From contig NZ_QVLS01000012.1 in NCBI RefSeq assembly GCF_003417535.1, positions 124,001 through 188,000 on the forward strand: a stretch of DNA of 64,000 bases, in the 5' to 3' direction. Numbering within the stretch: the first letter of the stretch is position 1; each line of letters opens with the position of its first letter. The translations under genes and the position numbers were made by a program. Positions 1-64,000 of this stretch are shown here, in pieces. Source of the DNA: Hydrogenophaga borbori. Its GTDB lineage: Bacteria > Pseudomonadota > Gammaproteobacteria > Burkholderiales > Burkholderiaceae_C. The notes beneath the pieces were generated by a model. The model saw only the letters and a program-made list of their open reading frames with translations, was not told where the DNA came from and ran no database searches.

Positions 1-146
1 TGGTGGTGGGCTGAGGCGGTTGGCGGGGCGGCGCCGGTTAGCGCCAATCGCTTGGCCGTACGGGGCGTAGGCCCTTTGCGGCGCGGCCGGAGAATGCGGG
101 TGTCGGCGGCCTGTGGGCCGCGCCCCTTCATCCGGAGAATCCGCCC

Positions 147-1253
147 ATGACCACCCTGTTCGAGCCCACCCGCGCGGGCGACATCGCACTCAAGAACCGC
201 ATCGTGATGGCGCCGCTCACGCGCAACCGCGCGCCCGGCGCCGTGCCCACGCCGTTGATGGCGACCTACTACCGCCAGCGCGCCAGCGCCGGCCTGCTCA
301 TCACCGAGGCCACCGCCATCAGCCACCAGGGGCAGGGCTACGCCGACGTGCCGGGCCTGTACGCGCCCGAGCAGATCGCCGGCTGGAAGCGCGTGACCGA
401 GGCCGTGCACCAGGCCGGCGGCAAGATCGTCACCCAGCTCTGGCATGTGGGCCGCGTCTCGCACACCGAGCTGCAGCCGGGCAAAGGCGCGCCGGTGGCG
501 CCCTCGGCCGTCACGGCCAAGACCAAGACCGTGCTCATCGTCGACGGCGTGCCGACCTTCGTGGAGACCTCCGCGCCGCGCGCGCTGCGCACCGACGAAC
601 TGCCCGGCATCGTGGACGACTACCGCCGCGCCGCGCTCGCCGCCATCGAGGCCGGCTTCGACGGCGTGGAGATCCACGCCGCCAACGGCTACCTGCTCGA
701 CCAGTTCCTCAAGACCGGCGCCAACCAGCGCGACGATGCCTACGGCGGTGCCATCGAGAACCGCGCGCGCCTGCTGCTGGAAGTCACGCGGGCGGTCGTC
801 GGCGCCATCGGCGCGGGCCGCACCGGCATCCGTCTGTCGCCCGTGACGCCGGCCAACGACATCGTCGACGCCGACCCGCAGCCGCTCTTCGAGTACGTGG
901 CGCGCGAGCTCGGCCCGCTGGGCCTGGCCTACGTGCACGTCATCGAGGGCGCCACCGGCGGTCCGCGCCAGATCGAGGACCGGCCCTTCGACTACGCCGC
1001 GCTGCGCCAAGCCTGGCGCGCGGCCGGTGGCCAGGGCGCCTGGATGGTCAACAACGGCTACGACCTCGCGCTGGCCGAGCAATCGCTGAACGATGGCGCC
1101 GACCTGGTGGCGTTCGGCAAGCCCTTCATCGCCAACCCCGACCTGGTGGAGCGCCTGCGCCAGGGCGGTCCCTTCAATCCCGCCGACCGGGCCACCTTCT
1201 ACGGCGGCGGCGAGAAGGGCTACACCGACTACCCGGCGCTGGCCGGCGCCTGA
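147..1253 (+). CDS. Old yellow enzyme family alkene reductase (NemA-like)
   Basis: A 368-residue FMN-dependent ene-reductase of the old yellow enzyme family; such enzymes reduce activated C=C bonds or nitro groups with NAD(P)H in the cytoplasm. The family's start (LFEPTRAGDIALKNRIVMAP), the substrate-binding region around LWHVGRVSH, the barrel segment GFDGVEIHAANGYLLDQF and the C-terminal FMN-phosphate segment GADLVAFGKPFIANPDLVERL are all visible. Length is normal for the family. The start follows the purine-rich GGAGAA by a few bases. It is 42 bp upstream of maiA on the same strand. The physiological substrate cannot be read from sequence. Bases 1-146 before it hold no gene I can see. Confidence 0.93.
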   Translation: MTTLFEPTRAGDIALKNRIVMAPLTRNRAPGAVPTPLMATYYRQRASAGLLITEATAISHQGQGYADVPGLYAPEQIAGWKRVTEAVHQAGGKIVTQLWHVGRVSHTELQPGKGAPVAPSAVTAKTKTVLIVDGVPTFVETSAPRALRTDELPGIVDDYRRAALAAIEAGFDGVEIHAANGYLLDQFLKTGANQRDDAYGGAIENRARLLLEVTRAVVGAIGAGRTGIRLSPVTPANDIVDADPQPLFEYVARELGPLGLAYVHVIEGATGGPRQIEDRPFDYAALRQAWRAAGGQGAWMVNNGYDLALAEQSLNDGADLVAFGKPFIANPDLVERLRQGGPFNPADRATFYGGGEKGYTDYPALAGA

Positions 1254-1295
1254 GCGCCACGGTGCAGAAGCCCCCGGGGGTTATCCTCGGGGGCC

Positions 1296-1937
1296 ATGAA
1301 GCTCTACAACTACTTCCGCTCTTCGGCCTCGTTTCGCGTGCGCATCGCGCTCAACCTCAAGGGCCTGCCCTATGAGTACGTGCCGATCCACATCGCGCGC
1401 GGCGAGCACAAGCAGGCGGCCTGGTCCGAGCAGCTGCCCGAAGGCCTGGTGCCCACCCTGGAACTCGGCGACGGCACGCGCCTGACGCAGTCCATGGCCA
1501 TCATGGAGTACCTGGACGAAACCCAGGCCGGCGCGAAGCTGCTGCCTACCGATGCCCTGGGCCGCGCCCGCGTGCGCGCGCTCTCGCAGATCGTGGCCTG
1601 CGAGATCCACCCGATCAACAACCTGCGCGTGCTCAAGTACCTCGTCAACGAGCTCAAGGTGGGGGAGGAGCCGAAGAACGACTGGTACCGCCACTGGGTG
1701 CGCGTCGGCCTCGAGGCCTTCGAGAAACAGCTCGCCGCCGGTCCCTCGGGCCGCTTCTGTCACGGCGACACGCCCACCATGGCCGATTGCTGCCTGGTGC
1801 CGCAGATTTTTAACGGCCAGCGCTTCAAGGCCGACTTCAGTGGCCTGCCGCGCACCATGGCCGCGTTCGAGGCCTGCATGGCGCTGGACGCCTTCCAGAA
1901 GGCGCAGCCCTCGGCCTGTCCGGACGCCGAGGCCTGA
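1296..1937 (+). CDS. maiA: Maleylacetoacetate isomerase (zeta-class GST)
   Basis: A 213-residue zeta-class glutathione transferase that isomerises maleylacetoacetate (or maleylpyruvate) to the fumaryl form in tyrosine/homogentisate or gentisate breakdown, using glutathione. The N-terminal thioredoxin-like domain carries the diagnostic SSASFRVRIALNLKGL active-site segment (Ser-Ser-x-x-Arg) and the QSMAIMEYLDE glutathione-binding motif; the helical C-terminal domain follows with FCHGDTPTMADCCLVPQ. No other homogentisate gene lies in the window, so it is separated from its pathway here. Maleylpyruvate isomerase is the main alternative specificity. Confidence 0.92.
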   Translation: MKLYNYFRSSASFRVRIALNLKGLPYEYVPIHIARGEHKQAAWSEQLPEGLVPTLELGDGTRLTQSMAIMEYLDETQAGAKLLPTDALGRARVRALSQIVACEIHPINNLRVLKYLVNELKVGEEPKNDWYRHWVRVGLEAFEKQLAAGPSGRFCHGDTPTMADCCLVPQIFNGQRFKADFSGLPRTMAAFEACMALDAFQKAQPSACPDAEA

Positions 1938-1968
1938 TGGCCCAGGGCTGTTGCGGCATCGCGGCCTG

Positions 1969-2748
1969 ATGGCGCCGGACACCCCCGCCGCCGTTTTCAC
2001 GCCGGACTGGCCCGCGCCCGCGGGCGTGCGCGCCTTGTGCACCACGCGCGCGGGCGGCGTCTCGGCGCCGCCCTTCGACAGCTTCAACCTGGGCGACCAC
2101 GTGCGCGACGATCCCGCCGCCGTCGCCGTCAACCGGCAGCGGTTGGCCGCGTTCTGCGCGCCGGCGCGCCCGGTGTTTCTGCGCCAGGTGCATGGCACGG
2201 GCGTCGCGGTGCTGGACGCCGGCACGCCCGACGGCGCCGAGGCCGACGCGGCCGTGGTGCACACGCCCGGCCTGGCCGCCACCATCATGGTGGCCGACTG
2301 CCTGCCGGTGCTGTTCGCCCACGCCAGCGGCCGTGCCGTGGCCGCCGCGCACGCGGGCTGGCGCGGCCTGCACGGCGGGGTGCTGGAGGCCACGCTCCAG
2401 CGGCTGCGCGAGGTGGCTGGTCCGGGCGAGGTGATGGCCTGGCTGGGGCCGGCCATCGGCCCCACGGCCTTCGAGGTGGGAGAGGAGGTGTGGGAGGCCT
2501 TCGTCAGCGCCGACCGCGCGGCCGCCGCGCACTTCCACGCCCACCCCACGCGCGGCAAGTGGTGGGCGGACCTGCCCGCGCTCGCGCGCCAGCGCCTGTC
2601 GGCGGCCGGCTTGCGCTCCTTGTATGGCAACGACGGCAGCGCCGGCTGGTGCACCGTCAGCGAGCGCTCAAGGTTCTTTTCGCACCGGCGCGACGCCGCC
2701 CGCCTCGGCGGCGCCGGCCGCTTCGCCGCCTGCGTCTGGCTGGGCTGA
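1969..2748 (+). CDS. pgeF: Peptidoglycan editing factor PgeF / YfiH, multicopper-oxidase-like laccase-domain protein
   Basis: A 259-residue YfiH-family protein. Members have been described as purine nucleoside phosphorylase/adenosine deaminase-like enzymes and, in E. coli, as a factor correcting misincorporated residues in peptidoglycan precursors. The conserved metal-site segments are present in order: RQVHGTGVAVLD, MVADCLPVLFA and AAAHAGWRGLHGGVLE, then GPAIGPTAFEVGEEV. The reading frame is open much further upstream, but the family begins at MAPDTPAAVF, 31 bp after the maiA stop, so I place the start there. Its last 81 bp overlap the 3' end of a convergent membrane-protein gene. Confidence 0.9.
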   Translation: MAPDTPAAVFTPDWPAPAGVRALCTTRAGGVSAPPFDSFNLGDHVRDDPAAVAVNRQRLAAFCAPARPVFLRQVHGTGVAVLDAGTPDGAEADAAVVHTPGLAATIMVADCLPVLFAHASGRAVAAAHAGWRGLHGGVLEATLQRLREVAGPGEVMAWLGPAIGPTAFEVGEEVWEAFVSADRAAAAHFHAHPTRGKWWADLPALARQRLSAAGLRSLYGNDGSAGWCTVSERSRFFSHRRDAARLGGAGRFAACVWLG

Positions 2749-2976
2749 GGGAGCCGCCCGACCGGCCGCGTGCGCCGCGTCCTCGGCCGCTTCGCGCGCC
2801 TTGATCGCGCGGCGCCGCTGCGGCGTGCGCAGCAGGTACACGACCACGACCAGGGGGAGTACCCCATAGAGAAAAAAGGTCACAATGGCCCCGAGCACCG
2901 AGCCGGTCGTGTTCGTGGCCTCGGCCACCGACATCATCAGCACGACGTACATCCAAGCGATCACGACCAGGTACAC
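2668..2976 (-). CDS. Small two-helix membrane protein of unknown function
   Basis: A 102-residue protein with two hydrophobic segments (residues about 2-20 and 27-47), the second followed by a basic stretch (RTPQRRRAIKAR) and an Ala/Gly-rich, probably disordered tail. That layout suggests an inner-membrane protein with a cytoplasmic C-terminus. It is divergent from phaC and its 3' end overlaps pgeF by 81 bp, so the tail is encoded opposite the end of another gene. I recognise no named family. The hydrophobic pattern and the promoter-sized gap to phaC support a real gene; function is unknown. Confidence 0.6.
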   Translation of the reverse strand: MYLVVIAWMYVVLMMSVAEATNTTGSVLGAIVTFFLYGVLPLVVVVYLLRTPQRRRAIKAREAAEDAAHAAGRAAPSAQPDAGGEAAGAAEAGGVAPVRKEP

Positions 2977-3094
2977 GGCTTGCTTTCTCGTTGATTGGCG
3001 TCAAGCCCCGCATTGGGCGGCGCAGGGATACTGGGACATTCCTGAAGACAAGGGCCGACACTGTAGGCCTAGCGTGAAAGCTGAGGAGACTGGC

Positions 3095-4906
3095 ATGGCA
3101 TCGGGCAAGAAGAACGACACGGCCGACTGGGCGCAGGCGGCCCAGGAGTTCCAGCAGGGCCTGGTGCGGCAGTGGACGCAAATGGCCCAGTCGTTTCCTG
3201 GCGCCGCGGCCGCGGCGGCCGGGCCCACGCCCGATCCCATGGCGGCCTTGCGCGCCTTCATGCCCCCCGCGCAGGGCGCCGCGCCCATGGGCATGCCGGC
3301 CTTCACCGAGCTGTTCCAGCAGGCCGGTGGCGCCCAGGCCTCGCTCGATCCGGCCACGTTGCTGGAGATTCAGCAGACCTACCTGAAGGACGCCGCGGCC
3401 TTGTGGAACCAGGGCCTGGCGGCCAAGCCCGAGGGCGACCGCCGTTTCGCGTCCGAGGCCTGGGGCGGCAACCCCCTGGCGGCCTTCACGGCGGCCACGT
3501 ACCTGCTCAACGCCCGCACCCTCATGGCCATGGCCGAGGCCGTGCAGGGCGACGCCAAGACCAAGGCGCGCGTGCGCTTCGCCGTGCAGCAGTGGATCGA
3601 CGCCAGCGCGCCGAGCAATTTCCTGGCCTTCAATGCCGAGGCGCAGAAGAAGGCGATCGAGACCCAGGGCGAAAGCATCGCCAAGGGCGTGGCCAACCTG
3701 CTGCACGACATCAAGCAGGGCCACGTGTCCATGACCGATGAAAGCGTGTTCGAGGTCGGCAAGAACGTGGCCACCACCGAAGGCGCGGTGGTGTTCGAAA
3801 ACGAGCTGTTTCAGCTCATCGAATACAAGCCGCTCACGGCCAAGGTGTACGAGCGGCCCTTCCTGCTGGTGCCGCCCTGCATCAACAAGTTCTACATCCT
3901 CGACCTGCAGCCCGATAACTCGCTGATCCGCTACGCGGTGGAGCAGGGCCACCGCACCTTCGTCGTGAGCTGGCGCAACCCCGACGAGTCGCTGGCGCAG
4001 GCCACCTGGGACCAGTACATCGAGGACGCGGTCATCCGGGCCATCGAGGTGGTGCGCGACATCAGCGGCGCCAAGGACATCAACGCCCTGGGTTTCTGCG
4101 TGGGCGGCACCATGCTGGGCACGGCGCTCGCCGTGCTGGCCGGCCGGGGCCAGCAGCCGGTGCACAGCGCCACCTTCCTCACCACGCTGCTCGATTTCCG
4201 CGACACCGGCATCCTCGATGTCTTCATCGACGAGAACTTCGTGCGCTTTCGCGAGATGCAGTTCGCCCATGGCGGCCTCATGCCCGGGCGCGACCTGGCC
4301 ACCACCTTCAGCTTCCTGCGGCCCAACGACCTGGTCTGGAACTACGTGGTGGGCAACTACCTCAAGGGCGAAACGCCGCCGCCGTTCGACCTGCTGTACT
4401 GGAACTCCGACAGCACCAACCTGCCCGGCCCTTACTACGCCTGGTACCTGCGCCACATGTACCTGCAGAACGACCTGATCAAGCCCGGCGAGGTGACGGT
4501 CTGCGGGCAGAAGATCGACTTCCGCCAGGTCAAGCTGCCGGTCTATATCTACGGCTCGCGCGAGGACCACATCGTGCCCATCGGCGGCGCCTACGGCAGC
4601 ACGCAGCTGTTCCCGGGCAAGAAGCGCTTCGTCATGGGCGCCTCGGGCCACATCGCCGGCGTCATCAACCCCGCGAGCAAGGGCAAGCGCAGCCACTGGA
4701 CCAGCGGCTCCAGCGCCTTCCCGGAGAACGTGAAGGACTGGATCGCCCAGGCCACCGAGCACCCGGGCAGCTGGTGGAGCGACTGGGCCGCCTGGCTCAA
4801 GCCCATGGGAGGCAAGCAGATTCCCGCGCCCAAGACCTATGGCCGAGGCAAAGCCTACGGCGCCATCGAGCCCGCGCCGGGCCGCTATGTGAAGGCCAAG
4901 GCCTGA
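3095..4906 (+). CDS. phaC: Class I poly(3-hydroxyalkanoate) synthase
   Basis: A 603-residue PHA synthase that polymerises (R)-3-hydroxybutyryl-CoA into polyhydroxybutyrate at the granule surface. The alpha/beta-hydrolase catalytic triad is visible: nucleophile Cys335 in the lipase-like box GFCVGGT, Asp491 in [11 protein letters not shown], and His519 in [12 protein letters not shown]. The poorly conserved N-terminal third and the length match class I enzymes. The frame is open from 2885, but the start at 3095 ([12 protein letters not shown]) follows GAGGAG and fits the family. It is the first gene of phaC-phaA-phaB, 29 bp before phaA. Confidence 0.97.
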
Positions 4907-4935
4907 CCCACTTTTTGCATCACACAGGAGCATCC

Positions 4936-6114
4936 ATGGAAGACATCGTCATCGTCGCCGCCGCCCGCACCGCCGTCGGCAAGTTCGGCGGCATGCTGGC
5001 CAAGACGCCCGCCACCGAACTCGGCGCCACCGTCATCAAGGCGCTGCTGGAGCGCAGCGGCCTGCCCAACGACGCCATCGGCGAAGTGATCATGGGCCAG
5101 GTGCTGGCGGCCGGCGTGGGCCAGAACCCCGCGCGCCAGGCCATGATGAAGGCCGGCATCGCCAAGGAAACGCCCGCGCTCACCATCAACGCGGTGTGCG
5201 GCTCGGGCCTGAAGGCCGTGATGCTCGCGGCCCAGGCCATCCAGACCGGCGACAGTGAGATCGTCATCGCCGGCGGCCAGGAGAACATGAGCGCGTCGCC
5301 GCATGTGCTCAACGGCAGCCGAGACGGCCAGCGCATGGGCGACTGGAAGATGACCGACACCATGATCGTGGACGGCCTGTGGGACGTCTACAACCAGTAC
5401 CACATGGGCATCACCGCCGAGAACGTGGCCAAGGCGCACGGCATCACGCGCGAGATGCAGGACGCGCTGGCCCTGGGCAGCCAGCAGAAGGCCGCGGCCG
5501 CGCAGGAGGCCGGCCGGTTCAAGGACGAGATCGTGGGCGTGAGCATCCCGCAGAAGAAGGGCGACGCCCTGGTCTTCGACGCCGACGAGTTCATCAACAA
5601 GAAGACCAGCGCCGACGCGCTGGCCGGCCTGCGTCCCGCGTTCGACAAGGCGGGCACGGTGACGGCGGGCAACGCCAGCGGCATCAACGATGGCGCCGCC
5701 GCCGTGGTGGTGATGAGCGCGAAGAAAGCGGCTTCGCTGGGCCTGAAGCCGCTGGCGCGCATCGCCGCCTTCGGCACCAGCGGCCTGGACCCGGCCACCA
5801 TGGGCATGGGGCCGGTGCCGGCGTCGAAGAAGGCGCTGGCGCGCGCGGGCTGGAAGGCGGCCGACGTGGACCTGTTCGAACTCAACGAAGCCTTTGCGGC
5901 CCAGGCCTGCGCGGTGAACAAGGCGCTGGAGCTGGACCCGTCGCGCGTCAACGTCAACGGCGGCGCCATCGCCATCGGGCACCCGATCGGTGCCTCGGGT
6001 TGTCGCGTGCTGGTGACGCTGCTGCACGAGATGCAGCGCCGCGACGCCAAGCGCGGCCTCGCGGCCTTGTGCATCGGCGGCGGGATGGGGGTTTCCCTTG
6101 CTGTCGAGCGCTGA
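4936..6114 (+). CDS. phaA: Acetyl-CoA acetyltransferase (beta-ketothiolase)
   Basis: A 392-residue biosynthetic thiolase that condenses two acetyl-CoA into acetoacetyl-CoA, the first step of PHB synthesis. Catalytic residues are in place: Cys88 in [11 protein letters not shown], His349 in [10 protein letters not shown] and Cys379 in LCIGGGMG. The start at 4936 is preceded by ACAGGAG and gives the family N-terminus [19 protein letters not shown]. It lies between phaC and phaB with short gaps, so the three genes are probably one transcript. Confidence 0.97.
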
Positions 6115-6165
6115 GCGCGCGGCTAGCATGAACGTGTTCAACAACAATCGCCTGGAAAGGTCACC

Positions 6166-6903
6166 ATGAGTCAGAAGGTTGCATACGTCACGGGGGGCAT
6201 GGGGGGCATTGGCACCGCCATCTGCCAGCGCCTGCACAAGGAGGGCTTCAAGGTCGTTGCCGGCTGCGGGCCCACGCGCGACTACCAGAAGTGGCTCGAC
6301 GAGCAGAAGGCCCTGGGCTTCACGTTCCACGCCAGCGTGGGCAATGTGGCCGAGTGGGATTCCACCGTCGCCGCGTTCGCCAAGGCCAAGGCCGACCATG
6401 GCTCCATCGACGTGCTGGTCAACAACGCGGGCATCACGCGCGACCGCATGTTCCTCAAGATGACGCGCGAGGACTGGGACGCGGTCATCAGCACCAACCT
6501 CAACTCCATGTTCAACGTGACCAAGCAGGTCGTGCCCGACATGGTGGAGAAGGGCTGGGGCCGCATCATCAACATCAGCTCGGTCAACGGCGAGAAGGGG
6601 CAGGCCGGCCAGACCAACTACTCGGCCGCCAAGGCCGGCATGCACGGCTTCACCATGGCGCTGGCGCAGGAGCTGGCCAACAAGGGCGTCACGGTGAACA
6701 CCGTGAGCCCGGGCTACATCGGCACCGACATGGTCAAGGCGATCCGCCCCGACGTGCTGGACAAGATCGTGGCCACCGTGCCCGTCAAGCGCCTGGGCGA
6801 GCCGAGCGAGATCGCATCCATCATCGCCTGGCTGGCCGGTGACGAGGCGGGTTATTCCACCGGCGCCGACTTCTCGGTCAACGGCGGCCTGCACATGGGC
6901 TGA
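6166..6903 (+). CDS. phaB: Acetoacetyl-CoA reductase
   Basis: A 245-residue short-chain dehydrogenase that reduces acetoacetyl-CoA to (R)-3-hydroxybutyryl-CoA with NADPH. It has the glycine-rich nucleotide loop (GGMGGIG near the N-terminus), the NNAG segment, and the catalytic Tyr152/Lys156 pair in NYSAAKAG, with the Ser in NISSVNG upstream. SPGYIGTDMVKAI and the C-terminal NGGLHMG are characteristic of PhaB. It follows phaA by 51 bp, which contains a purine-rich ribosome site (GGAAAGG), and completes the PHB operon. Confidence 0.96.
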   Translation: MSQKVAYVTGGMGGIGTAICQRLHKEGFKVVAGCGPTRDYQKWLDEQKALGFTFHASVGNVAEWDSTVAAFAKAKADHGSIDVLVNNAGITRDRMFLKMTREDWDAVISTNLNSMFNVTKQVVPDMVEKGWGRIINISSVNGEKGQAGQTNYSAAKAGMHGFTMALAQELANKGVTVNTVSPGYIGTDMVKAIRPDVLDKIVATVPVKRLGEPSEIASIIAWLAGDEAGYSTGADFSVNGGLHMG

Positions 6904-6922
6904 GGGCTGCGGCCCCGCGGCA

Positions 6923-7345
6923 TCAGGCGCCGGGCGCCACCTCGAAGTCGATCAGGTCCACCGACACGATCTCGTCTGGCTTGCCGCTGCACCAGTGCAG
7001 GTACAGCGTCATGTCGGTCGAGATGCCGCCGTGCAGCGCGCCCGGCGCGTTGTACATGAAGCTGCCTTCCCTGGCCACGACCCGACCGCGCGTGTCGTAG
7101 TAGGCGCCTTTCATGATGTAGACCTCTTCACCGAGTTCGGGTGCGCGGCCCATGATCTTCCAGGCCTTGCCCGGCGGCGCCACGAAGCGGGCGATGACGG
7201 TCAGGCCGTGCGCGTCGCGGCGCAGCACGCGGCGGAAGCGCCCGTACTCGCGGCCGTCCTCCCAGAGGATGTTGTAGTCCGCGGGCTCCCAGGGGCTGTC
7301 GTCGGGATGGAGCTGGAAGGAGCGGGGGCGAGGGACTTGTGACAT
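6923..7345 (-). CDS. Cupin-like protein of unknown function
   Basis: A 140-residue protein with short beta-strand-like repeats typical of a small cupin: a segment around APELGEEVYIMKGAYYD is followed by GSFMYNAPGALHGG, which resembles the two cupin motifs. No signal peptide or membrane segment is seen. It lies 41 bp downstream of a [2Fe-2S] ferredoxin gene on the same strand, so the two are probably co-transcribed, and the pair is divergent from a LysR regulator. A sensor, isomerase or dioxygenase-related role is possible; the fold assignment is an inference from motif spacing only. Confidence 0.6.
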   Translation of the reverse strand: MSQVPRPRSFQLHPDDSPWEPADYNILWEDGREYGRFRRVLRRDAHGLTVIARFVAPPGKAWKIMGRAPELGEEVYIMKGAYYDTRGRVVAREGSFMYNAPGALHGGISTDMTLYLHWCSGKPDEIVSVDLIDFEVAPGA

Positions 7346-7386
7346 GGCGGTATGGCGGGGGTGGTGGAAGGGTGTCTGGGGGGCGC

Positions 7387-7710
7387 CTAGATCTGGGTCG
7401 CTGGCAGTTCAACGATCAGCCCGTCGCTCAAGCGGTCCGCCAGCACCTGGCAGGCCAGCCGGCTGCCCTTTCGCCGCGGCGCGGCGGTGAATTCGAGGAC
7501 CTGCCGTTCCATCTCGCTGGCCGGCGGCAGCCTGGCCAGGGAAGCGTCGTCGAGGTAGACATGGCAGGTGGCGCAGCAGCAGGCGCCGCCGCATTCGCCC
7601 AGGATCTCGTCCACCGCGTGCTGCGTCGCGGCGCGCATCAGGGTTTCGCCATCGGGTGCGTCGATGGTCTTGCGCCCGCCATCGGGGCTGACAAAGGTGA
7701 TTCGGGGCAT
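7387..7710 (-). CDS. Adrenodoxin-type [2Fe-2S] ferredoxin
   Basis: A 107-residue electron-transfer protein. The four cluster ligands are Cys40, Cys46 and Cys49 (C-x5-C-x2-C) and Cys87 in RLACQVLA, the spacing of adrenodoxin/putidaredoxin-type ferredoxins that serve cytochromes P450 or Fe-S assembly. Two extra cysteines (44, 45) sit inside the loop. No P450 or ferredoxin reductase is adjacent, so the partner is unknown. It is upstream of the cupin-like gene and divergent from the LysR gene at 7807, which probably controls both. Confidence 0.9.
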   Translation of the reverse strand: MPRITFVSPDGGRKTIDAPDGETLMRAATQHAVDEILGECGGACCCATCHVYLDDASLARLPPASEMERQVLEFTAAPRRKGSRLACQVLADRLSDGLIVELPATQI

Positions 7711-7806
7711 GGGCGTCGTGGATGGGGTGTGTGCTGGCGCTGGAGTCTGCGGCCCCCGGTGCTAGGATTCAAACGCTGTTTTTTGACCCACCCATAAGTT
7801 CAGCTG

Positions 7807-8682
7807 ATGCACATCAGTCTCCGGCAACTGCGGGCCTTCATCGCCGCGGTCGAGACCGGCGGCTTCACGCGCGCCGCGCACCGACTGCACCTGACGCAGT
7901 CGGCCGTCAGCATGGTGATCCGCCAGCTGGAGGCCGAGGTCGGCCTGCCCTTGTTCAATCGGGAGGGCAAACGCATCACGCCGACCGAGATGGGCCTGCA
8001 GCTGGTGCCCATCGCCAAGCGCATGCTCGACGATCTGGACCGCATCGCCATCAGCGCGGCCGACGTCCGCCAGCTGCAGCGGGGCTCCTTGCGCTTCAGC
8101 GCGCCGAGCCTGCTCGCCTGCACGCTCATTCCCCCGGCGCTGGCCGCGTTCTCGGCCCGGCACCCGCAGGTCAGCGTGCAGATCATGGACACGGCGCTGG
8201 AGGACATTCCCGCCGCGGTCTCGCGCGGTGCGGTGGAGTTCGGCATCGGTCCGGACCGGCCATGCGATCCCGGCGTGGAACGCCGTTTCTTCCGCAAGGT
8301 CGCGATCCAGTTCGTCTGTTCGTCCGCGCACCCTTCGGCGCGCAAGCGGTCCATCCGGTGGAGCGACACGCAGGACGATCCCTGGATCTGCTACCCGAGC
8401 ACGTTCGAGAAAGACATCCGCGAGGCGCTGTGGCGGCACGGCCGCACCCAGCGCATGGAAGACGCCACCGTCGTCGAGCACCTGCCCACGGCGCTCGCGC
8501 TGGTCGGCCAGGGCCTGGGCGTTACCACCGCCCCCGACTACGCCAGGGCCCTGCGCCGCGACCTCAAGCTGAGCTTCATCCCGCTGGTCGAGCCCGCGAT
8601 CGAGCGCGCGTTCTATATCTACCAGCGCAACGGCCATCCGCTGTCGCCGGCGGCGCGCGGATTTCTCGATGAGCTGATGTAG
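7807..8682 (+). CDS. LysR-family transcriptional regulator
   Basis: A 291-residue LysR regulator: an N-terminal winged helix-turn-helix (MHISLRQLRAFIAAVETGGF, then AAHRLHLTQSAVSMVIRQLE) followed by the periplasmic-binding-like effector domain. It is divergent from the ferredoxin/cupin pair across a 96-bp gap, the usual arrangement for a LysR protein controlling the genes opposite. The PPC-domain gene starts 9 bp after its stop, so they probably share a transcript. The inducer cannot be inferred. Confidence 0.92.
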   Translation: MHISLRQLRAFIAAVETGGFTRAAHRLHLTQSAVSMVIRQLEAEVGLPLFNREGKRITPTEMGLQLVPIAKRMLDDLDRIAISAADVRQLQRGSLRFSAPSLLACTLIPPALAAFSARHPQVSVQIMDTALEDIPAAVSRGAVEFGIGPDRPCDPGVERRFFRKVAIQFVCSSAHPSARKRSIRWSDTQDDPWICYPSTFEKDIREALWRHGRTQRMEDATVVEHLPTALALVGQGLGVTTAPDYARALRRDLKLSFIPLVEPAIERAFYIYQRNGHPLSPAARGFLDELM

Positions 8683-8691
8683 ACCGCGACC

Positions 8692-9093
8692 ATGGACCAC
8701 CTGCCTTTGCGCCTGAGCCCCGGTGACGACCTGCGCGCTGCGCTGCAATCGGCGGCGCGCGAGCGCCGGCAGCGCGCGGCCTTCGTGGTCGCGGGCATCG
8801 GCAGCCTGGTGGACGCTCGCCTGCGCCTGGCGGCGGCGGAGGATGTGCTGCTCGTGCCCGGGCCCAGTGAGATCCTGACGCTCAGCGGCTCGCTGGGCAC
8901 AGACCACGCGCACTTTCACATGAGCGTGGCGGACGCCCAGGGCCGTGTGTGGGGCGGGCATGTGATGGCGGGTTGCTGCGTGCGCACCACGGCCGAGCTG
9001 CTGATCGCCTGGCTGCCCGATTGGGACTTCGCGCGCGAGCCCGATGCGGCGACGGGCTACCTTGAGCTGGTCGTGCGGCCCCGCCGCACCTGA
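8692..9093 (+). CDS. PPC-domain (DUF296) protein
   Basis: A 133-residue single-domain protein of the PPC/DUF296 family, found alone in bacteria and fused to AT-hooks in plants. The core is recognisable: a hydrophobic strand ending in GIGSL, then LSGSLG, HFHMSVADAQGRVWGGHVMAG and a C-terminal strand. Histidines in the HFHMS and GGHV segments are positioned like the metal ligands of characterised family members. It follows the LysR gene closely and ends just before a two-way terminator shared with rpoD. Biochemical function is unknown. Confidence 0.85.
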   Translation: MDHLPLRLSPGDDLRAALQSAARERRQRAAFVVAGIGSLVDARLRLAAAEDVLLVPGPSEILTLSGSLGTDHAHFHMSVADAQGRVWGGHVMAGCCVRTTAELLIAWLPDWDFAREPDAATGYLELVVRPRRT

Positions 9094-9100
9094 TCCACTC

Positions 9101-9144
9101 GACCAGAAAAAAAAGGGAGCCAATGGCTCCCTTTTTTCCTGGTC
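9101..9144. terminator. Bidirectional intrinsic terminator between convergent genes
   Basis: A GGGAGCC / GGCTCCC stem (9115-9121 and 9125-9131) with an AAT loop, flanked by an A-run on the left and a T-run on the right and by outer GACCAG / CTGGTC arms (9101-9106 and 9139-9144). It can end transcription of the PPC gene (+) and of rpoD (-). Confidence 0.9.
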
Positions 9145-9155
9145 AACCCTCCCGA

Positions 9156-11531
<2,376 letters not shown>

Positions 11532-11812
11532 GGGAACCTCAAAAAAACGTCGATGGAACCGGCAGAACACCCAACAGCCGCCAGAAAACCCTACTTGGGG
11601 TCAACCGGTGGTTTTGGAAGAGCACGGCACCCGCCACGGGCCGGTGCGGGCGGGCCTGCAAGCTGTGGGGCGATCATTTGGTGTGCAGTCCTTGCGGGTT
11701 TCCGCGCGCCCGGGGAGGGCGGGGTGGCCAGGCGGTGTTGCCATGTAGCCCTTGCAGGAGGGCCGGGCCGGTGCCGGAGGTGCTGCTGTCGCGCTTGCGG
11801 TGCAACCGAGGA

Positions 11813-13762
11813 TTATACCGGCGCGGCCCCGATCTGGTGCTCCAGCGCCTTGCGCTGGGCCTGGATGTCGGCATAACGCCGCAGTTCGGCCGGGTCGTTG
11901 CCGGCGCGGGCGATGGCCTCGACCTCCAGGGCCTTCAGGTGCTCGATGCGCAGGCGCAGCATGACGCCGCCCAGTTCCTCGGCGTCTTCCTCGGCGCCCG
12001 GGGTCAGGGCGCAGCGCTCCACCTGCTGGCAGGCCAGCGCCTCGTGCTCGTGGCCGCGCAGGGCCTCGCGCAGGGCGGCCCAGGGCTGGTGACCGTGTTC
12101 GTGCAGTTGCGCCTCGAGCCAGGCGAACAGGGGGCCGTGCGGCGCAGGCAGCTCGGCCAGCAGGTGGTGGTCGTCGGCAGAGAGCTGGTCCCAGGACGGC
12201 GTATGCGACAGCAGCAGGCCCAAAGCCCGGTCCTCGCGGCTCATGAGGCCGCGGCGCGAAGCCGACGAGCGGCCATGCCAGGCGTGCTGGGTGGCGGCCT
12301 GCCCCTGGCGGCGGCGCGGGGCACCGGGCCCGTATCCGCCACCGTGTTCGTACCCATGATCGCGCTCAGGGCCCGCACCGTGGTCGCGCGGTTCCTGGCG
12401 GGCGCGGGCCGTGCGCGGCGAGGCGCTGCCCGGCTGACCGCGGCCGCCCGCCGGCGCCCACAGGCGCAGCAGGTCCTGGGCGTCCAGCGCGGCGGTGTGG
12501 GCGATGTCGGCCAGCAGCTGGCTCTTGAGCGCGCCGTCGGGCAGGGCGCTCCACATCGGGCGGGCCTGGCTGGCCATGCGCGCGCGGCCTTCGGCGGTGT
12601 CGAGCTCGCAATCGGCGCCGGCGGCCTCCAGCAGGAAGCGCGACAGCGGCATGGCTTCCTTCACGCGGGCGGCGAAGGCCTCGGTGCCATGCTCGCGGAT
12701 GAAGCTGTCGGGGTCGTGTTCCGTGGGCAGGAAGAGGAACTTCACGCTGCGCGTATCGCTGGCCCAGGGCAGGGCGGCGTCCAGCGCCTTGCGCGCGGCG
12801 CGCCGGCCGGCGGCGTCGCCATCAAAGCTGAACACCACGGCGTCGGTGAAACGGAACAGCTTCTGCACGTGGTCGGCTGTGCAGGCCGTGCCCAGCGTCG
12901 CCACGGCGTTGCCGAAACCGAGCTGGGCGAGCGCCACCACGTCCATGTAGCCTTCGGTGACCAGGGCGTAGCCGTGCTGTCGGATGGCGGTGCGCGCCTC
13001 GAACAGTCCGTAGAGCTCGCGGCCCTTGCTGAAGACCGGCGTCTCGGGCGAGTTGAGGTACTTGGGCTCGCCCTTGTCGAGCACGCGCCCGCCAAAGCCG
13101 ATGCACTCGCCCTTGACGTTGCGGATGGGGAACATCACGCGGTCGCGGAAGCGGTCGTAGCGCTTGGCCTGGCCATCCTGGCCCTTTTCGTCGGCGTGTT
13201 CGATCACCAGGCCCGACTCGGTGAGCAGCGGCGACTGGTAGTCCGGGAACACGCCGGCCAGGTGGCGCCAGCCCTCGGGCGCGTAGCCCAGACCGAACAC
13301 CTTGGCGATCTGGCCGGACAGGCCGCGGCCCTTGAGGTAGCCGATGGCGCGCGGCGAGGCTTTCAGCTGCTTCTGGTAGTCGCGCGCGGCTTTCTCCAGC
13401 ACGTCGGTCAGCGTGGCCTGCTGCTGGCGCTGCTGCGCGGCGCGTTCGCGGTCCTGCGGCGAGGCGGCGTCGTCGGGCACCTGCAGGCCGACCTGGGCGG
13501 CCAGGTCCTTCACGGCTTCCACGAAGCCCATGCCCGTGTGCTCCATGAGAAAGCCGATGGCGTTGCCGTTCGCCCCGCAACCGAAGCAGTGATAGAACTG
13601 CTTGGACGGGCTGACGCTGAACGAGGGCGATTTCTCGCCGTGGAAGGGGCACAGCCCCATGAAGTTGGCGCCGCCCTTCTTGAGCTGCACGTAGCGGCCC
13701 ACCACGTCGACCACGTCGACGCGGGTGAGCAGTTCCTGGATGAAGCTCTGGGGGATGGCCAT
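11813..13762 (-). CDS. dnaG: DNA primase
   Basis: A 649-residue replicative primase that makes RNA primers with DnaB. The N-terminal zinc finger is visible (CPFHGE and, 17 residues on, CFGCG), then the catalytic core with TOPRIM motifs VTEGYMDVVAL and FSFDGDAAGRRAA, and a divergent C-terminal helicase-binding domain with low-complexity linker around residues 440-510. The start MAIPQSFIQELL is the family start. It is upstream of rpoD; rpsU, its frequent partner elsewhere, is not adjacent here. Confidence 0.97.
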   Translation of the reverse strand: MAIPQSFIQELLTRVDVVDVVGRYVQLKKGGANFMGLCPFHGEKSPSFSVSPSKQFYHCFGCGANGNAIGFLMEHTGMGFVEAVKDLAAQVGLQVPDDAASPQDRERAAQQRQQQATLTDVLEKAARDYQKQLKASPRAIGYLKGRGLSGQIAKVFGLGYAPEGWRHLAGVFPDYQSPLLTESGLVIEHADEKGQDGQAKRYDRFRDRVMFPIRNVKGECIGFGGRVLDKGEPKYLNSPETPVFSKGRELYGLFEARTAIRQHGYALVTEGYMDVVALAQLGFGNAVATLGTACTADHVQKLFRFTDAVVFSFDGDAAGRRAARKALDAALPWASDTRSVKFLFLPTEHDPDSFIREHGTEAFAARVKEAMPLSRFLLEAAGADCELDTAEGRARMASQARPMWSALPDGALKSQLLADIAHTAALDAQDLLRLWAPAGGRGQPGSASPRTARARQEPRDHGAGPERDHGYEHGGGYGPGAPRRRQGQAATQHAWHGRSSASRRGLMSREDRALGLLLSHTPSWDQLSADDHHLLAELPAPHGPLFAWLEAQLHEHGHQPWAALREALRGHEHEALACQQVERCALTPGAEEDAEELGGVMLRLRIEHLKALEVEAIARAGNDPAELRRYADIQAQRKALEHQIGAAPV

Positions 13763-13895
13763 GGGGAAGGGGGAGAGTATGAAGCACCCCCGCCGCGCCG
13801 CGCGCGGCCCCCTCGAGGATGCCTGGCCGACGGAGCGGCACGGCCAGGTCCGTGGCCTGTGTGGACGGGACCTCTCGCGCCGACGGGGGTGGCGG

Positions 13896-15683
13896 TCAAT
13901 CGCCTGCGACGATGCCCTCGCGCCGCGGATCGGCGCCGCCCAGCCAGCGCGCGCCGCGCCGCACCAGGGCCTGCGCGCCGCTGGTCATCTCCACCGTTTG
14001 CACCGTGTGGCCGAGGGCGCGCAGCGCCTGCACGGTGGCGTCGGGGAAACGGTTCTGCTCCAGCATCAGCGGGCCGCCCAGGGTGCCGAAGTTGGGCAGG
14101 TCCAGCGCGGCCTGCGGGTGCAGACCCCAGTGCAAGCTGCCGTGCAGGGCCTTGGCGGTGTAGTGAATGATGAGCGCGCCGCCCGGGCTGCCCGCGCTCA
14201 TGAGGGGTTCGCCGCTGTGCGCGTCGAACACGAGCGTGGGCGCCATGGACGAGCGCGGCCGCTTGCCCGGCTGAACGCGGTTGGCGATGGGGCGGCCCTG
14301 GGCATCGGCGGGCGCGAAGCTGAAGTCGGTGAGCTCGTTGTTGAGCAGGAAGCCGCCGGGGCGCGAGGGATCGGTGCTCACCATCAGGCGCGAGCCGAAG
14401 GCCGATTCGATGGTGGTGGTCATGGCCAGTGCGTTGCCGCGGCCATCGACGATGCTGATGTGGCTGGTGCCGGCCTCGGGTTGCGCGGGCATGGGCGCGA
14501 AGGCCAGCGTCGCGCCGGCCGGCCGGCCCGGTCGGGCCTCGGGCATGCGCTGCGGCCCGATGAGCTGGGCGCGTGCGTTGAGGTACTCGGGGGCCAGCAG
14601 GCTGTTCCAGTCGCCGCCGGGCGCGGGCACGAAGTCGGGGTCACCCACGTACTGGGCGCGGTCCGCGAACGCCAGGCGCGAGGCCTCGGTGTAGGCGTGC
14701 AGCCAGTCGGCGCCGGGTCGGCCGTCGCGCAGCCCGGCCAGGGCCTGCGGCGTGCGCGATAGCAGGCCCAGGATCTGCCCGACCGCGATGCCGCCCGAGC
14801 TGGGCGGCGGAAAGCCGCACAGGCGCACCCAGCGCCCGCCGGTGCGCAGCGGGTGGCACAAGGCCTCGCGCTCGCGCGGCTGGTAGCGGCGCAGGTCGTC
14901 CAGCGTGAGCGCGCCGGGCAGGCTGGGGTGCTGGCGAACCTTGTCGACGATGGCGCGCGCGACCGGGCCGTCGACCAGGGCCCGTGGCCCGATGGCCGCG
15001 ATGTCGCGCAGCACCGCCGCGAGCTCGGGATTGCGCAGCGCATGGCCGACGGGATGCGGCGTGCCATCGGCGCGGTAGAAGTAGGCGCGGGCCACGGGGT
15101 CGGCCGGCAGTGCCCGCTCGGCGGCCAGCAGCGTGTGCAGCCGCGGGCTCACGGGAAAGCCGCGCTCGGCCAGGTCGATGGCGGGCTGGAACAGCCGCGC
15201 CCAGGGCAGGCGGCCGTGCTGCCGGTGCGCCAGCGCCAGCATGGCCACGGTGCCCGGCACGCCCACCGAACGGCCGCTGGCCACGGCCTGCGCGAAGGGC
15301 ATCGGCTGGCCCTGGGCGTCGAGGAAGAGGCGCTCGTCGACGGCGGCCGGCGCGGTCTCGCGGCCATCGTAGGCCTGCACGCGCCGGCCGTCCCAATGCA
15401 GCAGGAACGCGCCGCCGCCGATGCCGCTGGACTGCGGCTCCACGAGCGTCAGCACCATCTGCACCGCAATCGCGGCGTCCACCGCGCTGCCCCCCTCGCG
15501 CAGGACGCGCGCGCCCGCCTCGGTGGCCAGCGGGTTGGCGGCAGCGACGGCGAAGCGCTCGAAAGACCAGCCCGGCTTCGCCGTGTAGCCGGAGGCGGCT
15601 TCGGGCTGAGGGGGTGCGGCGGGCGGCTGCGCGCAGGCCGCCAGCAGCAAGGTCAGGAGGAGGGGGGAGAGCCAGCGCTTCAT
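13896..15683 (-). CDS. ggt: Gamma-glutamyltransferase, predicted lipoprotein
   Basis: A 595-residue Ntn-hydrolase that cleaves and transfers gamma-glutamyl groups, for example from glutathione. The N-terminus is a lipoprotein signal (MKRWLSPLLLTLLLAACAQP, lipobox LAAC), so it is probably anchored in the periplasm. The precursor self-cleaves before the nucleophile Thr in GTSHISIVD, separating large and small subunits; family segments SSGIGGGAFLL and the SAGSPGG glycine motif near the C-terminus are present. It is a single gene between dnaG and a short-chain dehydrogenase. Confidence 0.93.
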   Translation of the reverse strand: MKRWLSPLLLTLLLAACAQPPAAPPQPEAASGYTAKPGWSFERFAVAAANPLATEAGARVLREGGSAVDAAIAVQMVLTLVEPQSSGIGGGAFLLHWDGRRVQAYDGRETAPAAVDERLFLDAQGQPMPFAQAVASGRSVGVPGTVAMLALAHRQHGRLPWARLFQPAIDLAERGFPVSPRLHTLLAAERALPADPVARAYFYRADGTPHPVGHALRNPELAAVLRDIAAIGPRALVDGPVARAIVDKVRQHPSLPGALTLDDLRRYQPREREALCHPLRTGGRWVRLCGFPPPSSGGIAVGQILGLLSRTPQALAGLRDGRPGADWLHAYTEASRLAFADRAQYVGDPDFVPAPGGDWNSLLAPEYLNARAQLIGPQRMPEARPGRPAGATLAFAPMPAQPEAGTSHISIVDGRGNALAMTTTIESAFGSRLMVSTDPSRPGGFLLNNELTDFSFAPADAQGRPIANRVQPGKRPRSSMAPTLVFDAHSGEPLMSAGSPGGALIIHYTAKALHGSLHWGLHPQAALDLPNFGTLGGPLMLEQNRFPDATVQALRALGHTVQTVEMTSGAQALVRRGARWLGGADPRREGIVAGD

Positions 15684-15711
15684 GGCGCGACTCTACGCCC
15701 GAAGCGCCGGC

Positions 15712-16470
<759 letters not shown>

Positions 16471-16514
16471 GCTTGTGCTCCTGAGGGGATGGGTGCGCCG
16501 GGGTGGCGTTGACG

Positions 16515-16530
16515 TTGACGTAAACGTCAA
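16515..16530. promoter_or_regulatory. Palindromic operator candidate
   Basis: TTGACGTAAACGTCAA is a dyad with 7-bp arms around AA, in the gap between the short-chain dehydrogenase and pgsA, 45 bp upstream of the dehydrogenase start. An extra TTGACG copy abuts it at 16509. The shape resembles sites described for MerR-family LiuR regulators of branched-chain amino acid and fatty acid catabolism, which would suit the HSD10-like enzyme; that link is inference. Confidence 0.5.
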
Positions 16531-16599
16531 TTATGCAGTGGCGCTCGGTGGCTGCGGCCCCCGTCCTGGCCCGCGCGGACCAGCCCGCATAATCCGCCC

Positions 16600-17169
16600 A
16601 TGTTCTTCAACCTCCCCACCCTGCTGACCTGGGCCCGCATCGTGGCGATTCCGCTGATCGTGGGGGTGTTCTACGTGGGCCATCTCGGTCCGGCGGAGCA
16701 GAACCTGGTGGCCACCGCCATGTTCATCGTCTTCGCGCTCACCGACTGGGCCGACGGCTATCTGGCGCGCAAGCTCAACCAGACCTCGGCCTTCGGCGCC
16801 TTCCTCGACCCGGTGGCCGACAAGTTCCTGGTCTGCGCCAGCCTGCTGGTGCTGGTGCACATGGGCCGTGCCGACGTGTTCGCGGCGCTCATCATCATCG
16901 GTCGCGAGATCGCGATCTCCTCGCTGCGCGAGTGGATGGCCATCATCGGCGCCACCAAGAGCGTGGCCGTGCACATGATCGGCAAGGTCAAGACCATGGT
17001 GCAGATGATCGCGATCCCTTTCCTGCTGTTCGACGGCCGGCTGTTCGGTCTGATCGACACCCGCCTGTGGGGCACCTGGCTGCTGTGGATGTCGGCCGTC
17101 CTCACGGTGTGGTCCATGGTCTATTACCTGCAGAAGGCGCTGCCCGAGATCCGCGCGCGTTCCCGTTGA
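16600..17169 (+). CDS. pgsA: CDP-diacylglycerol--glycerol-3-phosphate 3-phosphatidyltransferase
   Basis: A 189-residue integral membrane enzyme that makes phosphatidylglycerol phosphate, the committed step to phosphatidylglycerol and cardiolipin. The CDP-alcohol phosphotransferase signature D-G-x2-A-R-x8-G-x3-D-x3-D is visible from ADGYLARKLNQTSAFGAFLD through VADKFLV. Several hydrophobic helices follow. Length is normal. The exporter gene starts 10 bp after its stop. Confidence 0.95.
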   Translation: MFFNLPTLLTWARIVAIPLIVGVFYVGHLGPAEQNLVATAMFIVFALTDWADGYLARKLNQTSAFGAFLDPVADKFLVCASLLVLVHMGRADVFAALIIIGREIAISSLREWMAIIGATKSVAVHMIGKVKTMVQMIAIPFLLFDGRLFGLIDTRLWGTWLLWMSAVLTVWSMVYYLQKALPEIRARSR

Positions 17170-17179
17170 AAGCGAGCCC

Positions 17180-18079
17180 GTGAGTCCTCCCGCGACCGAC
17201 AACGCCTGGCTGCGCGCCATGCCCTGGGTGTTCGTGCTGATCTGGAGCACGGGTTTCATCGTCGCGCGCTACGGCATGCCGCACGCACCGCCGCTGTCCT
17301 TCCTGGCGATGCGCTACGCGCTGTCCATCCTGTGCTTCCTGCCGTGGATCGTCTGGGCCGGCGTGAAGTGGCCGGCCAACCGCGCGCAGTGGCTGCACCT
17401 GTCGGTCGTCGGCGTGCTCATGCACGCGGGCTACCTGGGCGGCGTGTGGGCGGCGGTGAAGGCCGGCATGGGCTCGGGCCTGTCCTCGCTCATCGTCGGT
17501 CTGCAGCCGGTGCTCACCGCCATCTGGCTCAGCGCCGTGGGCGGCGCGCAGGGACAGGTGTCGCGCCGGCAGTGGCTGGGCCTGCTGCTGGGGTTTGCGG
17601 GGCTGGTGCTGGTGGTGTCGCGCAAGCTGGTCGACGGCTCGCCGGGCGACCACGCCAATGCGGAGAACCTGTCGTACGCGGTGTTCGCGCTGTTCGCCAT
17701 CACGGCCGGCACCCTGTACCAGAAGCGCTTCGTTCAGGCCTGCGACGTGCGCACCGCCAACACGGTGCAGCTCATCGCGGCCTTCATCGTCACGCTGCCC
17801 CTGGCCCTGCTGGAGTCCGAGCCCATGCACTACACGGGCGAGTTCATCGGCGCCATGGCCTGGTCGGTGTTGGGGCTCACGCTGGGCGGCAGCTCGCTGC
17901 TCTACCTCTTGATCCAGCGCGGGGCCGCGGCCAGCGTGGCCAGCCTGATGTACCTGGTGCCGCCGACCACGGCCGTCATCGCCTGGCTGTTGTTTCGCGA
18001 GCCGATCACGCCGCTCACGGTGGCGGGCATCGCGGTCACGGCCTTCGGCGTGAGCCTGGTCGTGCGCTCGCCGCGCTGA
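17180..18079 (+). CDS. EamA/DMT-family transporter
   Basis: A 299-residue inner-membrane protein with about ten hydrophobic segments in two repeated EamA units, starting PWVFVLIWSTGFIVARYG, the family's typical first helix. Members export amino acids, metabolites or drugs. The GTG start at 17180 lies 10 bp after pgsA. The last 44 bp overlap the 3' end of the convergent LysR gene. Substrate unknown. Confidence 0.9.
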   Translation: MSPPATDNAWLRAMPWVFVLIWSTGFIVARYGMPHAPPLSFLAMRYALSILCFLPWIVWAGVKWPANRAQWLHLSVVGVLMHAGYLGGVWAAVKAGMGSGLSSLIVGLQPVLTAIWLSAVGGAQGQVSRRQWLGLLLGFAGLVLVVSRKLVDGSPGDHANAENLSYAVFALFAITAGTLYQKRFVQACDVRTANTVQLIAAFIVTLPLALLESEPMHYTGEFIGAMAWSVLGLTLGGSSLLYLLIQRGAAASVASLMYLVPPTTAVIAWLLFREPITPLTVAGIAVTAFGVSLVVRSPR

Positions 18080-19013
18080 GCGCCGGCGCGGGCCGCCAGG
18101 GCTCGTCGCGGAAGGCCTCGGCCAGGGCGGTCACGAGCAGCCGGATGCGCTTGGGCGACTGCGCCTGCCAGGGCGCCAGCCAGTGGATGTCGGCGTCGCG
18201 GTGGCTCCAGGCCGGCAGCACGTGCACCAGCTCGCCGCTGGCGATCTGCGGCGCGATGTCCCACAGGCTGCGCAGCATGATGCCCTGGCCCGCGAGGCAC
18301 CAGTCGCGCACCAGCTCGCCCGAGTTGCTCGACAGCGGCCCGGCGATGGCCACCCGGCGCAGGGCGGCGTCGCCCTCGTGCTGCAGCGCCCAGTGGTCGT
18401 GGCGCCTCGGGTCGGCGTCGGTGTGCTCGCGCACCACCAGGCAGTGGTGCATGGCCAGGTCGTCCAGCGTGTGCGGCGCGCCGTGCACCGCCAGGTAGGC
18501 GGGGGCGGCCACCAGCACGCGCCGGTTGGGCGCCAGCCGGCGCGACACCCACTCGCCCGCGCGCTGGTCGGGCGCGCTCCACAGCCACACGGCGCCGTCC
18601 AGCCCTTCGGCGGCCAGGTCGGGCAGGCGCTCGGTGAGCTGCAACTGGATGGACACCGCCGGGTGCTTCGCCTGAAAGGCCGCCAGCGCCGGCCCCAGCC
18701 AGCGCCGCCCGAAGCCGAAGGTGGCCGCCAGGCGGATCGGCCCGGCGGGCTCGGCCTGGCGCTCGCGCAGCTCGGCCTCCGCCGCCTCGAAGCCGCGCAG
18801 CAGCTCGACCGCGCGCAGCGACAGGGTCTCGCCGTCGGCCGTGGGGCTGACGCGGCGCGTGGTGCGCTGGAACAGGCGCACGCCGAGCGAGGCCTCGAGC
18901 GCCGCCAGCCGCCGCGTGATGGCCGACGGCGTGAGTCCCAGGGCCTGAGCAGCCTGCGCCAGGCTGCCGTGCTGGCGAACGGCTTGCACCATCTCCAGAT
19001 CGGCGCGGTCCAT
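18036..19013 (-). CDS. dmlR: LysR-family regulator, probable DmlR
   Basis: A 325-residue LysR regulator with the HTH at residues about 5-60 (QHGSLAQAAQALGLTPSAIT) and a long effector domain. I place the start at the ATG at 19013 (MDRADLEMV) because AGGAG lies 7 bp upstream; an in-frame TTG at 19031 is possible. It is divergent from a D-malate/tartrate dehydrogenase gene, the arrangement of dmlR-dmlA, where DmlR activates D-malate use. An inverted repeat lies between them. The name rests on context and general similarity. Confidence 0.8.
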   Translation of the reverse strand: MDRADLEMVQAVRQHGSLAQAAQALGLTPSAITRRLAALEASLGVRLFQRTTRRVSPTADGETLSLRAVELLRGFEAAEAELRERQAEPAGPIRLAATFGFGRRWLGPALAAFQAKHPAVSIQLQLTERLPDLAAEGLDGAVWLWSAPDQRAGEWVSRRLAPNRRVLVAAPAYLAVHGAPHTLDDLAMHHCLVVREHTDADPRRHDHWALQHEGDAALRRVAIAGPLSSNSGELVRDWCLAGQGIMLRSLWDIAPQIASGELVHVLPAWSHRDADIHWLAPWQAQSPKRIRLLVTALAEAFRDEPWRPAPALSAASARPGSRRRP

Positions 19014-19028
19014 GAATTGCTCCTGGCT

Positions 19029-19052
19029 CAATAATCAATGCACGGATTATTG
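19029..19052. promoter_or_regulatory. Inverted-repeat operator between dmlR and dmlA
   Basis: CAATAATC and GATTATTG form perfect 8-bp arms separated by 8 bp, immediately upstream of the dmlR start and about 57 bp before dmlA. This AT-rich dyad in a GC-rich gap is the likely LysR-type binding site. Confidence 0.6.
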
Positions 19053-19108
19053 CGAATGGATTCGTTACAGTGGCGCACCGATTCGACGGCACCACCAGGA
19101 GACCCCCC

Positions 19109-20194
19109 ATGAGCAAGCACCGCATCGCGGTCATCGCCGGCGACGGCATCGGCACCGAAGTCATGCCCGAGGGCCTGCGCGTGCTCGAGGCCGCGGCCAC
19201 GCGCTTCGGCATCGACCTGCAGTTCGACCACTTCGACTTCAGCAGCTGTGACTACTTCGAGAAGCACGGCCAGATGCTGCCCGACAACTGGAAGGACCTC
19301 ATCGGGGGGCACGAGGCCATCTACTTCGGTGCCGTGGGCTGGCCCGCCAAGGTGCCCGACCACGTGTCCCTGTGGGGCTCGCTGCTGCTCTTTCGCCGCG
19401 AGTTCGACCAATACATCAATCTGCGACCCGCGCGCCTGATGCCCGGCGTGGTCGCGCCGGTCGTGCGCCGCGACGGCAGTCCGCGCCAGCCGGGCGAGAT
19501 CGACATGGTCATCGTGCGTGAGAACACGGAGGGCGAGTACAGCAGCATCGGTGGGCGCATGTACGCCGGTACGCCGCGCGAAATCGTGATGCAGGAAACC
19601 GTGATGTCGCGCCACGGCGTCGACCGCGTGCTGCGTTACGCCTTCGAGGTGGCGCGTTCGCGGCCCAAGAAGCACCTGACCAGCGCCACCAAGAGCAATG
19701 GCATCGCCATCACCATGCCGTACTGGGACGAGCGCGTGGCCGAAATGGCGAAAGAGTATCCAGATGTGACGGTGGACAAGTTCCACATCGACATCCTCAC
19801 CGCGCATTTCGTGCAGCGGCCCGACTTCTTCGACGTGGTCGTCGGCAGCAACCTGTTCGGTGACATCCTGTCGGACCTGGGGCCGGCCTGTACCGGCACC
19901 ATCGGCATCGCGCCCAGCGCCAACCTCAACCCCGACCGCACCCAGCCGTCGCTGTTCGAGCCGGTGCACGGCTCGGCGCCGGACATCGCGGGCAAGGGCG
20001 TCGCCAACCCCATCGGACAGATCTGGTGCGGCGCGATGATGCTCGACTTCCTGGGCCACCGCGAGGCGCACGACGCCGTGCTGCGCGCCATCGAGGCCAC
20101 GCTGGAGCCCAACAGTGGTGCGCCGCGCACGGCCGATCTGGGCGGGCGCGCGGGCACGGCCGACGTGGGCCGCGCGATCGCCTCGCTCCTCTGA
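19109..20194 (+). CDS. dmlA: D-malate / tartrate dehydrogenase (decarboxylating)
   Basis: A 361-residue member of the isocitrate/isopropylmalate dehydrogenase family. These enzymes oxidatively decarboxylate D-malate (to pyruvate) or act on tartrate with NAD and a divalent metal. Visible: IAVIAGDGIGTEVMPEGLRV at the N-terminus, the substrate-binding VRENTEGEYSSIGGR, and HGSAPDIAGKGVANPIG near the C-terminus. The Met at 19109 fits the family and follows AGGAGA. Divergent dmlR supports D-malate; tartrate dehydrogenase is the close alternative. Confidence 0.88.
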   Translation: MSKHRIAVIAGDGIGTEVMPEGLRVLEAAATRFGIDLQFDHFDFSSCDYFEKHGQMLPDNWKDLIGGHEAIYFGAVGWPAKVPDHVSLWGSLLLFRREFDQYINLRPARLMPGVVAPVVRRDGSPRQPGEIDMVIVRENTEGEYSSIGGRMYAGTPREIVMQETVMSRHGVDRVLRYAFEVARSRPKKHLTSATKSNGIAITMPYWDERVAEMAKEYPDVTVDKFHIDILTAHFVQRPDFFDVVVGSNLFGDILSDLGPACTGTIGIAPSANLNPDRTQPSLFEPVHGSAPDIAGKGVANPIGQIWCGAMMLDFLGHREAHDAVLRAIEATLEPNSGAPRTADLGGRAGTADVGRAIASLL

Positions 20195-20466
20195 CCGCTG
20201 ATCTCGCCGACGCGCCGATGCCCCAGGCGAAGGAGGCCTGTGTGGGGCATCTGCGTCTAGAATCGCCGCTCGTGTGGCCCATGGGCCTCGGCGCCCGATG
20301 TCTTGTTGACACGCGCCGCGGCACATGGGTCTAATCGTTCGGCGCATGGATTCCGGCACTTCCGCCAGGGCCTGCGCTCCCGGGCAGACACCGGCCGGCC
20401 CCCGCGGCGGCCGTCGCACCCGGCCCAATACACGCTTCACCCAATCCATTTCAAGAGGGGCTCTTC

Positions 20467-20739
20467 GTGAACAAAACCGAACTCGTCGAACACATCGCCA
20501 AGCACGCCGACATCTCCAAGGCCGCTGCGACGCGTGCTCTCGACTCCACCATCGCCGCCATCCGCACCACGCTCAAGAAGGGCGGCACCGTTTCCCTGGT
20601 GGGCTTCGGCTCGTTCGGCGTGAGCAAACGTCCCGCTCGCAAGGGCCGCAACCCGCGCACCGGCGCCGAGATTAAAATCAAGGCCGCCAAGGTGCCGAAG
20701 TTCCGCCCCGGCAAGGCACTGAAGGACGCGGTCAACTGA
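20467..20739 (+). CDS. hupB: HU-family DNA-binding protein
   Basis: A 90-residue histone-like protein that bends DNA and compacts the nucleoid. The family motif [21 protein letters not shown], which contains the DNA-binding arm, is present, with the alpha-helical N-terminus [20 protein letters not shown]. The start is a GTG preceded by AGAGGGG. It lies upstream of tRNA-Val and ppiD, matching the usual hupB-ppiD order. Confidence 0.95.
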
Positions 20740-20758
20740 CCTGGCCATTCAAGTACAT

Positions 20759-20834
20759 GGGTGCTTAGCTCAGTCGGTAGAGCGGCTCTCTTACACGGAG
20801 TAGGTCGGCGGTTCGACCCCGTCAGCACCCACCA
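20759..20834 (+). tRNA. tRNA-Val (anticodon TAC)
   Basis: A full 76-nt cloverleaf: acceptor GGGTGCT/AGCACCC, D arm GCTC/GAGC, anticodon stem GCTCT/GGAGT around CTTACAC, T arm with TTCGACC, and an encoded CCA end. It sits between hupB and ppiD and is followed at once by a terminator. Confidence 0.97.
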
Positions 20835-20840
20835 CAAAAA

Positions 20841-20866
20841 GGCGAACCCGGGTTCGCCTTTTTTGT
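20841..20866 (+). terminator. Intrinsic terminator after tRNA-Val
   Basis: A perfect 18-bp palindrome (GGCGAACCCGGGTTCGCC, 20841-20858) followed by a T-run, seven bases after the tRNA. Confidence 0.92.
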
Positions 20867-20913
20867 TGTCCCTCAGAATCCGGCACTCGACCCGCCACCT
20901 CAAGGACGTTCGC

Positions 20914-22836
20914 ATGTTCGATTCCATTCGCGATCACAAGAAGTACCTCATGGGCTTCCTGCTGATCCTGATCATTCCCTCCTTCGTGCTCTTCGGGGTC
21001 GAGGGTTACACCCGGTTCAGCGAGGGTGGCGAAGCGGTGGCCACGGTCGATGGCAAGAGCATCAAGCGCACCGAGTGGGAGCAGGCGCACCGCCAGGAAT
21101 CGCAGCGCTTGCGCGAGATGATGCCGACGATCGACCCCGCCATGCTGGACTCCGACGAGGCGCGCTACGGCACGCTGGAGCGCATGGTGCGCGAGCGCGT
21201 GCTGGCCGCCGCCGCGCAGAAGCTGAACCTCTACACCAGCGACCAGCGCCTCGCGCGCGAGTTGCAGTCCAACCCCACCATCGCCGCCATGCGCCGCCCC
21301 GACGGCAGCCTCGACGTCGAGGCCTACCGGCAACTGCTCTCGCGCCAAGGCATGACGCCCGAGATGTTCGAGGCATCCGTGCGCGCCGACCTGTCGCAGC
21401 GCCAGGTGTTGCAGAGCGTGCAGGACAGCGGCTTCGCCGGCAGCGCGATGGCGCGGATGTCGCTCGATGCCTTCTTCCAGAAACGCCAGGTGCGCGTCAA
21501 GACCTTCGCGGCCAAGGACTTTGCCTCGCGCGTGGCGCCAAGCGACGCCGACATCGAGGCCTTCTACAACCAGAACCAGGCGTTGTTCCAGGCCACCGAG
21601 CAGGCCGACATCGAGTACCTCGTGCTTGACGCCGCGGCGCTGGAGCAATCGGTCAAGCTCAACGAGGCCGACCTGCGCGCCTACTACGAGCAGAACGCCG
21701 CGCAGCTCAGCGGGGCCGAGGAGCGCCGCGCCAGACACATCCTGCTGAGCGTGCCCCCGGGCGCCACGCCCGAGCAGAAGGCGGAGATTCGAAAAAAGGC
21801 CGAGGAACTGCTCGCCAAGGTCAAGGCCGATCCCTCCAAGTTCGCCGAACTGGCCAAGGCCCATTCGCAGGACCCGGGCTCGGCTGCGAACGGCGGAGAC
21901 CTCGACTTCTTCGGTCGCGGCGCCATGGTGCCGCCGTTTGAGCAGGCCGTGTTCTCACTCAAGAAGGGCGAAATCTCCAACTTGGTCGAGAGCGATTTCG
22001 GCCTGCACATCATTCAGCTCACGGACATCAAGGCGCCACCCAAGCGCTCGTTCGAGGAACTGCGCCCGCAGATCGAGGCCGCGCTGCGCAAGCAGCAGGC
22101 CCAGCAGCGCTACGCCGAGTCGGCCGACAGCTTCACCAACCTCGTCTACGAGCAGCCCGATTCGCTCAAGCCCGCCGCGGAGCGCCTGAACCTCACGATC
22201 CAGACCGCCAAGGGCCTGCACCGCGTGCCGGCCCCTGGTGCCCAGGGCGTGCTGAGCAACCGCCGCCTGCTCGAAGCCCTGTTCGCGCCCGAGTCAACCG
22301 CCAGCAAGCGCAACACCGAGGCCATCGACACCGGCAGCAACCAGCTGGTGTCGGCGCGCATCGTGGAATACCACCCCGCGCGCACCCTGAGCCTGGCCGA
22401 GGTGCGCGACGATGTGCGCGCCCGACTGGTCGCGCAACGCGCCGCCGAACTGGCCAAGCAGGAGGGCGAGAAGCAGCTGGCGGCCTGGAAGGGCGGTGCC
22501 GATGCGGGCGCGCTGGGCGCCGCGGTCACCGTGTCGCGCGACGCCCCGCTCGACCTGGATCCGCGCGTGCTCGACGCCGCCCTCAGCGCCGATCCCAAGG
22601 CCTTGCCGGCCTGGGCCGGCGTGAACCTGGGCGAGCAGGGCTATGCCGTGGTGCAGGTCAGCCAGGTGCTGCCGCGCGGCGAGGTGAACGCCCAGCGCCT
22701 GGGCCAGGAAGTGCAGCAGGTGTCGCAGTGGTGGTCGGGCGCCGAAGGCCTGGCCTACTACGAGACGCTCAAGGCCCGCTACAAGGCCAGCATCAAGGTG
22801 CCCAAGCCCGGCGCGGCCACCGTGGCCGCGCGCTGA
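20914..22836 (+). CDS. ppiD: Peptidyl-prolyl isomerase PpiD, membrane-anchored
   Basis: A 640-residue periplasmic folding chaperone. One membrane anchor (residues about 12-29, [18 protein letters not shown]) is followed by a SurA-N-like chaperone region, a parvulin PPIase domain (from [11 protein letters not shown] through [10 protein letters not shown], roughly residues 272-372) and a C-terminal chaperone lobe. It helps outer-membrane and secreted proteins leaving the Sec translocon. The frame is open into the tRNA upstream; the Met at 20914 ([14 protein letters not shown]) is the family start. Confidence 0.95.
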
Positions 22837-22872
22837 AGCGCTTTCCAGCTGAGGCTATAATGCGCGGCTTGC

Positions 22873-22949
22873 GGTGGCTGTAGCTCAGTTGGTAGAGTCC
22901 AGGATTGTGATTCCTGTTGTCGTGGGTTCGAGTCCCATCAGCCACCCCA
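22873..22949 (+). tRNA. tRNA-His (anticodon GTG), island integration site
   Basis: Cloverleaf with acceptor GTGGCTG/CAGCCAC, the extra G at -1 (22873) opposite discriminator C that marks tRNA-His, anticodon loop TTGTGAT, T arm with TTCGAGT and encoded CCA. Its last 17 bases (22933-22949) recur at 38136-38152, so it is the attB target of the neighbouring island and stays complete on the left. Confidence 0.97.
22933..22949. repeat. attL: left copy of the 17-bp island repeat
   Basis: TCCCATCAGCCACCCCA, the 3' end of tRNA-His including the CCA, is repeated exactly at 38136. Identity stops at both ends. This is the core crossover repeat expected of tRNA-targeting tyrosine integrases. Confidence 0.92.
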
Positions 22950-22969
22950 AAATTCGTTAAAGCACCGGT

Positions 22970-23006
22970 AAGTGCCTGATTTCTTAGGGAATCAGGCACT
23001 TTTCGC
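22970..23006 (+). terminator. Terminator after tRNA-His, inside the island
   Basis: AAGTGCCTGATT (22970-22981) pairs with AATCAGGCACTT (22990-23001), an 8-base loop and a short T-run follow. It was brought by the island and replaces the tRNA's original terminator, now at 38221. Confidence 0.82.
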
Positions 23007-23025
23007 TTTAAGTGCCGGCAGCACT

Positions 23026-23046
23026 TGCTACACGGCCTGTGACACA
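23026..23046. repeat. Left putative integrase arm site
   Basis: TGCTACACGGCCTGTGACACA. Its first 11 bases and the CTGTG-A/T-CACA part recur in inverted orientation at 38064-38086, near the other end of the island. Position between attL and the integrase suggests arm-type binding or an excisionase site. Confidence 0.6.
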
Positions 23047-23051
23047 ACCAT

Positions 23052-24791
23052 GTGAATCAGGCAATGAAAGCAATATCCGAGCACATCTATGAGCGCGGCA
23101 AGCACGCCACCAAATACGTGCGCCGCCGCATCCCCGCCGCCCTCCGGTCGGCATACCCCAGTCACCAGACGCACATCGTTCAAAGTCTCGGTACGTCGGA
23201 CCTTCGCGAGGCCAAGGCACGCGCGCATGCCGAACTCGCGCGCATCGACGCCGAATTCACCTCCAAACGTCAGAAGCTTGACCTTAGTTGTGCCTCCATG
23301 GCGGCCAAAAGGGTCAGCAAGCTTTCGGACGAGCAGTTGCGGTCGGCTGGGCGATTCTGGTCTCAGCAGGTCCTGCTGACCGACGAGAAGCGGCGAGAGC
23401 AGTGTCTGGACGACGAGGAGTTCGACGAACTCGGTGAACAGTTGACCAAACAGCGGGTCGAACTGGGGCGGTTGCTTGCGCAGGGCAAGACCCAGGACAT
23501 CTATCCCGCCATGCACGGGTTCTTGTATTTATGCGGCCTGGATTTCAACCCTGAGGGAGAGGATGCAAAGCGGGCTTGCTACATTTTTCTCCGCGCAGTC
23601 GTCGAGACCCTCGACCATCAACTCGCGCGCCAGCGAGGGGAGATTGTCGACACGGCCAAGGTCGTGCCGGCGGCCGAGCATCCGCTCTGCACGGTGGCCC
23701 CCGAGCGAGCGCCCGGGAATGCGAATGGGGCGACCTGGGATAGCGTCTTCGAAAAGTGGCGAGACCACGTCGATAACCGTCCGAAATCGACGACCATCGC
23801 GGCCCAGACGCCCTGGCGTGACCTGCGACGGTTCGCCGCGGCTCACAACACCATGTCACCCGATGCGGTCACGCCACGGTTGATGACGGATTTCGCGCAG
23901 TCTATGCGCGACCGCGAGCTGGCCGTCGACACCATCAACGAACGCATCTCGAAAATCCGCGCCATCTACAAGATTGCCGTGGGACGGCATCTGCTGGACG
24001 TCAATCCGGCGGCTGACACGCTGGGTTTCAAGGAAAACAGTGCCCAGCGACGCCGCAAACGGCGCTTGCCCTTCGATGAGGGTGACTTGAGCACAATCTT
24101 CGGGTCGGAGATTTACACAGCGCACAAACGTTCGCGAGGGCAGTCCGGCGAAGCAAGCTACTGGATACCGCTGATGATGTTCTACACCGGCGCCCGCCCC
24201 GAGGAACTGTGCGGACTGGCGTTGAGCGACCTGCGCCAGCATTCTGACGATGGCTGGTACTTCGAACTGCTTGACCGCCCGACGAACGAAGACCACGACC
24301 TGTTCGATGAAGAGGTGCCCGCAAGCCACCGTCGCACGCTCAAGAACGGCGCATCCCAACGGCGGGTCCCCGTCGCAAAGGAGCTCATCGAGCTGGGTCT
24401 GTTGCGGTATGTCGAGCACCTGCGAGCACGCAAAGAGACGGTACTTTTTCCAACGTTGGCCAAAGATTGGCACGGCAAGCTCGGCGGCGCGTTCTCGAAG
24501 TTTTTTGGGCGCGAACTGCGGGCGCTCGGCATCACCGACAGTCGCAAGGTGCTCTACTCGTTCCGGCACACAATGAAGGACATGCTGGAGAAGGCCGGTT
24601 TTAAGACGAAGTACCTCCAGCGATTCCTCGGGCACACGTCTGGGGATGGCGTTGTGACCGACGGGTACGGCTCGGACCTGCCATTTGACCTGATGTTGGA
24701 GCAGTTCAAGCGAGTCAGATTCCCGGCCATTCCGGCGCTGCCGTGGGAGCCGGGTCGCGGAGCTACTAGTCAACGGCGAAAGACGAAGTGA
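23052..24791 (+). CDS. int: Tyrosine-recombinase integrase of the island
   Basis: A 579-residue site-specific recombinase that should catalyse integration and excision at tRNA-His. The N-terminus has the RRIPAALRSAYPS / SLGTSDLREAKARAHAELA pattern of large phage-type integrases with an added DNA-binding domain; a core-binding segment lies near residues 240-330. Catalytic residues: Arg382 in YTGARPEELCGL, Arg505 in YSFRHTM, His528 in LGHTSGDG and nucleophile Tyr539. The usual box II His is Tyr here, which some family members tolerate. The start is GTG at 23052, or ATG at 23064. It reads away from the tRNA, as in most tRNA islands. Confidence 0.93.
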   Translation: MNQAMKAISEHIYERGKHATKYVRRRIPAALRSAYPSHQTHIVQSLGTSDLREAKARAHAELARIDAEFTSKRQKLDLSCASMAAKRVSKLSDEQLRSAGRFWSQQVLLTDEKRREQCLDDEEFDELGEQLTKQRVELGRLLAQGKTQDIYPAMHGFLYLCGLDFNPEGEDAKRACYIFLRAVVETLDHQLARQRGEIVDTAKVVPAAEHPLCTVAPERAPGNANGATWDSVFEKWRDHVDNRPKSTTIAAQTPWRDLRRFAAAHNTMSPDAVTPRLMTDFAQSMRDRELAVDTINERISKIRAIYKIAVGRHLLDVNPAADTLGFKENSAQRRRKRRLPFDEGDLSTIFGSEIYTAHKRSRGQSGEASYWIPLMMFYTGARPEELCGLALSDLRQHSDDGWYFELLDRPTNEDHDLFDEEVPASHRRTLKNGASQRRVPVAKELIELGLLRYVEHLRARKETVLFPTLAKDWHGKLGGAFSKFFGRELRALGITDSRKVLYSFRHTMKDMLEKAGFKTKYLQRFLGHTSGDGVVTDGYGSDLPFDLMLEQFKRVRFPAIPALPWEPGRGATSQRRKTK

Positions 24792-24905
24792 CGGCGCTTT
24801 CGCAGACCGCACCCTGCGACTTGCGCGATGTGCGCATCAACTGATGAGGCACTTTCCGGTCGTACTGCGTCGCGTCGAAGACGCTGCGCGAACGGGGCAA
24901 CCTCC

Positions 24906-25142
24906 TCAAACGATGAGTGCTTCCACGCCCTTGGACTCAAGGAGTTGCAGCAGTCGAGCGGCCGCACCGCTTGGGCGCTGACCGACGGAGGCGGATTCCC
25001 ACTTATGCACCGTCGAAGCGCTCACCCTCATGAACGAAGCAAAGACGGCCGGGCTCATCTTTGCGACTTGGGTTCTGATTCGTTGGATGTGCTCGGGGGA
25101 GTAGTGCGGCGGCTTCTCGAACAACGGTCTGGTGTGCGTCAT
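24906..25142 (-). CDS. XRE-type HTH protein (antitoxin/NadS-like)
   Basis: A 78-residue DNA-binding protein. The HTH occupies roughly residues 28-50 (AVFASFMRVSASTVHKWESA), followed by RPSGAAARLLQLLESKG, the tail typical of HigA/NadS-like antitoxins and small XRE regulators. No toxin gene precedes it, so it is either an orphan antitoxin or the island's regulator. A second, broken copy lies at 27053-27185. Confidence 0.82.
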   Translation of the reverse strand: MTHTRPLFEKPPHYSPEHIQRIRTQVAKMSPAVFASFMRVSASTVHKWESASVGQRPSGAAARLLQLLESKGVEALIV

Positions 25143-25358
25143 GTCGGTGGGTTACACAAGGTCACGAGGGCGTGCTCACCACACGGCCGAAGGGCGGGGT
25201 GTCGCATGAGGATTGTGAGGCTTCGCGCTGGTCCGTGAGCTCGGCTCCGCGCCCACCCGAAGGACACTGAGGGGTTGTGGTGGAGCCTGCCTGTTCTATG
25301 GCGCTCCCGTCTGCCGGCTACGCCACTCCCCCATATGTAGCCACACACTTGAGCCAGC

Positions 25359-26792
25359 TCAAGCGCCAGTCGATTTTTGGGTGTAACGCTTGGCGCTGGC
25401 GAGACTGATTCCGAGCGCCTGGGAAATCTGCGTGTTACTCAGTCCATCGGCTCGCAGTTGCTGAGCTGCCTGACGCTGCTGCGCAGCGTTTTCCAAGTAC
25501 TGTTCACGAGGTTGCATCCCCTGTGCGCGCCGGGCTGACCGCTGCCGCTCCGTGTTCCGCCGGGTTGCCTCGGCCTTGCTGATGATGGTCTGCATCTGTC
25601 TCTCTTCGTCGGGCGTGATGGCCAAGCGTTCAAGAAGCGTACTGTTTCTCCAGCGGTACTTCGGGGAAACCTTCATGCCATCGAACTCGACCGTCTGCCC
25701 TGCTGCGCAAGCTCGTGCGCGCGACAGCGCCGACGTGGTGGAGGAGAGCAGCTCTTCGTGCGACCAACCCGGTGCGAACTCGTCTCGCAGCGCAATGAGT
25801 TCTGGCAAGACCTCGTGCATTGGGCAGCAGTCGCCGAGGAAGCAAGCCGCGAGGAACAGGAACATGTTCCTGTGCCCGGACGGGATGCCTGCATAGGCGT
25901 GTGTTGGCCAGCGGAGCTCCTTGAGTCGTCGCAGGTCTGCGAGTCGGTCCCACGCAAGCTTGTGCCCCTGCAACTGGCGCAGGCAACCTGCCGTCGAAGG
26001 GCCACCCAGACCAGCTGCGCGCCGGGCCTTCTCAACAGCCGCTGCTGCGGTGGTGGCTGCGTCACGGTCCCCGGAGGCTGTCGCCCGAGCCAAGCGTTCC
26101 TGGACGATGTCCGCGCGTGCTCGAGGCAGCACGGTGTCCGCGAACACGTCGAAGTCATAGCCCACGATTCCTGATGGCAGCAACGCGCCGCCCAGAGTCG
26201 GCGTTCGGCACTCGTGGACGAGGCGGACTACCTTGCCTGAGCGCGAGTTTGTCGAGCCTGTGAGCCGTAGTACGCGCGCGGAGTCCATGGCCGCGAAGTC
26301 GGCCCCCAACCTTTGCAGGGCAGAGCACAGTTGAAGCTGAACGCGCTCCCAGCGTGGTAGCGCAGCGCGCGGTGCAGGAGACTCGAACAGCCACTTCGCT
26401 TGGAGCCCTCGGCCGGAACTCACCACGAGGCTTGGCGGCGGAAGGGATTGGTCGATGCATTCAACAAGTAGAAGTTGGAGCAGGTGTTCGGGTGTGTGGT
26501 TTTCGAGGTGTGCGAGCTTGTACGTGTCGAGGTCGACGTAGCACAGCGGCATTCGCCACAGATTGACCCTGCGCCGATTCGGCCTGAAGAACTCGCACTG
26601 CGACAGCCAGACGTCAGGCTGTCCGTGCCAGCGGCTCAGGTTCGATTCAAGGTCGACCAGCTTGAAGGATGCTTGCCGCGTCTTGCCGTGCTCTTTCGAG
26701 AGGACCGACACGAAGCCGCCTCTCTGTGCGTCGTGGTAGTGCAGGGGCTCGTCGTAGCCGACGTCCCCCATGAGTTGCAATGAAGTCGTCAT
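25359..26792 (-). CDS. Primase-like replication protein with C-terminal HTH
   Basis: A 477-residue protein with the three signature motifs of archaeo-eukaryotic-type (RepB-like) primases of plasmids and phages: acidic Asp87/Asp89 in CYVDLDTY, SSGRGLQAKW (residues 125-134), and the D170-x-x-RVLRL-x-GSTN segment (170-182). Middle helices may be a PriCT-like domain. The C-terminus (about 447-474) is an HTH with LSNTQISQALGISLASAKRY, perhaps for origin recognition. GGAG lies 8 bp before the ATG. It probably primes island replication. A replication initiator or a phage-satellite primase are both possible; I cannot rule out a plasmid-like Rep. Confidence 0.62.
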   Translation of the reverse strand: MTTSLQLMGDVGYDEPLHYHDAQRGGFVSVLSKEHGKTRQASFKLVDLESNLSRWHGQPDVWLSQCEFFRPNRRRVNLWRMPLCYVDLDTYKLAHLENHTPEHLLQLLLVECIDQSLPPPSLVVSSGRGLQAKWLFESPAPRAALPRWERVQLQLCSALQRLGADFAAMDSARVLRLTGSTNSRSGKVVRLVHECRTPTLGGALLPSGIVGYDFDVFADTVLPRARADIVQERLARATASGDRDAATTAAAAVEKARRAAGLGGPSTAGCLRQLQGHKLAWDRLADLRRLKELRWPTHAYAGIPSGHRNMFLFLAACFLGDCCPMHEVLPELIALRDEFAPGWSHEELLSSTTSALSRARACAAGQTVEFDGMKVSPKYRWRNSTLLERLAITPDEERQMQTIISKAEATRRNTERQRSARRAQGMQPREQYLENAAQQRQAAQQLRADGLSNTQISQALGISLASAKRYTQKSTGA

Positions 26793-26808
26793 CGCCAGGG
26801 CTCCGCAA

Positions 26809-26858
26809 GGCGGATAAATGGCGATACCTATGCGTTGCTGTAGTCATCTTTATCCGCC
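26809..26858. promoter_or_regulatory. Inverted repeat upstream of the primase gene
   Basis: GGCGGATAAA (26809-26818) and TTTATCCGCC (26849-26858) are perfect 10-bp inverted copies with 30 bp between them, beginning 17 bp before the primase start. Arms about four helical turns apart on the same face suggest an operator for a dimeric or looping repressor, or an origin-binding site. Confidence 0.6.
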
Positions 26859-27052
26859 GCGCCCCTGCCTCCCTGCCGACCAAAGCTGGAGCCAGGGGCG
26901 CATACTTTGGGCCACCCCCATGGCGGCCCCATGCCACCTATAGCGAACGGCGGTTTATTTTGCGGAGTGGAAATGTTCCAGGGTGAGAAGGGGAATCTCG
27001 TCGTCGGTGGGCATGCTACCGTTGAGCCGAGAGGGTAGTAGGGTCGTCAAAG

Positions 27053-27185
27053 GACGAGTGCTGCCACACCCTTGGATTCGACGAGCTGCAGCGGTCGGGC
27101 GGTCGCACCGCTTGGGCGCCGACCAACGGACGCTTACCACCGTCGTCACACTGACCCTGATGAGGGATGCGAAGCCGGTCAGGCT
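27053..27185 (-). pseudogene. Frameshifted second copy of the XRE HTH gene
   Basis: Reading leftwards, one frame encodes LTGFASLIRVSVTTV, matching the HTH of the gene at 24906-25142, and after a shift another frame encodes ASVGRRPSGATARPLQLVES plus KGVAALVL and a stop, matching its C-terminus. An 11-bp deletion at the turn between the two removes the HKWE segment and breaks the frame. No intact N-terminus is present. It is therefore a decayed duplicate, not a functional gene. Confidence 0.8.
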
Positions 27186-27799
27186 CAGCAGTCTTTTATT
27201 CCTGGCTGCGGTCAACGGGCTATGAAGGTGGCCGGCAGAATGGCACTCCCTGTTGAGAGACCGCTGGGCGCGCTTGTACAAATGGCCCGGCTACGCAATT
27301 TTGTGGGAAGAGAGGGCTCAACACACCCGCGGCCGACCTTTTGCGGACCAGCGGGTCTCATGGTGCAGACCTGGGAGTGACCAGTTCAGTTTGAGGAGGA
27401 GAAGCGGGAAGTGCGAGTCCGAATAGCGTGGCTGCGCGTGGCGTTTGACAGCACCATCGCGCCTCAAAGCATACGGCCGGCTCTCGGCGCCAACCGCCGC
27501 CTCTTTGTGCAAGGCCCTGCGCATTGAGGGTAAGCAGAACCTCGTCTCGCTCCAACCCTACCAGGGTCCAGTCGAAGCTCACCCGAAGGATAGATTTGAA
27601 GCCGAAAACGGAAAAGACGTGCCGACTGTGACCATCAGCTTCGGTTTCGTAACTCCTGGCTCATGTTCATCTAAACTCGTGCATTTGACGGAGCGAGCGC
27701 GCCTCTGCTGGAGGGATAACGGACGTGAAGAAACACGGCGCCTAAACAGCACATAAGGTGGCCGCAACGGTGCGGCTTTGCCGTCTTACGCGCGCGTGT
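27186..27799. other. Intergenic stretch before the restriction-modification operon
   Basis: About 610 bp without a gene I can support. It has several short open frames on both strands with no family resemblance. A small hairpin GCCGCA-ACGG-TGCGGC followed by TTT (27761-27779) lies just before the methyltransferase start and could be an attenuator or the end of an upstream transcript. A TTGACA hexamer at about 27449 could be a promoter element, but no good -10 was convincing. Confidence 0.5.
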
Positions 27800-29461
27800 A
27801 TGAATTTCAAAGAGAACGAGACCGAAGACAAGCTCCGTGGCGGCTACTACACGCCGCCTGATGTCGCCCGTTTCCTGTCGCGGTGGGTGCTCTGCGCCCA
27901 GCCCGAAAGCATCCTCGAACCAAGCTGCGGGGACGGTGCGTTCTTCCGTGCGCTAAATGGCCTGAGCACCTCCAAGCTGGCGGTGACTGGCGTGGAGCGA
28001 CTTGCTGGCGAGGCGGCGAAGGCGCGGAAAGCAGCAACTGCATTGAAGTTGCGCTCGGCACAGGTCGTACGGGCGGACTTCCTGCAATGGGCCCACGAGC
28101 GGCTTGACGCCGGGGCGTCTTTCGACGCAGTAACCGGCAATCCACCATACATCCGCTACCAGTACCTGGACGAAGAGGACCAGCGGCTGTCAGAGCAGCT
28201 CTTTGCGCGCTTCTCCCTGGCCTTCACGAAGCACACTAACGCCTGGGTGCCGTTCGTGATTGCTTGTGTCGCGCTCCTTTCTCCCGGCGGGCGCCTCGCA
28301 ATGGTCATTCCGTCGGAGCTGATGCACGTCCTGCACGCAGGCTCGTTACGCAAGTTCCTTCTCGAGCAGTCGCGACGGGTGCTGATGGTCGACCCAAACG
28401 AACTTCTATTCGAAGCAGCCCTGCAGGGAACTGTGCTCCTAATGGTCGAAAAGAAGGCGACTTCTTCTGACCAGTCGGAGGGCGTCGCCATCCACGCGGC
28501 CCCGGACAACTCGTTTTTGAACGGTGACCCGGAACAGCTGTTTCGAACAGCAAAGTACGTAAGCGGCGGCGTTCTGAACGGAAAGTGGATGAAGGTGCTG
28601 CTCGAGCCGGCGGAGCTGGCGGTTTTCGAGAAGGCCGAGGCGCTGCCCTCTGTCAAGCGATTCTGCGACGTTGCGACGGTCGACGTCGGTATCGTCACTG
28701 GCGCGAACAAGTTCTTCCTGGTCGACGACAACACCGTCGCTCAGTACGGCCTCGAGAAGTTCGTAAGGCCGATGTTCGGCCGCAGTGAGCACTGCCCCGG
28801 CGTGGTCTACGACCAAAGGGTACATGAGGCAAATCGCCAGCGTGGGCTCCCTACAAACTTCTTCTCCATCGCGAAGGACGCAAACGTCGCGCGATTGCCA
28901 AAGCGAGTTCGCGAATATATCCAACTCGGCGAGTCGCAGAAGCTGCATACCCGCTACAAGTGCCGCGTTCGGAGCCCCTGGTTCAGCGTGCCGTCGGTTT
29001 ACGCTACCCCGATTGGGCTTCTTAAACGCTCTCACAACTATCCGCGTCTAATCTTAAACCCGCTGGGCGCGTACACGACGGACACGGCCTACCGCATAAC
29101 GCCGCTGCCAGATGGACCGGCGGCCGGGAAGCTGGTGTACTGCTTCATAAACAGTCTCACAGCCTTGACTGCGGAGCTTGAGGGACGTCACTACGGCGGC
29201 GGCGTCCTTGAACTCGTTCCCAGCGAAATTGAAAAACTGCTTGTTCCACTTCCGGCGGTGCGACCCAACCTGGCGAAGCTTGATGAAGCTGTTCGGGCAG
29301 GAACCTGCCCGCTACAGCTCCTCAAAACGCAAGACGACAAGGTGCTTACGGCTGCAGGCCTCACCCAAGATGAGGCTGAACTGCTGCGTCACGCACTCAT
29401 TCGGATTCGCAGTCGCCGACATCGACTCCTAGGCGAGGTGGCTGTGAGGGACGGCGAGTGA
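27800..29461 (+). CDS. Adenine-specific DNA methyltransferase, Eco57I type
   Basis: A 553-residue N6-adenine methyltransferase. Motif X/I segments GGYYTPPDVARFL and LEPSCGDGAF (residues 39-47) bind S-adenosylmethionine, and NPPY at 114-117 is the catalytic motif IV. A TaqI-like target-recognition region follows. The frame is open to 27758, but the Met at 27800 (MNFKENETED) matches the family start. The next gene begins within its stop codon (GTGA overlap), so the two are coupled. By size and pairing it corresponds to the separate methyltransferase of Eco57I-like systems, which protects the host site on the strand the fused enzyme does not. Confidence 0.88.
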   Translation: MNFKENETEDKLRGGYYTPPDVARFLSRWVLCAQPESILEPSCGDGAFFRALNGLSTSKLAVTGVERLAGEAAKARKAATALKLRSAQVVRADFLQWAHERLDAGASFDAVTGNPPYIRYQYLDEEDQRLSEQLFARFSLAFTKHTNAWVPFVIACVALLSPGGRLAMVIPSELMHVLHAGSLRKFLLEQSRRVLMVDPNELLFEAALQGTVLLMVEKKATSSDQSEGVAIHAAPDNSFLNGDPEQLFRTAKYVSGGVLNGKWMKVLLEPAELAVFEKAEALPSVKRFCDVATVDVGIVTGANKFFLVDDNTVAQYGLEKFVRPMFGRSEHCPGVVYDQRVHEANRQRGLPTNFFSIAKDANVARLPKRVREYIQLGESQKLHTRYKCRVRSPWFSVPSVYATPIGLLKRSHNYPRLILNPLGAYTTDTAYRITPLPDGPAAGKLVYCFINSLTALTAELEGRHYGGGVLELVPSEIEKLLVPLPAVRPNLAKLDEAVRAGTCPLQLLKTQDDKVLTAAGLTQDEAELLRHALIRIRSRRHRLLGEVAVRDGE

Positions 29462-32439
29462 CGACGCCGGCCCGGCTCCTTGACCTCGTGGCGCGATTTG
29501 CTGCCGACGAGACAAAGCTCATGGCATCAGCTTCCGGCTATCAAGAGACGGAGGCACGGGTCGAGTACATCGACCCATTCCTTGAGCTCCTGGGTTGGGA
29601 TATGGCGAATGCCCAAGGACTACCCAACAACCTCAAGGACGTTCTGCGGGAAGAGTCGCAGGAAGGCGATGGTGGCCGGCCAGACTATACGTTCCGCATC
29701 GCATCGGCCAAGAAGTTCTTCGTAGAGGCTAAGAAGCCCTCTATCGATATAACAACCAACAAGACGGCAGCCTTCCAGGCTCGTAGCTACGGGTACACGG
29801 TGGGACTGCCCGTGTCCATACTAACGAACTTCCGGACGCTTCGAATCTACGATTCACGACTGGAACCCAAGTCCACCGACGACGCAGACGTGGGACTTCT
29901 GGACAGCATCAGCTATGCGGAACTCCCTGCTCGCTTCAATGACTTGGTCGCCCGCTTTGGCCGGACCGCTGTAGCGAACGGCTCAATCGACAGTTTCTAC
30001 GGGAGCACAACCGACGGGACTCTCGCCGTAAGCGCGAAGTTTCTGGCGCGCATCAACGGCTGGCGCGTCCGCCTCGCGAACGAGCTCCATGGGCGGTATC
30101 CCGGCCTGACGGTTAACGAACTTAGCGACTTGGCTCAGAAGGTGGTCAACCGCATCATCTTCTTGCGCATGTGCGAAGACCGCGGCATCGAGGTGCGCGA
30201 GACTCTGCGGAAAGTCGCGGGGAAGAGGAGCGTCATTGAGCTGCGGACGTTCTTCAAAAAGCTGGATGACCGGTATAACACCGGGCTCTTTGACGTTGCC
30301 GAAGACCGGCTGCAGGACCAGTACGAACTCAATGCGACGTTGTTCCACGACTTCGTTGAGGAAGTCTATTCGCCTGCGTCGCCCTACAACTTTGCCGTAC
30401 TGGACGCGGACTTTTTGGGGCAGGTGTATGAGCACTTTCTGGCCAGGCGTCTCGAGCTTCTCGACGACGGAAGCATTTGCCTGGTACAGAAGCCCGCCTA
30501 CGAAGACCGAGAGATTGTCACCACTCCGCAGCCGCTGGTCGAGGAAGTCATCCAGCGCGCATTCGACGCCCGGTTTGCAGCCGCGCCGGTGTCGACCTTT
30601 GAGGAGCTCTGCGCCGTCCGAGTCCTGGACGTCGCCATTGGCTCTGGCCGATTCCTGTTGCATGCCCTGGATAAGCTGGCCAACACCGCCATCAGTCTGC
30701 TGCTCACGGGGAACCCCAAGGACAAGCGAATCTACAAAGCCTCGGCGAATGAATTCAGACTGAGGTTCGAGGCAAAGCGGCAGTTGCTGGAGAAGTGCCT
30801 ATTCGGGATAGATGTTGATTTCAACGCGGTGGAAGTCGCCAAGTTTAGCTTGATGGTGAAGCTCCTGGAGGACGAAACGGCAGAGACGCTTCCTGCTGAA
30901 AAGCGAATCCTTCCTGACTTGAATGGAAATGTTGTTTGGGGCAACACGGTGGTGGGGACGGATTTCGTTGGACCGCCTGCTGCGCGCGAGGAGACGGCGC
31001 CCATTGACTGGGAGGACGAAGGGCTCCCGTCCGAGTTCGACGTTGTCATCGGCAACCCGCCGTACGTGACAACCGATGACATGAGGACGGCGAATCGCAG
31101 GGAGTTTGACTACTACAAAGCGAAGTACACCAGCTGCCACAAACAATTCGACAAGTACTTCGTGTTCATCGAGCGGGCACTTCGTGCACTGGCGCCAGCG
31201 GGCACCGTTGGTCTGCTGGTACCGAACAAGTGGCTCACCATCGAATCGGCGAGCAAGTTGCGCAAGCTCATGGCCGACAAAATGGCCGTGCGTGAGGTTT
31301 TGGACTTCGGCAATGAGTCGCTGTTCGCAGGTAAGTCAGCGTACGTCTGCATCCTGATACTGCAGCCTGGCGTAGCCGAGTTCTGCTATCGCAACATCCA
31401 CAAGCAGGCCGAGTTCGAACTTGACCCCGCAGGCAAGGGGTACGTCCAACCGGGTGCCGTCTTGAGCGCACTCGGAGAGTCTGCATGGGTTCTGCCCGGG
31501 ACGCTGGAGGAGCACACGGTGCTCTCCATGCTGTACGCCAGCGGCCGCAAGCTAGGCGACCTTGTCGAAATAAAGAACGGGGTTCAGACAAGCAAGAATA
31601 GCGTGTTTGTCATCTCAAACTACACGGACACCGGGCGCACGGTCCTTTTCCAAAAGGAGGGTGCCCAGTGGGAGCTTGAGAAAGCGCTGACACGCCCGTA
31701 CGTGGCTGACTCGGGGCAAGTGAAGTCCTTTGGCGAGATTCAGGCCGACTCCCTAGTCGTCTTTCCTTACGCCGTGGGCCCTAGCGGCACGCCCCAGGTC
31801 ATGGCGCCGGCCTACCTAGAGAAGAACTTCCCCCTAGGCTGGGCTTACTTGCGGCACTACCGTGCCACCTTGGAAAAGCGCGACGTGTCTCCGCCACCAC
31901 CAGCTGGGGTTTTCTATGCGTTCGGTCGCCACCAATCGCTGGAGACAGTCTTCACCCGTCCGAAAATCATCTACTCGGTTAACCAGACCGGTGACAAGTA
32001 CGCGTTCGACACGGTCGGAGTCGCGGTGGCGTCCGGCGGCACCGCAGGCGAGGTCATGGTGCTAAACCCTCGCGACGGCTACTCTCTTGAATTCGTCATG
32101 GGCCTGCTGAATCAGCGTGTTATTGAGTACTTCCTGCGCAAACGGGGAAGCCCGTTCCGAGGCGGGTACTACAGCAGGGGAAGTGCGGTTCTGGCGGACG
32201 TTCCTGTCCCTGCACTTGATTTGGCCGGGAATGCCGCTCATGCGGCCGCTCACTCTGCCATCGTCCAGGACGTCCGCGACATCATGGCGTTGAAGGCGTC
32301 GTTGGCCCGCGCAACTGGGCGCGCCGTTATACAACTGCAGCGCCGGCTCCATGCAGCGGTGACCTCGCTTGAACAACGGTTTGACGCTCTTTGGGGCTTC
32401 ACCGGCCAAGTCGAACTGATTCGCCTCCCTGGCGAATAG
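29458..32439 (+). CDS. Type IIG restriction endonuclease-methyltransferase fusion (Eco57I-like)
   Basis: A 993-residue single-chain restriction-modification enzyme. The N-terminus holds a PD-(D/E)xK nuclease (Pro75-Asp76 in RPDYTF, then Glu90-Ala-Lys92 in VEAKK). The central methyltransferase has motif I LDVAIGSGRF (390-399) and NPPY at 533-536. The C-terminal third is a TaqI-C-like specificity region with RGSPFRGGYYSRGS. The architecture and about 1000-residue length are those of Eco57I, with a companion methyltransferase of matching size directly upstream. It should cut unmodified invading DNA some distance from its site. Recognition sequence cannot be predicted here. No frameshift is seen, so it appears intact. 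Confidence 0.88.
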   Translation: MTTPARLLDLVARFAADETKLMASASGYQETEARVEYIDPFLELLGWDMANAQGLPNNLKDVLREESQEGDGGRPDYTFRIASAKKFFVEAKKPSIDITTNKTAAFQARSYGYTVGLPVSILTNFRTLRIYDSRLEPKSTDDADVGLLDSISYAELPARFNDLVARFGRTAVANGSIDSFYGSTTDGTLAVSAKFLARINGWRVRLANELHGRYPGLTVNELSDLAQKVVNRIIFLRMCEDRGIEVRETLRKVAGKRSVIELRTFFKKLDDRYNTGLFDVAEDRLQDQYELNATLFHDFVEEVYSPASPYNFAVLDADFLGQVYEHFLARRLELLDDGSICLVQKPAYEDREIVTTPQPLVEEVIQRAFDARFAAAPVSTFEELCAVRVLDVAIGSGRFLLHALDKLANTAISLLLTGNPKDKRIYKASANEFRLRFEAKRQLLEKCLFGIDVDFNAVEVAKFSLMVKLLEDETAETLPAEKRILPDLNGNVVWGNTVVGTDFVGPPAAREETAPIDWEDEGLPSEFDVVIGNPPYVTTDDMRTANRREFDYYKAKYTSCHKQFDKYFVFIERALRALAPAGTVGLLVPNKWLTIESASKLRKLMADKMAVREVLDFGNESLFAGKSAYVCILILQPGVAEFCYRNIHKQAEFELDPAGKGYVQPGAVLSALGESAWVLPGTLEEHTVLSMLYASGRKLGDLVEIKNGVQTSKNSVFVISNYTDTGRTVLFQKEGAQWELEKALTRPYVADSGQVKSFGEIQADSLVVFPYAVGPSGTPQVMAPAYLEKNFPLGWAYLRHYRATLEKRDVSPPPPAGVFYAFGRHQSLETVFTRPKIIYSVNQTGDKYAFDTVGVAVASGGTAGEVMVLNPRDGYSLEFVMGLLNQRVIEYFLRKRGSPFRGGYYSRGSAVLADVPVPALDLAGNAAHAAAHSAIVQDVRDIMALKASLARATGRAVIQLQRRLHAAVTSLEQRFDALWGFTGQVELIRLPGE

Positions 32440-32664
32440 GCCTGCCGCGTACTCGAGTTGCTCGCGACAGGTTGGCTGAGGCAGGGCGCGACCCCGCCGC
32501 CGACGAGCGCTGGACGAGGTCGAAGACCACGTCCTAGTGTGGGAGGCAGTTTTGAACTCAAAATTGAGCCGCCGTTGGGCGTGGCATGTGGGACGAACAT
32601 GCTGTGGTTTCGTGGCGTCGTCAAAATCAGCAGCGATGGGAACAGGCATCTACATGGGCGCCTA

Positions 32665-33216
32665 TCACGAGGTTTTGGTGCTCGACGCTGAGCTACTCTC
32701 TCGAGGTGTCTCACCCTGCCTTTCGAGCCGTCGCTGCTTAACGAAGCCTTGCTTCTGCCCCGCGGCTTGGACCGCTTCGAAGGCGATACGAACGGCCTTG
32801 TACTGAACCTTGAGTTCGCCCGTGGATTCGCCCACTTCCGACGGCACGCTTTCAATTGCCTGGGCCAGAGCAGAGAGCGCGTCGGTGGCGCACGTCCATA
32901 GGCTCTGCGCACGGTCCTGTGTCCGTTCCTGCGCACGAAGCTCATCGGCGAGCTGTTCGCGTAGCGCGAGCCTGCGCTTCGGTCCCTGGGACGTTCCGTG
33001 CAACGCGAGCCAGGCACGGATGAGCTCGTAGTCGGCGCACCCTAGTTGCTCACCTGCTTTGAGCTGAACCTCCTCGTGGAGATAGTCGGGGTCGGCATTC
33101 GCGGATACGGTCCCGACGTAGGTCGTCACGCTGCGCTTGGCTGTCTTGCAGTAGCGATAGCGGACCAGTTGAGCGCTGCGGCGGTCCTTGTCGGCTTTGA
33201 TGCGAAGGGTGGGCAT
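32665..33216 (-). CDS. Uncharacterised island protein with helical C-terminus
   Basis: A 183-residue protein from the Met at 33216 (MPTLRIKADKDRRSAQL); the frame is open to 33318. The N-terminal half is basic with a KTAKRSVTTYVGT segment; the rest is Glu/Gln/Arg-rich and predicted helical (RLALREQLADELRAQERTQD), probably coiled coil, ending in a polar tail. No named family recognised. It lies 46 bp after the unknown gene at 33263 on the same strand and is likely in its operon. Confidence 0.6.
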   Translation of the reverse strand: MPTLRIKADKDRRSAQLVRYRYCKTAKRSVTTYVGTVSANADPDYLHEEVQLKAGEQLGCADYELIRAWLALHGTSQGPKRRLALREQLADELRAQERTQDRAQSLWTCATDALSALAQAIESVPSEVGESTGELKVQYKAVRIAFEAVQAAGQKQGFVKQRRLERQGETPRESSSASSTKTS

Positions 33217-33262
33217 GTGTAGAACCAATGGGTTGTCGTTGTCGGGGGGTGACGTGCGGCTC

Positions 33263-34180
33263 TCACTCGTCTTGGGTCGAGGTGCACAAGCTGCGCAGGG
33301 AAGCTGGAGGCGCGTCATAGACTTTCATCCGCACCATCAAGGGCAGTTGCTGCGTCAGGGTCACCTTGAGGCTGGGGAGCTGCCCAGCGGCATCGCCGTA
33401 GCGCTCCGCCATGCCAGGATGCAGATGAAGCCAGGAATCTCGTCGACGCGCCCATTGCTTTCGGGCGAAGCGGTGCAGCTCAAGCACTTGATTGCGAACG
33501 CCGCTGAACAGGGGGCGGTGACGTTGAGCCGCCAGCAGGCCTCGAAGACCCCAGGCTGAAGCGCCCTCGGTGCCGAAGGCCAGTCGTGCGCATTCCTCTT
33601 CGACCGCGGCTTGCAAGGCTGTCACGGCATCCCCGCGCAGCTTCCACGTCCAAGTCGAAGTCTGGGAGGGCTTCTCATGCGCAGCTCCGCGTTCAGGGCT
33701 CTGCGGCTCTCCGACGACGCCCGAGTCGCCGTCCTTGCATTTGTAGGGAACCAGAGGCTTCGTCGCGTACATGAGCACGTAGTCGTCGACTACCACGTGT
33801 CCTGCTTTGCTGTCCGCGTGACGAGCAACCTGCGCGTCGGGGCTCACCGGGTCGGCCAGTCCACCTTTGCCCGACGTTGAGACGAGCCACCATTGCACGT
33901 TGTCGCCGACTGCCGGCCTGACCAGCAACTGAACGCACGCCAGTCCCCGCTTGCGGTCGTAGGACCGCTGGCGGGCATTGCGAGTGAGCGGGTAGCGCTT
34001 GCTCATCTTCTCGGCGAAAACCGCGAGCTTGTCTTTGCGCACCGTGCCACCGCACCAGTAGCGGTACCGCTCGCGGCCCACGAGGAGCTGAAGCAGTTGC
34101 ATCAATGCGGTCTGCGACCTCGGGACGGGGAGGTCCAGAACGGAGAGGGGCTTGAAAGCGAGTGTTTTGTCTTTGGGCAT
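33263..34180 (-). CDS. Uncharacterised island protein behind a palindromic operator
   Basis: About 305 residues from the ATG at 34180 (MPKDKTLAFKPLSVLDLPVP). The frame is open to 34507, but the upstream part is Arg/Pro/Gly-rich translation of palindromic DNA, so I reject it. The body has mixed aromatic and basic segments (GRERYRYWCGG, DNVQWWLVSTSGKGG, KAGHVVVDDYVLMY) and a helical C-terminus with HRFARKQWARRRDSWLHLHP. I recognise no family. A nucleic-acid-binding role is only a guess from basic content. The 26-bp palindrome at 34215 lies 35 bp upstream of the chosen start. Confidence 0.6.
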   Translation of the reverse strand: MPKDKTLAFKPLSVLDLPVPRSQTALMQLLQLLVGRERYRYWCGGTVRKDKLAVFAEKMSKRYPLTRNARQRSYDRKRGLACVQLLVRPAVGDNVQWWLVSTSGKGGLADPVSPDAQVARHADSKAGHVVVDDYVLMYATKPLVPYKCKDGDSGVVGEPQSPERGAAHEKPSQTSTWTWKLRGDAVTALQAAVEEECARLAFGTEGASAWGLRGLLAAQRHRPLFSGVRNQVLELHRFARKQWARRRDSWLHLHPGMAERYGDAAGQLPSLKVTLTQQLPLMVRMKVYDAPPASLRSLCTSTQDE

Positions 34181-34214
34181 GCGACGTATAGAGACGCCGC
34201 TCCAGTCGATGCGG

Positions 34215-34240
34215 TCTGTTGACACGGACGTGTCAACAGA
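34215..34240. promoter_or_regulatory. 26-bp palindrome, likely operator with a -35-like core
   Basis: TCTGTTGACACG and CGTGTCAACAGA are perfect 12-bp arms around GA. Each arm contains TTGACA, a consensus -35 hexamer, one reading each way. It lies directly upstream of the leftward unknown gene (33263-34180). A repressor or plasmid-type partition or origin protein would be the expected ligand. Confidence 0.7.
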
Positions 34241-34253
34241 CAATGAGCCCATT

Positions 34254-34300
34254 ACTACCGGGCCCCCGTCGGCCGATACGGCCGACGGGGGCCCGGTAGT
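34254..34300. repeat. Perfect 22-bp inverted repeat (cruciform)
   Basis: Two exactly complementary 22-base arms (34254-34275, 34279-34300) with the 3-base loop ATA; arms begin ACTACCGGGCCCCCGTCGG. No T-run follows on either strand, so it is not an ordinary terminator. It sits 13 bp from the palindrome at 34215. Confidence 0.9.
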
Positions 34301-34775
34301 GCGATGGCTCGCGGTTGAGCCATTGCGCGGTCCCCGACCACGGGGGCCGCCGCTTTGCCGCGGCATACGGCGGCAAAGCGAGCTGTCGACCGCGCGTGGA
34401 GCGCGGTTGGGGCGGCTCGACGTGGGCGGCATACGGCGCAGTCGGTGCCGCCTGTGCCTCGCGCCGCCCGGCCGTCTGCAGCGGCGTCCGCGCGGCATGC
34501 CGCTCACGCGGAGGCGGCAGGGTGGCCGGTCAGGGCCCCGACCCCGGCCGAAGTGCGTCGCTAGACGATGTAGGACTACTGTGATGCATCACCACATCGC
34601 ACAAGGTCAGCGGCACGCCAATGCTGCTTCGCAAACGTTCATCGTCTTGTGAGCAACGTCGGCGCCACCGACCTTGCTCATGTCTTATCAGTTCCTTCCG
34701 GCGTTCAGCGATTTACCACCGCTGCCGCAGCGCGTGATGCGTCCCAAAAAGGCGCCCGTCACGTGTCGGAAGGGG
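34301..34775. other. Hairpin-rich non-coding region
   Basis: About 475 bp of GC-rich DNA without a credible gene. It holds CGCTTTGCCGC / GCGGCAAAGCG (11-bp arms at 34351-34361 and 34370-34380), an ACCGCGC/GCGCGGT pair near 34390-34410, a direct repeat GCGGCATACGGCG (near 34360 and 34428), and the perfect palindrome GTGATGCATCAC at 34581-34592. This looks like an origin, a recombination region or the leader of the RNA candidate that follows. The promoter for that RNA should lie here; I see no clear -35/-10 pair. Confidence 0.6.
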
Positions 34776-35927
34776 GGTGGGGAGTAATCCCGAGGGGCTC
34801 AGGCCTCTCGGAGTAATCCCCCACCTCTACTTCATCGAGCCGGCGTGAAAGCGCCGGAGCAGCCTGGCACTGACCTGCCAGATGAATCAGTGCGATTCGG
34901 AAACGGACGGTGCGCGGTAACAAGCGCACCAGGGGCAGAAATGCCTGTGACCATTGGATTCATCACCCAATGCGAGCTCCTGATTTGTTGAATGCGGTAT
35001 GACGGGGATGCGCTTTGCATCGTCGTTGAAGTCCGCCGTCGGCGCGCTACCTGTGACCCTGGAAAGGCACAGATGCGCGACGAAAAGCCCCCACGTAGAC
35101 AGGCAGGGCAGCTGCGAGGCCACAAGGACATCAGTCCTTGGGTCGAAGCCTGCAGGGCCGGACATGAAGTCGAGAAGGAATCGACGGAGGAGTCTGGCAC
35201 GGGAGCAGAGGATGAACAGGGTCGCGCCTGGAAGTCCTTTGCCTCGCCGAGAGCAAAAGCGTGTAAGTGCCGGTGACGGCATGGGGAGAGTAAGAACCAG
35301 CTAGGGCCTGAAGTGCCTGGAATTCCTGGAAATGAACTGAGAACACAGCCTCGAGTAACCATCCGCTTAATGGGTTCGGGATGGGGAAAACGGGAGATGC
35401 GCCCGAAAGCTGTGCAGTTCGTGAGGGACTGGTGGTCTGCTCGTCAAACTCAACGGGTCTAACGAAGACGAAATGGCCGGCGGTCCGCGGAAATTGGTAC
35501 CCGCGGAAACCAACGGCTATGAGACAACTGCTCACAACGAAGGTCGGGCCGGCAGCAATGCTGGGACAGTCCCGAGATGTCACCTGAGTGTGCGGTTGAG
35601 CGGCCGGCCCCCTGGCGGGGTGCCGAGTCGGAACAGAACTGATGGGATGTGATGAACGAGAGCCCGGGTGGTACCGGGCTCGAGAGGAACCGATGGCTGT
35701 GGCGGCCATCGACCGAACCTGTTCATGCCTGCTAGACACCCGGCGCGGTTGGCGCTGCGCTGGGTGATGGCATGGGCAGGTGGACGAAACCAGGGGAGGC
35801 ACCTTGGTGAATCGTCTGTGGGGATAGAGGAAAGCGCATGCGGCTTGCTGCATGCAACGAGGCTCGCGCCTCGCCTTTATTCTTGATTCGGGAGCCGGCG
35901 GTCTAACCGCCGCCGGCTCTTCTTTCA
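34776..35927 (+). ncRNA. Candidate giant structured non-coding RNA (about 1.15 kb)
   Basis: No reading frame in this stretch resembles a protein, yet it folds almost continuously into local hairpins. Examples: a 5' hairpin with outer stem 34776-34782/34819-34825, inner stem 34790-34797/34804-34811 and a symmetric internal loop of AGTAATC opposite AGTAATC; CCGGCGT-GAAA-GCGCCGG (34840-34857); TGGCA/TGCCA (34865-34880); GGTGCGC/GCGCACC (34909-34930); GGCA-GAAA-TGCC (34934-34945); CATTGG/CCAATG (34952-34972); CAAGGAC-ATCA-GTCCTTG (35123-35140); TGCCG-GTGA-CGGCA (35268-35281); GAGCCCGG/CCGGGCTC (35660-35681); CGATGGC/GCCATCG (35691-35711); CGAGGC-TCGC-GCCTCG (35858-35873). Three GNRA tetraloops occur in the + orientation, and an intrinsic terminator ends it on +. 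Size and setting recall giant phage/island RNAs such as GOLLD and ROOL, but I could not match it to a known class. 5' end uncertain. Confidence 0.6.
35892..35926 (+). terminator. Terminator at the 3' end of the RNA candidate
   Basis: GAGCCGGCGG (35892-35901) pairs with CCGCCGGCTC (35910-35919), 8-base loop, followed by TTCTTT. It fixes the strand of the upstream RNA as +. Confidence 0.85.
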
Positions 35928-35960
35928 GGACTGGAGGGAATCGCGGTCAACGCCCGAAGG

Positions 35961-35990
35961 GGCCCCACCAAAAGGTGGGGCCTTTGGTCG
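35961..35990 (+). terminator. Second, back-up terminator
   Basis: GGCCCCACC-AAAA-GGTGGGGCC (35961-35982) followed by TTT, 40 bp beyond the first. Tandem terminators imply strong transcription through the RNA candidate. Confidence 0.8.
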
Positions 35991-36061
35991 CTTTTGCGGA
36001 AGAAAGAGGGCCAATCGCTGTCTTAGCCACCTGCGGGCCAGAAATGTGCCGGCTTCCATAG

Positions 36062-36094
36062 TTATAAGACCTGACAATAATTTTTTATAAGACC
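36062..36094. repeat. Direct repeat TTATAAGACC x2 in an AT-rich island
   Basis: TTATAAGACC at 36062-36071 and 36085-36094, 23 bp apart, flanking an AT-rich segment (AATAATTTTTT). It is the most AT-rich spot in the neighbourhood. Iteron-like sites, a melting region of an origin, or tandem promoter elements are possible. Confidence 0.5.
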
Positions 36095-36147
36095 CATCGT
36101 CCGTCGAGAGAGCGACGTGCGAACCGACAGGAGGGGCCTCTCGCGCT

Positions 36148-36194
36148 GCGGCGCCGGAGCTCGCACATGACGCTGGTGCGTGCTCCGGCGCCGC
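36148..36194. repeat. 47-bp near-perfect hairpin
   Basis: GCGGCGCCGGAGC (36148-36160) and GCTCCGGCGCCGC (36182-36194) are perfect 13-bp arms; inside, after one T-T mismatch, CGCAC pairs with GTGCG, leaving a 9-base loop. No T-run, so not a simple terminator. It has the same total length as the cruciform at 34254. Confidence 0.85.
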
Positions 36195-36214
36195 TGGCCG
36201 TCCGCCAAAGAAAT

Positions 36215-36236
36215 AAGGCGCCCGTAAAGGCGCCTC
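36215..36236 (-). terminator. Terminator of the leftward unknown gene
   Basis: AGGCGCC (36216-36222) and GGCGCCT (36229-36235); on the minus strand the stem is followed by TATTTCTTT. It lies 35 bp past the stop of the gene at 36271. Confidence 0.75.
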
Positions 36237-36270
36237 TCGAATCAAGCCAAGCCAAGGCTCGGCATATCAA

Positions 36271-36864
36271 TCAGTGGCTGTCGTCGGCGACCATCTGGGC
36301 AATGTCGGGGACGACGAGGCCAACATGGGCTTCCGTGACCTGAAACGCTGGCAGGCAGCTCTCAATTGCCAGAGGCTCAAGCAGGGCTGCACATTGGAAC
36401 TCCAGAGCACCTGCAAGTTCGACCCTGCGCAAGGGGGAAGCTTGCGCAACCACCCGCCGCAGCTCGGCGGGGTCGGGGATGTCACAGCGCGCGACGAATT
36501 GCGCAGTTTGCCTGAGCTCTTCGATTTCCAGCAGCCAGGTGAGCTCGCCCGCGGCAATGAGGTGCTCCAGCCAGGCATGCGTAGTCCTGTCCAGCAGCGG
36601 AACCGCGGTGCGCAGTTGAAGCCCGTCGGACTGGAGCGTTGCGACCGCCATGCAGCCGCCGCATGGCAAGGGATAGATGTTGAAACGACGCGCGATATAC
36701 GCGGTTCGGTCCTCGAAGCGCTGCACGACGGCATCGGGCAACGCTGCGTGGAACATGTACGGGGGCAAGCTCGGGCGCTGCTTGAGTCCGGCTGCCTCCG
36801 TTTGGGACTGCTGAGGGGTCAGAATCCGCGCCAGGTGAAGACGCTGGCTGAGGGTGGCGTGCAC
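36271..36864 (-). CDS. Uncharacterised island protein
   Basis: About 197 residues from a GTG at 36864, chosen because AGAAAGGA lies 7-8 bp upstream; another in-frame GTG is at 36897. No signal or membrane segment. It has a CGGCMAVATL segment and a long helical C-terminal half (DPAELRRVVAQASPLRRVEL). I do not recognise a family. It has its own terminator and sits downstream of the unknown gene at 36951, a likely two-gene operon. Confidence 0.6.
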   Translation of the reverse strand: MHATLSQRLHLARILTPQQSQTEAAGLKQRPSLPPYMFHAALPDAVVQRFEDRTAYIARRFNIYPLPCGGCMAVATLQSDGLQLRTAVPLLDRTTHAWLEHLIAAGELTWLLEIEELRQTAQFVARCDIPDPAELRRVVAQASPLRRVELAGALEFQCAALLEPLAIESCLPAFQVTEAHVGLVVPDIAQMVADDSH

Positions 36865-36950
36865 AAGTAAATCCTTTCTATCTGTAGTGGCCTGCACTGC
36901 GTGTAGCTACGGCGTGCAGACCGCCGTAGAGCAAGCGCACCCCCGCGCCG

Positions 36951-37580
36951 TCAGTTGTGCAGCGCCAAGAACCTGGCCATCTCGTGCGGGTAGACGGCAT
37001 CCGGCACCCCCTTGACCATGGGCTGAGGCTGCAGGCACCCGTGCGCCCAGTAGTCCGCTTGCAGCGCTTCCGGAAGGTCCGAGACGCGGCAGTAGGAGCG
37101 CTGCGCCTTGACGTGGGCCGGCGGCATGGAAGTCTTGGCCGTCGCGAACGCCGGCTCCCGCGGGCGTTGCAGCATGAGCATGGCGAGTTGCCACGCCGTC
37201 ACGGCACGGCGGCCCAGGGGTTCCCATTCGCCAGACTCGTCGTGCATGTCTTCATAGACGCGCCAAGCTGTGTGGGCAACAAGCACGCGGGAGCCTCTGC
37301 GCACCGAAACCTGAGCGGTACCCATCGACTTGCGGACGTCCAGCCGCGGGCTGCTGTCTCGCGCGAGCGTCGTTGCAAGGCAGTGCACGACAACCTGCGG
37401 AACGGTCAGTTCCCATGTGAAAGGCATCTCGCAGGTGGACGTGACGGAGGGCTCGCCGTTGCCAAGGGCAAGCTCGGTGGCAAGGCGCGGTGCGTGGGTT
37501 GTTCCGACGTTGCGAATGGACCCGGTGCGCGTGACGCTCCGGCGCATCTCGTCCGTCAGTTGAAGTTTGAGGTTGAGCAT
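36951..37580 (-). CDS. Uncharacterised island protein
   Basis: A 209-residue protein from the ATG at 37580 (MLNLKLQLTDEMRRSV). Mixed strand/helix composition, with WRVYEDMHDESGEWEPLGRRAVTAWQLAML in the middle region (two segments read together) and a C-terminus rich in aromatic residues (ALQADYWAHGCLQPQPM). No transmembrane segment and no known motif. It is divergent from the KfrA-N-like gene at 37698, with a 117-bp gap that must hold both promoters. Confidence 0.55.
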   Translation of the reverse strand: MLNLKLQLTDEMRRSVTRTGSIRNVGTTHAPRLATELALGNGEPSVTSTCEMPFTWELTVPQVVVHCLATTLARDSSPRLDVRKSMGTAQVSVRRGSRVLVAHTAWRVYEDMHDESGEWEPLGRRAVTAWQLAMLMLQRPREPAFATAKTSMPPAHVKAQRSYCRVSDLPEALQADYWAHGCLQPQPMVKGVPDAVYPHEMARFLALHN

Positions 37581-37697
37581 CGGCCGGCGATGGTCCGTGC
37601 TTCGACCGGTGGGCGCAACTGCTTTCGATTACGAAATTCCCGGGCGCCCGGCCGACAGGCGATTGCTACACGCGGTGAGGTCGACATCAACGACCGC

Positions 37698-37949
37698 ATG
37701 AGGCAATCGATGGAAGAGAAAGGCGCGCCACCACGACGGGGGCGCAAAGGTATTACGCGCGAGGACGTTCGGCGGGCTTGCGAGGCGCTGAATGCTCAAG
37801 GGCGTCAAATAGGCCCCACCAACGTGCGACTGGAACTGGGTAGAGGCAGCTACGGGACCATCGTCCGGATTCTTCGCGAACTCGGTTCCGTAGGCGCCGG
37901 CAAGCGCCGCAGTCGCACGGCGCTCCCGCTTGCTGCCGAGCCGTTCTGA
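37698..37949 (+). CDS. Small KfrA-N-domain DNA-binding protein
   Basis: An 83-residue basic protein carrying the KfrA N-terminal DNA-binding domain (GITREDVRRACEALNAQG, then IGPTNVRLELGRGSYGTIVRILREL), the HTH found in plasmid KfrA partition-associated proteins. The long coiled coil of full KfrA is absent, so it is a domain-only version. The frame is open far upstream, but ATG at 37698 starts the recognisable part. It is the last gene before attR and could control excision or maintenance. Confidence 0.8.
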   Translation: MRQSMEEKGAPPRRGRKGITREDVRRACEALNAQGRQIGPTNVRLELGRGSYGTIVRILRELGSVGAGKRRSRTALPLAAEPF

Positions 37950-37962
37950 CTATTTTGTTCAC

Positions 37963-37991
37963 CGCGACCCTCATTTCGAGGGTCGCGTTTT
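37963..37991 (+). terminator. Terminator after the KfrA-N-like gene
   Basis: CGCGACCCTC-ATTTC-GAGGGTCGCG (37963-37987) followed by TTTT, 14 bp after the stop codon. Confidence 0.9.
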
Positions 37992-38063
37992 GCGCATGTT
38001 CAAGCGGAGGCTGTCTTCGGCGCACCCACGCTATCGACAAAGGCCTCTGCGCTGTTACACTGG

Positions 38064-38086
38064 CTGTGACACAGAGCCGTGTAGCA
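38064..38086. repeat. Right putative integrase arm site
   Basis: On the minus strand it reads TGCTACACGGCT then CTGTGTCACAG, the inverted counterpart of 23026-23046. It lies 50 bp inside attR. Confidence 0.6.
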
Positions 38087-38135
38087 GGATGCGACTCGCC
38101 TTGGAGCGCGGAGCGAATTTTTGTGGCCGGTGGTC

Positions 38136-38152
38136 TCCCATCAGCCACCCCA
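38136..38152. repeat. attR: right copy of the 17-bp island repeat
   Basis: TCCCATCAGCCACCCCA, identical to the end of tRNA-His at 22933. Only this tRNA tail is present, so no second tRNA is made. Confidence 0.92.
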
Positions 38153-38220
38153 CCCTTTGAACCCCAGCATTCATGCGGCCTCCAGGCTGGTGTGGGTGCA
38201 TGCTGGGGGTGCACGATAAG

Positions 38221-38245
38221 AGCCTCGCTGACGCGGGGCTTTTTC
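38221..38245 (+). terminator. Original tRNA-His terminator, displaced by the island
   Basis: AGCCTCGC-TGAC-GCGGGGCT (38221-38240) then TTTT. Before integration it would have lain about 70 bp after the tRNA. Confidence 0.75.
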
Positions 38246-38518
38246 GTTGTGGCGGTGCGTTGAATCCCGTAGGCGACAAGCGAGGCCCGATGATGGCTGA
38301 GGCACTGGTGCTGGCTCGCCGTCATGGCCTGCTCGGAATGCCCTGCTTGATCGAGCGGCTCAGTTGGGTCGACTCCGCCAGGCCCTGCGCACACCTGCGC
38401 CCCGTTGCGGACGCCGATACCTTGTGGCAAAGGACGCGCACTGAGAAAGCCCACCCCCGGGGGCTTCAAGAGCCGGACGCGAAGGAAGCGCTGTCGGTAG
38501 GCCCTCCCCGTACTCCGT
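38246..38518. other. Intergenic stretch downstream of attR
   Basis: With the displaced terminator, 38153-38518 is about 365 bp without a gene I can support. Open frames on both strands show no family resemblance. Possibly decayed sequence between the island and the older integrase relic. Confidence 0.5.
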
Positions 38519-39061
38519 TCACACCGGGAACCGCGCCCCGATGGATTCCAGCGGCAGCCGCAGCCCGTTGGTGAGGTAGCTGACGGTCCGGTAGAACCCG
38601 GCGAGCATCAGCAACTCCATGATGGCGTTCTCGTTGAACCGCTCCTGCAGCTCCTGCCACAGGCCGTCGTCGATGTCGCAGGTTTCGTGGAGCGCATCGC
38701 AAAGGCGAATCAGCACACGGTCCTCGGGGGTCCAGCAGGCATCCTCGGCGGTGCCCGCAGCGGTCGAGTGGACCTGCTCGGGAGTCAGTCCTGCGTGTTG
38801 CGCGAAGGCCGTGACATGGACTCCCCACTCGTACTCCGATCGACATAGGGCGGTGGTCCGGTGGATGACGACCTCTCGTTGGCGGATGGTCAAGTTGCCT
38901 TTGTCGAGCAGCCCTCCCGCGAAGAACTTCTTGGCGAGGCGCGAGTCACGGGCCAGCGTGGCGAAGAGGTGAAGCGGGGGCTGCCCTTTCATCGTGCGGT
39001 CGATGATGGTGGCGACCTCGGGCTCGAACGGCGGAACGGCGGGGGCTACTCGCGTGGGCAT
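38519..39061 (-). CDS. Carboxymuconolactone decarboxylase / AhpD-like family protein
   Basis: A 180-residue all-helical protein of the CMD/AhpD fold. The core segment QREVVIHRTTALCRSEYEWGVH is the family signature (helix with Glu-Trp-x-x-His). A single Cys is present where AhpD peroxidases have CxxC, so classic peroxidase chemistry is uncertain. It is divergent from an HxlR regulator 32 bp away. Such pairs often respond to electrophile or oxidative stress; here that is inference. Confidence 0.85.
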   Translation of the reverse strand: MPTRVAPAVPPFEPEVATIIDRTMKGQPPLHLFATLARDSRLAKKFFAGGLLDKGNLTIRQREVVIHRTTALCRSEYEWGVHVTAFAQHAGLTPEQVHSTAAGTAEDACWTPEDRVLIRLCDALHETCDIDDGLWQELQERFNENAIMELLMLAGFYRTVSYLTNGLRLPLESIGARFPV

Positions 39062-39093
39062 GGCGTCTCCAGAGTTGCTGTATATTTTAAAGC

Positions 39094-39414
39094 ATGGTAC
39101 CTCGCATCGGCTCCCCCGCTCGCGGCTCTAAGTCTGGGCGTCCCATCATGGTCGCGCTCGACCTTCTGGGGCGGCGTACGGCGCTGCGCATCCTGTGGGA
39201 GCTGCGCGGAGACCCGTTGACATTCAGGGCGCTACAGGACGCATGCGAGACCAACTCGCGCTTGCTGAACACGCGGCTCGCCGAGTTGAAGGAGGCGGGG
39301 CTCGTGGAGCACGTCGCTGGGGGCTATCAACTGACTGCAGAAGGCCGGAAGCTGGGAGTGGCCCTTGAGCCGTTGACCTCATGGGCGACGGGCTGGGCGC
39401 GAAGACAGACGTAG
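39094..39414 (+). CDS. HxlR-family transcriptional regulator
   Basis: A 106-residue winged-helix protein: VALDLLGRRTALRILWELRG, TFRALQDACETNSRLLNTRL as the recognition part, and EHVAGGYQLTAEGRKL for the wing. HxlR proteins often sense aldehydes, quinones or redox state. It is divergent from the CMD-family gene; the short gap contains an AT-rich TATATTTTAAA core that probably carries both the promoters and its operator. Confidence 0.9.
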   Translation: MVPRIGSPARGSKSGRPIMVALDLLGRRTALRILWELRGDPLTFRALQDACETNSRLLNTRLAELKEAGLVEHVAGGYQLTAEGRKLGVALEPLTSWATGWARRQT

Positions 39415-39420
39415 CTGCCG

Positions 39421-39530
39421 CACCTGGCCTCGACCTGGGCTGCAGTCAAGCTGCACAGTTCCTGTTCGCGGGCCCCTGTGAAGAGGCCCAGGCTGATGAG
39501 GTCGGGGACGCAGCTGTGCGTAGGCCGCCG
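39421..39530 (-). pseudogene. Tyrosine-integrase fragment
   Basis: On the minus strand about 36 residues read LGLFTGAREQELCSLT and onward, which is the box I (catalytic Arg) region of a phage-type integrase. No start, no C-terminal His/Tyr region and no neighbours of an integrase remain; downstream it runs into the HxlR 3' end. It is a relic of an earlier integrated element and not part of the island integrase at 23052. Confidence 0.65.
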
Positions 39531-39532
39531 CT

Positions 39533-40369
39533 TCACAACAGCGCCGGAAACTTCTGCTTCGCGCGCTCCAGCTCGGGCAACAGCTTGTCCATGATGGCCG
39601 GAATGTCCATTCGGCTCGTTGCCACCGACAGGCTCATGGCCGCGATGGTGCGGCCTCGGCGGTCGAGTATGGGCACCGCGATCGAGCGCAGGCCGATCTC
39701 CAGTTCCTGGTCGCACAGCGCGTAACCCTGGCGCTGCGCCAGCTCCACTTGTTGCATCACCTTCGGCAGGCTGGTGATGGTTTTGACCGTGAGCGCGGGG
39801 CGGCCCATGCGGCTGAGCATGAAGCGCACCGCGTCGCGCGGCTGCCCGGCCAGCAGCACGCGCCCGGTGGCGCTGGCGTAGGCCGGCAGGCGCGCGCCCA
39901 CGCCCAGTCCCACCGATAGGCTGCGCCGGTGCGTGGCGCGGGCCACGAACACCGAGTCTTGCGAATCCAGTACCGCGATCGAAGCCGATTCCTTCGTGCG
40001 CTCGGCGGTGGTTTCCAGGATGGGCTGGGCCAATCGCGTGAGCGCGTCCGACACCACGAAGGCAGAGCCCAGGCGCAGCGCGCGCGCGGCGAGCTGGAAC
40101 TGACGGCCGTCCTGCGTGGCGTAGCCCAGGTGGCACAGGGTATGCAATGAACGGCGCACCGACGCCTTGGTGTGGCCTGTGACGTCGGCCAGCTCGGTGA
40201 GCGTGGCCCCGCTGCGCAACTGACCGAAGGCTTCGATGATGGCCAGCCCTTTTTCCAGCGCCATGACGTAGTCGCGCTCGCCGCGTTCGGCGCGTTCATC
40301 CGTTTCATGGCTCGCGCCGTCGGCAGGGGTGTCAGGAGAGGGTTTGGGTGAAGTTCGCATGGCGCACAT
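39533..40369 (-). CDS. tphR: IclR-family regulator, probable TphR
   Basis: A 278-residue IclR regulator: N-terminal HTH (ATLTELADVTGHTKASVRRSLHTL) and an effector domain similar to PcaR/PobR-type IclR proteins of aromatic catabolism. It is divergent from a terephthalate-type operon, as tphR is in Comamonas, where TphR activates tph genes with terephthalate. The start may be 40369 or 40360. The name rests on gene order. Confidence 0.8.
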   Translation of the reverse strand: MCAMRTSPKPSPDTPADGASHETDERAERGERDYVMALEKGLAIIEAFGQLRSGATLTELADVTGHTKASVRRSLHTLCHLGYATQDGRQFQLAARALRLGSAFVVSDALTRLAQPILETTAERTKESASIAVLDSQDSVFVARATHRRSLSVGLGVGARLPAYASATGRVLLAGQPRDAVRFMLSRMGRPALTVKTITSLPKVMQQVELAQRQGYALCDQELEIGLRSIAVPILDRRGRTIAAMSLSVATSRMDIPAIMDKLLPELERAKQKFPALL

Positions 40370-40383
40370 TTTGTTCGAATTCG

Positions 40384-40397
40384 TTGATGTGCATCAA
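40384..40397. promoter_or_regulatory. Inverted repeat between tphR and tphC
   Basis: TTGATG-TG-CATCAA, 14 bp upstream of tphR and 74 bp before tphC, next to a CGAATTCG palindrome. A plausible IclR-type operator. Confidence 0.5.
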
Positions 40398-40470
40398 GTG
40401 CGCGCCTAGACTGCGCCGCCGTGCCGGTGTTTGGCCGCCACGTTCTGCCCACCCCCAGTAGAGGAATGAC

Positions 40471-41463
40471 ATGAACTCCCCACGAATCACGCGACGCGCG
40501 CTGGCCGCGGCGTCGGTCGCCGCCGGCCTCAGCGCCGTGCTGCCCTTCAACGCGCAGGCCCAATCGGCAGCGGCACCCAAGGTGCTGCGCCTGGTGGTGC
40601 CGTTTCCGGCCGGTGGCACGGCCGACGTGCTACCGCGCGTGCTGGCGGAGAAGATGCGCGACGCCTATCCCGCCGGCATCGTGGTGGAGAACCGCACCGG
40701 CGCGGGCGGCAACATCGGCGGCGAGTTCGTCGCGCGCGCCGAGCCCGATGGCAGCACCTTGCTCGTATCGCCCCCGGGCCCGATCGCGATCAACCACCAC
40801 CTCTACAAGTCCATGCCGTTCGACCCCACCAAGTGGGTACCGGTGACCGTGGTGGCCACGGTGCCCAATGTGCTGGGCGTGTCGAACCGACTGCCCGTGA
40901 CCAACCTGGCAGAGTTCATCGCCTACCTCAAGGCCAACCCCGACAAGGTGACCTATGCCTCGCAAGGCAATGGGTCCACCTCGCACCTGACCGCCAACCT
41001 GTTCATGCAGCTCACGGGCACGCGCATGGTGCACATCCCCTACCGCGGCACCGCGCCCGCGCTCACGGACCTGGTCGGTGGCCAGGTCGACGTCTTCTTC
41101 GACAACATCGCGTCGTCGGCCCAGTACCACCAGGGCAAGCGCATCAAGGTGCTGGCCGTGGCCGACAGTCGCCGCTCCAAGGCCTTGCCCGACGTGCCGA
41201 GCTTTGCCGAGCTCAAGTTGCCCGACATGCAGGCCGTGACCTTCTTCAGCGTGGTGGCGCCCGCCGGCACGCCCGACGCCGTGGCCCAGCAGGTCCAGAA
41301 GCATTTCGCCGAAGCCATGGCCTTGCCCGACGTGCGCGAGAAGTTCGCCGCCCAAGGCGCCGAACCCGGTGGACAGACGCCCAAGCAGACGGCCGCCTTC
41401 ATCAAGGCCGAGTCAGACAAGTGGGCCCGCGTGATCAAGACCGCCAACGTGACCCTCGAGTAA
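40471..41463 (+). CDS. tphC: Tripartite tricarboxylate transporter substrate-binding protein, probable TphC
   Basis: A 330-residue periplasmic binding protein of the Bug/TctC family. The N-terminus [20 protein letters not shown] looks like a Tat-type signal ending near AQAQ. Family segments [40 protein letters not shown] and [20 protein letters not shown] are present. As first gene of the operon it should capture terephthalate for a TctAB membrane pair encoded elsewhere. Its TAA stop shares a base with the next ATG. Confidence 0.87.
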
Positions 41464-42707
41464 TGCCAGCCATGCCAGACGTGCAAACCATCCGGTGGAC
41501 CGATCGGCTCAGCCGCGTGCCCTACGCGGTCTATGCGGACGACGGCGTCCACGAGCAAGAGCAGGCGCGCGTGTTCAGAGGCGCCACCTGGAACTACCTC
41601 TGCCTGGACGCCGAGTTGCCCGAGGCCGGCAGCTACCGCACCACGCACGTGGGCGAGACGCCGGTGGTGGTGGTACGCGACGCCGATGGCGAGGTCTACG
41701 CTTTCGAGAACCGCTGTGCGCACCGCGGCGCCTTGATCGCGCTGGAGAAGTCAGGCAAGGCCGAGAGCTTTCAGTGCGTGTACCACGCCTGGAGCTACAG
41801 CCGCCAGGGCGACCTCACCGGCGTGGCCTTCGAGAAGGGTGTGAAGGGCCAGGGTGGCATGCCGCCGGATTTCTGCAAGGAAGACCACGGGCCGCGCAAG
41901 CTGCGCGTGGCCGTGTTCTGCGGCCTGGTGTTTGGCAGCTTCAGCGAAGAGGTGCCGCCGATCGAGGAGTACCTGGGGGAGGACATCTGCGCGCGCATCG
42001 AGCGCGTGCTGCACAAGCCAGTGAAGGTGATCGGCCGGTTCACGCAGGCCTTGCCCAACGACTGGAAGCTCTACGTGGAGAACGTGCGCGACAGCTACCA
42101 CGCGAGCCTGTTGCACCTGTTCTTCACCACCTTCGAGATCAACCGCCTCTCGCAAAAGGGTGGGGTGATCGTGGACGAGTCGGGCGGCAACCACGTGAGC
42201 TATTCGATGATCGATCCCTCGGCCAAGGACGCGTCGTACAAGGAGCAGGGCCTGCGTTCCGACCACGACCGCTACCGGTTGAAGGACCCGAGCCTGCTCG
42301 AAGGCTTCGACGAATGGCCCGATGGCGTCACGCTGCAGATCCTGTCGGTGTTCCCCGGCTTCGTGCTGCAGCAGATCCAGAACTGCCTGGCCGTGCGCCA
42401 GGTGGTGACCAAGGGCAAGGACCGCGCCGAATTGCACTGGGTCTACCTCGGCTTCGAGGACGACACGCCCGAGCGGCTGCGCGTGCGGCTCAAACAGTGC
42501 AACCTGGTGGGCCCGGCGGGCTTCATCTCCATGGAAGACGGCGCCGTGGGCGGCTTCGTGCAGCGCGGCATCGCTGGCGCGCGAGACCAGCAGGCCGTGG
42601 TGGCCATGGGCGGCGAGGTGGTGGCCTCGGGCGAAGGCCGTGCCACGGAGACCTCGGTGCGCGGCTTCTGGAAAGCCTACCGCCAGCACATGGGGGTGGC
42701 GTCGTGA
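41463..42707 (+). CDS. tphA2: Terephthalate 1,2-dioxygenase, oxygenase large subunit
   Basis: A 414-residue Rieske oxygenase alpha subunit. The [2Fe-2S] site is CAHRGALI followed by CVYHAWSY. The mononuclear iron site is in [18 protein letters not shown] (two His, with a later Asp). TphA2 has about this length. It starts in the stop of tphC (TAATG) and overlaps tphA3. The enzyme dihydroxylates terephthalate using electrons from TphA1. The complete gene order tphC-A2-A3-B-A1 favours terephthalate over other benzoate-type substrates. Confidence 0.87.
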
Positions 42708-43168
42708 TCGACCTGCTGAGCCTGATGGCCTTTCACGCGGCCTACGCCGACACCATCGATAGCGACCGCTTGGAGCAGTGGCCCGACTTCTTCGCGCCCG
42801 ATGCGCTCTACCGCATCACCCATGTGGAGAACGAGCAGCAGGGCCTGCCAGCCGGTATCGTCTGGGCCGACTCGCGAGCCATGCTCGAAGACCGTGTGGC
42901 CGCGCTGCGCGAGGCCAACATCTACGAGCGCCAGCGCTACCGCCACCTGCTGGGCGTGCCGGTGCTGGAGTCGGCCGAGGCGCCGTCGGCGCGCGCCCGA
43001 ACGCCGTTCATGGTGGCGCGCATCATGGCGCACGGCGAAACGCAGCTCTTCGCGACCGGCGTCTACCACGACCGTTTCATTCGGTTGGACGGCAAGCTGC
43101 TGCTGGCCGAGCGCGTGGCGGTGTGCGACAGCACCGTCACCGACACGCTCATGGCCTTGCCGCTGTGA
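42704..43168 (+). CDS. tphA3: Terephthalate 1,2-dioxygenase, small subunit
   Basis: A 154-residue beta subunit of the cystatin-like (NTF2-like) fold that structures the alpha3-beta3 oxygenase. Features: [20 protein letters not shown] and [15 protein letters not shown], a [11 protein letters not shown] segment and C-terminal strands. The GTG start overlaps the tphA2 stop (GTGA), indicating tight coupling. Length equals that of known TphA3. The presence of a beta subunit argues against isophthalate-type systems, which lack one. Confidence 0.87.
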
Positions 43169-43185
43169 ACGGCTGCGGGGCAGCG

Positions 43186-44142
43186 ATGAACAAGCCGCGC
43201 GTGGCCTTGAGCCTGGGCGATCCGAACGGCGTCGGCCCGGAGATCGCGCTCAAGGCCCTGGCCGAGCTGGCGCCCGAAGCGCGCGAGCGCCTCGTGGTCT
43301 ATGGGCCGGGCGAGGTGCTGCGCGCCACGGCACAAAGCCTGGGTCTGCAAGGCATGCTGGCCGGCCTGAAGCAGGTGCAGGTGGGCGGCCTGCCGAGGGG
43401 CGCGCACCGGCCCGGTCGCATCGACGCCGTCGCCGGCCGCAGCGCGGTGGCCAGCGCCAGCGCCGCCATTCAGGCCTGCCGTGCGGGGGAGGTGCAAGCC
43501 GTGGTGGCCGGCCCGCACCACGAGACCGCCATCGCGCAGGCCGGCATCGCGTTCAGCGGCTACCCCAGCCTGGTGGCCTCGGTGTGCGGACTCGGCGAAG
43601 ACGAGGTCTTCTTGTTGCTCATGGGCGGCGGCCTGCGCATCGTGCACGCCACGCTGCACGAAAGCGTGGAGCGCGCGCTGTCGCGGCTGAGTCCCGAGCT
43701 GGTGGCGGCGGCCGCGCGCGCCGGCGTGCGCGCCTGTCAGCGGCTGGGCCTGCCTCAGCCGCGCGTCGCGCTGTTCGGCATCAATCCGCACGCCTCCGAA
43801 GGGGGGCTGTTCGGTCCGCACGACGCGCGCTGCACCGTGCCCGCGGCGCGAGCGCTGCGCGAGCAGGGCCTGGACGTGGGTGAGCCGCAAGGCGCCGACG
43901 TGCTGTTGGCCGACCACGCGCGATGCCCGCACGACCTGTACGTGGCCATGTTCCACGACCAGGGCCACATCCCCATCAAGCTGCTGGCCCCGCAAGGCGC
44001 CAGCGCCCTGTCCATCGGCGCCGAGGTGCTGCTGGCCAGCACCGGCCATGGCAGCGCCATGGACATCGCCGGCACCGGCCGGGCGCGGCCCGATGCCTTG
44101 CTGCGCAGCCTGCGCCTGGTGCTGGACCCGTTGCGCGACTGA
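43186..44142 (+). CDS. tphB: 1,2-dihydroxy-3,5-cyclohexadiene-1,4-dicarboxylate dehydrogenase
   Basis: A 318-residue PdxA-family dehydrogenase that oxidatively decarboxylates the terephthalate cis-diol to protocatechuate. Family segments: [20 protein letters not shown], the metal-binding His in [24 protein letters not shown] and the metal-binding [12 protein letters not shown]. The ATG at 43186 lies 17 bp past tphA3; a GTG at 43165 overlapping the tphA3 stop is an alternative. PdxA for vitamin B6 is the paralogue; context decides. Confidence 0.87.
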
Positions 44143-44161
44143 CCTTCTCCTTTCATTTGCC

Positions 44162-45166
44162 ATGAGCCACCAGATCCGCATCGTGGGCTCCGACGTGTGT
44201 TTCGGATGCGAGCCCGGAGAAACCATCCTCGACGCCGCGTTGAAGGCCGGCATCGAGATGCCGTATTCCTGCCGCAAGGGCGTGTGCGGCAACTGCGCCG
44301 CGCGCGTCGAGGGCGGCGACTTCGAGCGCGGCACCGTGTCCGCCGAAGCGACGCCGCCTGGTCAGGAACTGCTGTGCCAATGCCGCCCGCGCGCCGATCT
44401 GGCGATCGCGCCGTCGAGCTGGCGGCGCCTGGAGCCCGGCGCGCGCAAGCGCCTGCAGCTCAAGGTCTACCGCAACACCCTGGCCGCACCCGACGTCAGC
44501 CTGTTGCAGCTGCGCCTGCCGGCGGGTCAGCGCGCCAAGTTCCGCGCGGGACAGTACCTGCAGGTCCAGCTGCCCGATGGCGAACGGCGCAGCTACTCGA
44601 TGGCCAACCCGCCGCATGAAAGCGACGGCGTGCAACTGCACGTGCGGCACGTCGCGGGTGGGCGTTTCAGCGCCCTGGTGGCGGACCTCCAGCCCGGTGA
44701 CCTGCTCGATGTGGAGCTGCCGTTCGGCCAGGTGGACCTCGATCCCGAAGCCGGTGGCCCCTTGCTGTGCGTCTGTGGCGGAACCGGCTTCGCTCCGGTG
44801 AAATCCCTGCTCGACGATCTCGCGAAACGCAAGTCGGCGCGTTCCGTGACCCTGATCTGGGGCGCACGCGACCGCGCTGGCCTCTACCTGCTGGAGCACA
44901 CCGCCAAATGGGCCAGGGCCTTGCCGAACTGGCGCTTCGTGGCGGCGCTGGAGGACGGTGCAGAGGCGAAGGCCCTGGGCGCCTTCCATGGCAGGGTGGA
45001 CGCCGCCGTGCGGGCCCTGGCCAGCGAGCTGCCGCGCGGCGGCGAGGTCTACTGCTGCGGCGCGCCACCCATGGTGTCCGCCGTGCGTGCGGCCTGCGTC
45101 GACGCGATGCAACTGCCGGCCGAGCGGTTCCACGCCGACATCTTCGTGCCCGGCCCGGCGGGCTGA
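44162..45166 (+). CDS. tphA1: Terephthalate dioxygenase reductase component
   Basis: A 334-residue flavin reductase that passes electrons from NAD(P)H to TphA2. N-terminal plant-type [2Fe-2S] domain with SCRKGVCGNCAARV and LLCQCRP, then an FAD domain with RRSYSMANPP and a nucleotide domain with CVCGGTGFAPVKSLL and CCGAPPMV. Domain order (ferredoxin first) and length match TphA1. Last gene of the operon, 19 bp after tphB; convergent with the TRAP operon. Confidence 0.88.
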   Translation: MSHQIRIVGSDVCFGCEPGETILDAALKAGIEMPYSCRKGVCGNCAARVEGGDFERGTVSAEATPPGQELLCQCRPRADLAIAPSSWRRLEPGARKRLQLKVYRNTLAAPDVSLLQLRLPAGQRAKFRAGQYLQVQLPDGERRSYSMANPPHESDGVQLHVRHVAGGRFSALVADLQPGDLLDVELPFGQVDLDPEAGGPLLCVCGGTGFAPVKSLLDDLAKRKSARSVTLIWGARDRAGLYLLEHTAKWARALPNWRFVAALEDGAEAKALGAFHGRVDAAVRALASELPRGGEVYCCGAPPMVSAVRAACVDAMQLPAERFHADIFVPGPAG

Positions 45167-45186
45167 GTCCGCCGCGCGCGGGCGCC

Positions 45187-46515
45187 TCAGGTCAGCGCCA
45201 GCGACAGCACCGGAAACACCGCCACCAACAGCAGCACGAACAGCATCGCGGCCACGTAAGGCAGGGTGCCGCCGAAGATGGCCTCCACCGACACACGCGG
45301 ATCGTTCAAGGTGGACTTCACCGTGAACACCGAGATGCCGAAGGGCGGCGTGAGCAAGCCGATCTCCACCGCGAGCACGGTCAGCACGCCGAACTGGATG
45401 AGGTTGAAGCCGAGGTCGCTGGCGATGGGCACGGCCACGGGCGTCATGATCAGCAGGATGGAGCTGGAGTCCAGGATCATGCCGAGGAAGAGCACGATCA
45501 ACACGTAGATCAGCAGAAAACCATAGGGCCCCAGGCCGGCGTCCTGCACCAGGTCGCTGATGGCCACCGGGACGCCCGCCACCGACAGCATGCGGCTGTA
45601 GAAGCTCGCGGCGATCAGCAGGATCAGGATGGTGACCGAGACGCTGCCCGTTTCGTGCAGCACGCGCCAGAAGCGGCCCTGGCCCAGGCTGCGCCGCGCC
45701 AGCGCCACCACCAGCGCGCCGAACGCGCCGATGCCGCCGGCCTCGGTGGGGGTGAAGAAGCCGCTGTAGAGCCCGCCCAGCACCAGCGCCACCAGGGCCA
45801 CGATGGGCACCAGCTTGCCGGCCATCTGCGCGCCGCTCAGCAGTGGGCCGCTGGCGCGCTGCAGGGCCATGTCGCGCTGGCGCTTGAGGTCGAAGACCAT
45901 GCCGGGCGCGAAGGTGGCCATCAGCACGATCATCGTGACGAACACCGCGGCGAGCATGAAGCCCGGGATGATGCCGGCGATGAACAGCGTGCCGATGGAC
46001 TGCTCGGCGAGCACGCCGTAGATGATCATCAGCAGGCTGGGCGGGATCATCATGCCCAGCACCGAACTGCCCGCCACCGTGCCCGCCGCGAAGGCCGTGC
46101 GGTAGCCGTGTCGGGCCATCTCAGGCACGGCCACGCGGGTGAAGACGGCGGCCGAGGCGATGGACACGCCCGTGACCGCAGCGAACACGGTGTTGGCCGC
46201 CACCGTGGCCACGCCCAGTCCGCCGCGCACGCGGCGCAGCAGGGCTTCGGCCACCTCGAAGGTGTCCTTGCCCACGTTGGATATGGACACCAACAGGCCC
46301 ATCAGAACGAACAGCGGGATGGTGGCGAAGATGTAGTCGGCCACGCCGTTGTAGGCGGAAAGGTAGAGCAGGCGCATGGCCATCTCCACGTCCTCTCGCA
46401 TGAGCCAGATGCCTGCGAAGCCAATGCCGATGAGCGCCACGGCGATGTGAACGCCCAGCAGCACGAAGACCACGAGCGCACCGATCAGCAGCCCGCCAAA
46501 GACCAGTTCACTCAT
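45187..46515 (-). CDS. TRAP transporter large permease (DctM)
   Basis: A 442-residue inner-membrane protein with about 12 hydrophobic segments, of the DctM family that forms the ion-coupled channel of TRAP importers. Typical segments: GSSVLGMMIPPSLLMIIYGV and LYSGFFTPTEAGGIGAFGAL. It overlaps the end of the small permease gene by 8 bp. With DctP and DctQ it imports an organic acid into the cytoplasm. Confidence 0.93.
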   Translation of the reverse strand: MSELVFGGLLIGALVVFVLLGVHIAVALIGIGFAGIWLMREDVEMAMRLLYLSAYNGVADYIFATIPLFVLMGLLVSISNVGKDTFEVAEALLRRVRGGLGVATVAANTVFAAVTGVSIASAAVFTRVAVPEMARHGYRTAFAAGTVAGSSVLGMMIPPSLLMIIYGVLAEQSIGTLFIAGIIPGFMLAAVFVTMIVLMATFAPGMVFDLKRQRDMALQRASGPLLSGAQMAGKLVPIVALVALVLGGLYSGFFTPTEAGGIGAFGALVVALARRSLGQGRFWRVLHETGSVSVTILILLIAASFYSRMLSVAGVPVAISDLVQDAGLGPYGFLLIYVLIVLFLGMILDSSSILLIMTPVAVPIASDLGFNLIQFGVLTVLAVEIGLLTPPFGISVFTVKSTLNDPRVSVEAIFGGTLPYVAAMLFVLLLVAVFPVLSLALT

Positions 46516-47071
46516 GCGGATCTCCGAATTCGCCCGCGTGACGCCACAGCGAAGGGATCTGCAGCAGGTAGGCGCCCGCGGCCACCAGCGAGCCGCCCAC
46601 GATCAGTGCGCGAAAGGGCCAGGTGGGCACGGTGTACACGCCCTGCACGCCGAAGAACTCGTTCGTGCTCCAGGCCTGGGAGAGTTCGGGCCAGGCGATG
46701 AAGGCCAGTGCCACGAATAGCAGGCAGCCCAGCAGGGCGTTGCCCACCTCGAGCACGCGCAGCGCGCCGAGCGAGCGCGCGCCGATCAGCCGCAGCAGGA
46801 AGTCGCTGCGCGTCATGCGGCCCGAGCAAATGGCGGCGGCGAGCTGCAGGAACACGATGGAGGCCACCGAGCGCGCGGCGAACTCCGCCACGCCCGTGAT
46901 GGGTTTGTCGAGGAAGTTGCGACCGACCACATCGGCCACGACCATCATCATCATGAGGAAGATCCACATGGTGCCAACGGCCGCGAGCGTGCGCGCGATG
47001 CCCTGCAGCGGGTGCGGGTCGGCCGGGGCGGGGGCGCCGCCCTCGGCGGCGGGTTCAGCTTGCTTGTGCAC
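46508..47071 (-). CDS. TRAP transporter small permease (DctQ)
   Basis: A 187-residue membrane protein with four hydrophobic helices (IARTLAAVGTMWIFLMMMMV first) and the DctQ core DVVGRNFLDKPITGVAEFA. It bridges DctP and DctM. Positioned between the binding protein and the large permease, 57 bp after the former. Confidence 0.9.
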   Translation of the reverse strand: MHKQAEPAAEGGAPAPADPHPLQGIARTLAAVGTMWIFLMMMMVVADVVGRNFLDKPITGVAEFAARSVASIVFLQLAAAICSGRMTRSDFLLRLIGARSLGALRVLEVGNALLGCLLFVALAFIAWPELSQAWSTNEFFGVQGVYTVPTWPFRALIVGGSLVAAGAYLLQIPSLWRHAGEFGDPHE

Positions 47072-47128
47072 GGTTCACTTTCGCGGGGGCGCCCGTCGCC
47101 GCGTGGCGCCGGGCGCGGGCGCCGGGGC

Positions 47129-48199
47129 TCAGCGGTTCTGGCTGTCCCAGTCGCGCAGCGGCTTCACGCCGTGTGCGCGCAGCTCGTCGAAGTAGGCCTT
47201 GAGCACGGCCTTGCCCTTGTCGCCCGTGGCCTGCAGCCAGGGCTGCACGATGTTGGGCAGGCCGTTGACCCACTTGGCCTTCTCGGCCGCCGGCAGGTCG
47301 GCGATCTGCAAGCCCGCGGCCTTCATGGTGTCCAGCGCGGCGTTGGCCGTCTTCGTGACGTGTTGGCCATGCGCCTTGGATGTGGCCTTGCCGGCCTGGG
47401 CGAAGGCGTCCTGCACCTCCTTGGGCAGGGCGTCGTGGAACTTCTTGTTCGCGGCAACGCTGCCGAAGTACATGGAGCCCACGTCCACCCTTGTGAGGTA
47501 CTTGGCCACTTCATATACGCGCGCCGGCCCGATGCCGCTGGCGAAGGACAGCGCGCCCTGCGTCACGCCGGTCTGGATGTTGGTGTAGTAGGTGGTGAGG
47601 GCGCCGTCCACCGGCGTGGCGCCGGTCTCGCGCAGCCAGTTGGCCGAGGTGCCGGGCGCGTTGATCTTCTTGTTGTGAAGATCGGCCATGGTGCGGATCG
47701 GGAAGTTGGCGTAGATGTCGTAGCTGTCGGTGATCAGCGAAGACAGCGGCACCATGTTCTGTGCGGTCCAGCTCTCGCGCAGTGCGGGCACCGTGGTGTT
47801 GAGCTTGTCGAAAATCTCGATCAGCAGCTCGTGGTTGGTGGTGGCGAAAGGCGTGAAGTAGGTGACGTTCTGCAGCGGCATCGCCGAGTTTTCCCAGACC
47901 GTACCGACCATGCCCACGTCAACGATGCCGTCGCGCACGGCGGTGCGCGTGTCGGTGAACTTGTAGAGCGTGCCGCCGTAGTTCTCGCGCCAGCGGATCT
48001 CGTACTTGCCACCGCCGGCCTTGAGGATGCGGTCCACCTCGGGCTGGAACACCTCCTTCATGGCATAGGCCCAGATGTTGGAGGTGGGGTGGCTGGAGCC
48101 GATGTTGACCGTGATGCGCTGTTGCGCGGCGGCGGGCAGCGCGGCCAGGCCGGCGCCCAGGGCCAGTGCGCTGGCCACGGCGAGGGTCGAAAGCTTCAT
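47129..48199 (-). CDS. TRAP transporter substrate-binding protein (DctP)
   Basis: A 356-residue periplasmic protein with a Sec signal (LSTLAVASALALGAGLAALP, cleavage near AAAQQ) and DctP features (NIGSSHPTSNIWAYAMKE, TRTAVRDGIVDVGMVGTVWE, the conserved Arg-containing ligand helix later). The frame is open upstream; the Met at 48199 follows GGAGAC. First gene of the TRAP operon, 37 bp downstream of the TetR gene, so the regulator may be co-transcribed. Confidence 0.92.
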   Translation of the reverse strand: MKLSTLAVASALALGAGLAALPAAAQQRITVNIGSSHPTSNIWAYAMKEVFQPEVDRILKAGGGKYEIRWRENYGGTLYKFTDTRTAVRDGIVDVGMVGTVWENSAMPLQNVTYFTPFATTNHELLIEIFDKLNTTVPALRESWTAQNMVPLSSLITDSYDIYANFPIRTMADLHNKKINAPGTSANWLRETGATPVDGALTTYYTNIQTGVTQGALSFASGIGPARVYEVAKYLTRVDVGSMYFGSVAANKKFHDALPKEVQDAFAQAGKATSKAHGQHVTKTANAALDTMKAAGLQIADLPAAEKAKWVNGLPNIVQPWLQATGDKGKAVLKAYFDELRAHGVKPLRDWDSQNR

Positions 48200-48236
48200 C
48201 TGTCGTGTCTCCTTCTGTTGCTCTTGGGGTGGTGGC

Positions 48237-48947
48237 TCATCGAGCCGGGTTCTTCTGGGTGAGCAGTTCGCGGCTGGCTTGCAGGTAGCCGCGCACGCGG
48301 TCGCGCACCAGGGCTTCGTCGCAGGTGTCGTGCATGGCTTCGCTGTGCACGTCCTGGCCATAGATCCAGCGGCGGATCGAGATGTAGAACATGCCGCCAT
48401 GCAGGCCCATGAGCAGCTCGAGTTCGCGCTCGCTGGGCTTGGCGCGCGAAGTGGAGCCGCGGAATCGCCGCGTCTCGCGGATCAGGCGCGGGAACAGGCG
48501 TTCGCGCAGCATGGCGAAGAAGCGGTCGGAGATGGCGTGGTCCATCAGGCCCGAGAACATGAGGATGCGGACGAACTCGCGCGAGAGCGCGTTGTTCACG
48601 TAGTCCGCATAGAAGGTGGTGAACTTGTCCTCGACGTCGGCCTTGGTGTCGTCCAGCAGTTCGTCCCAGCTGTCGCGCCAGCGGCCCTCGAACACGTCGA
48701 GGTACACGCGGTCGATGAGCGCCTGCTTGGTGGGGAAGTAGTGGTAGAGCAGGGCGTGCGTCACGCCAATGCTCTTGGCCAGGTCGCGCAACTGGCCACC
48801 GAAGCCGTTGGAGGCGAAAAATTGGATCGCACCGTCGACGATCTGGCGCTCGCGCTCGGACACGCTGAGCCGGCGGCGCGCGGGTGCGCCTTCGGCCGCT
48901 GTCGCCTCGACTTTTTTTGCTCGCTCAGGGTTTTTCTGTATGCGCAC
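48237..48947 (-). CDS. TetR-family transcriptional regulator
   Basis: About 236 residues. N-terminal HTH (SERERQIVDGAIQFFASNGF, then LRDLAKSIGVTHALLYHYFP) and a helical ligand-binding domain. The frame is open to 49007, 3 bp from the divergent gene's frame, leaving no promoter; I favour the GTG at 48947, which puts a paired inverted repeat directly upstream. It probably represses both the TRAP genes and the divergent molybdenum-hydroxylase operon. Confidence 0.82.
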   Translation of the reverse strand: MRIQKNPERAKKVEATAAEGAPARRRLSVSERERQIVDGAIQFFASNGFGGQLRDLAKSIGVTHALLYHYFPTKQALIDRVYLDVFEGRWRDSWDELLDDTKADVEDKFTTFYADYVNNALSREFVRILMFSGLMDHAISDRFFAMLRERLFPRLIRETRRFRGSTSRAKPSERELELLMGLHGGMFYISIRRWIYGQDVHSEAMHDTCDEALVRDRVRGYLQASRELLTQKNPAR

Positions 48948-48951
48948 GCTA

Positions 48952-48998
48952 TTTACCGAACGGTCAATGAGACATAGCATTGTTGAACGGTTGGTAAA
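48952..48998. promoter_or_regulatory. Paired TetR-type operator
   Basis: TTTACCGAACGGTCAA (48952-48967) and TTGAACGGTTGGTAAA (48983-48998) are inverted copies of one degenerate palindrome, 15 bp apart, in the gap between the divergent TetR and CoxG-like genes. Each site contains an ACCGAACGGT-type dyad. Confidence 0.7.
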
Positions 48999-49036
48999 CA
49001 AGCGCACCCGTGAAAACCCGGGGGCAGAAAAATCGA

Positions 49037-49726
49037 ATGGAACTCAACGGAGACATCCTCATCGCGGCACCTCGCGACAAGGTCTGGGCCGCGCTCAACG
49101 ACCCGCAGGTGCTGGCGCGCTGCATTCCCGGCTGCGAAAGCCTGGAGGCCACCAGCGACACCGAGCGCACGGCGCGCGTGGCGGTGAAGGTGGGGCCGGT
49201 GCGCGCGCGCTTCACGGGCCAGCTTCGCTTGCAGGACGTGCGCCCGGGCGAAGGCTGCACGCTGCAGTTCGAAGGCTCGGGTGGCGCGGCCGGCATGGCC
49301 AAGGGGCAGTCCACCGTGTCGCTGGCCGACGAAGGCGGTGACACGCGGCTGCGCTACACGGCGCAGGCCTCGGTGGGGGGCAAGCTGGGGCAGGTGGGCG
49401 GGCGAATGATCGACGCGGCCGCCAAGCAGATGGCCGACCAGTTCTTCGCGGCCTTCCAGGGCGAGCTGGCGCCTGGCGCGGCGGTGCCGCTGGCCGAAAC
49501 CGTGTCGCAAGAGACCGTGTCGCAAGAGACCGCGTCCGCTGACGCTGCGCGACCTGCGGCGGCGGGTGCGCCGGTCACGGCCACTGCGTCCGTCGCGCCC
49601 GCACCCCGGACCGCGTCGGTCGCCGCGCCGGCGCCGCTCGGCGAGGGCGTGCGCGTGTTGTGGTTCGCGCTTGGCGCCCTGGCCACCGGCTTCGGCGTGT
49701 GGATCGCGTCCCTGTTGTCCGCTTGA
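49037..49726 (+). CDS. CoxG-family (SRPBCC) protein with C-terminal membrane anchor
   Basis: A 229-residue protein: a SRPBCC fold (MELNGDILIAAPRDKVWAAL, DPQVLARCIPGCESLE, VKVGPVRARFTGQLRL) followed by an Ala/Pro/Thr-rich linker with the short tandem ETVSQ-ETVSQ-ETAS and a C-terminal hydrophobic helix (VLWFALGALATGFGVWIASL). CoxG proteins recruit molybdenum hydroxylases to the membrane. First gene of the operon; the Met at 49037 matches the family. Confidence 0.88.
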   Translation: MELNGDILIAAPRDKVWAALNDPQVLARCIPGCESLEATSDTERTARVAVKVGPVRARFTGQLRLQDVRPGEGCTLQFEGSGGAAGMAKGQSTVSLADEGGDTRLRYTAQASVGGKLGQVGGRMIDAAAKQMADQFFAAFQGELAPGAAVPLAETVSQETVSQETASADAARPAAAGAPVTATASVAPAPRTASVAAPAPLGEGVRVLWFALGALATGFGVWIASLLSA

Positions 49727-49736
49727 GGAGGATGCC

Positions 49737-50591
49737 TTGAAGGCCGCTGCATTCGATTACGTCAAGGCCGGCTCGATCGAGCAGGTGGTCGACTTGCTGT
49801 CCCGCCATGGCGACGACGCGCGCGTATTGGCCGGAGGGCAAACGCTGATGGCCACGCTGAACATGCGCCTGTCCGAGCCCGCGCTGGTGATCGACATCAC
49901 TGGCCTCGCCACGCTGCGCGGCATCGAGCACCGCGGCGAGGTGCTGCGCATCGGCGCGCTGGCCACGCACTCGCAGATCGAGCAAAGCCCCTTGGTGGCG
50001 CGGCACGCGCCACTGCTCGTCGAGGCCGCGCCCCACATCGCGCACCGCGCCATCCGCAACCGCGGCACCTGGGGCGGCTCCATCGCCTACGCCGACCCGG
50101 CGGCCGAATGGCCCGCCTGCCTGCTCGCGCTGGGCGGCACGGTGGTGGCGCAAGGGCCGGCGGGCGAGCGCCGCATCGCGGCCGACGACTTCTTCACCGG
50201 CCTGTACACCACCGCGCTGCGGCCCGACGAGATCGTGGTCGCGGGCGAGGTGCCGGTGGCGGCGCCCGATGGGTGGAGTGGCATGGCCCAGCTCGCGCGC
50301 CGCCACGGCGACTACGCCATCGTGGGCCTGGCGGCTTCGGCGCGACGCAGCCGCGGCGCGCTGTCGTCGCCGCGGCTGGCCTTCATGGGCGTGGCCACCA
50401 CACCGTGGCGCGCGCGCCGCACCGAAGCCCTGCTTGAGGGCAAGGCGCCCGACGAGGCCACGCTGGCGCTCGCCGTGGCCAGTCTGCGCGCCGAGATCGA
50501 TCCCTTGCCCGACCTCACCAACACCCCCGAGACCAAGCGCCACCTGGCCGGCGTGCTGTTGCAGCGCCTGCTGGCCGCGGCGCGCGCCTGA
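49737..50591 (+). CDS. Molybdenum hydroxylase FAD-binding subunit (CoxM-like)
   Basis: About 284 residues of the FAD-binding medium subunit. FAD-site segments LAGGQTLMATLNMRL and RGTWGGSIAYADPAAE are present, with the CO-dehydrogenase flavoprotein C-terminal domain. The start is a TTG at 49737 with a strong GAGGAG 6 bp upstream, 10 bp after the CoxG stop. Confidence 0.9.
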   Translation: MKAAAFDYVKAGSIEQVVDLLSRHGDDARVLAGGQTLMATLNMRLSEPALVIDITGLATLRGIEHRGEVLRIGALATHSQIEQSPLVARHAPLLVEAAPHIAHRAIRNRGTWGGSIAYADPAAEWPACLLALGGTVVAQGPAGERRIAADDFFTGLYTTALRPDEIVVAGEVPVAAPDGWSGMAQLARRHGDYAIVGLAASARRSRGALSSPRLAFMGVATTPWRARRTEALLEGKAPDEATLALAVASLRAEIDPLPDLTNTPETKRHLAGVLLQRLLAAARA

Positions 50592-50609
50592 CCCGAAAGC
50601 CCCCCGCCC

Positions 50610-51095
50610 ATGTCGGACCTGCACCCCATCCAAGTCAGCGTCAATGGCCACACGCGCCATTGCCGCGTCGAGCCGCGCACCCATCTGGTGGATTTCCTGC
50701 GCGAAGACCTCGGCCTCAAGGGCAGCCACCTCGGTTGCGAGCACGGCGTCTGTGGCGCCTGCACCGTCGAACTCAACGGCCAGATCGTGCGCGGCTGCCT
50801 CACGCTGGCCGTGCAGGCCGACGGTGGCGAGGTCAGGACCATCGAAGGCCTGAGCCAGAGTGGCGCGATCCGCGACCTGCAGCAGGCTTTCGTTGCGCGC
50901 AACGCGCTGCAGTGCGGCTTCTGCACCTCGGGCATGCTGATGGCGGCCAAGGAGCTGGTGGAGACGCGCCCCGAGGCCACACGCGCCGAGGTGCGCGACT
51001 GGATCTCGGGCAACTACTGCCGCTGCACCGGCTACCACGCCATCGTCGACGCGATCTGTGATGTGCTGCGCCAGCGCAAGGAGGCGGGCCTGTGA
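50610..51095 (+). CDS. Molybdenum hydroxylase [2Fe-2S] subunit (CoxS-like)
   Basis: A 161-residue small subunit with two clusters: the plant-type site CEHGVCGACTVELNG and the C-terminal site CGFCTSGM plus NYCRCTGYHAIV. It relays electrons from the molybdenum site to FAD. Its stop overlaps the start of the large subunit. Confidence 0.95.
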   Translation: MSDLHPIQVSVNGHTRHCRVEPRTHLVDFLREDLGLKGSHLGCEHGVCGACTVELNGQIVRGCLTLAVQADGGEVRTIEGLSQSGAIRDLQQAFVARNALQCGFCTSGMLMAAKELVETRPEATRAEVRDWISGNYCRCTGYHAIVDAICDVLRQRKEAGL

Positions 51096-53509
51096 AACGC
51101 GACATCGTCAATCTGGAGCCCGGCGTCGAACAGGCCGCGCCGATCGCGCCCGTCACCGAGGACCAGCGCTACATCGGCGCGCCGGTGCCGCGCGGCGGCA
51201 TCGAGCGTCTCACGCAAGGCCTGGGTCAGTTCATCGACGACATCGAGCTGCCGCGCCTGGCGCACGTGGTGTTCTGGCGCAGCCCGGTGGCGCACATGCG
51301 CATCAAGGCCGTGCAGGCCGATGCCGCGCGCGCCATGCCCGGCGTGCTGATGGTGGCCGACGGCCACGATCTCGCCAAGGTCTGCAAGCCCTGGGTGGCG
51401 GTGCTGGGCCACCTGGCGGGCATGAAGTCCGCCCCGCAGCATGCGCTGGCCGTGGAACGCGCCTGCTGGCAGGGCGAGCCCGTGGTGGCGGTGGTGGCGG
51501 AAACGCGCGCGCAGGCCGAGGACGCGCTGCAGCACGTGGTGGTGGACTGGGAGGAGCTGCCGCTGGCCACCGACATGGAGTCCGCGCTGGACGCCGGCAC
51601 GCCACCGATTCACGCCGAGCTGGGCGACAACCTGTGCTTCACGCGCAGCCTGAACGTGGGCGAGGTGGACCGGGTGTTCGCCGAAGCCGATGCGGTGGCC
51701 GAGGCCACGTTCGAGTTCGGCCGCCACACCGGCGTGACGCTGGAGCCGCGCGGGCAGATCGCGCACTGGAATCCGGCCGAGCAGCGCCTCACCGTCTACC
51801 ACTCCTGCCAGGCGCCGCACATGATGCAGGACCTGTACGGGCGCCAGTTCGACCTGCCCGCGAGCGCCATCCGCGTGATCTGCAAGGACGTGGGCGGCTC
51901 CTTCGGCATCAAGGTGCACGCCTACCCCGACGACTTCGCGACCGTGGCCCTGTCCATCCTGTTGTGCCGTCCGGTGAAGTTCGTGGCCGACCGGCTGGAG
52001 AGTTTCACCAGCGACATCCACGCGCGCCACCACCGCGTGCGCGGCCGCATCGCGGCCAACAAAGACGGCGAGATCCTCGGCTTCGAGATCGACGACCTCA
52101 CCGCGATCGGACCCTACTCGATGTTTCCGCGCACCAGCGCCATCGAGGGCAACCAGGTCGTCAACCTGGTGGGCGGGCCCTACAAGCACCAGCACTACCG
52201 CGCCAAGCTGGACGTGGTGTTCCAGAACAAGACGCCCACCTGCCAGTACCGCGGCGTGGGCCACCCCATCGCCTGCGCCGTGACCGAGGCCCTGGTGGAC
52301 CTGGCGGCGCAGAAGATCGGCATGGACCCGTTCGACATCCGCGCCCGCAACGTGATCCCCGACGACGCCTACCCGGCCACGGGGGCCTCGGGCATCAAGC
52401 TCGAGGTGCTGTCGCACGAGGCCAGTCTGAAGAAGCTGCGCGAGCTGATGAACTACGACGCGTTGCGCGCCGAGCAGACCGCGCTGCGCCAGCAGGGCAT
52501 CCACCGCGGCATCGGCTTCGCGGTGGTGATCGAGCTCACCAACCCCAGCGCCGCGTTCTACGGCGTGGGCGGCGCGCGCATCGCCTCGCAGGACGGCGCC
52601 ACCGTGCGCCTGGACCCGGAGGGCGACATCACCGTGCTGGTGGGCGTGGGCGAGCAGGGCCAGGGCACCGAGGGCATCTACCGCCAGATCGCGGCGGACG
52701 CGGTGGGCGTGGACATCACCAAGGTCAAGGTCATCACCGGCGACACGGACGTGACGCCCTACGGGGGAGGCACCTGGGCCTCGCGTGGCGCCGGCATCGG
52801 CGGCGAGGCCGTGCTGCTCGCGGGCCAGGCGCTGCGCGACAACATCCTCAAGGTGGCGGCGGCCATCCTGAAGCGCGAGCCGGACACGCTGGCGCTTCGC
52901 CGCGACCGTGTCGTCGACGCCGGCGATGGCCAGGAACTGCTGCCGCTGCAGGAACTGGGCCGCATCGCCTACTTCCGATCGGACACGCTGCCGGCGGGCT
53001 TCACGCCCGAGCTCATGGTCACGCGCCACTACGCGCAGCGCGACTACCCCTTCATCTTCACCAACGGCGTGCAGGCGTCCTACGTGGAGGTCGACCCCGA
53101 AACGGGCTTCGTGAGGCTGCTCAAGCACTGGGCCGTGGAGGACTGCGGCCGCGTGCTCAACCCCATGCTGGTGGACGAGCAGATGCGCGGCGCCATCGTG
53201 CAGGGCATCGGCGGCGCGCTGTTCGAAGAGTGCCTGTACGACGAGGCAGGCCTCATGCTCAACGCCAACATGGCCGACTACCTGGTGCCCATGTCGGCGG
53301 AGATGCCCGACATCGAGCTGGCGCATGTGATGACGCCCACGCGCAGCTCCCAGCTGGGGGCCAAGGGCGCGGGCGAGGCCGGCACGGCCGGTGCGCCAGC
53401 GGCGGTGATGAACGCCATCAACGACGCCATCGCGCCCTTCGGCGCGCTGGTGCACTCGCAGCCGATCACGCCGCAGAAGCTGCTGCGGGCGCTGGGCAAG
53501 GTGGCGTGA
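51092..53509 (+). CDS. Molybdenum hydroxylase large subunit (CoxL-like, xanthine oxidase family)
   Basis: An 805-residue molybdopterin-cytosine-dinucleotide subunit. The catalytic Glu is E762 in GAKGAGEAGTAG; GVGEQGQGTEGIYRQI lies in the cofactor region. The CO-dehydrogenase form I loop (AYxCSFR) is not present: the equivalent is QYRGVGH (385-391), like the form II/other hydroxylases. So the substrate is an unknown aldehyde, N-heterocycle or organic acid, not CO. GTG start overlaps the previous stop. The last 44 bp overlap the convergent M81 gene. No cofactor-insertion genes follow. Confidence 0.92.
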   Translation: MKRDIVNLEPGVEQAAPIAPVTEDQRYIGAPVPRGGIERLTQGLGQFIDDIELPRLAHVVFWRSPVAHMRIKAVQADAARAMPGVLMVADGHDLAKVCKPWVAVLGHLAGMKSAPQHALAVERACWQGEPVVAVVAETRAQAEDALQHVVVDWEELPLATDMESALDAGTPPIHAELGDNLCFTRSLNVGEVDRVFAEADAVAEATFEFGRHTGVTLEPRGQIAHWNPAEQRLTVYHSCQAPHMMQDLYGRQFDLPASAIRVICKDVGGSFGIKVHAYPDDFATVALSILLCRPVKFVADRLESFTSDIHARHHRVRGRIAANKDGEILGFEIDDLTAIGPYSMFPRTSAIEGNQVVNLVGGPYKHQHYRAKLDVVFQNKTPTCQYRGVGHPIACAVTEALVDLAAQKIGMDPFDIRARNVIPDDAYPATGASGIKLEVLSHEASLKKLRELMNYDALRAEQTALRQQGIHRGIGFAVVIELTNPSAAFYGVGGARIASQDGATVRLDPEGDITVLVGVGEQGQGTEGIYRQIAADAVGVDITKVKVITGDTDVTPYGGGTWASRGAGIGGEAVLLAGQALRDNILKVAAAILKREPDTLALRRDRVVDAGDGQELLPLQELGRIAYFRSDTLPAGFTPELMVTRHYAQRDYPFIFTNGVQASYVEVDPETGFVRLLKHWAVEDCGRVLNPMLVDEQMRGAIVQGIGGALFEECLYDEAGLMLNANMADYLVPMSAEMPDIELAHVMTPTRSSQLGAKGAGEAGTAGAPAAVMNAINDAIAPFGALVHSQPITPQKLLRALGKVA

Positions 53510-55037
53510 GGGCGCTGAACGTTTCCCTGCCGTAGGGATAGAAATCGGCGAGTCTGAGGTGCTGGTAGGGCAGCGCATCCAGGCGTGTGGTGCCGAGAAA
53601 CGGCTCGGCGGGCTCGACCAGCAGAATGGACCGGGCGAAGCCGCTGTCGTGAAACCCGCGCCGGAAGTGCACCCGGGATTTGACGACGATGAGGTCGAAT
53701 TTCTCCGGCTCCAGGCCCATGGCCCGCAGCATGTCGGGCTCGGTGATCTGCATGAGACGGGCGCTGAGCAGCACGACGTTCCCGTTCCCGAAGCCGACGC
53801 TCATCCAGCGCGCGCGGCTGCCGGTGGCGTCAGCGGCCGTGCCGGTGGCCAGCACCGAGCCCACGAGCCGCACGGGCGGGCCCGCCGACGCATCGACCCG
53901 GCCGCCGATGGCGTGGTCGAACGCATCACCTGGTTGCGAGCCACCGTTTAACAGGGCCGTGACCCGCTCGCCGTCGGCGATGCCGGCGAGCAGGGTGTTT
54001 CGGGCTCCACGGCGCAGCAGTTCGGCCAGCACCCAGGTGGCGCTGCCCGAGCGATCGCTGTGGTCGGCGATCACGACCGGCACCTGGCCCCGTGCCACCT
54101 CGGCCAGCGCCCGCGCCACACCGTCCTCGATGCGATGGACCGGGGTCGATGTCAGCAAGGCTTCGCGCGAGCGCCAGGCGGCATCGGCCATGTCTCGAGC
54201 GATCCGATTCGCAAGGTCCTGGTCGCCGTTCGACAAGACCTGGATGGTCATGCCGGCATCCGGCGTGTCGGCCCAGGGAAAGCCGTAGAAGACATTCACA
54301 TAGACGCCGGGTTGGCGGGCCTCCCAGGTCAGGGCGCGCTGAACCAGGTCCATCCAGGGCGAGGCGCCGGTCCATTGCACGACCGTTGGCGACAGGATCG
54401 GTACCTTCACGCAGGCCGAGACTGGCCGGTAGCTGCCCCGGATGCACCGGAGCAGGGTGTGCGCCGCGCGTTCGCCCTGCAGGTGCATGTCGTAGTGCGG
54501 GTAGTACTTGACGCAGAACGCCAGGTCGGCCGCTGACAGAAAGCGCTCGTCCTCGTTGCCATGGGGATCGAAGGTGGCCGCGAGCACGGCCCGCGGGCCG
54601 ACCTGCTGTCTCACGCGAGCGGCGAGTTCGGCTTCGGGGCGGGGAATGCCGCGCACGGCCATCGCACCGTGCAAGGCCATGTAGACCCCGTCGAATGGCC
54701 CGCGCGCCTGGAGGTCCAGCAGCATGCGGGCGACGAAGTGCTCATAGGCTTCGCGGGTGACCCAGCCGGAGCCTATGCCGGTCTTCGGGAACAGCGGCGA
54801 CTCGATGCCGACCAGTTCGACCTGCGGGTGCTCGCGCGCGAAGGCGACGAAGCCACCGATGTAGCCTCCGGGGTCGTGGTCCAGCAAGGCGTCGTCCCGG
54901 CACGGAGAGCCCTCGTAGACGAAGTCGGACAGCTCGGTGTCGTTCGGCAGAAAGGTGACCGTTTCGTGCGCGAAGTGCAGGACCGCGACGCGGATCCTCT
55001 TCATGGGACGGTCTGTGCCCTGTTCGGTGTGTGTCAT
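53466..55037 (-). CDS. M81 family metallopeptidase (microcystinase MlrC-like)
   Basis: A 523-residue MlrC-family protein from ATG at 55037 (an internal Met at 55004, MKRIRVAVLHFAHET, is the family-like start and equally possible). Metal-ligand candidates appear in HFAHETVTF, ATFDPHGN and YYPHYDMHLQGE. MlrC family members hydrolyse linearised microcystin and probably other peptides or amides. The ATG at 55037 shares one base with the stop of the preceding binding-protein gene, indicating coupling. Substrate unknown. Confidence 0.88.
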   Translation of the reverse strand: MTHTEQGTDRPMKRIRVAVLHFAHETVTFLPNDTELSDFVYEGSPCRDDALLDHDPGGYIGGFVAFAREHPQVELVGIESPLFPKTGIGSGWVTREAYEHFVARMLLDLQARGPFDGVYMALHGAMAVRGIPRPEAELAARVRQQVGPRAVLAATFDPHGNEDERFLSAADLAFCVKYYPHYDMHLQGERAAHTLLRCIRGSYRPVSACVKVPILSPTVVQWTGASPWMDLVQRALTWEARQPGVYVNVFYGFPWADTPDAGMTIQVLSNGDQDLANRIARDMADAAWRSREALLTSTPVHRIEDGVARALAEVARGQVPVVIADHSDRSGSATWVLAELLRRGARNTLLAGIADGERVTALLNGGSQPGDAFDHAIGGRVDASAGPPVRLVGSVLATGTAADATGSRARWMSVGFGNGNVVLLSARLMQITEPDMLRAMGLEPEKFDLIVVKSRVHFRRGFHDSGFARSILLVEPAEPFLGTTRLDALPYQHLRLADFYPYGRETFSALTPPCPAPAAASAA

Positions 55038-56011
55038 CAGTTGTTGGCGGCACCGCTGCGGCGAACGAGGGCGGACCACTTCTCCTGCTCCGCCGTGACG
55101 AAGCGGACGAACTGCTGGTCCGTCATGGGTGCGATCGCCTTTGCGCCGGTCTGCCGGTAGAAGGCGCTGACGTTGGCCGAGGCATTGGTTGCCTCCACGG
55201 CCTTCTTCAGGTTTTGCACGATGGCCGGGGGCGTCCCCTTGGGCACGGCGAGCCCTGTCCACGACACCGTCTCGTAGCCCGCGAGCCCCTCCTCTTGCAA
55301 GGTGGGTACCTCGGGAAACAGCTCGCTGCGCTGGGGCACGGTGACGGCCAGGAGCTGCGCCCGTCCGTCCTTCACGTAGGGGCCGGCCGACAGCAGGTTG
55401 TCGAACATGAAATCGATGCGGCCCGCGATCAGATCGGTGTAGGCGGCCAGCGAGCCCCGGTAGGGCACATGGACCGCGAAGGTGCCCGTCATGGCCTTGA
55501 AGAGCTCGCCGCTCAGGTGGCCGGTGGTCCCGGTGCCGGACGAGCCCATGTTGAGCTGCCCCGGGTGGGCCTTGGCGCGCGCGATGAGCTCGCGCACGTT
55601 CTTCACGCCCAGTCCGGGGCGAACCACCAGAGCGTTAGCGGTGGACGCGGTGAGGGCAACGGGCACGAGGTCTTGCAAGGGGTCATAGCGCTGCTTCGGA
55701 AATAGGAACGGATTGATGGCGAGCGTGCCCACATTGATCGATATGAGGGTGTAGCCGTCCGGCGCGGACGACAGGCCGGCCATGGTGCCGGTGATGCCGT
55801 TGGCGCCCGGTCGGTTGTCGATGACCACGGCCTGCCCGAGCACCTTCGAGAGCTCGTGGCCGAACAATCGGTTCGCGGTGTCGGGGGAGCTGCCCGCGGC
55901 GAATGGAACGATGAGTTTTACGGGCCGCGCGGGCCAGTCCTCGGCCTGGGCCAGGTCGGGCAGGGTGAAAAGGCTGGCGAGGGCGCCAGTCTGGAAGTCG
56001 CGGCGGTTCAT
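55037..56011 (-). CDS. Tripartite tricarboxylate transporter substrate-binding protein
   Basis: A 324-residue Bug/TctC-type periplasmic protein with a Tat-like start (MNRRDFQTGALASLF). Segments KLIVPFAAGSSPDTANRLFG, VIDNRPGANGITGTMAGL and HVPYRGSLAAYTDLIAGRID identify it. No TctA/TctB is adjacent. It is the middle gene of racemase - TctC - MlrC, with ATGA-type overlap to the racemase, suggesting uptake of the operon's substrate. Confidence 0.9.
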   Translation of the reverse strand: MNRRDFQTGALASLFTLPDLAQAEDWPARPVKLIVPFAAGSSPDTANRLFGHELSKVLGQAVVIDNRPGANGITGTMAGLSSAPDGYTLISINVGTLAINPFLFPKQRYDPLQDLVPVALTASTANALVVRPGLGVKNVRELIARAKAHPGQLNMGSSGTGTTGHLSGELFKAMTGTFAVHVPYRGSLAAYTDLIAGRIDFMFDNLLSAGPYVKDGRAQLLAVTVPQRSELFPEVPTLQEEGLAGYETVSWTGLAVPKGTPPAIVQNLKKAVEATNASANVSAFYRQTGAKAIAPMTDQQFVRFVTAEQEKWSALVRRSGAANN

Positions 56012-56757
56012 GGCTGCTCCGTGGGTTGCGGTGAGGGGCTTGTGTGGGTGGGGTACGTGCCGTAGGCCTTGGCGGCCAGGGCGTTGGCCAGTTCGGAGGC
56101 GGCGTCGACGACCCGGCCCGCGAATGGATCTGCGTCGATCACCAGCCCGAGCTCGGTGCACCCCAGGACGACGCTGTCCACGCGATCGAGCAGTTGTTCG
56201 AGCATCGCCCTGAGGGGTGGACCGCCTTCCTCGGGCCGACCCGCCTTGATGGCGAAGATCGCGCGGTGAACGGCTTCTTCGTCGCCTGGGCTTTGCGCCA
56301 CGGTGTCCAGCCCGTGTGCGGCCAGGGCGCGTCGGAACAGGCCCCCGCGCTGTGTGGCTGCGGTGGCCAAGACGGCGCAGGTCCTGGCGCCCGAGCGGTG
56401 CACCGCCCGCGCGGTTTCATCGGCAATGTGGAGGATCTCCAGGTCCGGAAACAGGGCCTGCAGCTCACCGTGCCAGAAATGCGCCGTGTTGCAGGCGATG
56501 CCCAAGGTGCGGGCGCCGGCGGCCTTGGCCACGCCCACGGCACCGACGAGGCCCGGTACAGGGCTGGCGCCACCCTGCAGCAGAGCCGCGCTGCGGTCCG
56601 CGATCGGGTGCTGTACCAACACATGGTGCGGGTAGGCCTGGTCGTTGATGGGGCGGCCTGCGGCTTGCAGCTCGCGGCGACAGGCGCGCAGGAAGCGCGC
56701 CAAGGTGTCGGCGCCGGCGTCGGGGCCCATACCTGCGATCAGTGCAACGTGGTTCAT
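56008..56757 (-). CDS. Aspartate/glutamate racemase family protein
   Basis: A 249-residue cofactor-independent racemase. Two catalytic cysteines are visible in GIACNTAHFW and VLGCTELGLV, and the start has the family pattern ALIAGMGPDAGADTLARF. It interconverts L- and D-acidic amino acids or a related compound. First gene of a three-gene operon with a TctC-type receptor and an MlrC-like hydrolase, and divergent from a LysR gene, so the set may handle a D-amino-acid-containing compound. Confidence 0.88.
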   Translation of the reverse strand: MNHVALIAGMGPDAGADTLARFLRACRRELQAAGRPINDQAYPHHVLVQHPIADRSAALLQGGASPVPGLVGAVGVAKAAGARTLGIACNTAHFWHGELQALFPDLEILHIADETARAVHRSGARTCAVLATAATQRGGLFRRALAAHGLDTVAQSPGDEEAVHRAIFAIKAGRPEEGGPPLRAMLEQLLDRVDSVVLGCTELGLVIDADPFAGRVVDAASELANALAAKAYGTYPTHTSPSPQPTEQP

Positions 56758-56903
56758 AGTGAATTTGCTATGAAGTAGGCCCAGGCCTGCGGATGTCTGC
56801 CTTCGGGGATGGGAGTGACTTCATCTCTGGTTGTCGGGAATGCTAGAGTCGATCGGGAACGCTGGCGAGCAATCGTGGTGCATGAAGTTCATTCCCAAAA
56901 TTC

Positions 56904-57836
56904 ATGAAAAGAAGCCTCCGAGCGGCCTTGCCCTCGATCGACACCCTCATCGTCTTTGAGCAGGCCGCCCAGGCGCTGAGCTTCACCAAGGCGGGCGCGC
57001 AGCTGGGCCTGACGCAAAGCGCGGTCAGCCGGCAGATGATCGATCTGGAGGCGCTGCTTCAGGTGGCGCTGTTCGCGCGGGAGCGGCAAAGGCTCAAGCT
57101 CACCGAGGCAGGCGCCGAGTTCCGTGAACTCATCCGGCCCGTGCTGCAGGACCTGCGCGCCGCCACCCTGCGCATGCAGATGCACGCCGTGCCGAACAAT
57201 GTGTTGAACGTGTCCGTGGCGGCCAGCTTCTGCAACCTGTGGCTCATCCCGAACCTGCCCGGCTTCTGTGCGCAGGCGAATGCGCCGCAGGTGAATCTCA
57301 TGCCGCATGTGGGGCCGGTGGTGTTCGGCGCGAACGCGATCGACGCCGCCGTCGTGAACGCGGAGCGGCCTCCGGAGCACTGCGAGTACCTGAAACTCTG
57401 CGACCTGGAGATCGGCCCCTTCGCCGCGCCGAGCCTGCTCAGGCGGCTGGGCGTGGGCCGGCTGGAGGACTTCGGCCGCATCCCCGCCGTCGACATTCGC
57501 GAGGGCAATGGGGCCTGGCCCCGGTACCTGGCGCACGTGGGGTTGTCGCGCATCGGCATCGACTGCGTGGCCAGCCACTCCCTGCTGCTGCTCAGCCACG
57601 AAATGGCCGTCGCCGGCCTGGGCGTGGCCCTGCTGCCGCCCGAGTTCGTGGCCTCGGGGCGTGCGCCGGGGGCGCTGAAGCGCCTGCACCCGGCCCTGCT
57701 GGCGCTCGGCCGCTCCTACTACTTCTGCTGGCCCGCGGCGAGCAAGAAACGCGAGACCATCCAGGCGCTGGGCCTGTGGCTGCAGCGTGAGCTGCAGGTG
57801 GCGCGAGCGCGCGGCAGCCGGGTCCGCAAGGGCTGA
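56904..57836 (+). CDS. LysR-family regulator (GcvA-like)
   Basis: A 310-residue LysR regulator. HTH: QAAQALSFTKAGAQLGLTQSAVSRQMIDLE. The effector domain has the SHSLLLLSHEMAVAGLGVALLP segment of GcvA-type proteins. It is divergent from the racemase/TctC/M81 operon across 146 bp, the likely target. It ends 10 bp before the convergent TRAP operon. Confidence 0.9.
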   Translation: MKRSLRAALPSIDTLIVFEQAAQALSFTKAGAQLGLTQSAVSRQMIDLEALLQVALFARERQRLKLTEAGAEFRELIRPVLQDLRAATLRMQMHAVPNNVLNVSVAASFCNLWLIPNLPGFCAQANAPQVNLMPHVGPVVFGANAIDAAVVNAERPPEHCEYLKLCDLEIGPFAAPSLLRRLGVGRLEDFGRIPAVDIREGNGAWPRYLAHVGLSRIGIDCVASHSLLLLSHEMAVAGLGVALLPPEFVASGRAPGALKRLHPALLALGRSYYFCWPAASKKRETIQALGLWLQRELQVARARGSRVRKG

Positions 57837-57846
57837 CCGGCGGTGC

Positions 57847-59145
57847 TCAGCCGCCGATCCACACCGCCGGCAGCCACAGCGACACCAGCGGCACGTAGGT
57901 CACGATCAGCAGCACCGCGATCAGTGCCAGCGTGAACGGCAGGGCCTCCTTGAACACCGCGTGCAGCGGCGAGCCCGCGATTTGCGCGGTGAGGAAGGTG
58001 ATGACGCCCGAGGGCGGCGTGAGCTGGCCGATCATGAGGTTGAGCACCACGATCACGCCCAGGTGCACGAGGTCGATGCCGTAGGCGTTGGCGATGGGCA
58101 CCAGCACCGGCACCAGCGTCACCAGCGCCACGGCGGGCTCCAGCGCCAGGCCCCAGAGCAGCAGCACGATGTTGATGAGCGCCAGCATCACCCAGGGGCT
58201 GTCGGTGAGGGTCTTGAGCGTGGTGGCGAGCGTTTCGCCGATGGCCAGGTTGGCCACCAGCCACGAGAAGATGCCTGAAGCCGCGATGGTGAGCAGGATG
58301 ATGCCGGAGCTGACCATGCACTCGCGGAAGATGTGCCAGGTCTGGCGCCACGTCAGCTCGCGGTAGAACAGCACGCTGATGACGATGGCGTAGAGCACGG
58401 CGGTGATGCCGGCCTCGGTGGGCGTGACCACGCCGCCGACGATGCCGCCAATGATGATGACCGGCATGGCCAGCGCGGGCAGCGCGTCCCAGGCGGCGCG
58501 GCCCACGGCACGCAGCGAGGTGCGCTCGGAGTAGGGCAGGTTGCGCCGGTGCGCGACCCAGCTCGCCGCGGCCAGCAGGTACACACCCATCAGCAGGCCC
58601 GGGATGGCGCCGGCCAGGAACAGCTGGCCCACCGACACGTCGCTCACCAGGGCGTACACCACGAAGGCGATGGAGGGCGGAATGATGGGGCCCATGGTGG
58701 ACGCGGCGGCCACCACGGCGGCGGCGTAGGCGCCGGGGTAGCCCTTGTCCTTCATGGCCGGGATCATCGAGGAGCCGATGGCCGAGGCGTCGGCCACGGC
58801 CGAGCCTGACACGCCCGAGAACACCATGCTCGCCAGGATGGCCACGTGCGACAGGCCGCCGCGGATGTGGCCCACCGCCGCCGAGGCGAAGTTGAGCAGC
58901 CGGCGCGTGATGCCGCCGGTGTTCATGAGCTCGCCCGCGAGGAAGAAGAAGGGGATGGCCAGGAAGGCGAAGGAGTCCATGCCTTGCACCATGGACGAGG
59001 CCACGATGTTGAGCGGCACGGCCCCGCCGCTGCAGGCGATGAAGACCAGCGCCGCCAGGCCCATGGCGAAGAACACCGGCACGCCGATGACCGCGAAGGC
59101 CATGAAAGCGGCCATCAGGATGCCGAAGAGGATCAGCTGTTGCAT
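57847..59145 (-). CDS. TRAP transporter large permease (DctM), second system
   Basis: A 432-residue DctM protein with about 12 hydrophobic segments. Family segments ASTMGPIIPPSIAFVVYALV and GVVTPTEAGITAVLYAI are present. Its start at 59145 shares one base with the stop of the small permease. Distinct in sequence from the DctM at 45187. Confidence 0.92.
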   Translation of the reverse strand: MQQLILFGILMAAFMAFAVIGVPVFFAMGLAALVFIACSGGAVPLNIVASSMVQGMDSFAFLAIPFFFLAGELMNTGGITRRLLNFASAAVGHIRGGLSHVAILASMVFSGVSGSAVADASAIGSSMIPAMKDKGYPGAYAAAVVAAASTMGPIIPPSIAFVVYALVSDVSVGQLFLAGAIPGLLMGVYLLAAASWVAHRRNLPYSERTSLRAVGRAAWDALPALAMPVIIIGGIVGGVVTPTEAGITAVLYAIVISVLFYRELTWRQTWHIFRECMVSSGIILLTIAASGIFSWLVANLAIGETLATTLKTLTDSPWVMLALINIVLLLWGLALEPAVALVTLVPVLVPIANAYGIDLVHLGVIVVLNLMIGQLTPPSGVITFLTAQIAGSPLHAVFKEALPFTLALIAVLLIVTYVPLVSLWLPAVWIGG

Positions 59146-59621
59146 CAGGCCGCTCCGCGAACGCCGCTCCACTGCTGCCACAGCTTGTCCAGCAGCGCCA
59201 GCGCCATCAGCGCCGCGCCCACCGGCAGCGACCAGTACAGCAGCGGCTGCGTGGCCGGCATGGAGGTGAAGGGGATGCCCTCCATGGCATCGATGACGAG
59301 GCGGCTTTCCCAGCCGTAGACCGCCACGAACACCAGCGAGAGCAGCAGCGCCAATGTGCGCATCAGGGCGCGCTTGCGCTCGGACATGGCCAGGCCCAGG
59401 AAGTCGGCCGAGAGGTGGCTGTCGCGGCGCACGCCCACGTAGCCGGTGAGCATGGTGGCCCAGATCATGAGCACCACGCTGAATTCGGTGGCCCAGGGCA
59501 GGGGGATGTCCGCGAGCTCGCGCAGCAGGATCTGGCCGCCCCCCACCAGCACGAGGACCAGCAGGCAGGCGCCCAGCAGGGCCAGCATCACCCGGTCGAG
59601 CCAGCCGAGCAGCCGGTTCAT
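59145..59621 (-). CDS. TRAP transporter small permease (DctQ), second system
   Basis: A 158-residue four-helix membrane protein (RVMLALLGACLLVLVLVGGG first; conserved core ADIPLPWATEFSVVLMIWAT, then the Arg/Asp pair in GVRRDSHLSADF). Overlaps the neighbouring DctP gene by 4 bp and abuts DctM. Confidence 0.92.
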   Translation of the reverse strand: MNRLLGWLDRVMLALLGACLLVLVLVGGGQILLRELADIPLPWATEFSVVLMIWATMLTGYVGVRRDSHLSADFLGLAMSERKRALMRTLALLLSLVFVAVYGWESRLVIDAMEGIPFTSMPATQPLLYWSLPVGAALMALALLDKLWQQWSGVRGAA

Positions 59622-60598
59622 TTGACGGCCCGGATTTTCTCGATCGTGCCCTTGGACCAGAGCTGGCCGTCGAAGCCCGTGATCACCTTGTCGGCCGCCT
59701 GGCGGAAGGCGGCGAGGTCGGGCTCGACGATCTCCATGCCATTGGCCTTGAGCGTGTCGATGGACTTGGTGGCCACGTCCCAGGTCATCTGGCTGGCCCA
59801 CTTCTCGGTGGCGGCCACGGCCTCGGTCATGGCCTTCTGCTGGGCCGGCGACAGGCGCGACCACTTGTCCGCGGCCATCAGCACCATCAGGCCCGACTGG
59901 ATGTAGTCGATGCGCATGGCGTACTTCTGCACCTCGTAGTACTTGGCGCCGGCGATGGCGTCGAAGCCGTTGTCCTGGCCGTCGACCAGGCCCTGCTTCA
60001 TGGCGAGGTAGAGCTCGGCCGCGGGCACGGGCGTGGGCGCGGCGCCCCATCCCTTCATCACTTCCAGGATGGCGGGCGTCTCGGGCACGCGCACCTTCAG
60101 GCCTTTCATGTCATCGGGCTTGAGCACCTTGCGGTTGGACGTGGTGAGCTGGCGCGGCGAGCGGTCGGACACGTAGCCCACGTACTTGAAGCCGGCTTCC
60201 TTCTCCACCGGCGCCAGCATCTGGCGGAAGGTGTCGGACTGCATGAAGGCCTTGAAGTGCGCGTGGTCGCGGAACACATAGGGCGCGAACAGGGCGTTGA
60301 AGTCCTTGCCGCCCTTGGCCAGCGCCAGCGTGCCGGTGTCGGCCAGCATCATGTCGATCTGGCCGGTGCGCAGGCCCGCGTAGTTCTGCGGCAGGCTGCC
60401 GAGCTGCCCGGCGCCGAAGGACTGCACCTTGAGTTCGCCGTTGCTGCGGTCGGCCACTTCTTTCGCGTAGTGGTCGGCAATGGGCCCCCACACCGGCGGT
60501 GGCGCGACGTAGGCCATGCGCAGCGCGGGTTGCGCGGTCGCGGCGAAGGCGAGGCTGGCGAGCGCGAGCCCGGCCAGCAAGGGGCGGATGCGTTTCAT
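59618..60598 (-). CDS. TRAP transporter substrate-binding protein (DctP), second system
   Basis: A 326-residue periplasmic receptor. Signal peptide MKRIRPLLAGLALASLAFAATA; DctP features GLKVRVPETPAILEVMKGWG (ligand Arg) and AAELYLAMKQGLVDGQDNGF. Four-base ATGA overlaps join it to the dehydrogenase upstream and DctQ downstream, so all four genes are one operon. Confidence 0.93.
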   Translation of the reverse strand: MKRIRPLLAGLALASLAFAATAQPALRMAYVAPPPVWGPIADHYAKEVADRSNGELKVQSFGAGQLGSLPQNYAGLRTGQIDMMLADTGTLALAKGGKDFNALFAPYVFRDHAHFKAFMQSDTFRQMLAPVEKEAGFKYVGYVSDRSPRQLTTSNRKVLKPDDMKGLKVRVPETPAILEVMKGWGAAPTPVPAAELYLAMKQGLVDGQDNGFDAIAGAKYYEVQKYAMRIDYIQSGLMVLMAADKWSRLSPAQQKAMTEAVAATEKWASQMTWDVATKSIDTLKANGMEIVEPDLAAFRQAADKVITGFDGQLWSKGTIEKIRAVK

Positions 60599-61425
60599 GG
60601 CGTGGTCTCCTGTTGGGGTGGCATGGGGCGCTGGGCTTGCCGGGCGGCCACGTAGTCCCGGTAAGGGGTGCCGTTGGACACCAGCATGCCGCCATCAACG
60701 TCGATGGTGCTGCCGGTGATCATGGCGGCGGCGGGGGAAAGCAGGAAGGCGATGGACTCGGCCACGTCCGCGGCCTCGACCCAGCGGCCCAGGGGCACGG
60801 TCTCGGCCACGGCGGCGATGCGCTCGGCGCTGAGGCTGCGGTGGATCATGGGCGTGAGCGTGGGGCCGGGGCACACGGCGTTCACGCGGATGCGCCGGCC
60901 CGAGAGTTCGAAGGCCATGTGGCGCGTGAAGGCAAGCACCGCGCCCTTGGACGCGGTGTAGGCCGCGTCGCCCGAATAGGACATGCGCTTGCCCGCGATG
61001 GAGGCCACGTTGACCACCGAGCCGCCGTCGCGCATGAGCGGCGCGGCCTCGCGCAGACAGAGCATGGTGCCGCGCAGGTTCACGTCGAGTACGCGGTCCC
61101 AGTCGGTCACGGTCATGTCGTCGAGCAGGTGGCGCGATTCGATGCCGGCGCTGTTCACCAGGCCGCCGATGCGGCCGAAGCGCTGCGCGATGGCAAGAAA
61201 GGCGGCGCACACCGCGTCCTCGCGCGCCAGGTCGCAGGCGATGTGCGTGAGGCGCCCGTCGGCCACCGCGCCCGCGAGCGTGGCGTCCGGCACGGCGGCG
61301 CGGTCGAGCGTGACCACCTGGTGGCCGCGCCGCGCGAGCAGGGCGGCGGTGGCGGCGCCGATGCCGCTGGCGCCGCCGGTGACCACGCTCACCGGCGCGT
61401 CGTCGGAGGTCGAAACAAAAGACAT
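60595..61425 (-). CDS. Short-chain dehydrogenase/reductase, first gene of the TRAP operon
   Basis: A 276-residue NAD(P)-dependent oxidoreductase: GGASGIGAATAALLARRG for the cofactor, NSAGIESRHLL, catalytic Tyr/Lys in AAYTASKGAVLAF, and the C-terminal SPAAAMITGSTIDVDGGML. Its overlap with dctP suggests it oxidises the imported compound. Divergent from the cupin gene; a 14-bp palindrome sits between. Confidence 0.9.
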   Translation of the reverse strand: MSFVSTSDDAPVSVVTGGASGIGAATAALLARRGHQVVTLDRAAVPDATLAGAVADGRLTHIACDLAREDAVCAAFLAIAQRFGRIGGLVNSAGIESRHLLDDMTVTDWDRVLDVNLRGTMLCLREAAPLMRDGGSVVNVASIAGKRMSYSGDAAYTASKGAVLAFTRHMAFELSGRRIRVNAVCPGPTLTPMIHRSLSAERIAAVAETVPLGRWVEAADVAESIAFLLSPAAAMITGSTIDVDGGMLVSNGTPYRDYVAARQAQRPMPPQQETTP

Positions 61426-61451
61426 GACAGCATCCTTGGTTCGGCCATATA

Positions 61452-61465
61452 GTAACGATCGTTAC
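61452..61465. promoter_or_regulatory. Perfect 14-bp palindrome between divergent genes
   Basis: GTAACGATCGTTAC, 27 bp upstream of the dehydrogenase/TRAP operon and 39 bp upstream of the cupin gene. TetR- or MarR-type size. It probably controls both directions; no TetR gene is adjacent, and the nearest candidate is the MarR gene at 62702. Confidence 0.65.
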
Positions 61466-61503
61466 CAAATACCGAACCCTCTCGTTTACCCTAAGGAGCT
61501 TAG

Positions 61504-62316
61504 ATGAACGCCGTCCACGAATCGCAGAAGGGCCAAAGCGCCGGCTGGATACCCGGTCACCAGGCGCTGCCCGGCGTGTACGCCTACGACCTGGAGAGCC
61601 TGCCCTGGCGCACCACGCCGCGCGGCACCGCGCGCGAGAAGGCGGTGCGCCGCGACGAAGCCGCGGGCCTGTTCCTCGGGCTGATCGCCTTCGATCCCAT
61701 GAGCCGATCGGGCGTGCACCAGCACCGGGGCACCGCGAGCAGCTACTTTCTGTCGGGTGAGCTGGTCGACTTCCAGTGCACCACGCGCGCGGGCGCGGTG
61801 GGTATCAACCTCGCGGGCGCCACGCACGATGCGGTGACCTACGGCGGCTGCACGCTGTTCTCGCGCCTGGAGGCGCCCGTGACGATCGAGCCCGATGGCG
61901 CGGCGATCCACCCGCACGCGAAGAAGACCACGGTGGTCAACGAATCGCCGTTCACGCCCCCGGACATCACCGTGGTGCTCGACGAGGTGGTGCCGGTGGC
62001 TTCGCCGTTTGCGCGCGTGTCGCGCCGCGCGGTGTTCGACTACGCGGGCACGGGGCACAACCGGCGCCTGTGCATGTTGCAGCTGTGGCCCGGCGCGCAC
62101 CTGCCCGATCTGCAGCACCAGGGCCTGACCGACTGGTTCCTGATGGCGGGCGACCTGCGCATCGGCGACACGCGCGTGGCGGGGCCGTCGGTGGTGGTGA
62201 TCGAGCCGGGGTCGCGCGTGGACGTGTCGTCCACCTTCGGCTGTTCCTTGCTGGCCTGGGCCGAAGCGCCCGCGCACGCTGGGGGGGATCCGGCGCTTGA
62301 GCCCTACGGCTTCTGA
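61504..62316 (+). CDS. Bicupin protein, possible dioxygenase
   Basis: A 270-residue protein with two cupin repeats: GVHQHRGTASSYFLSGELVDF carries likely metal-binding His residues, and the second repeat includes WPGAHLPDLQHQGLTDWFLMAG. The pattern resembles 2,4'-dihydroxyacetophenone dioxygenase-like and ChrR-like cupins. AAGGAG lies 7 bp upstream of the ATG. It is divergent from the TRAP/dehydrogenase operon and probably co-regulated with it. Enzymatic role is inference. Confidence 0.8.
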   Translation: MNAVHESQKGQSAGWIPGHQALPGVYAYDLESLPWRTTPRGTAREKAVRRDEAAGLFLGLIAFDPMSRSGVHQHRGTASSYFLSGELVDFQCTTRAGAVGINLAGATHDAVTYGGCTLFSRLEAPVTIEPDGAAIHPHAKKTTVVNESPFTPPDITVVLDEVVPVASPFARVSRRAVFDYAGTGHNRRLCMLQLWPGAHLPDLQHQGLTDWFLMAGDLRIGDTRVAGPSVVVIEPGSRVDVSSTFGCSLLAWAEAPAHAGGDPALEPYGF

Positions 62317-62701
62317 TCCGGAGTCTTGGCGGTTCTGCGCTTCGGGGGCCGTTGTTGCTCTTGCTGCTGCGCTGGCAGGCCTGCGCCCAGGCACCCACAC
62401 CGCCGTCCCCGAGACGGACAGGCTGGCCAACGAAGACCGAACACGGCAAATGGAATCTGACCCCACTTTTGTGACCCCACTTTCGCTGGAGTGCTTGGGT
62501 GTCACTCTCGACGGATGGTGGGGTTCGCGGGCGCAGGCCCCATTCGCCGTGGCCACAGAGGCTGCGCGCCGGTCAAGGTATTGACGCCAACTGCCTTGGT
62601 GAACCCGGGCAGACGTCCGCGAGCGTGGGCCGGAGAACGCGGACCCCGCCAGCCGTCAGCGCGACGCCGAGGCGAGAAGCGAGAAGCGAGAAGCGCCTGG
62701 A
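62317..62701. other. Intergenic stretch with short repeats
   Basis: About 385 bp with no gene I can support. It contains TGACCCCACTTT twice (62458-62469 and 62472-62483) and GAGAAGC three times in tandem (62674-62694), just before the MarR stop. The first resembles scattered intergenic repeats of proteobacteria; neither is long enough to be a CRISPR or an IS end. Confidence 0.5.
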
Positions 62702-63229
62702 TCACTCGTTCGGCTCGTCGCCCGTCGGGTCGTTGCGCGCCTGCAGCAGCAGCTTGCCCAGCAACTGGTGCAAGGTCTTGAGCTCGCTCTCGCTCAGGCT
62801 GGCGTAGACATGGGCCTCGCGCTTGATCGCGGCCTGCGCGATCTCGCCATACACGGCCCAGCCCTCGTCGGTGAGGCTGAGGTGGAAGCTGCGGCGGTCC
62901 GCCTCGCTGTTCTCGCGCGCCAGCCGGCCCTGTGATTCGAGCTTGCGCACCACGCGCGAGACGCTCATCTTGTCCAGGCCGGTGAAATCCGACAGCGTCT
63001 GCGCCGTGATGCCGGGCTTGTCGGCCACGGTGAGCAGCACGCGCCATTCGGTGAGGTTGAGGTCGAAGCGCTCGCCAAAACGCAGACCGAAGGGTTTGCC
63101 CGTGACGTTGGTGAGCACCCAGATGCGGTAATAGGGCGAACTCTCGGTGGAGAGCAGCGCGCGTTTCGCGGACCGGGCGCGGCCACCGCCGCCGGCGGTG
63201 CGTGAGGGGGGTGTCGCGCGCGAAGCCAT
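62702..63229 (-). CDS. MarR-family transcriptional regulator
   Basis: A 175-residue winged-helix regulator with FDLNLTEWRVLLTVADKPGI, LSDFTGLDKMSVSRVVRKLE as recognition helix, and the wing SEADRRSFHLSLTDEG. An Arg/Gly-rich N-terminal tail precedes it. The frame is open upstream; the Met at 63229 is chosen for family length. It may act on the divergent cupin/TRAP promoters nearby. Confidence 0.9.
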   Translation of the reverse strand: MASRATPPSRTAGGGGRARSAKRALLSTESSPYYRIWVLTNVTGKPFGLRFGERFDLNLTEWRVLLTVADKPGITAQTLSDFTGLDKMSVSRVVRKLESQGRLARENSEADRRSFHLSLTDEGWAVYGEIAQAAIKREAHVYASLSESELKTLHQLLGKLLLQARNDPTGDEPNE

Positions 63230-63276
63230 GGCGCGGCAGTGTATGCGAGGCCTGCCATGCCCCGGGTCGCCTGTGT

Positions 63277-63504
63277 TCAGTGGGGCACGCGCGGCGCCGC
63301 GGCGTCGGCGTTCGACCAGCGCACCAGCTGCGCGCGCGCCTCGTCGCTGGCTTCGGTGAGCTGGCGCGCCAGGTGCAGGCCCACGAACCAGCGCCGCTCG
63401 GACAGCGCGGCGCAGGGCTGCAGGTCTTCCATCAGCGAGCGCAGCGCCAAGGCGGACGCGTGCAGCGCCTCCAGTCGGGCGGACAGGTCTTGCAGTGGGT
63501 TCAT
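63277..63504 (-). CDS. Small helical protein, coupled to a permease gene
   Basis: A 75-residue protein (MNPLQDLSARLEALHASALA...) predicted mostly helical, with no membrane segment or known motif. Its ATG overlaps the stop of the TauE/SafE-type gene by 4 bp, so the two are translationally coupled. Coupling and sensible composition support a real gene; function unknown. Confidence 0.6.
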   Translation of the reverse strand: MNPLQDLSARLEALHASALALRSLMEDLQPCAALSERRWFVGLHLARQLTEASDEARAQLVRWSNADAAAPRVPH

Positions 63505-64000
63505 GCGCCCCCCATCGATGGCAGTGCGCGCAGCACCATGGTGAGGCCCAGCGCGCCGATGGCGATCTGGAACCCGCGTTTGAACGCGGCCTCGCTGAGC
63601 CGCTGGCGCGCGAAGGCGCCGAGGCCCAGCCCTGCCAGCGCGGGCAGCAGCATGGCGGCCGAGGCCGCGAAGGCGTCCGTGCGCACGCCACCGGCGCCCA
63701 GGCTGATCCACAGGCACAGGGTGCAGACCGTGAAGGTGAGGCCCAGCGCGCCGACCAAGGCGTCTTTGTTCAGGCCCAGCGATTGCAGGTACGGCACGCT
63801 GGGCATGACGAACACGCCGCTGGCCACCGTGAGCGCGCCCGTGGCCAGGCTCATGGCGGGACCGATCCACGTGTCGTGGCGCCCCGGCGGGGGCAGGCGC
63901 AGGCCGAGCAACCCGGCCAGGCCGTAGAGCGTGAGCAGACCGCCGGTGAGCGCCTGCGCCCAGGGGCCTGCGTTGGCCACCTCGGGCAGCGGCGAGAGCC
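63501..64000 (-). CDS. TauE/SafE-family permease, partial (runs off the window)
   Basis: The C-terminal about 166 residues of a membrane protein; the frame stays open to the right edge, so the N-terminus is missing. Hydrophobic helices with LSPLPEVANAGPWAQALTGG, VASGVFVMPSVPYLQSLGLN and ALGLTFTVCTLCLWISLGAG match the second repeat of TauE/SafE sulfite/organosulfonate exporters. Ends 1 base into the following small gene's start. Confidence 0.8.
   Translation of the reverse strand, partial: LSPLPEVANAGPWAQALTGGLLTLYGLAGLLGLRLPPPGRHDTWIGPAMSLATGALTVASGVFVMPSVPYLQSLGLNKDALVGALGLTFTVCTLCLWISLGAGGVRTDAFAASAAMLLPALAGLGLGAFARQRLSEAAFKRGFQIAIGALGLTMVLRALPSMGGA

Follow-up and report, generated by a model that had tools for sequence, protein, structure and literature searches.

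Comparative evidence for a giant structured RNA family with a linked protein partner and a probable diverged member in an integrated element of Hydrogenophaga borbori

ROOL and GOLLD are giant, ornate RNAs of mobile elements whose functions are unknown, and no protein that binds ROOL is known, according to the available part of PMC12286853; the same text names OapA among the protein partners of the large RNA OLE. Type IV secretion systems of the MOBless class have no known relaxase nearby, and the class was explained mostly by protein secretion in the accessible sections of PMC3158045. The RNA family described here resembles ROOL and GOLLD in size, ornateness and residence on mobile elements, OLE in having a protein partner, and the MOBless systems in occurring with type IV secretion genes but no recognised relaxase. 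It differs from ROOL and GOLLD, which are borne by phages and prophages, in having a dedicated protein gene, in matching no Rfam model, and in that its partner protein (searched as the L099 member) matched none of 50,697 phage records. It differs from OLE likewise in the missing Rfam match, and also in a partner that belongs to no Pfam family and whose gene is usually divergent from the RNA, on plasmids and integrated elements. It differs from the MOBless class in that a specific RNA-protein candidate is available on plasmids. A kilobase-scale RNA with a protein of its own was found in three proteobacterial classes, the well-studied plasmid pMtBL included, with no family in Rfam 15. In the authors' view, comparison of sequences establishes a new family of giant RNAs together with a protein partner that is closely linked to it. 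This family comes with a partner and a positional hint; the cassette is a specific candidate that could answer part of the question posed by relaxase-less type IV secretion (PMC3158045, in its accessible sections), and RNA and protein together are possibly part of a hitherto unrecognised mode of transfer of such elements between cells.

The window, that is, the whole stretch of DNA analysed, comprised 64,000 nt of Hydrogenophaga borbori (assembly GCF_003417535.1, contig NZ_QVLS01000012.1, positions 124,001-188,000 of the forward strand). The initial annotation had placed a candidate giant structured non-coding RNA in an island by tRNA-His, and this location was confirmed by an integrase gene beside the tRNA and by a repeat of the tRNA end. 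The features of the element are as follows (window positions).

22874-22949: tRNA-His
22950..38152: integrated element with the RNA-protein cassette, about 15.2 kb long, delimited by tRNA-His and the 17-bp repeat
23052..24791, + strand: tyrosine recombinase (integrase) adjoining tRNA-His (NCBIfam XerD, E 1e-7, below the curated cut-off)
25359..26792, - strand: replication-protein-like gene (phrog_9432 replication protein, E 5.9e-16)
27758..32439, + strand: type II methyltransferase and IIG restriction enzyme-methyltransferase, cargo (PADLOC MTase_II, E 6e-177; REase_MTase_IIG, E 3e-232)
32665..33318, - strand: gene of a 217-aa protein without family, its start overlapping the end of the partner gene
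33263..34180, - strand: partner protein gene ("o33 family", 305 aa), divergent from the RNA
34215-34240: inverted repeat with 12-bp arms and a two-base centre, between partner gene and RNA
34244-34311: long inverted repeat, between partner gene and RNA
34721..35927, + strand: conserved body of the predicted giant structured RNA (R2 hit, homologues, fold z -7.5)
34721..34915, + strand: 5' domain of the RNA with the conserved CGGAAACGG hairpin at 34898-34906 (model R2)
35098..35409, + strand: central core of the RNA with TGAACAGGGTCGCGCCTGGAAG (35213) and AGGGCCTGAAGTGCCTG (35303) (alignment A4)
35663..35678, + strand: hairpin CCCGGGTGGTACCGGG of the 3' domain of the RNA
35858-35873 and 35892-35919, + strand: two tandem terminator-like hairpins (own scan script)
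38136-38152: 17-bp copy of the 3' end of tRNA-His

Three element proteins (32665-33318, 36271-36897 and 36951-37580, all on the - strand) were without a convincing family in Pfam, PADLOC, PHROGs and NCBIfam.

The dense hairpin structure that had been noticed over about 1.15 kb was borne out by folding: the minimum free energy of 34770-35935 (+) was -552 kcal/mol (z = -7.5, 60 dinucleotide shuffles), its minus strand gave z = -5.8 under the same shuffling, and three coding stretches used as controls gave +0.1, -0.5 and -3.4. Among the stretches tested the strongest fold (z -9.5) was that of 34208-34770, which includes both inverted repeats. The three hairpins with GNRA loops described earlier in + orientation were located at 34840 (GAAA), 34898 (GAAA) and 35268 (GUGA, read as GTGA in the DNA). 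The two tandem terminators on + were also present by the scan script; a terminator tool placed its sites at 35858-35873 and 35958-35985, and terminator-like sites on both strands numbered 7 versus 1.6 in shuffles. As a counterpart to the CCCGGGTGGTACCGGG hairpin of the 3' domain, a GGGTGGT-type hairpin was seen by eye in L097-L100. The start at 34776 given in the initial annotation proved too late by about 55 bases or more, as the 5' domain was placed from 34721 onward by R2; according to this model the window RNA probably begins at or before 34721. The interval 34721..35927 is accordingly to be read as the conserved body, and the start of the predicted transcript itself may differ. The longest open frames over the RNA measured 101 aa in sense and 240 aa in antisense (35131-35853). 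The lengths of gaps between homologues are mostly not divisible by three (divisible lengths: 16/72 in alignment A4, 101/370 in A7 and 31/236 in A8, counted over ordered sequence pairs), and these frames are therefore not conserved ones, in agreement with the earlier statement that no protein-like frame is present.

A DNA search of 60 genomes (the window's own and relatives) returned the window alone. A blastn search of 399 genomes of the order with the RNA of the window gave a match (E no higher than 0.1) in 143 of them, nearly all of these being chance matches, the recurrent one (query 955-1006) falling in long open frames. From the best 19 loci besides the window, L005, L008 and L013 were kept; the match of L006 covered 60 bases at the 3' end. 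The weak noncoding matches in three other genomes of the order proved homologous over hundreds of bases. The same RNA query found nothing by blastn among plasmid and phage records, and the plasmids were reached through the partner protein only. A pattern scan of a species-genome collection gave 10 stretches, of which four were full-length homologues, three of these already known; pattern scans of viral contigs (3 and 54 stretches) gave none above 16 bits among the matches listed, in a scoring in which true members reach 270-400 bits. Partner-protein searches of viral contigs detected no relative. A short match to the core motif was noted in a 65.8 kb contig of the viral collection that is without the partner protein (L122:2976-3015), in which R1 found no match. 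The window clade thus numbered five sequences, from the window, Vogesella urethralis and three MAGs; three of the five are closely related.

With a profile (A3) of four partner proteins, the window and four loci in three genomes were retrieved from 321 genomes of the class, and each of the four loci had a noncoding region at the position and in the orientation that had been predicted; motifs seen by eye and weak profile matches in these loci were later upheld by alignment. In the search of 398 genomes of the phylum, the RNA was present in G1031 together with a partner gene bearing one stop; G1032 (E 5e-4) was dropped after tblastn had given no support. By tblastn against plasmids, the Vogesella protein found 1 record, and two newer proteins found 14 and subsequently 27 plasmids. 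The upstream 2 kb of 14 plasmids and the earlier regions made up 24 sequences, and 22 of these were joined into one family by blastn. The family extends over alpha-, beta- and gammaproteobacteria and includes plasmids (pMtBL and E. coli plasmids among them) as well as genomic copies.

Compensatory changes along helices, the generic mark of a large structured bacterial non-coding RNA, were pronounced in these alignments. Two-sided change was found in 27 of 67 pairs of the core in the five window-clade sequences (A4), where shuffles averaged 8.5, none of 500 reached 27, and slid controls gave 1-8. The plasmid-clade alignment (14 sequences) contained two well-conserved blocks, with two-sided change in 29/44 pairs of the core (93.8% of cells paired) and in 14/26 pairs of the 5' domain (97.0% of cells paired). 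The covariation scores of A4, A7 and A8 were reached by 0/500 shuffles. Since substitutions in the homologues follow the stems and no reading frame is common to them, two grounds on which the RNA could have been rejected fell away. GU cells outnumbered AC cells (123 to 10; 43 to 0), which points to an RNA of the + strand, a contrast that is partly built in because the folding program permits GU and bars AC. That the conserved structure acts as folded single-stranded DNA of a transfer origin and not as RNA would suit its place by a coupling-protein gene, the lack of a sigma-70-like promoter in 34150-36100, and the result of the scan script that only 8 of 27 regions (the window among them) have a terminator candidate past base 1000; the GNRA loops and the strand-specific GU pairs, three of which are UG or GU in 14/14 sequences, make this very improbable.

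Two RNA models, R1 and R2 (the latter covering the 5' domain), were built from 14 training RNAs, all from outside the window clade, and were run on 29 loci and then on 8 more. R2 matched the window at 34721-34915 (+) with E 0.002 in 455 kb, or 0.00029 within the window, and the rest of the clade with E 6.5e-6 (Vogesella), 0.0015 (L022), 0.0036 (L021) and 0.0053 (L030), in each case at the expected place and on the expected strand. A second R2 match within the window lay at 53060 (E 0.0075). When R2 was run over the whole genome of the window, the window locus was absent from the result, presumably lost at first look, and the best match lay elsewhere (17.8 bits, E 0.36). R1 recognised Vogesella (E 1e-9), which is joined to the window RNA by a match of 62 bits; the window was not recognised by R1, and three things accordingly tie it to the plasmid family: the R2 match, the link by way of Vogesella, and the partner protein.

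At gathering thresholds the window held only two tRNAs according to Rfam 15. With the threshold relaxed to E 10, only short, chance-like matches (E 2.3 or worse) fell inside the RNA, and one further match (E 0.79) started at its very end. The comparison proposed in the initial annotation was completed without a match: the GOLLD, ROOL, OLE and HEARO models found nothing in the window (gathering), the RNA region (E up to 10), 10 relative loci (gathering) or L107 (E up to 1), and the group I and II intron models nothing in the window, the RNA region, the 10 relative loci or L107. No description of the RNA-protein family appeared in search listings of the open-licence literature. The likeness to GOLLD and ROOL proposed earlier thus stood as to size, GNRA loops and mobile-element setting, and failed in that neither Rfam model matched. 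The claim of a new giant structured non-coding RNA in the island is supported by covariation, the lack of a shared frame and the lack of an Rfam model, and the window almost certainly carries a diverged representative of a family of large structured RNAs that is recognised by none of the Rfam 15 models. A ribozyme or retroelement, a catalytic or selfish element moving with its protein, could likewise be large and intricate, scattered in distribution and present as two copies in one genome (L097, L098); with no intron model matching and a partner that is not of a nuclease, reverse transcriptase or transposase family, it is considered extremely unlikely.

The partner protein and the plasmid spread had been missed in the initial annotation. 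A relative of the 33263-34180 gene adjoins all window-clade RNAs on the opposite strand (by tblastn for Vogesella, by alignment for the others). A profile of 17 members from outside this clade recovered the window protein with E 1.4e-30, and leave-out profiles recovered those of Vogesella (1.1e-32), L021 (3.3e-26) and L030 (2.8e-24), the best shuffled protein having E 2.5; the partner gene of L022 is broken, and the full profile matched two pieces of it. The partner had no significant match in Pfam, PADLOC, PHROGs or NCBIfam; in Pfam no convincing match, relaxase domains included, was obtained with 21 members, and a profile search of the PDB gave nothing (best E 1.1). The invariant residues of the 21 members are K, W, R and Q, and one tyrosine is kept in at least 90%. 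No acidic, histidine or tyrosine residue is invariant, for which reason the partner is unlike a classical relaxase; it probably binds nucleic acid rather than acting as a catalyst.

Of 28 loci with the partner gene, 25 have the RNA next to it (by R1 or R2, with E no higher than 0.01), a count in which 14 loci trained the models and 11 of the 14 others match, with L106 and L115 being near copies of training members. The three exceptions were L108 and L117, Acetobacteraceae plasmids with a longer protein and no detectable RNA, and L126, in which neither model matched and the partner gene is annotated only as a 138-aa fragment. In the 321 class genomes, the protein profile and R1 returned the same four loci in three genomes; these loci belonged to the training set of R1, and the protein search adds the window, which R1 misses. 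As R1 found these four loci and nothing else, no class genome was seen to have the RNA without the protein. The usual arrangement is divergent, and at least three gene arrangements occur over the three classes, pMtBL having the RNA and the partner gene on the same strand. In Pandoraea pPO70-4 the RNA is split by an IS256 copy. Two RNA copies were noted in Thiothrix pTunz1 (L112; 17360-17757 and 32757-33148), with a recombinase and a Tn3 transposase in the expected place of the partner gene at the first copy. RNA and protein very probably form one unit, and it may be inferred that the RNA is made and binds its partner. An RNA-only homo-oligomer with the neighbouring protein as regulator or passenger is suggested by the features shared with ROOL and GOLLD, both of which build RNA-only cages (PMC12286853, in its available part); because the protein stays beside the RNA through these classes and arrangements, such an oligomer is decidedly unlikely.

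The following mechanism is proposed on grounds of gene position. The folded RNA (about 1.2-1.4 kb) and the divergently encoded protein would function as a ribonucleoprotein; together they make up one cassette of plasmids and integrated elements. Both would come together on or close to the transfer origin, where they would make the DNA ready for a type IV coupling protein, either the element's own or that of a helper element, so that the cassette would do the job done elsewhere by relaxase and oriT. This whole explanation, a ribonucleoprotein cassette as the DNA-processing (mobilization) module of its element, is given chances slightly short of even; the mobilization role as such, suggested by position, is put forward tentatively. 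A stronger version, in which giant RNA and small RNA-binding protein have replaced the relaxase of conjugative and mobilizable elements and the ribonucleoprotein itself starts DNA transfer as an RNA-based relaxosome, is rather unlikely.

All 27 plasmids found with the partner protein were labelled "non-mobilizable" by typing software, and ten of them come from E. coli and have cassettes that closely resemble one another; in comparison, 143 of 1369 plasmids (10%) with a related coupling protein and 120 of 650 (18%) with a related TrfA were so typed. The relaxase families PF03432, PF13814, PF08751 and PF03389, taken to cover MOBP, MOBF, MOBQ and Replic_Relax, matched in 0/17 plasmids, an absence that is weak evidence because the same profiles miss the annotated relaxase of RP1-1. 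The coupling protein PF12696 was found in 5/17 plasmids, four of them related Burkholderiales plasmids, and in all five its gene is the next annotated gene beyond the RNA (in one case with an IS inside the RNA). VirB4 (PF03135) was found in 4/17, and some cassette plasmids have type IV secretion genes without a recognised relaxase. This applies to pSCU-171-2, the one of the ten E. coli plasmids that was viewed, which carries genes of VirB4, 8, 9 and 10 and of a T4SS-family ATPase and no annotated relaxase; its coupling-protein relative lies directly behind the partner gene and not beyond the RNA. The 2-kb cassette region of this plasmid was present at least partly in 21 of 5426 E. coli genomes, always on plasmids, and over at least 80% of its length in 15 E. 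coli genomes. Genomic copies in L098 and L100 adjoin an integrase, as in the window, and a T2SSE-family ATPase gene lies next to the partner gene in the contig of L099. Against mobilization, 12/17 plasmids are without PF12696, the partner is unlike a classical relaxase, the plasmids L108 and L117 have the protein with no detectable RNA, and the gene arrangements in the E. coli plasmid and pMtBL differ.

Maintenance of the element, in which the cassette would stabilise its plasmid through copy control, partition, addiction or replication priming, would fit its presence on very small plasmids (4.1, 4.2, 5.5 and 8.0 kb) and the behaviour of pMtBL, of which the whole plasmid, cassette included, is fully stable and an origin-only vector is lost (accessible text of PMC6848147). 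The authors of that text, however, ascribe the stability to ParAB, and a replication initiator is annotated in 13 of 18 plasmid records, though not in pMtBL (four records, L114, L115, L116 and L118, were viewed in part). Furthermore, pMtBL replicates from 1918-2759 alone, and almost the whole plasmid is transcribed (available part of PMC10033558); its RNA match (3116-3511) lies outside this interval, and the RNA, from 3116 onward, is therefore not the replication origin. Maintenance is considered somewhat improbable.

A defence or counter-defence role, in which the ribonucleoprotein protects the host or the incoming element, is called to mind by restriction-modification genes near the cassette in the window and in Vogesella (hsdM), a CRISPR array in L097, genes of DUF262, HEPN-type and methyltransferase proteins in pPT65, and a SLATT protein in an Azotobacter plasmid. 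These neighbours vary between loci, as cargo genes do, and none of three partner proteins scanned matched in PADLOC, so that defence is judged quite unlikely. The CRISPR array of L097 is long (1566-6791), is broken by an ISL3-type transposase gene and ends near the 3' side of the RNA, with cas1 close to it.

The mobilization reading is also to be compared with the plasmids RP1-1 and those of Vibrio, Bermanella and Eleftheria, which have a similar order of a divergent small gene, about 1 kb of noncoding DNA and a gene for a related coupling protein. The noncoding stretch is about 1.02-1.11 kb long in these four, and the divergent gene encodes 252-290 aa; it is annotated as relaxase in RP1-1 (with two small ORFs in between), has a weak Replic_Relax match in Eleftheria (E 1.6e-5, below the cut-off), and is hypothetical in Vibrio and Bermanella. 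Their divergent protein differs from the partner, to which it is unrelated by profile (E 0.069 or worse), and R1 and R2 had no match in the gaps of L127-L130 (best 16.2 bits, E 0.013, inside a gene). Common hairpins with GCGTCCAGC-like motifs were seen by eye in L127:3943-5007 (Eleftheria), L128:3827-4938 (Vibrio), L129:4963-5980 (RP1-1) and L130:3893-4941 (Bermanella), and the noncoding stretches of L127-L130 are possibly another structured element of conjugative plasmids. An RNA of the RsmZ/PrrB type was detected on the 10.4 kb Azotobacter plasmid pAcX50a (L107:1282-1425, - strand; 61.2 bits, cut-off 44).
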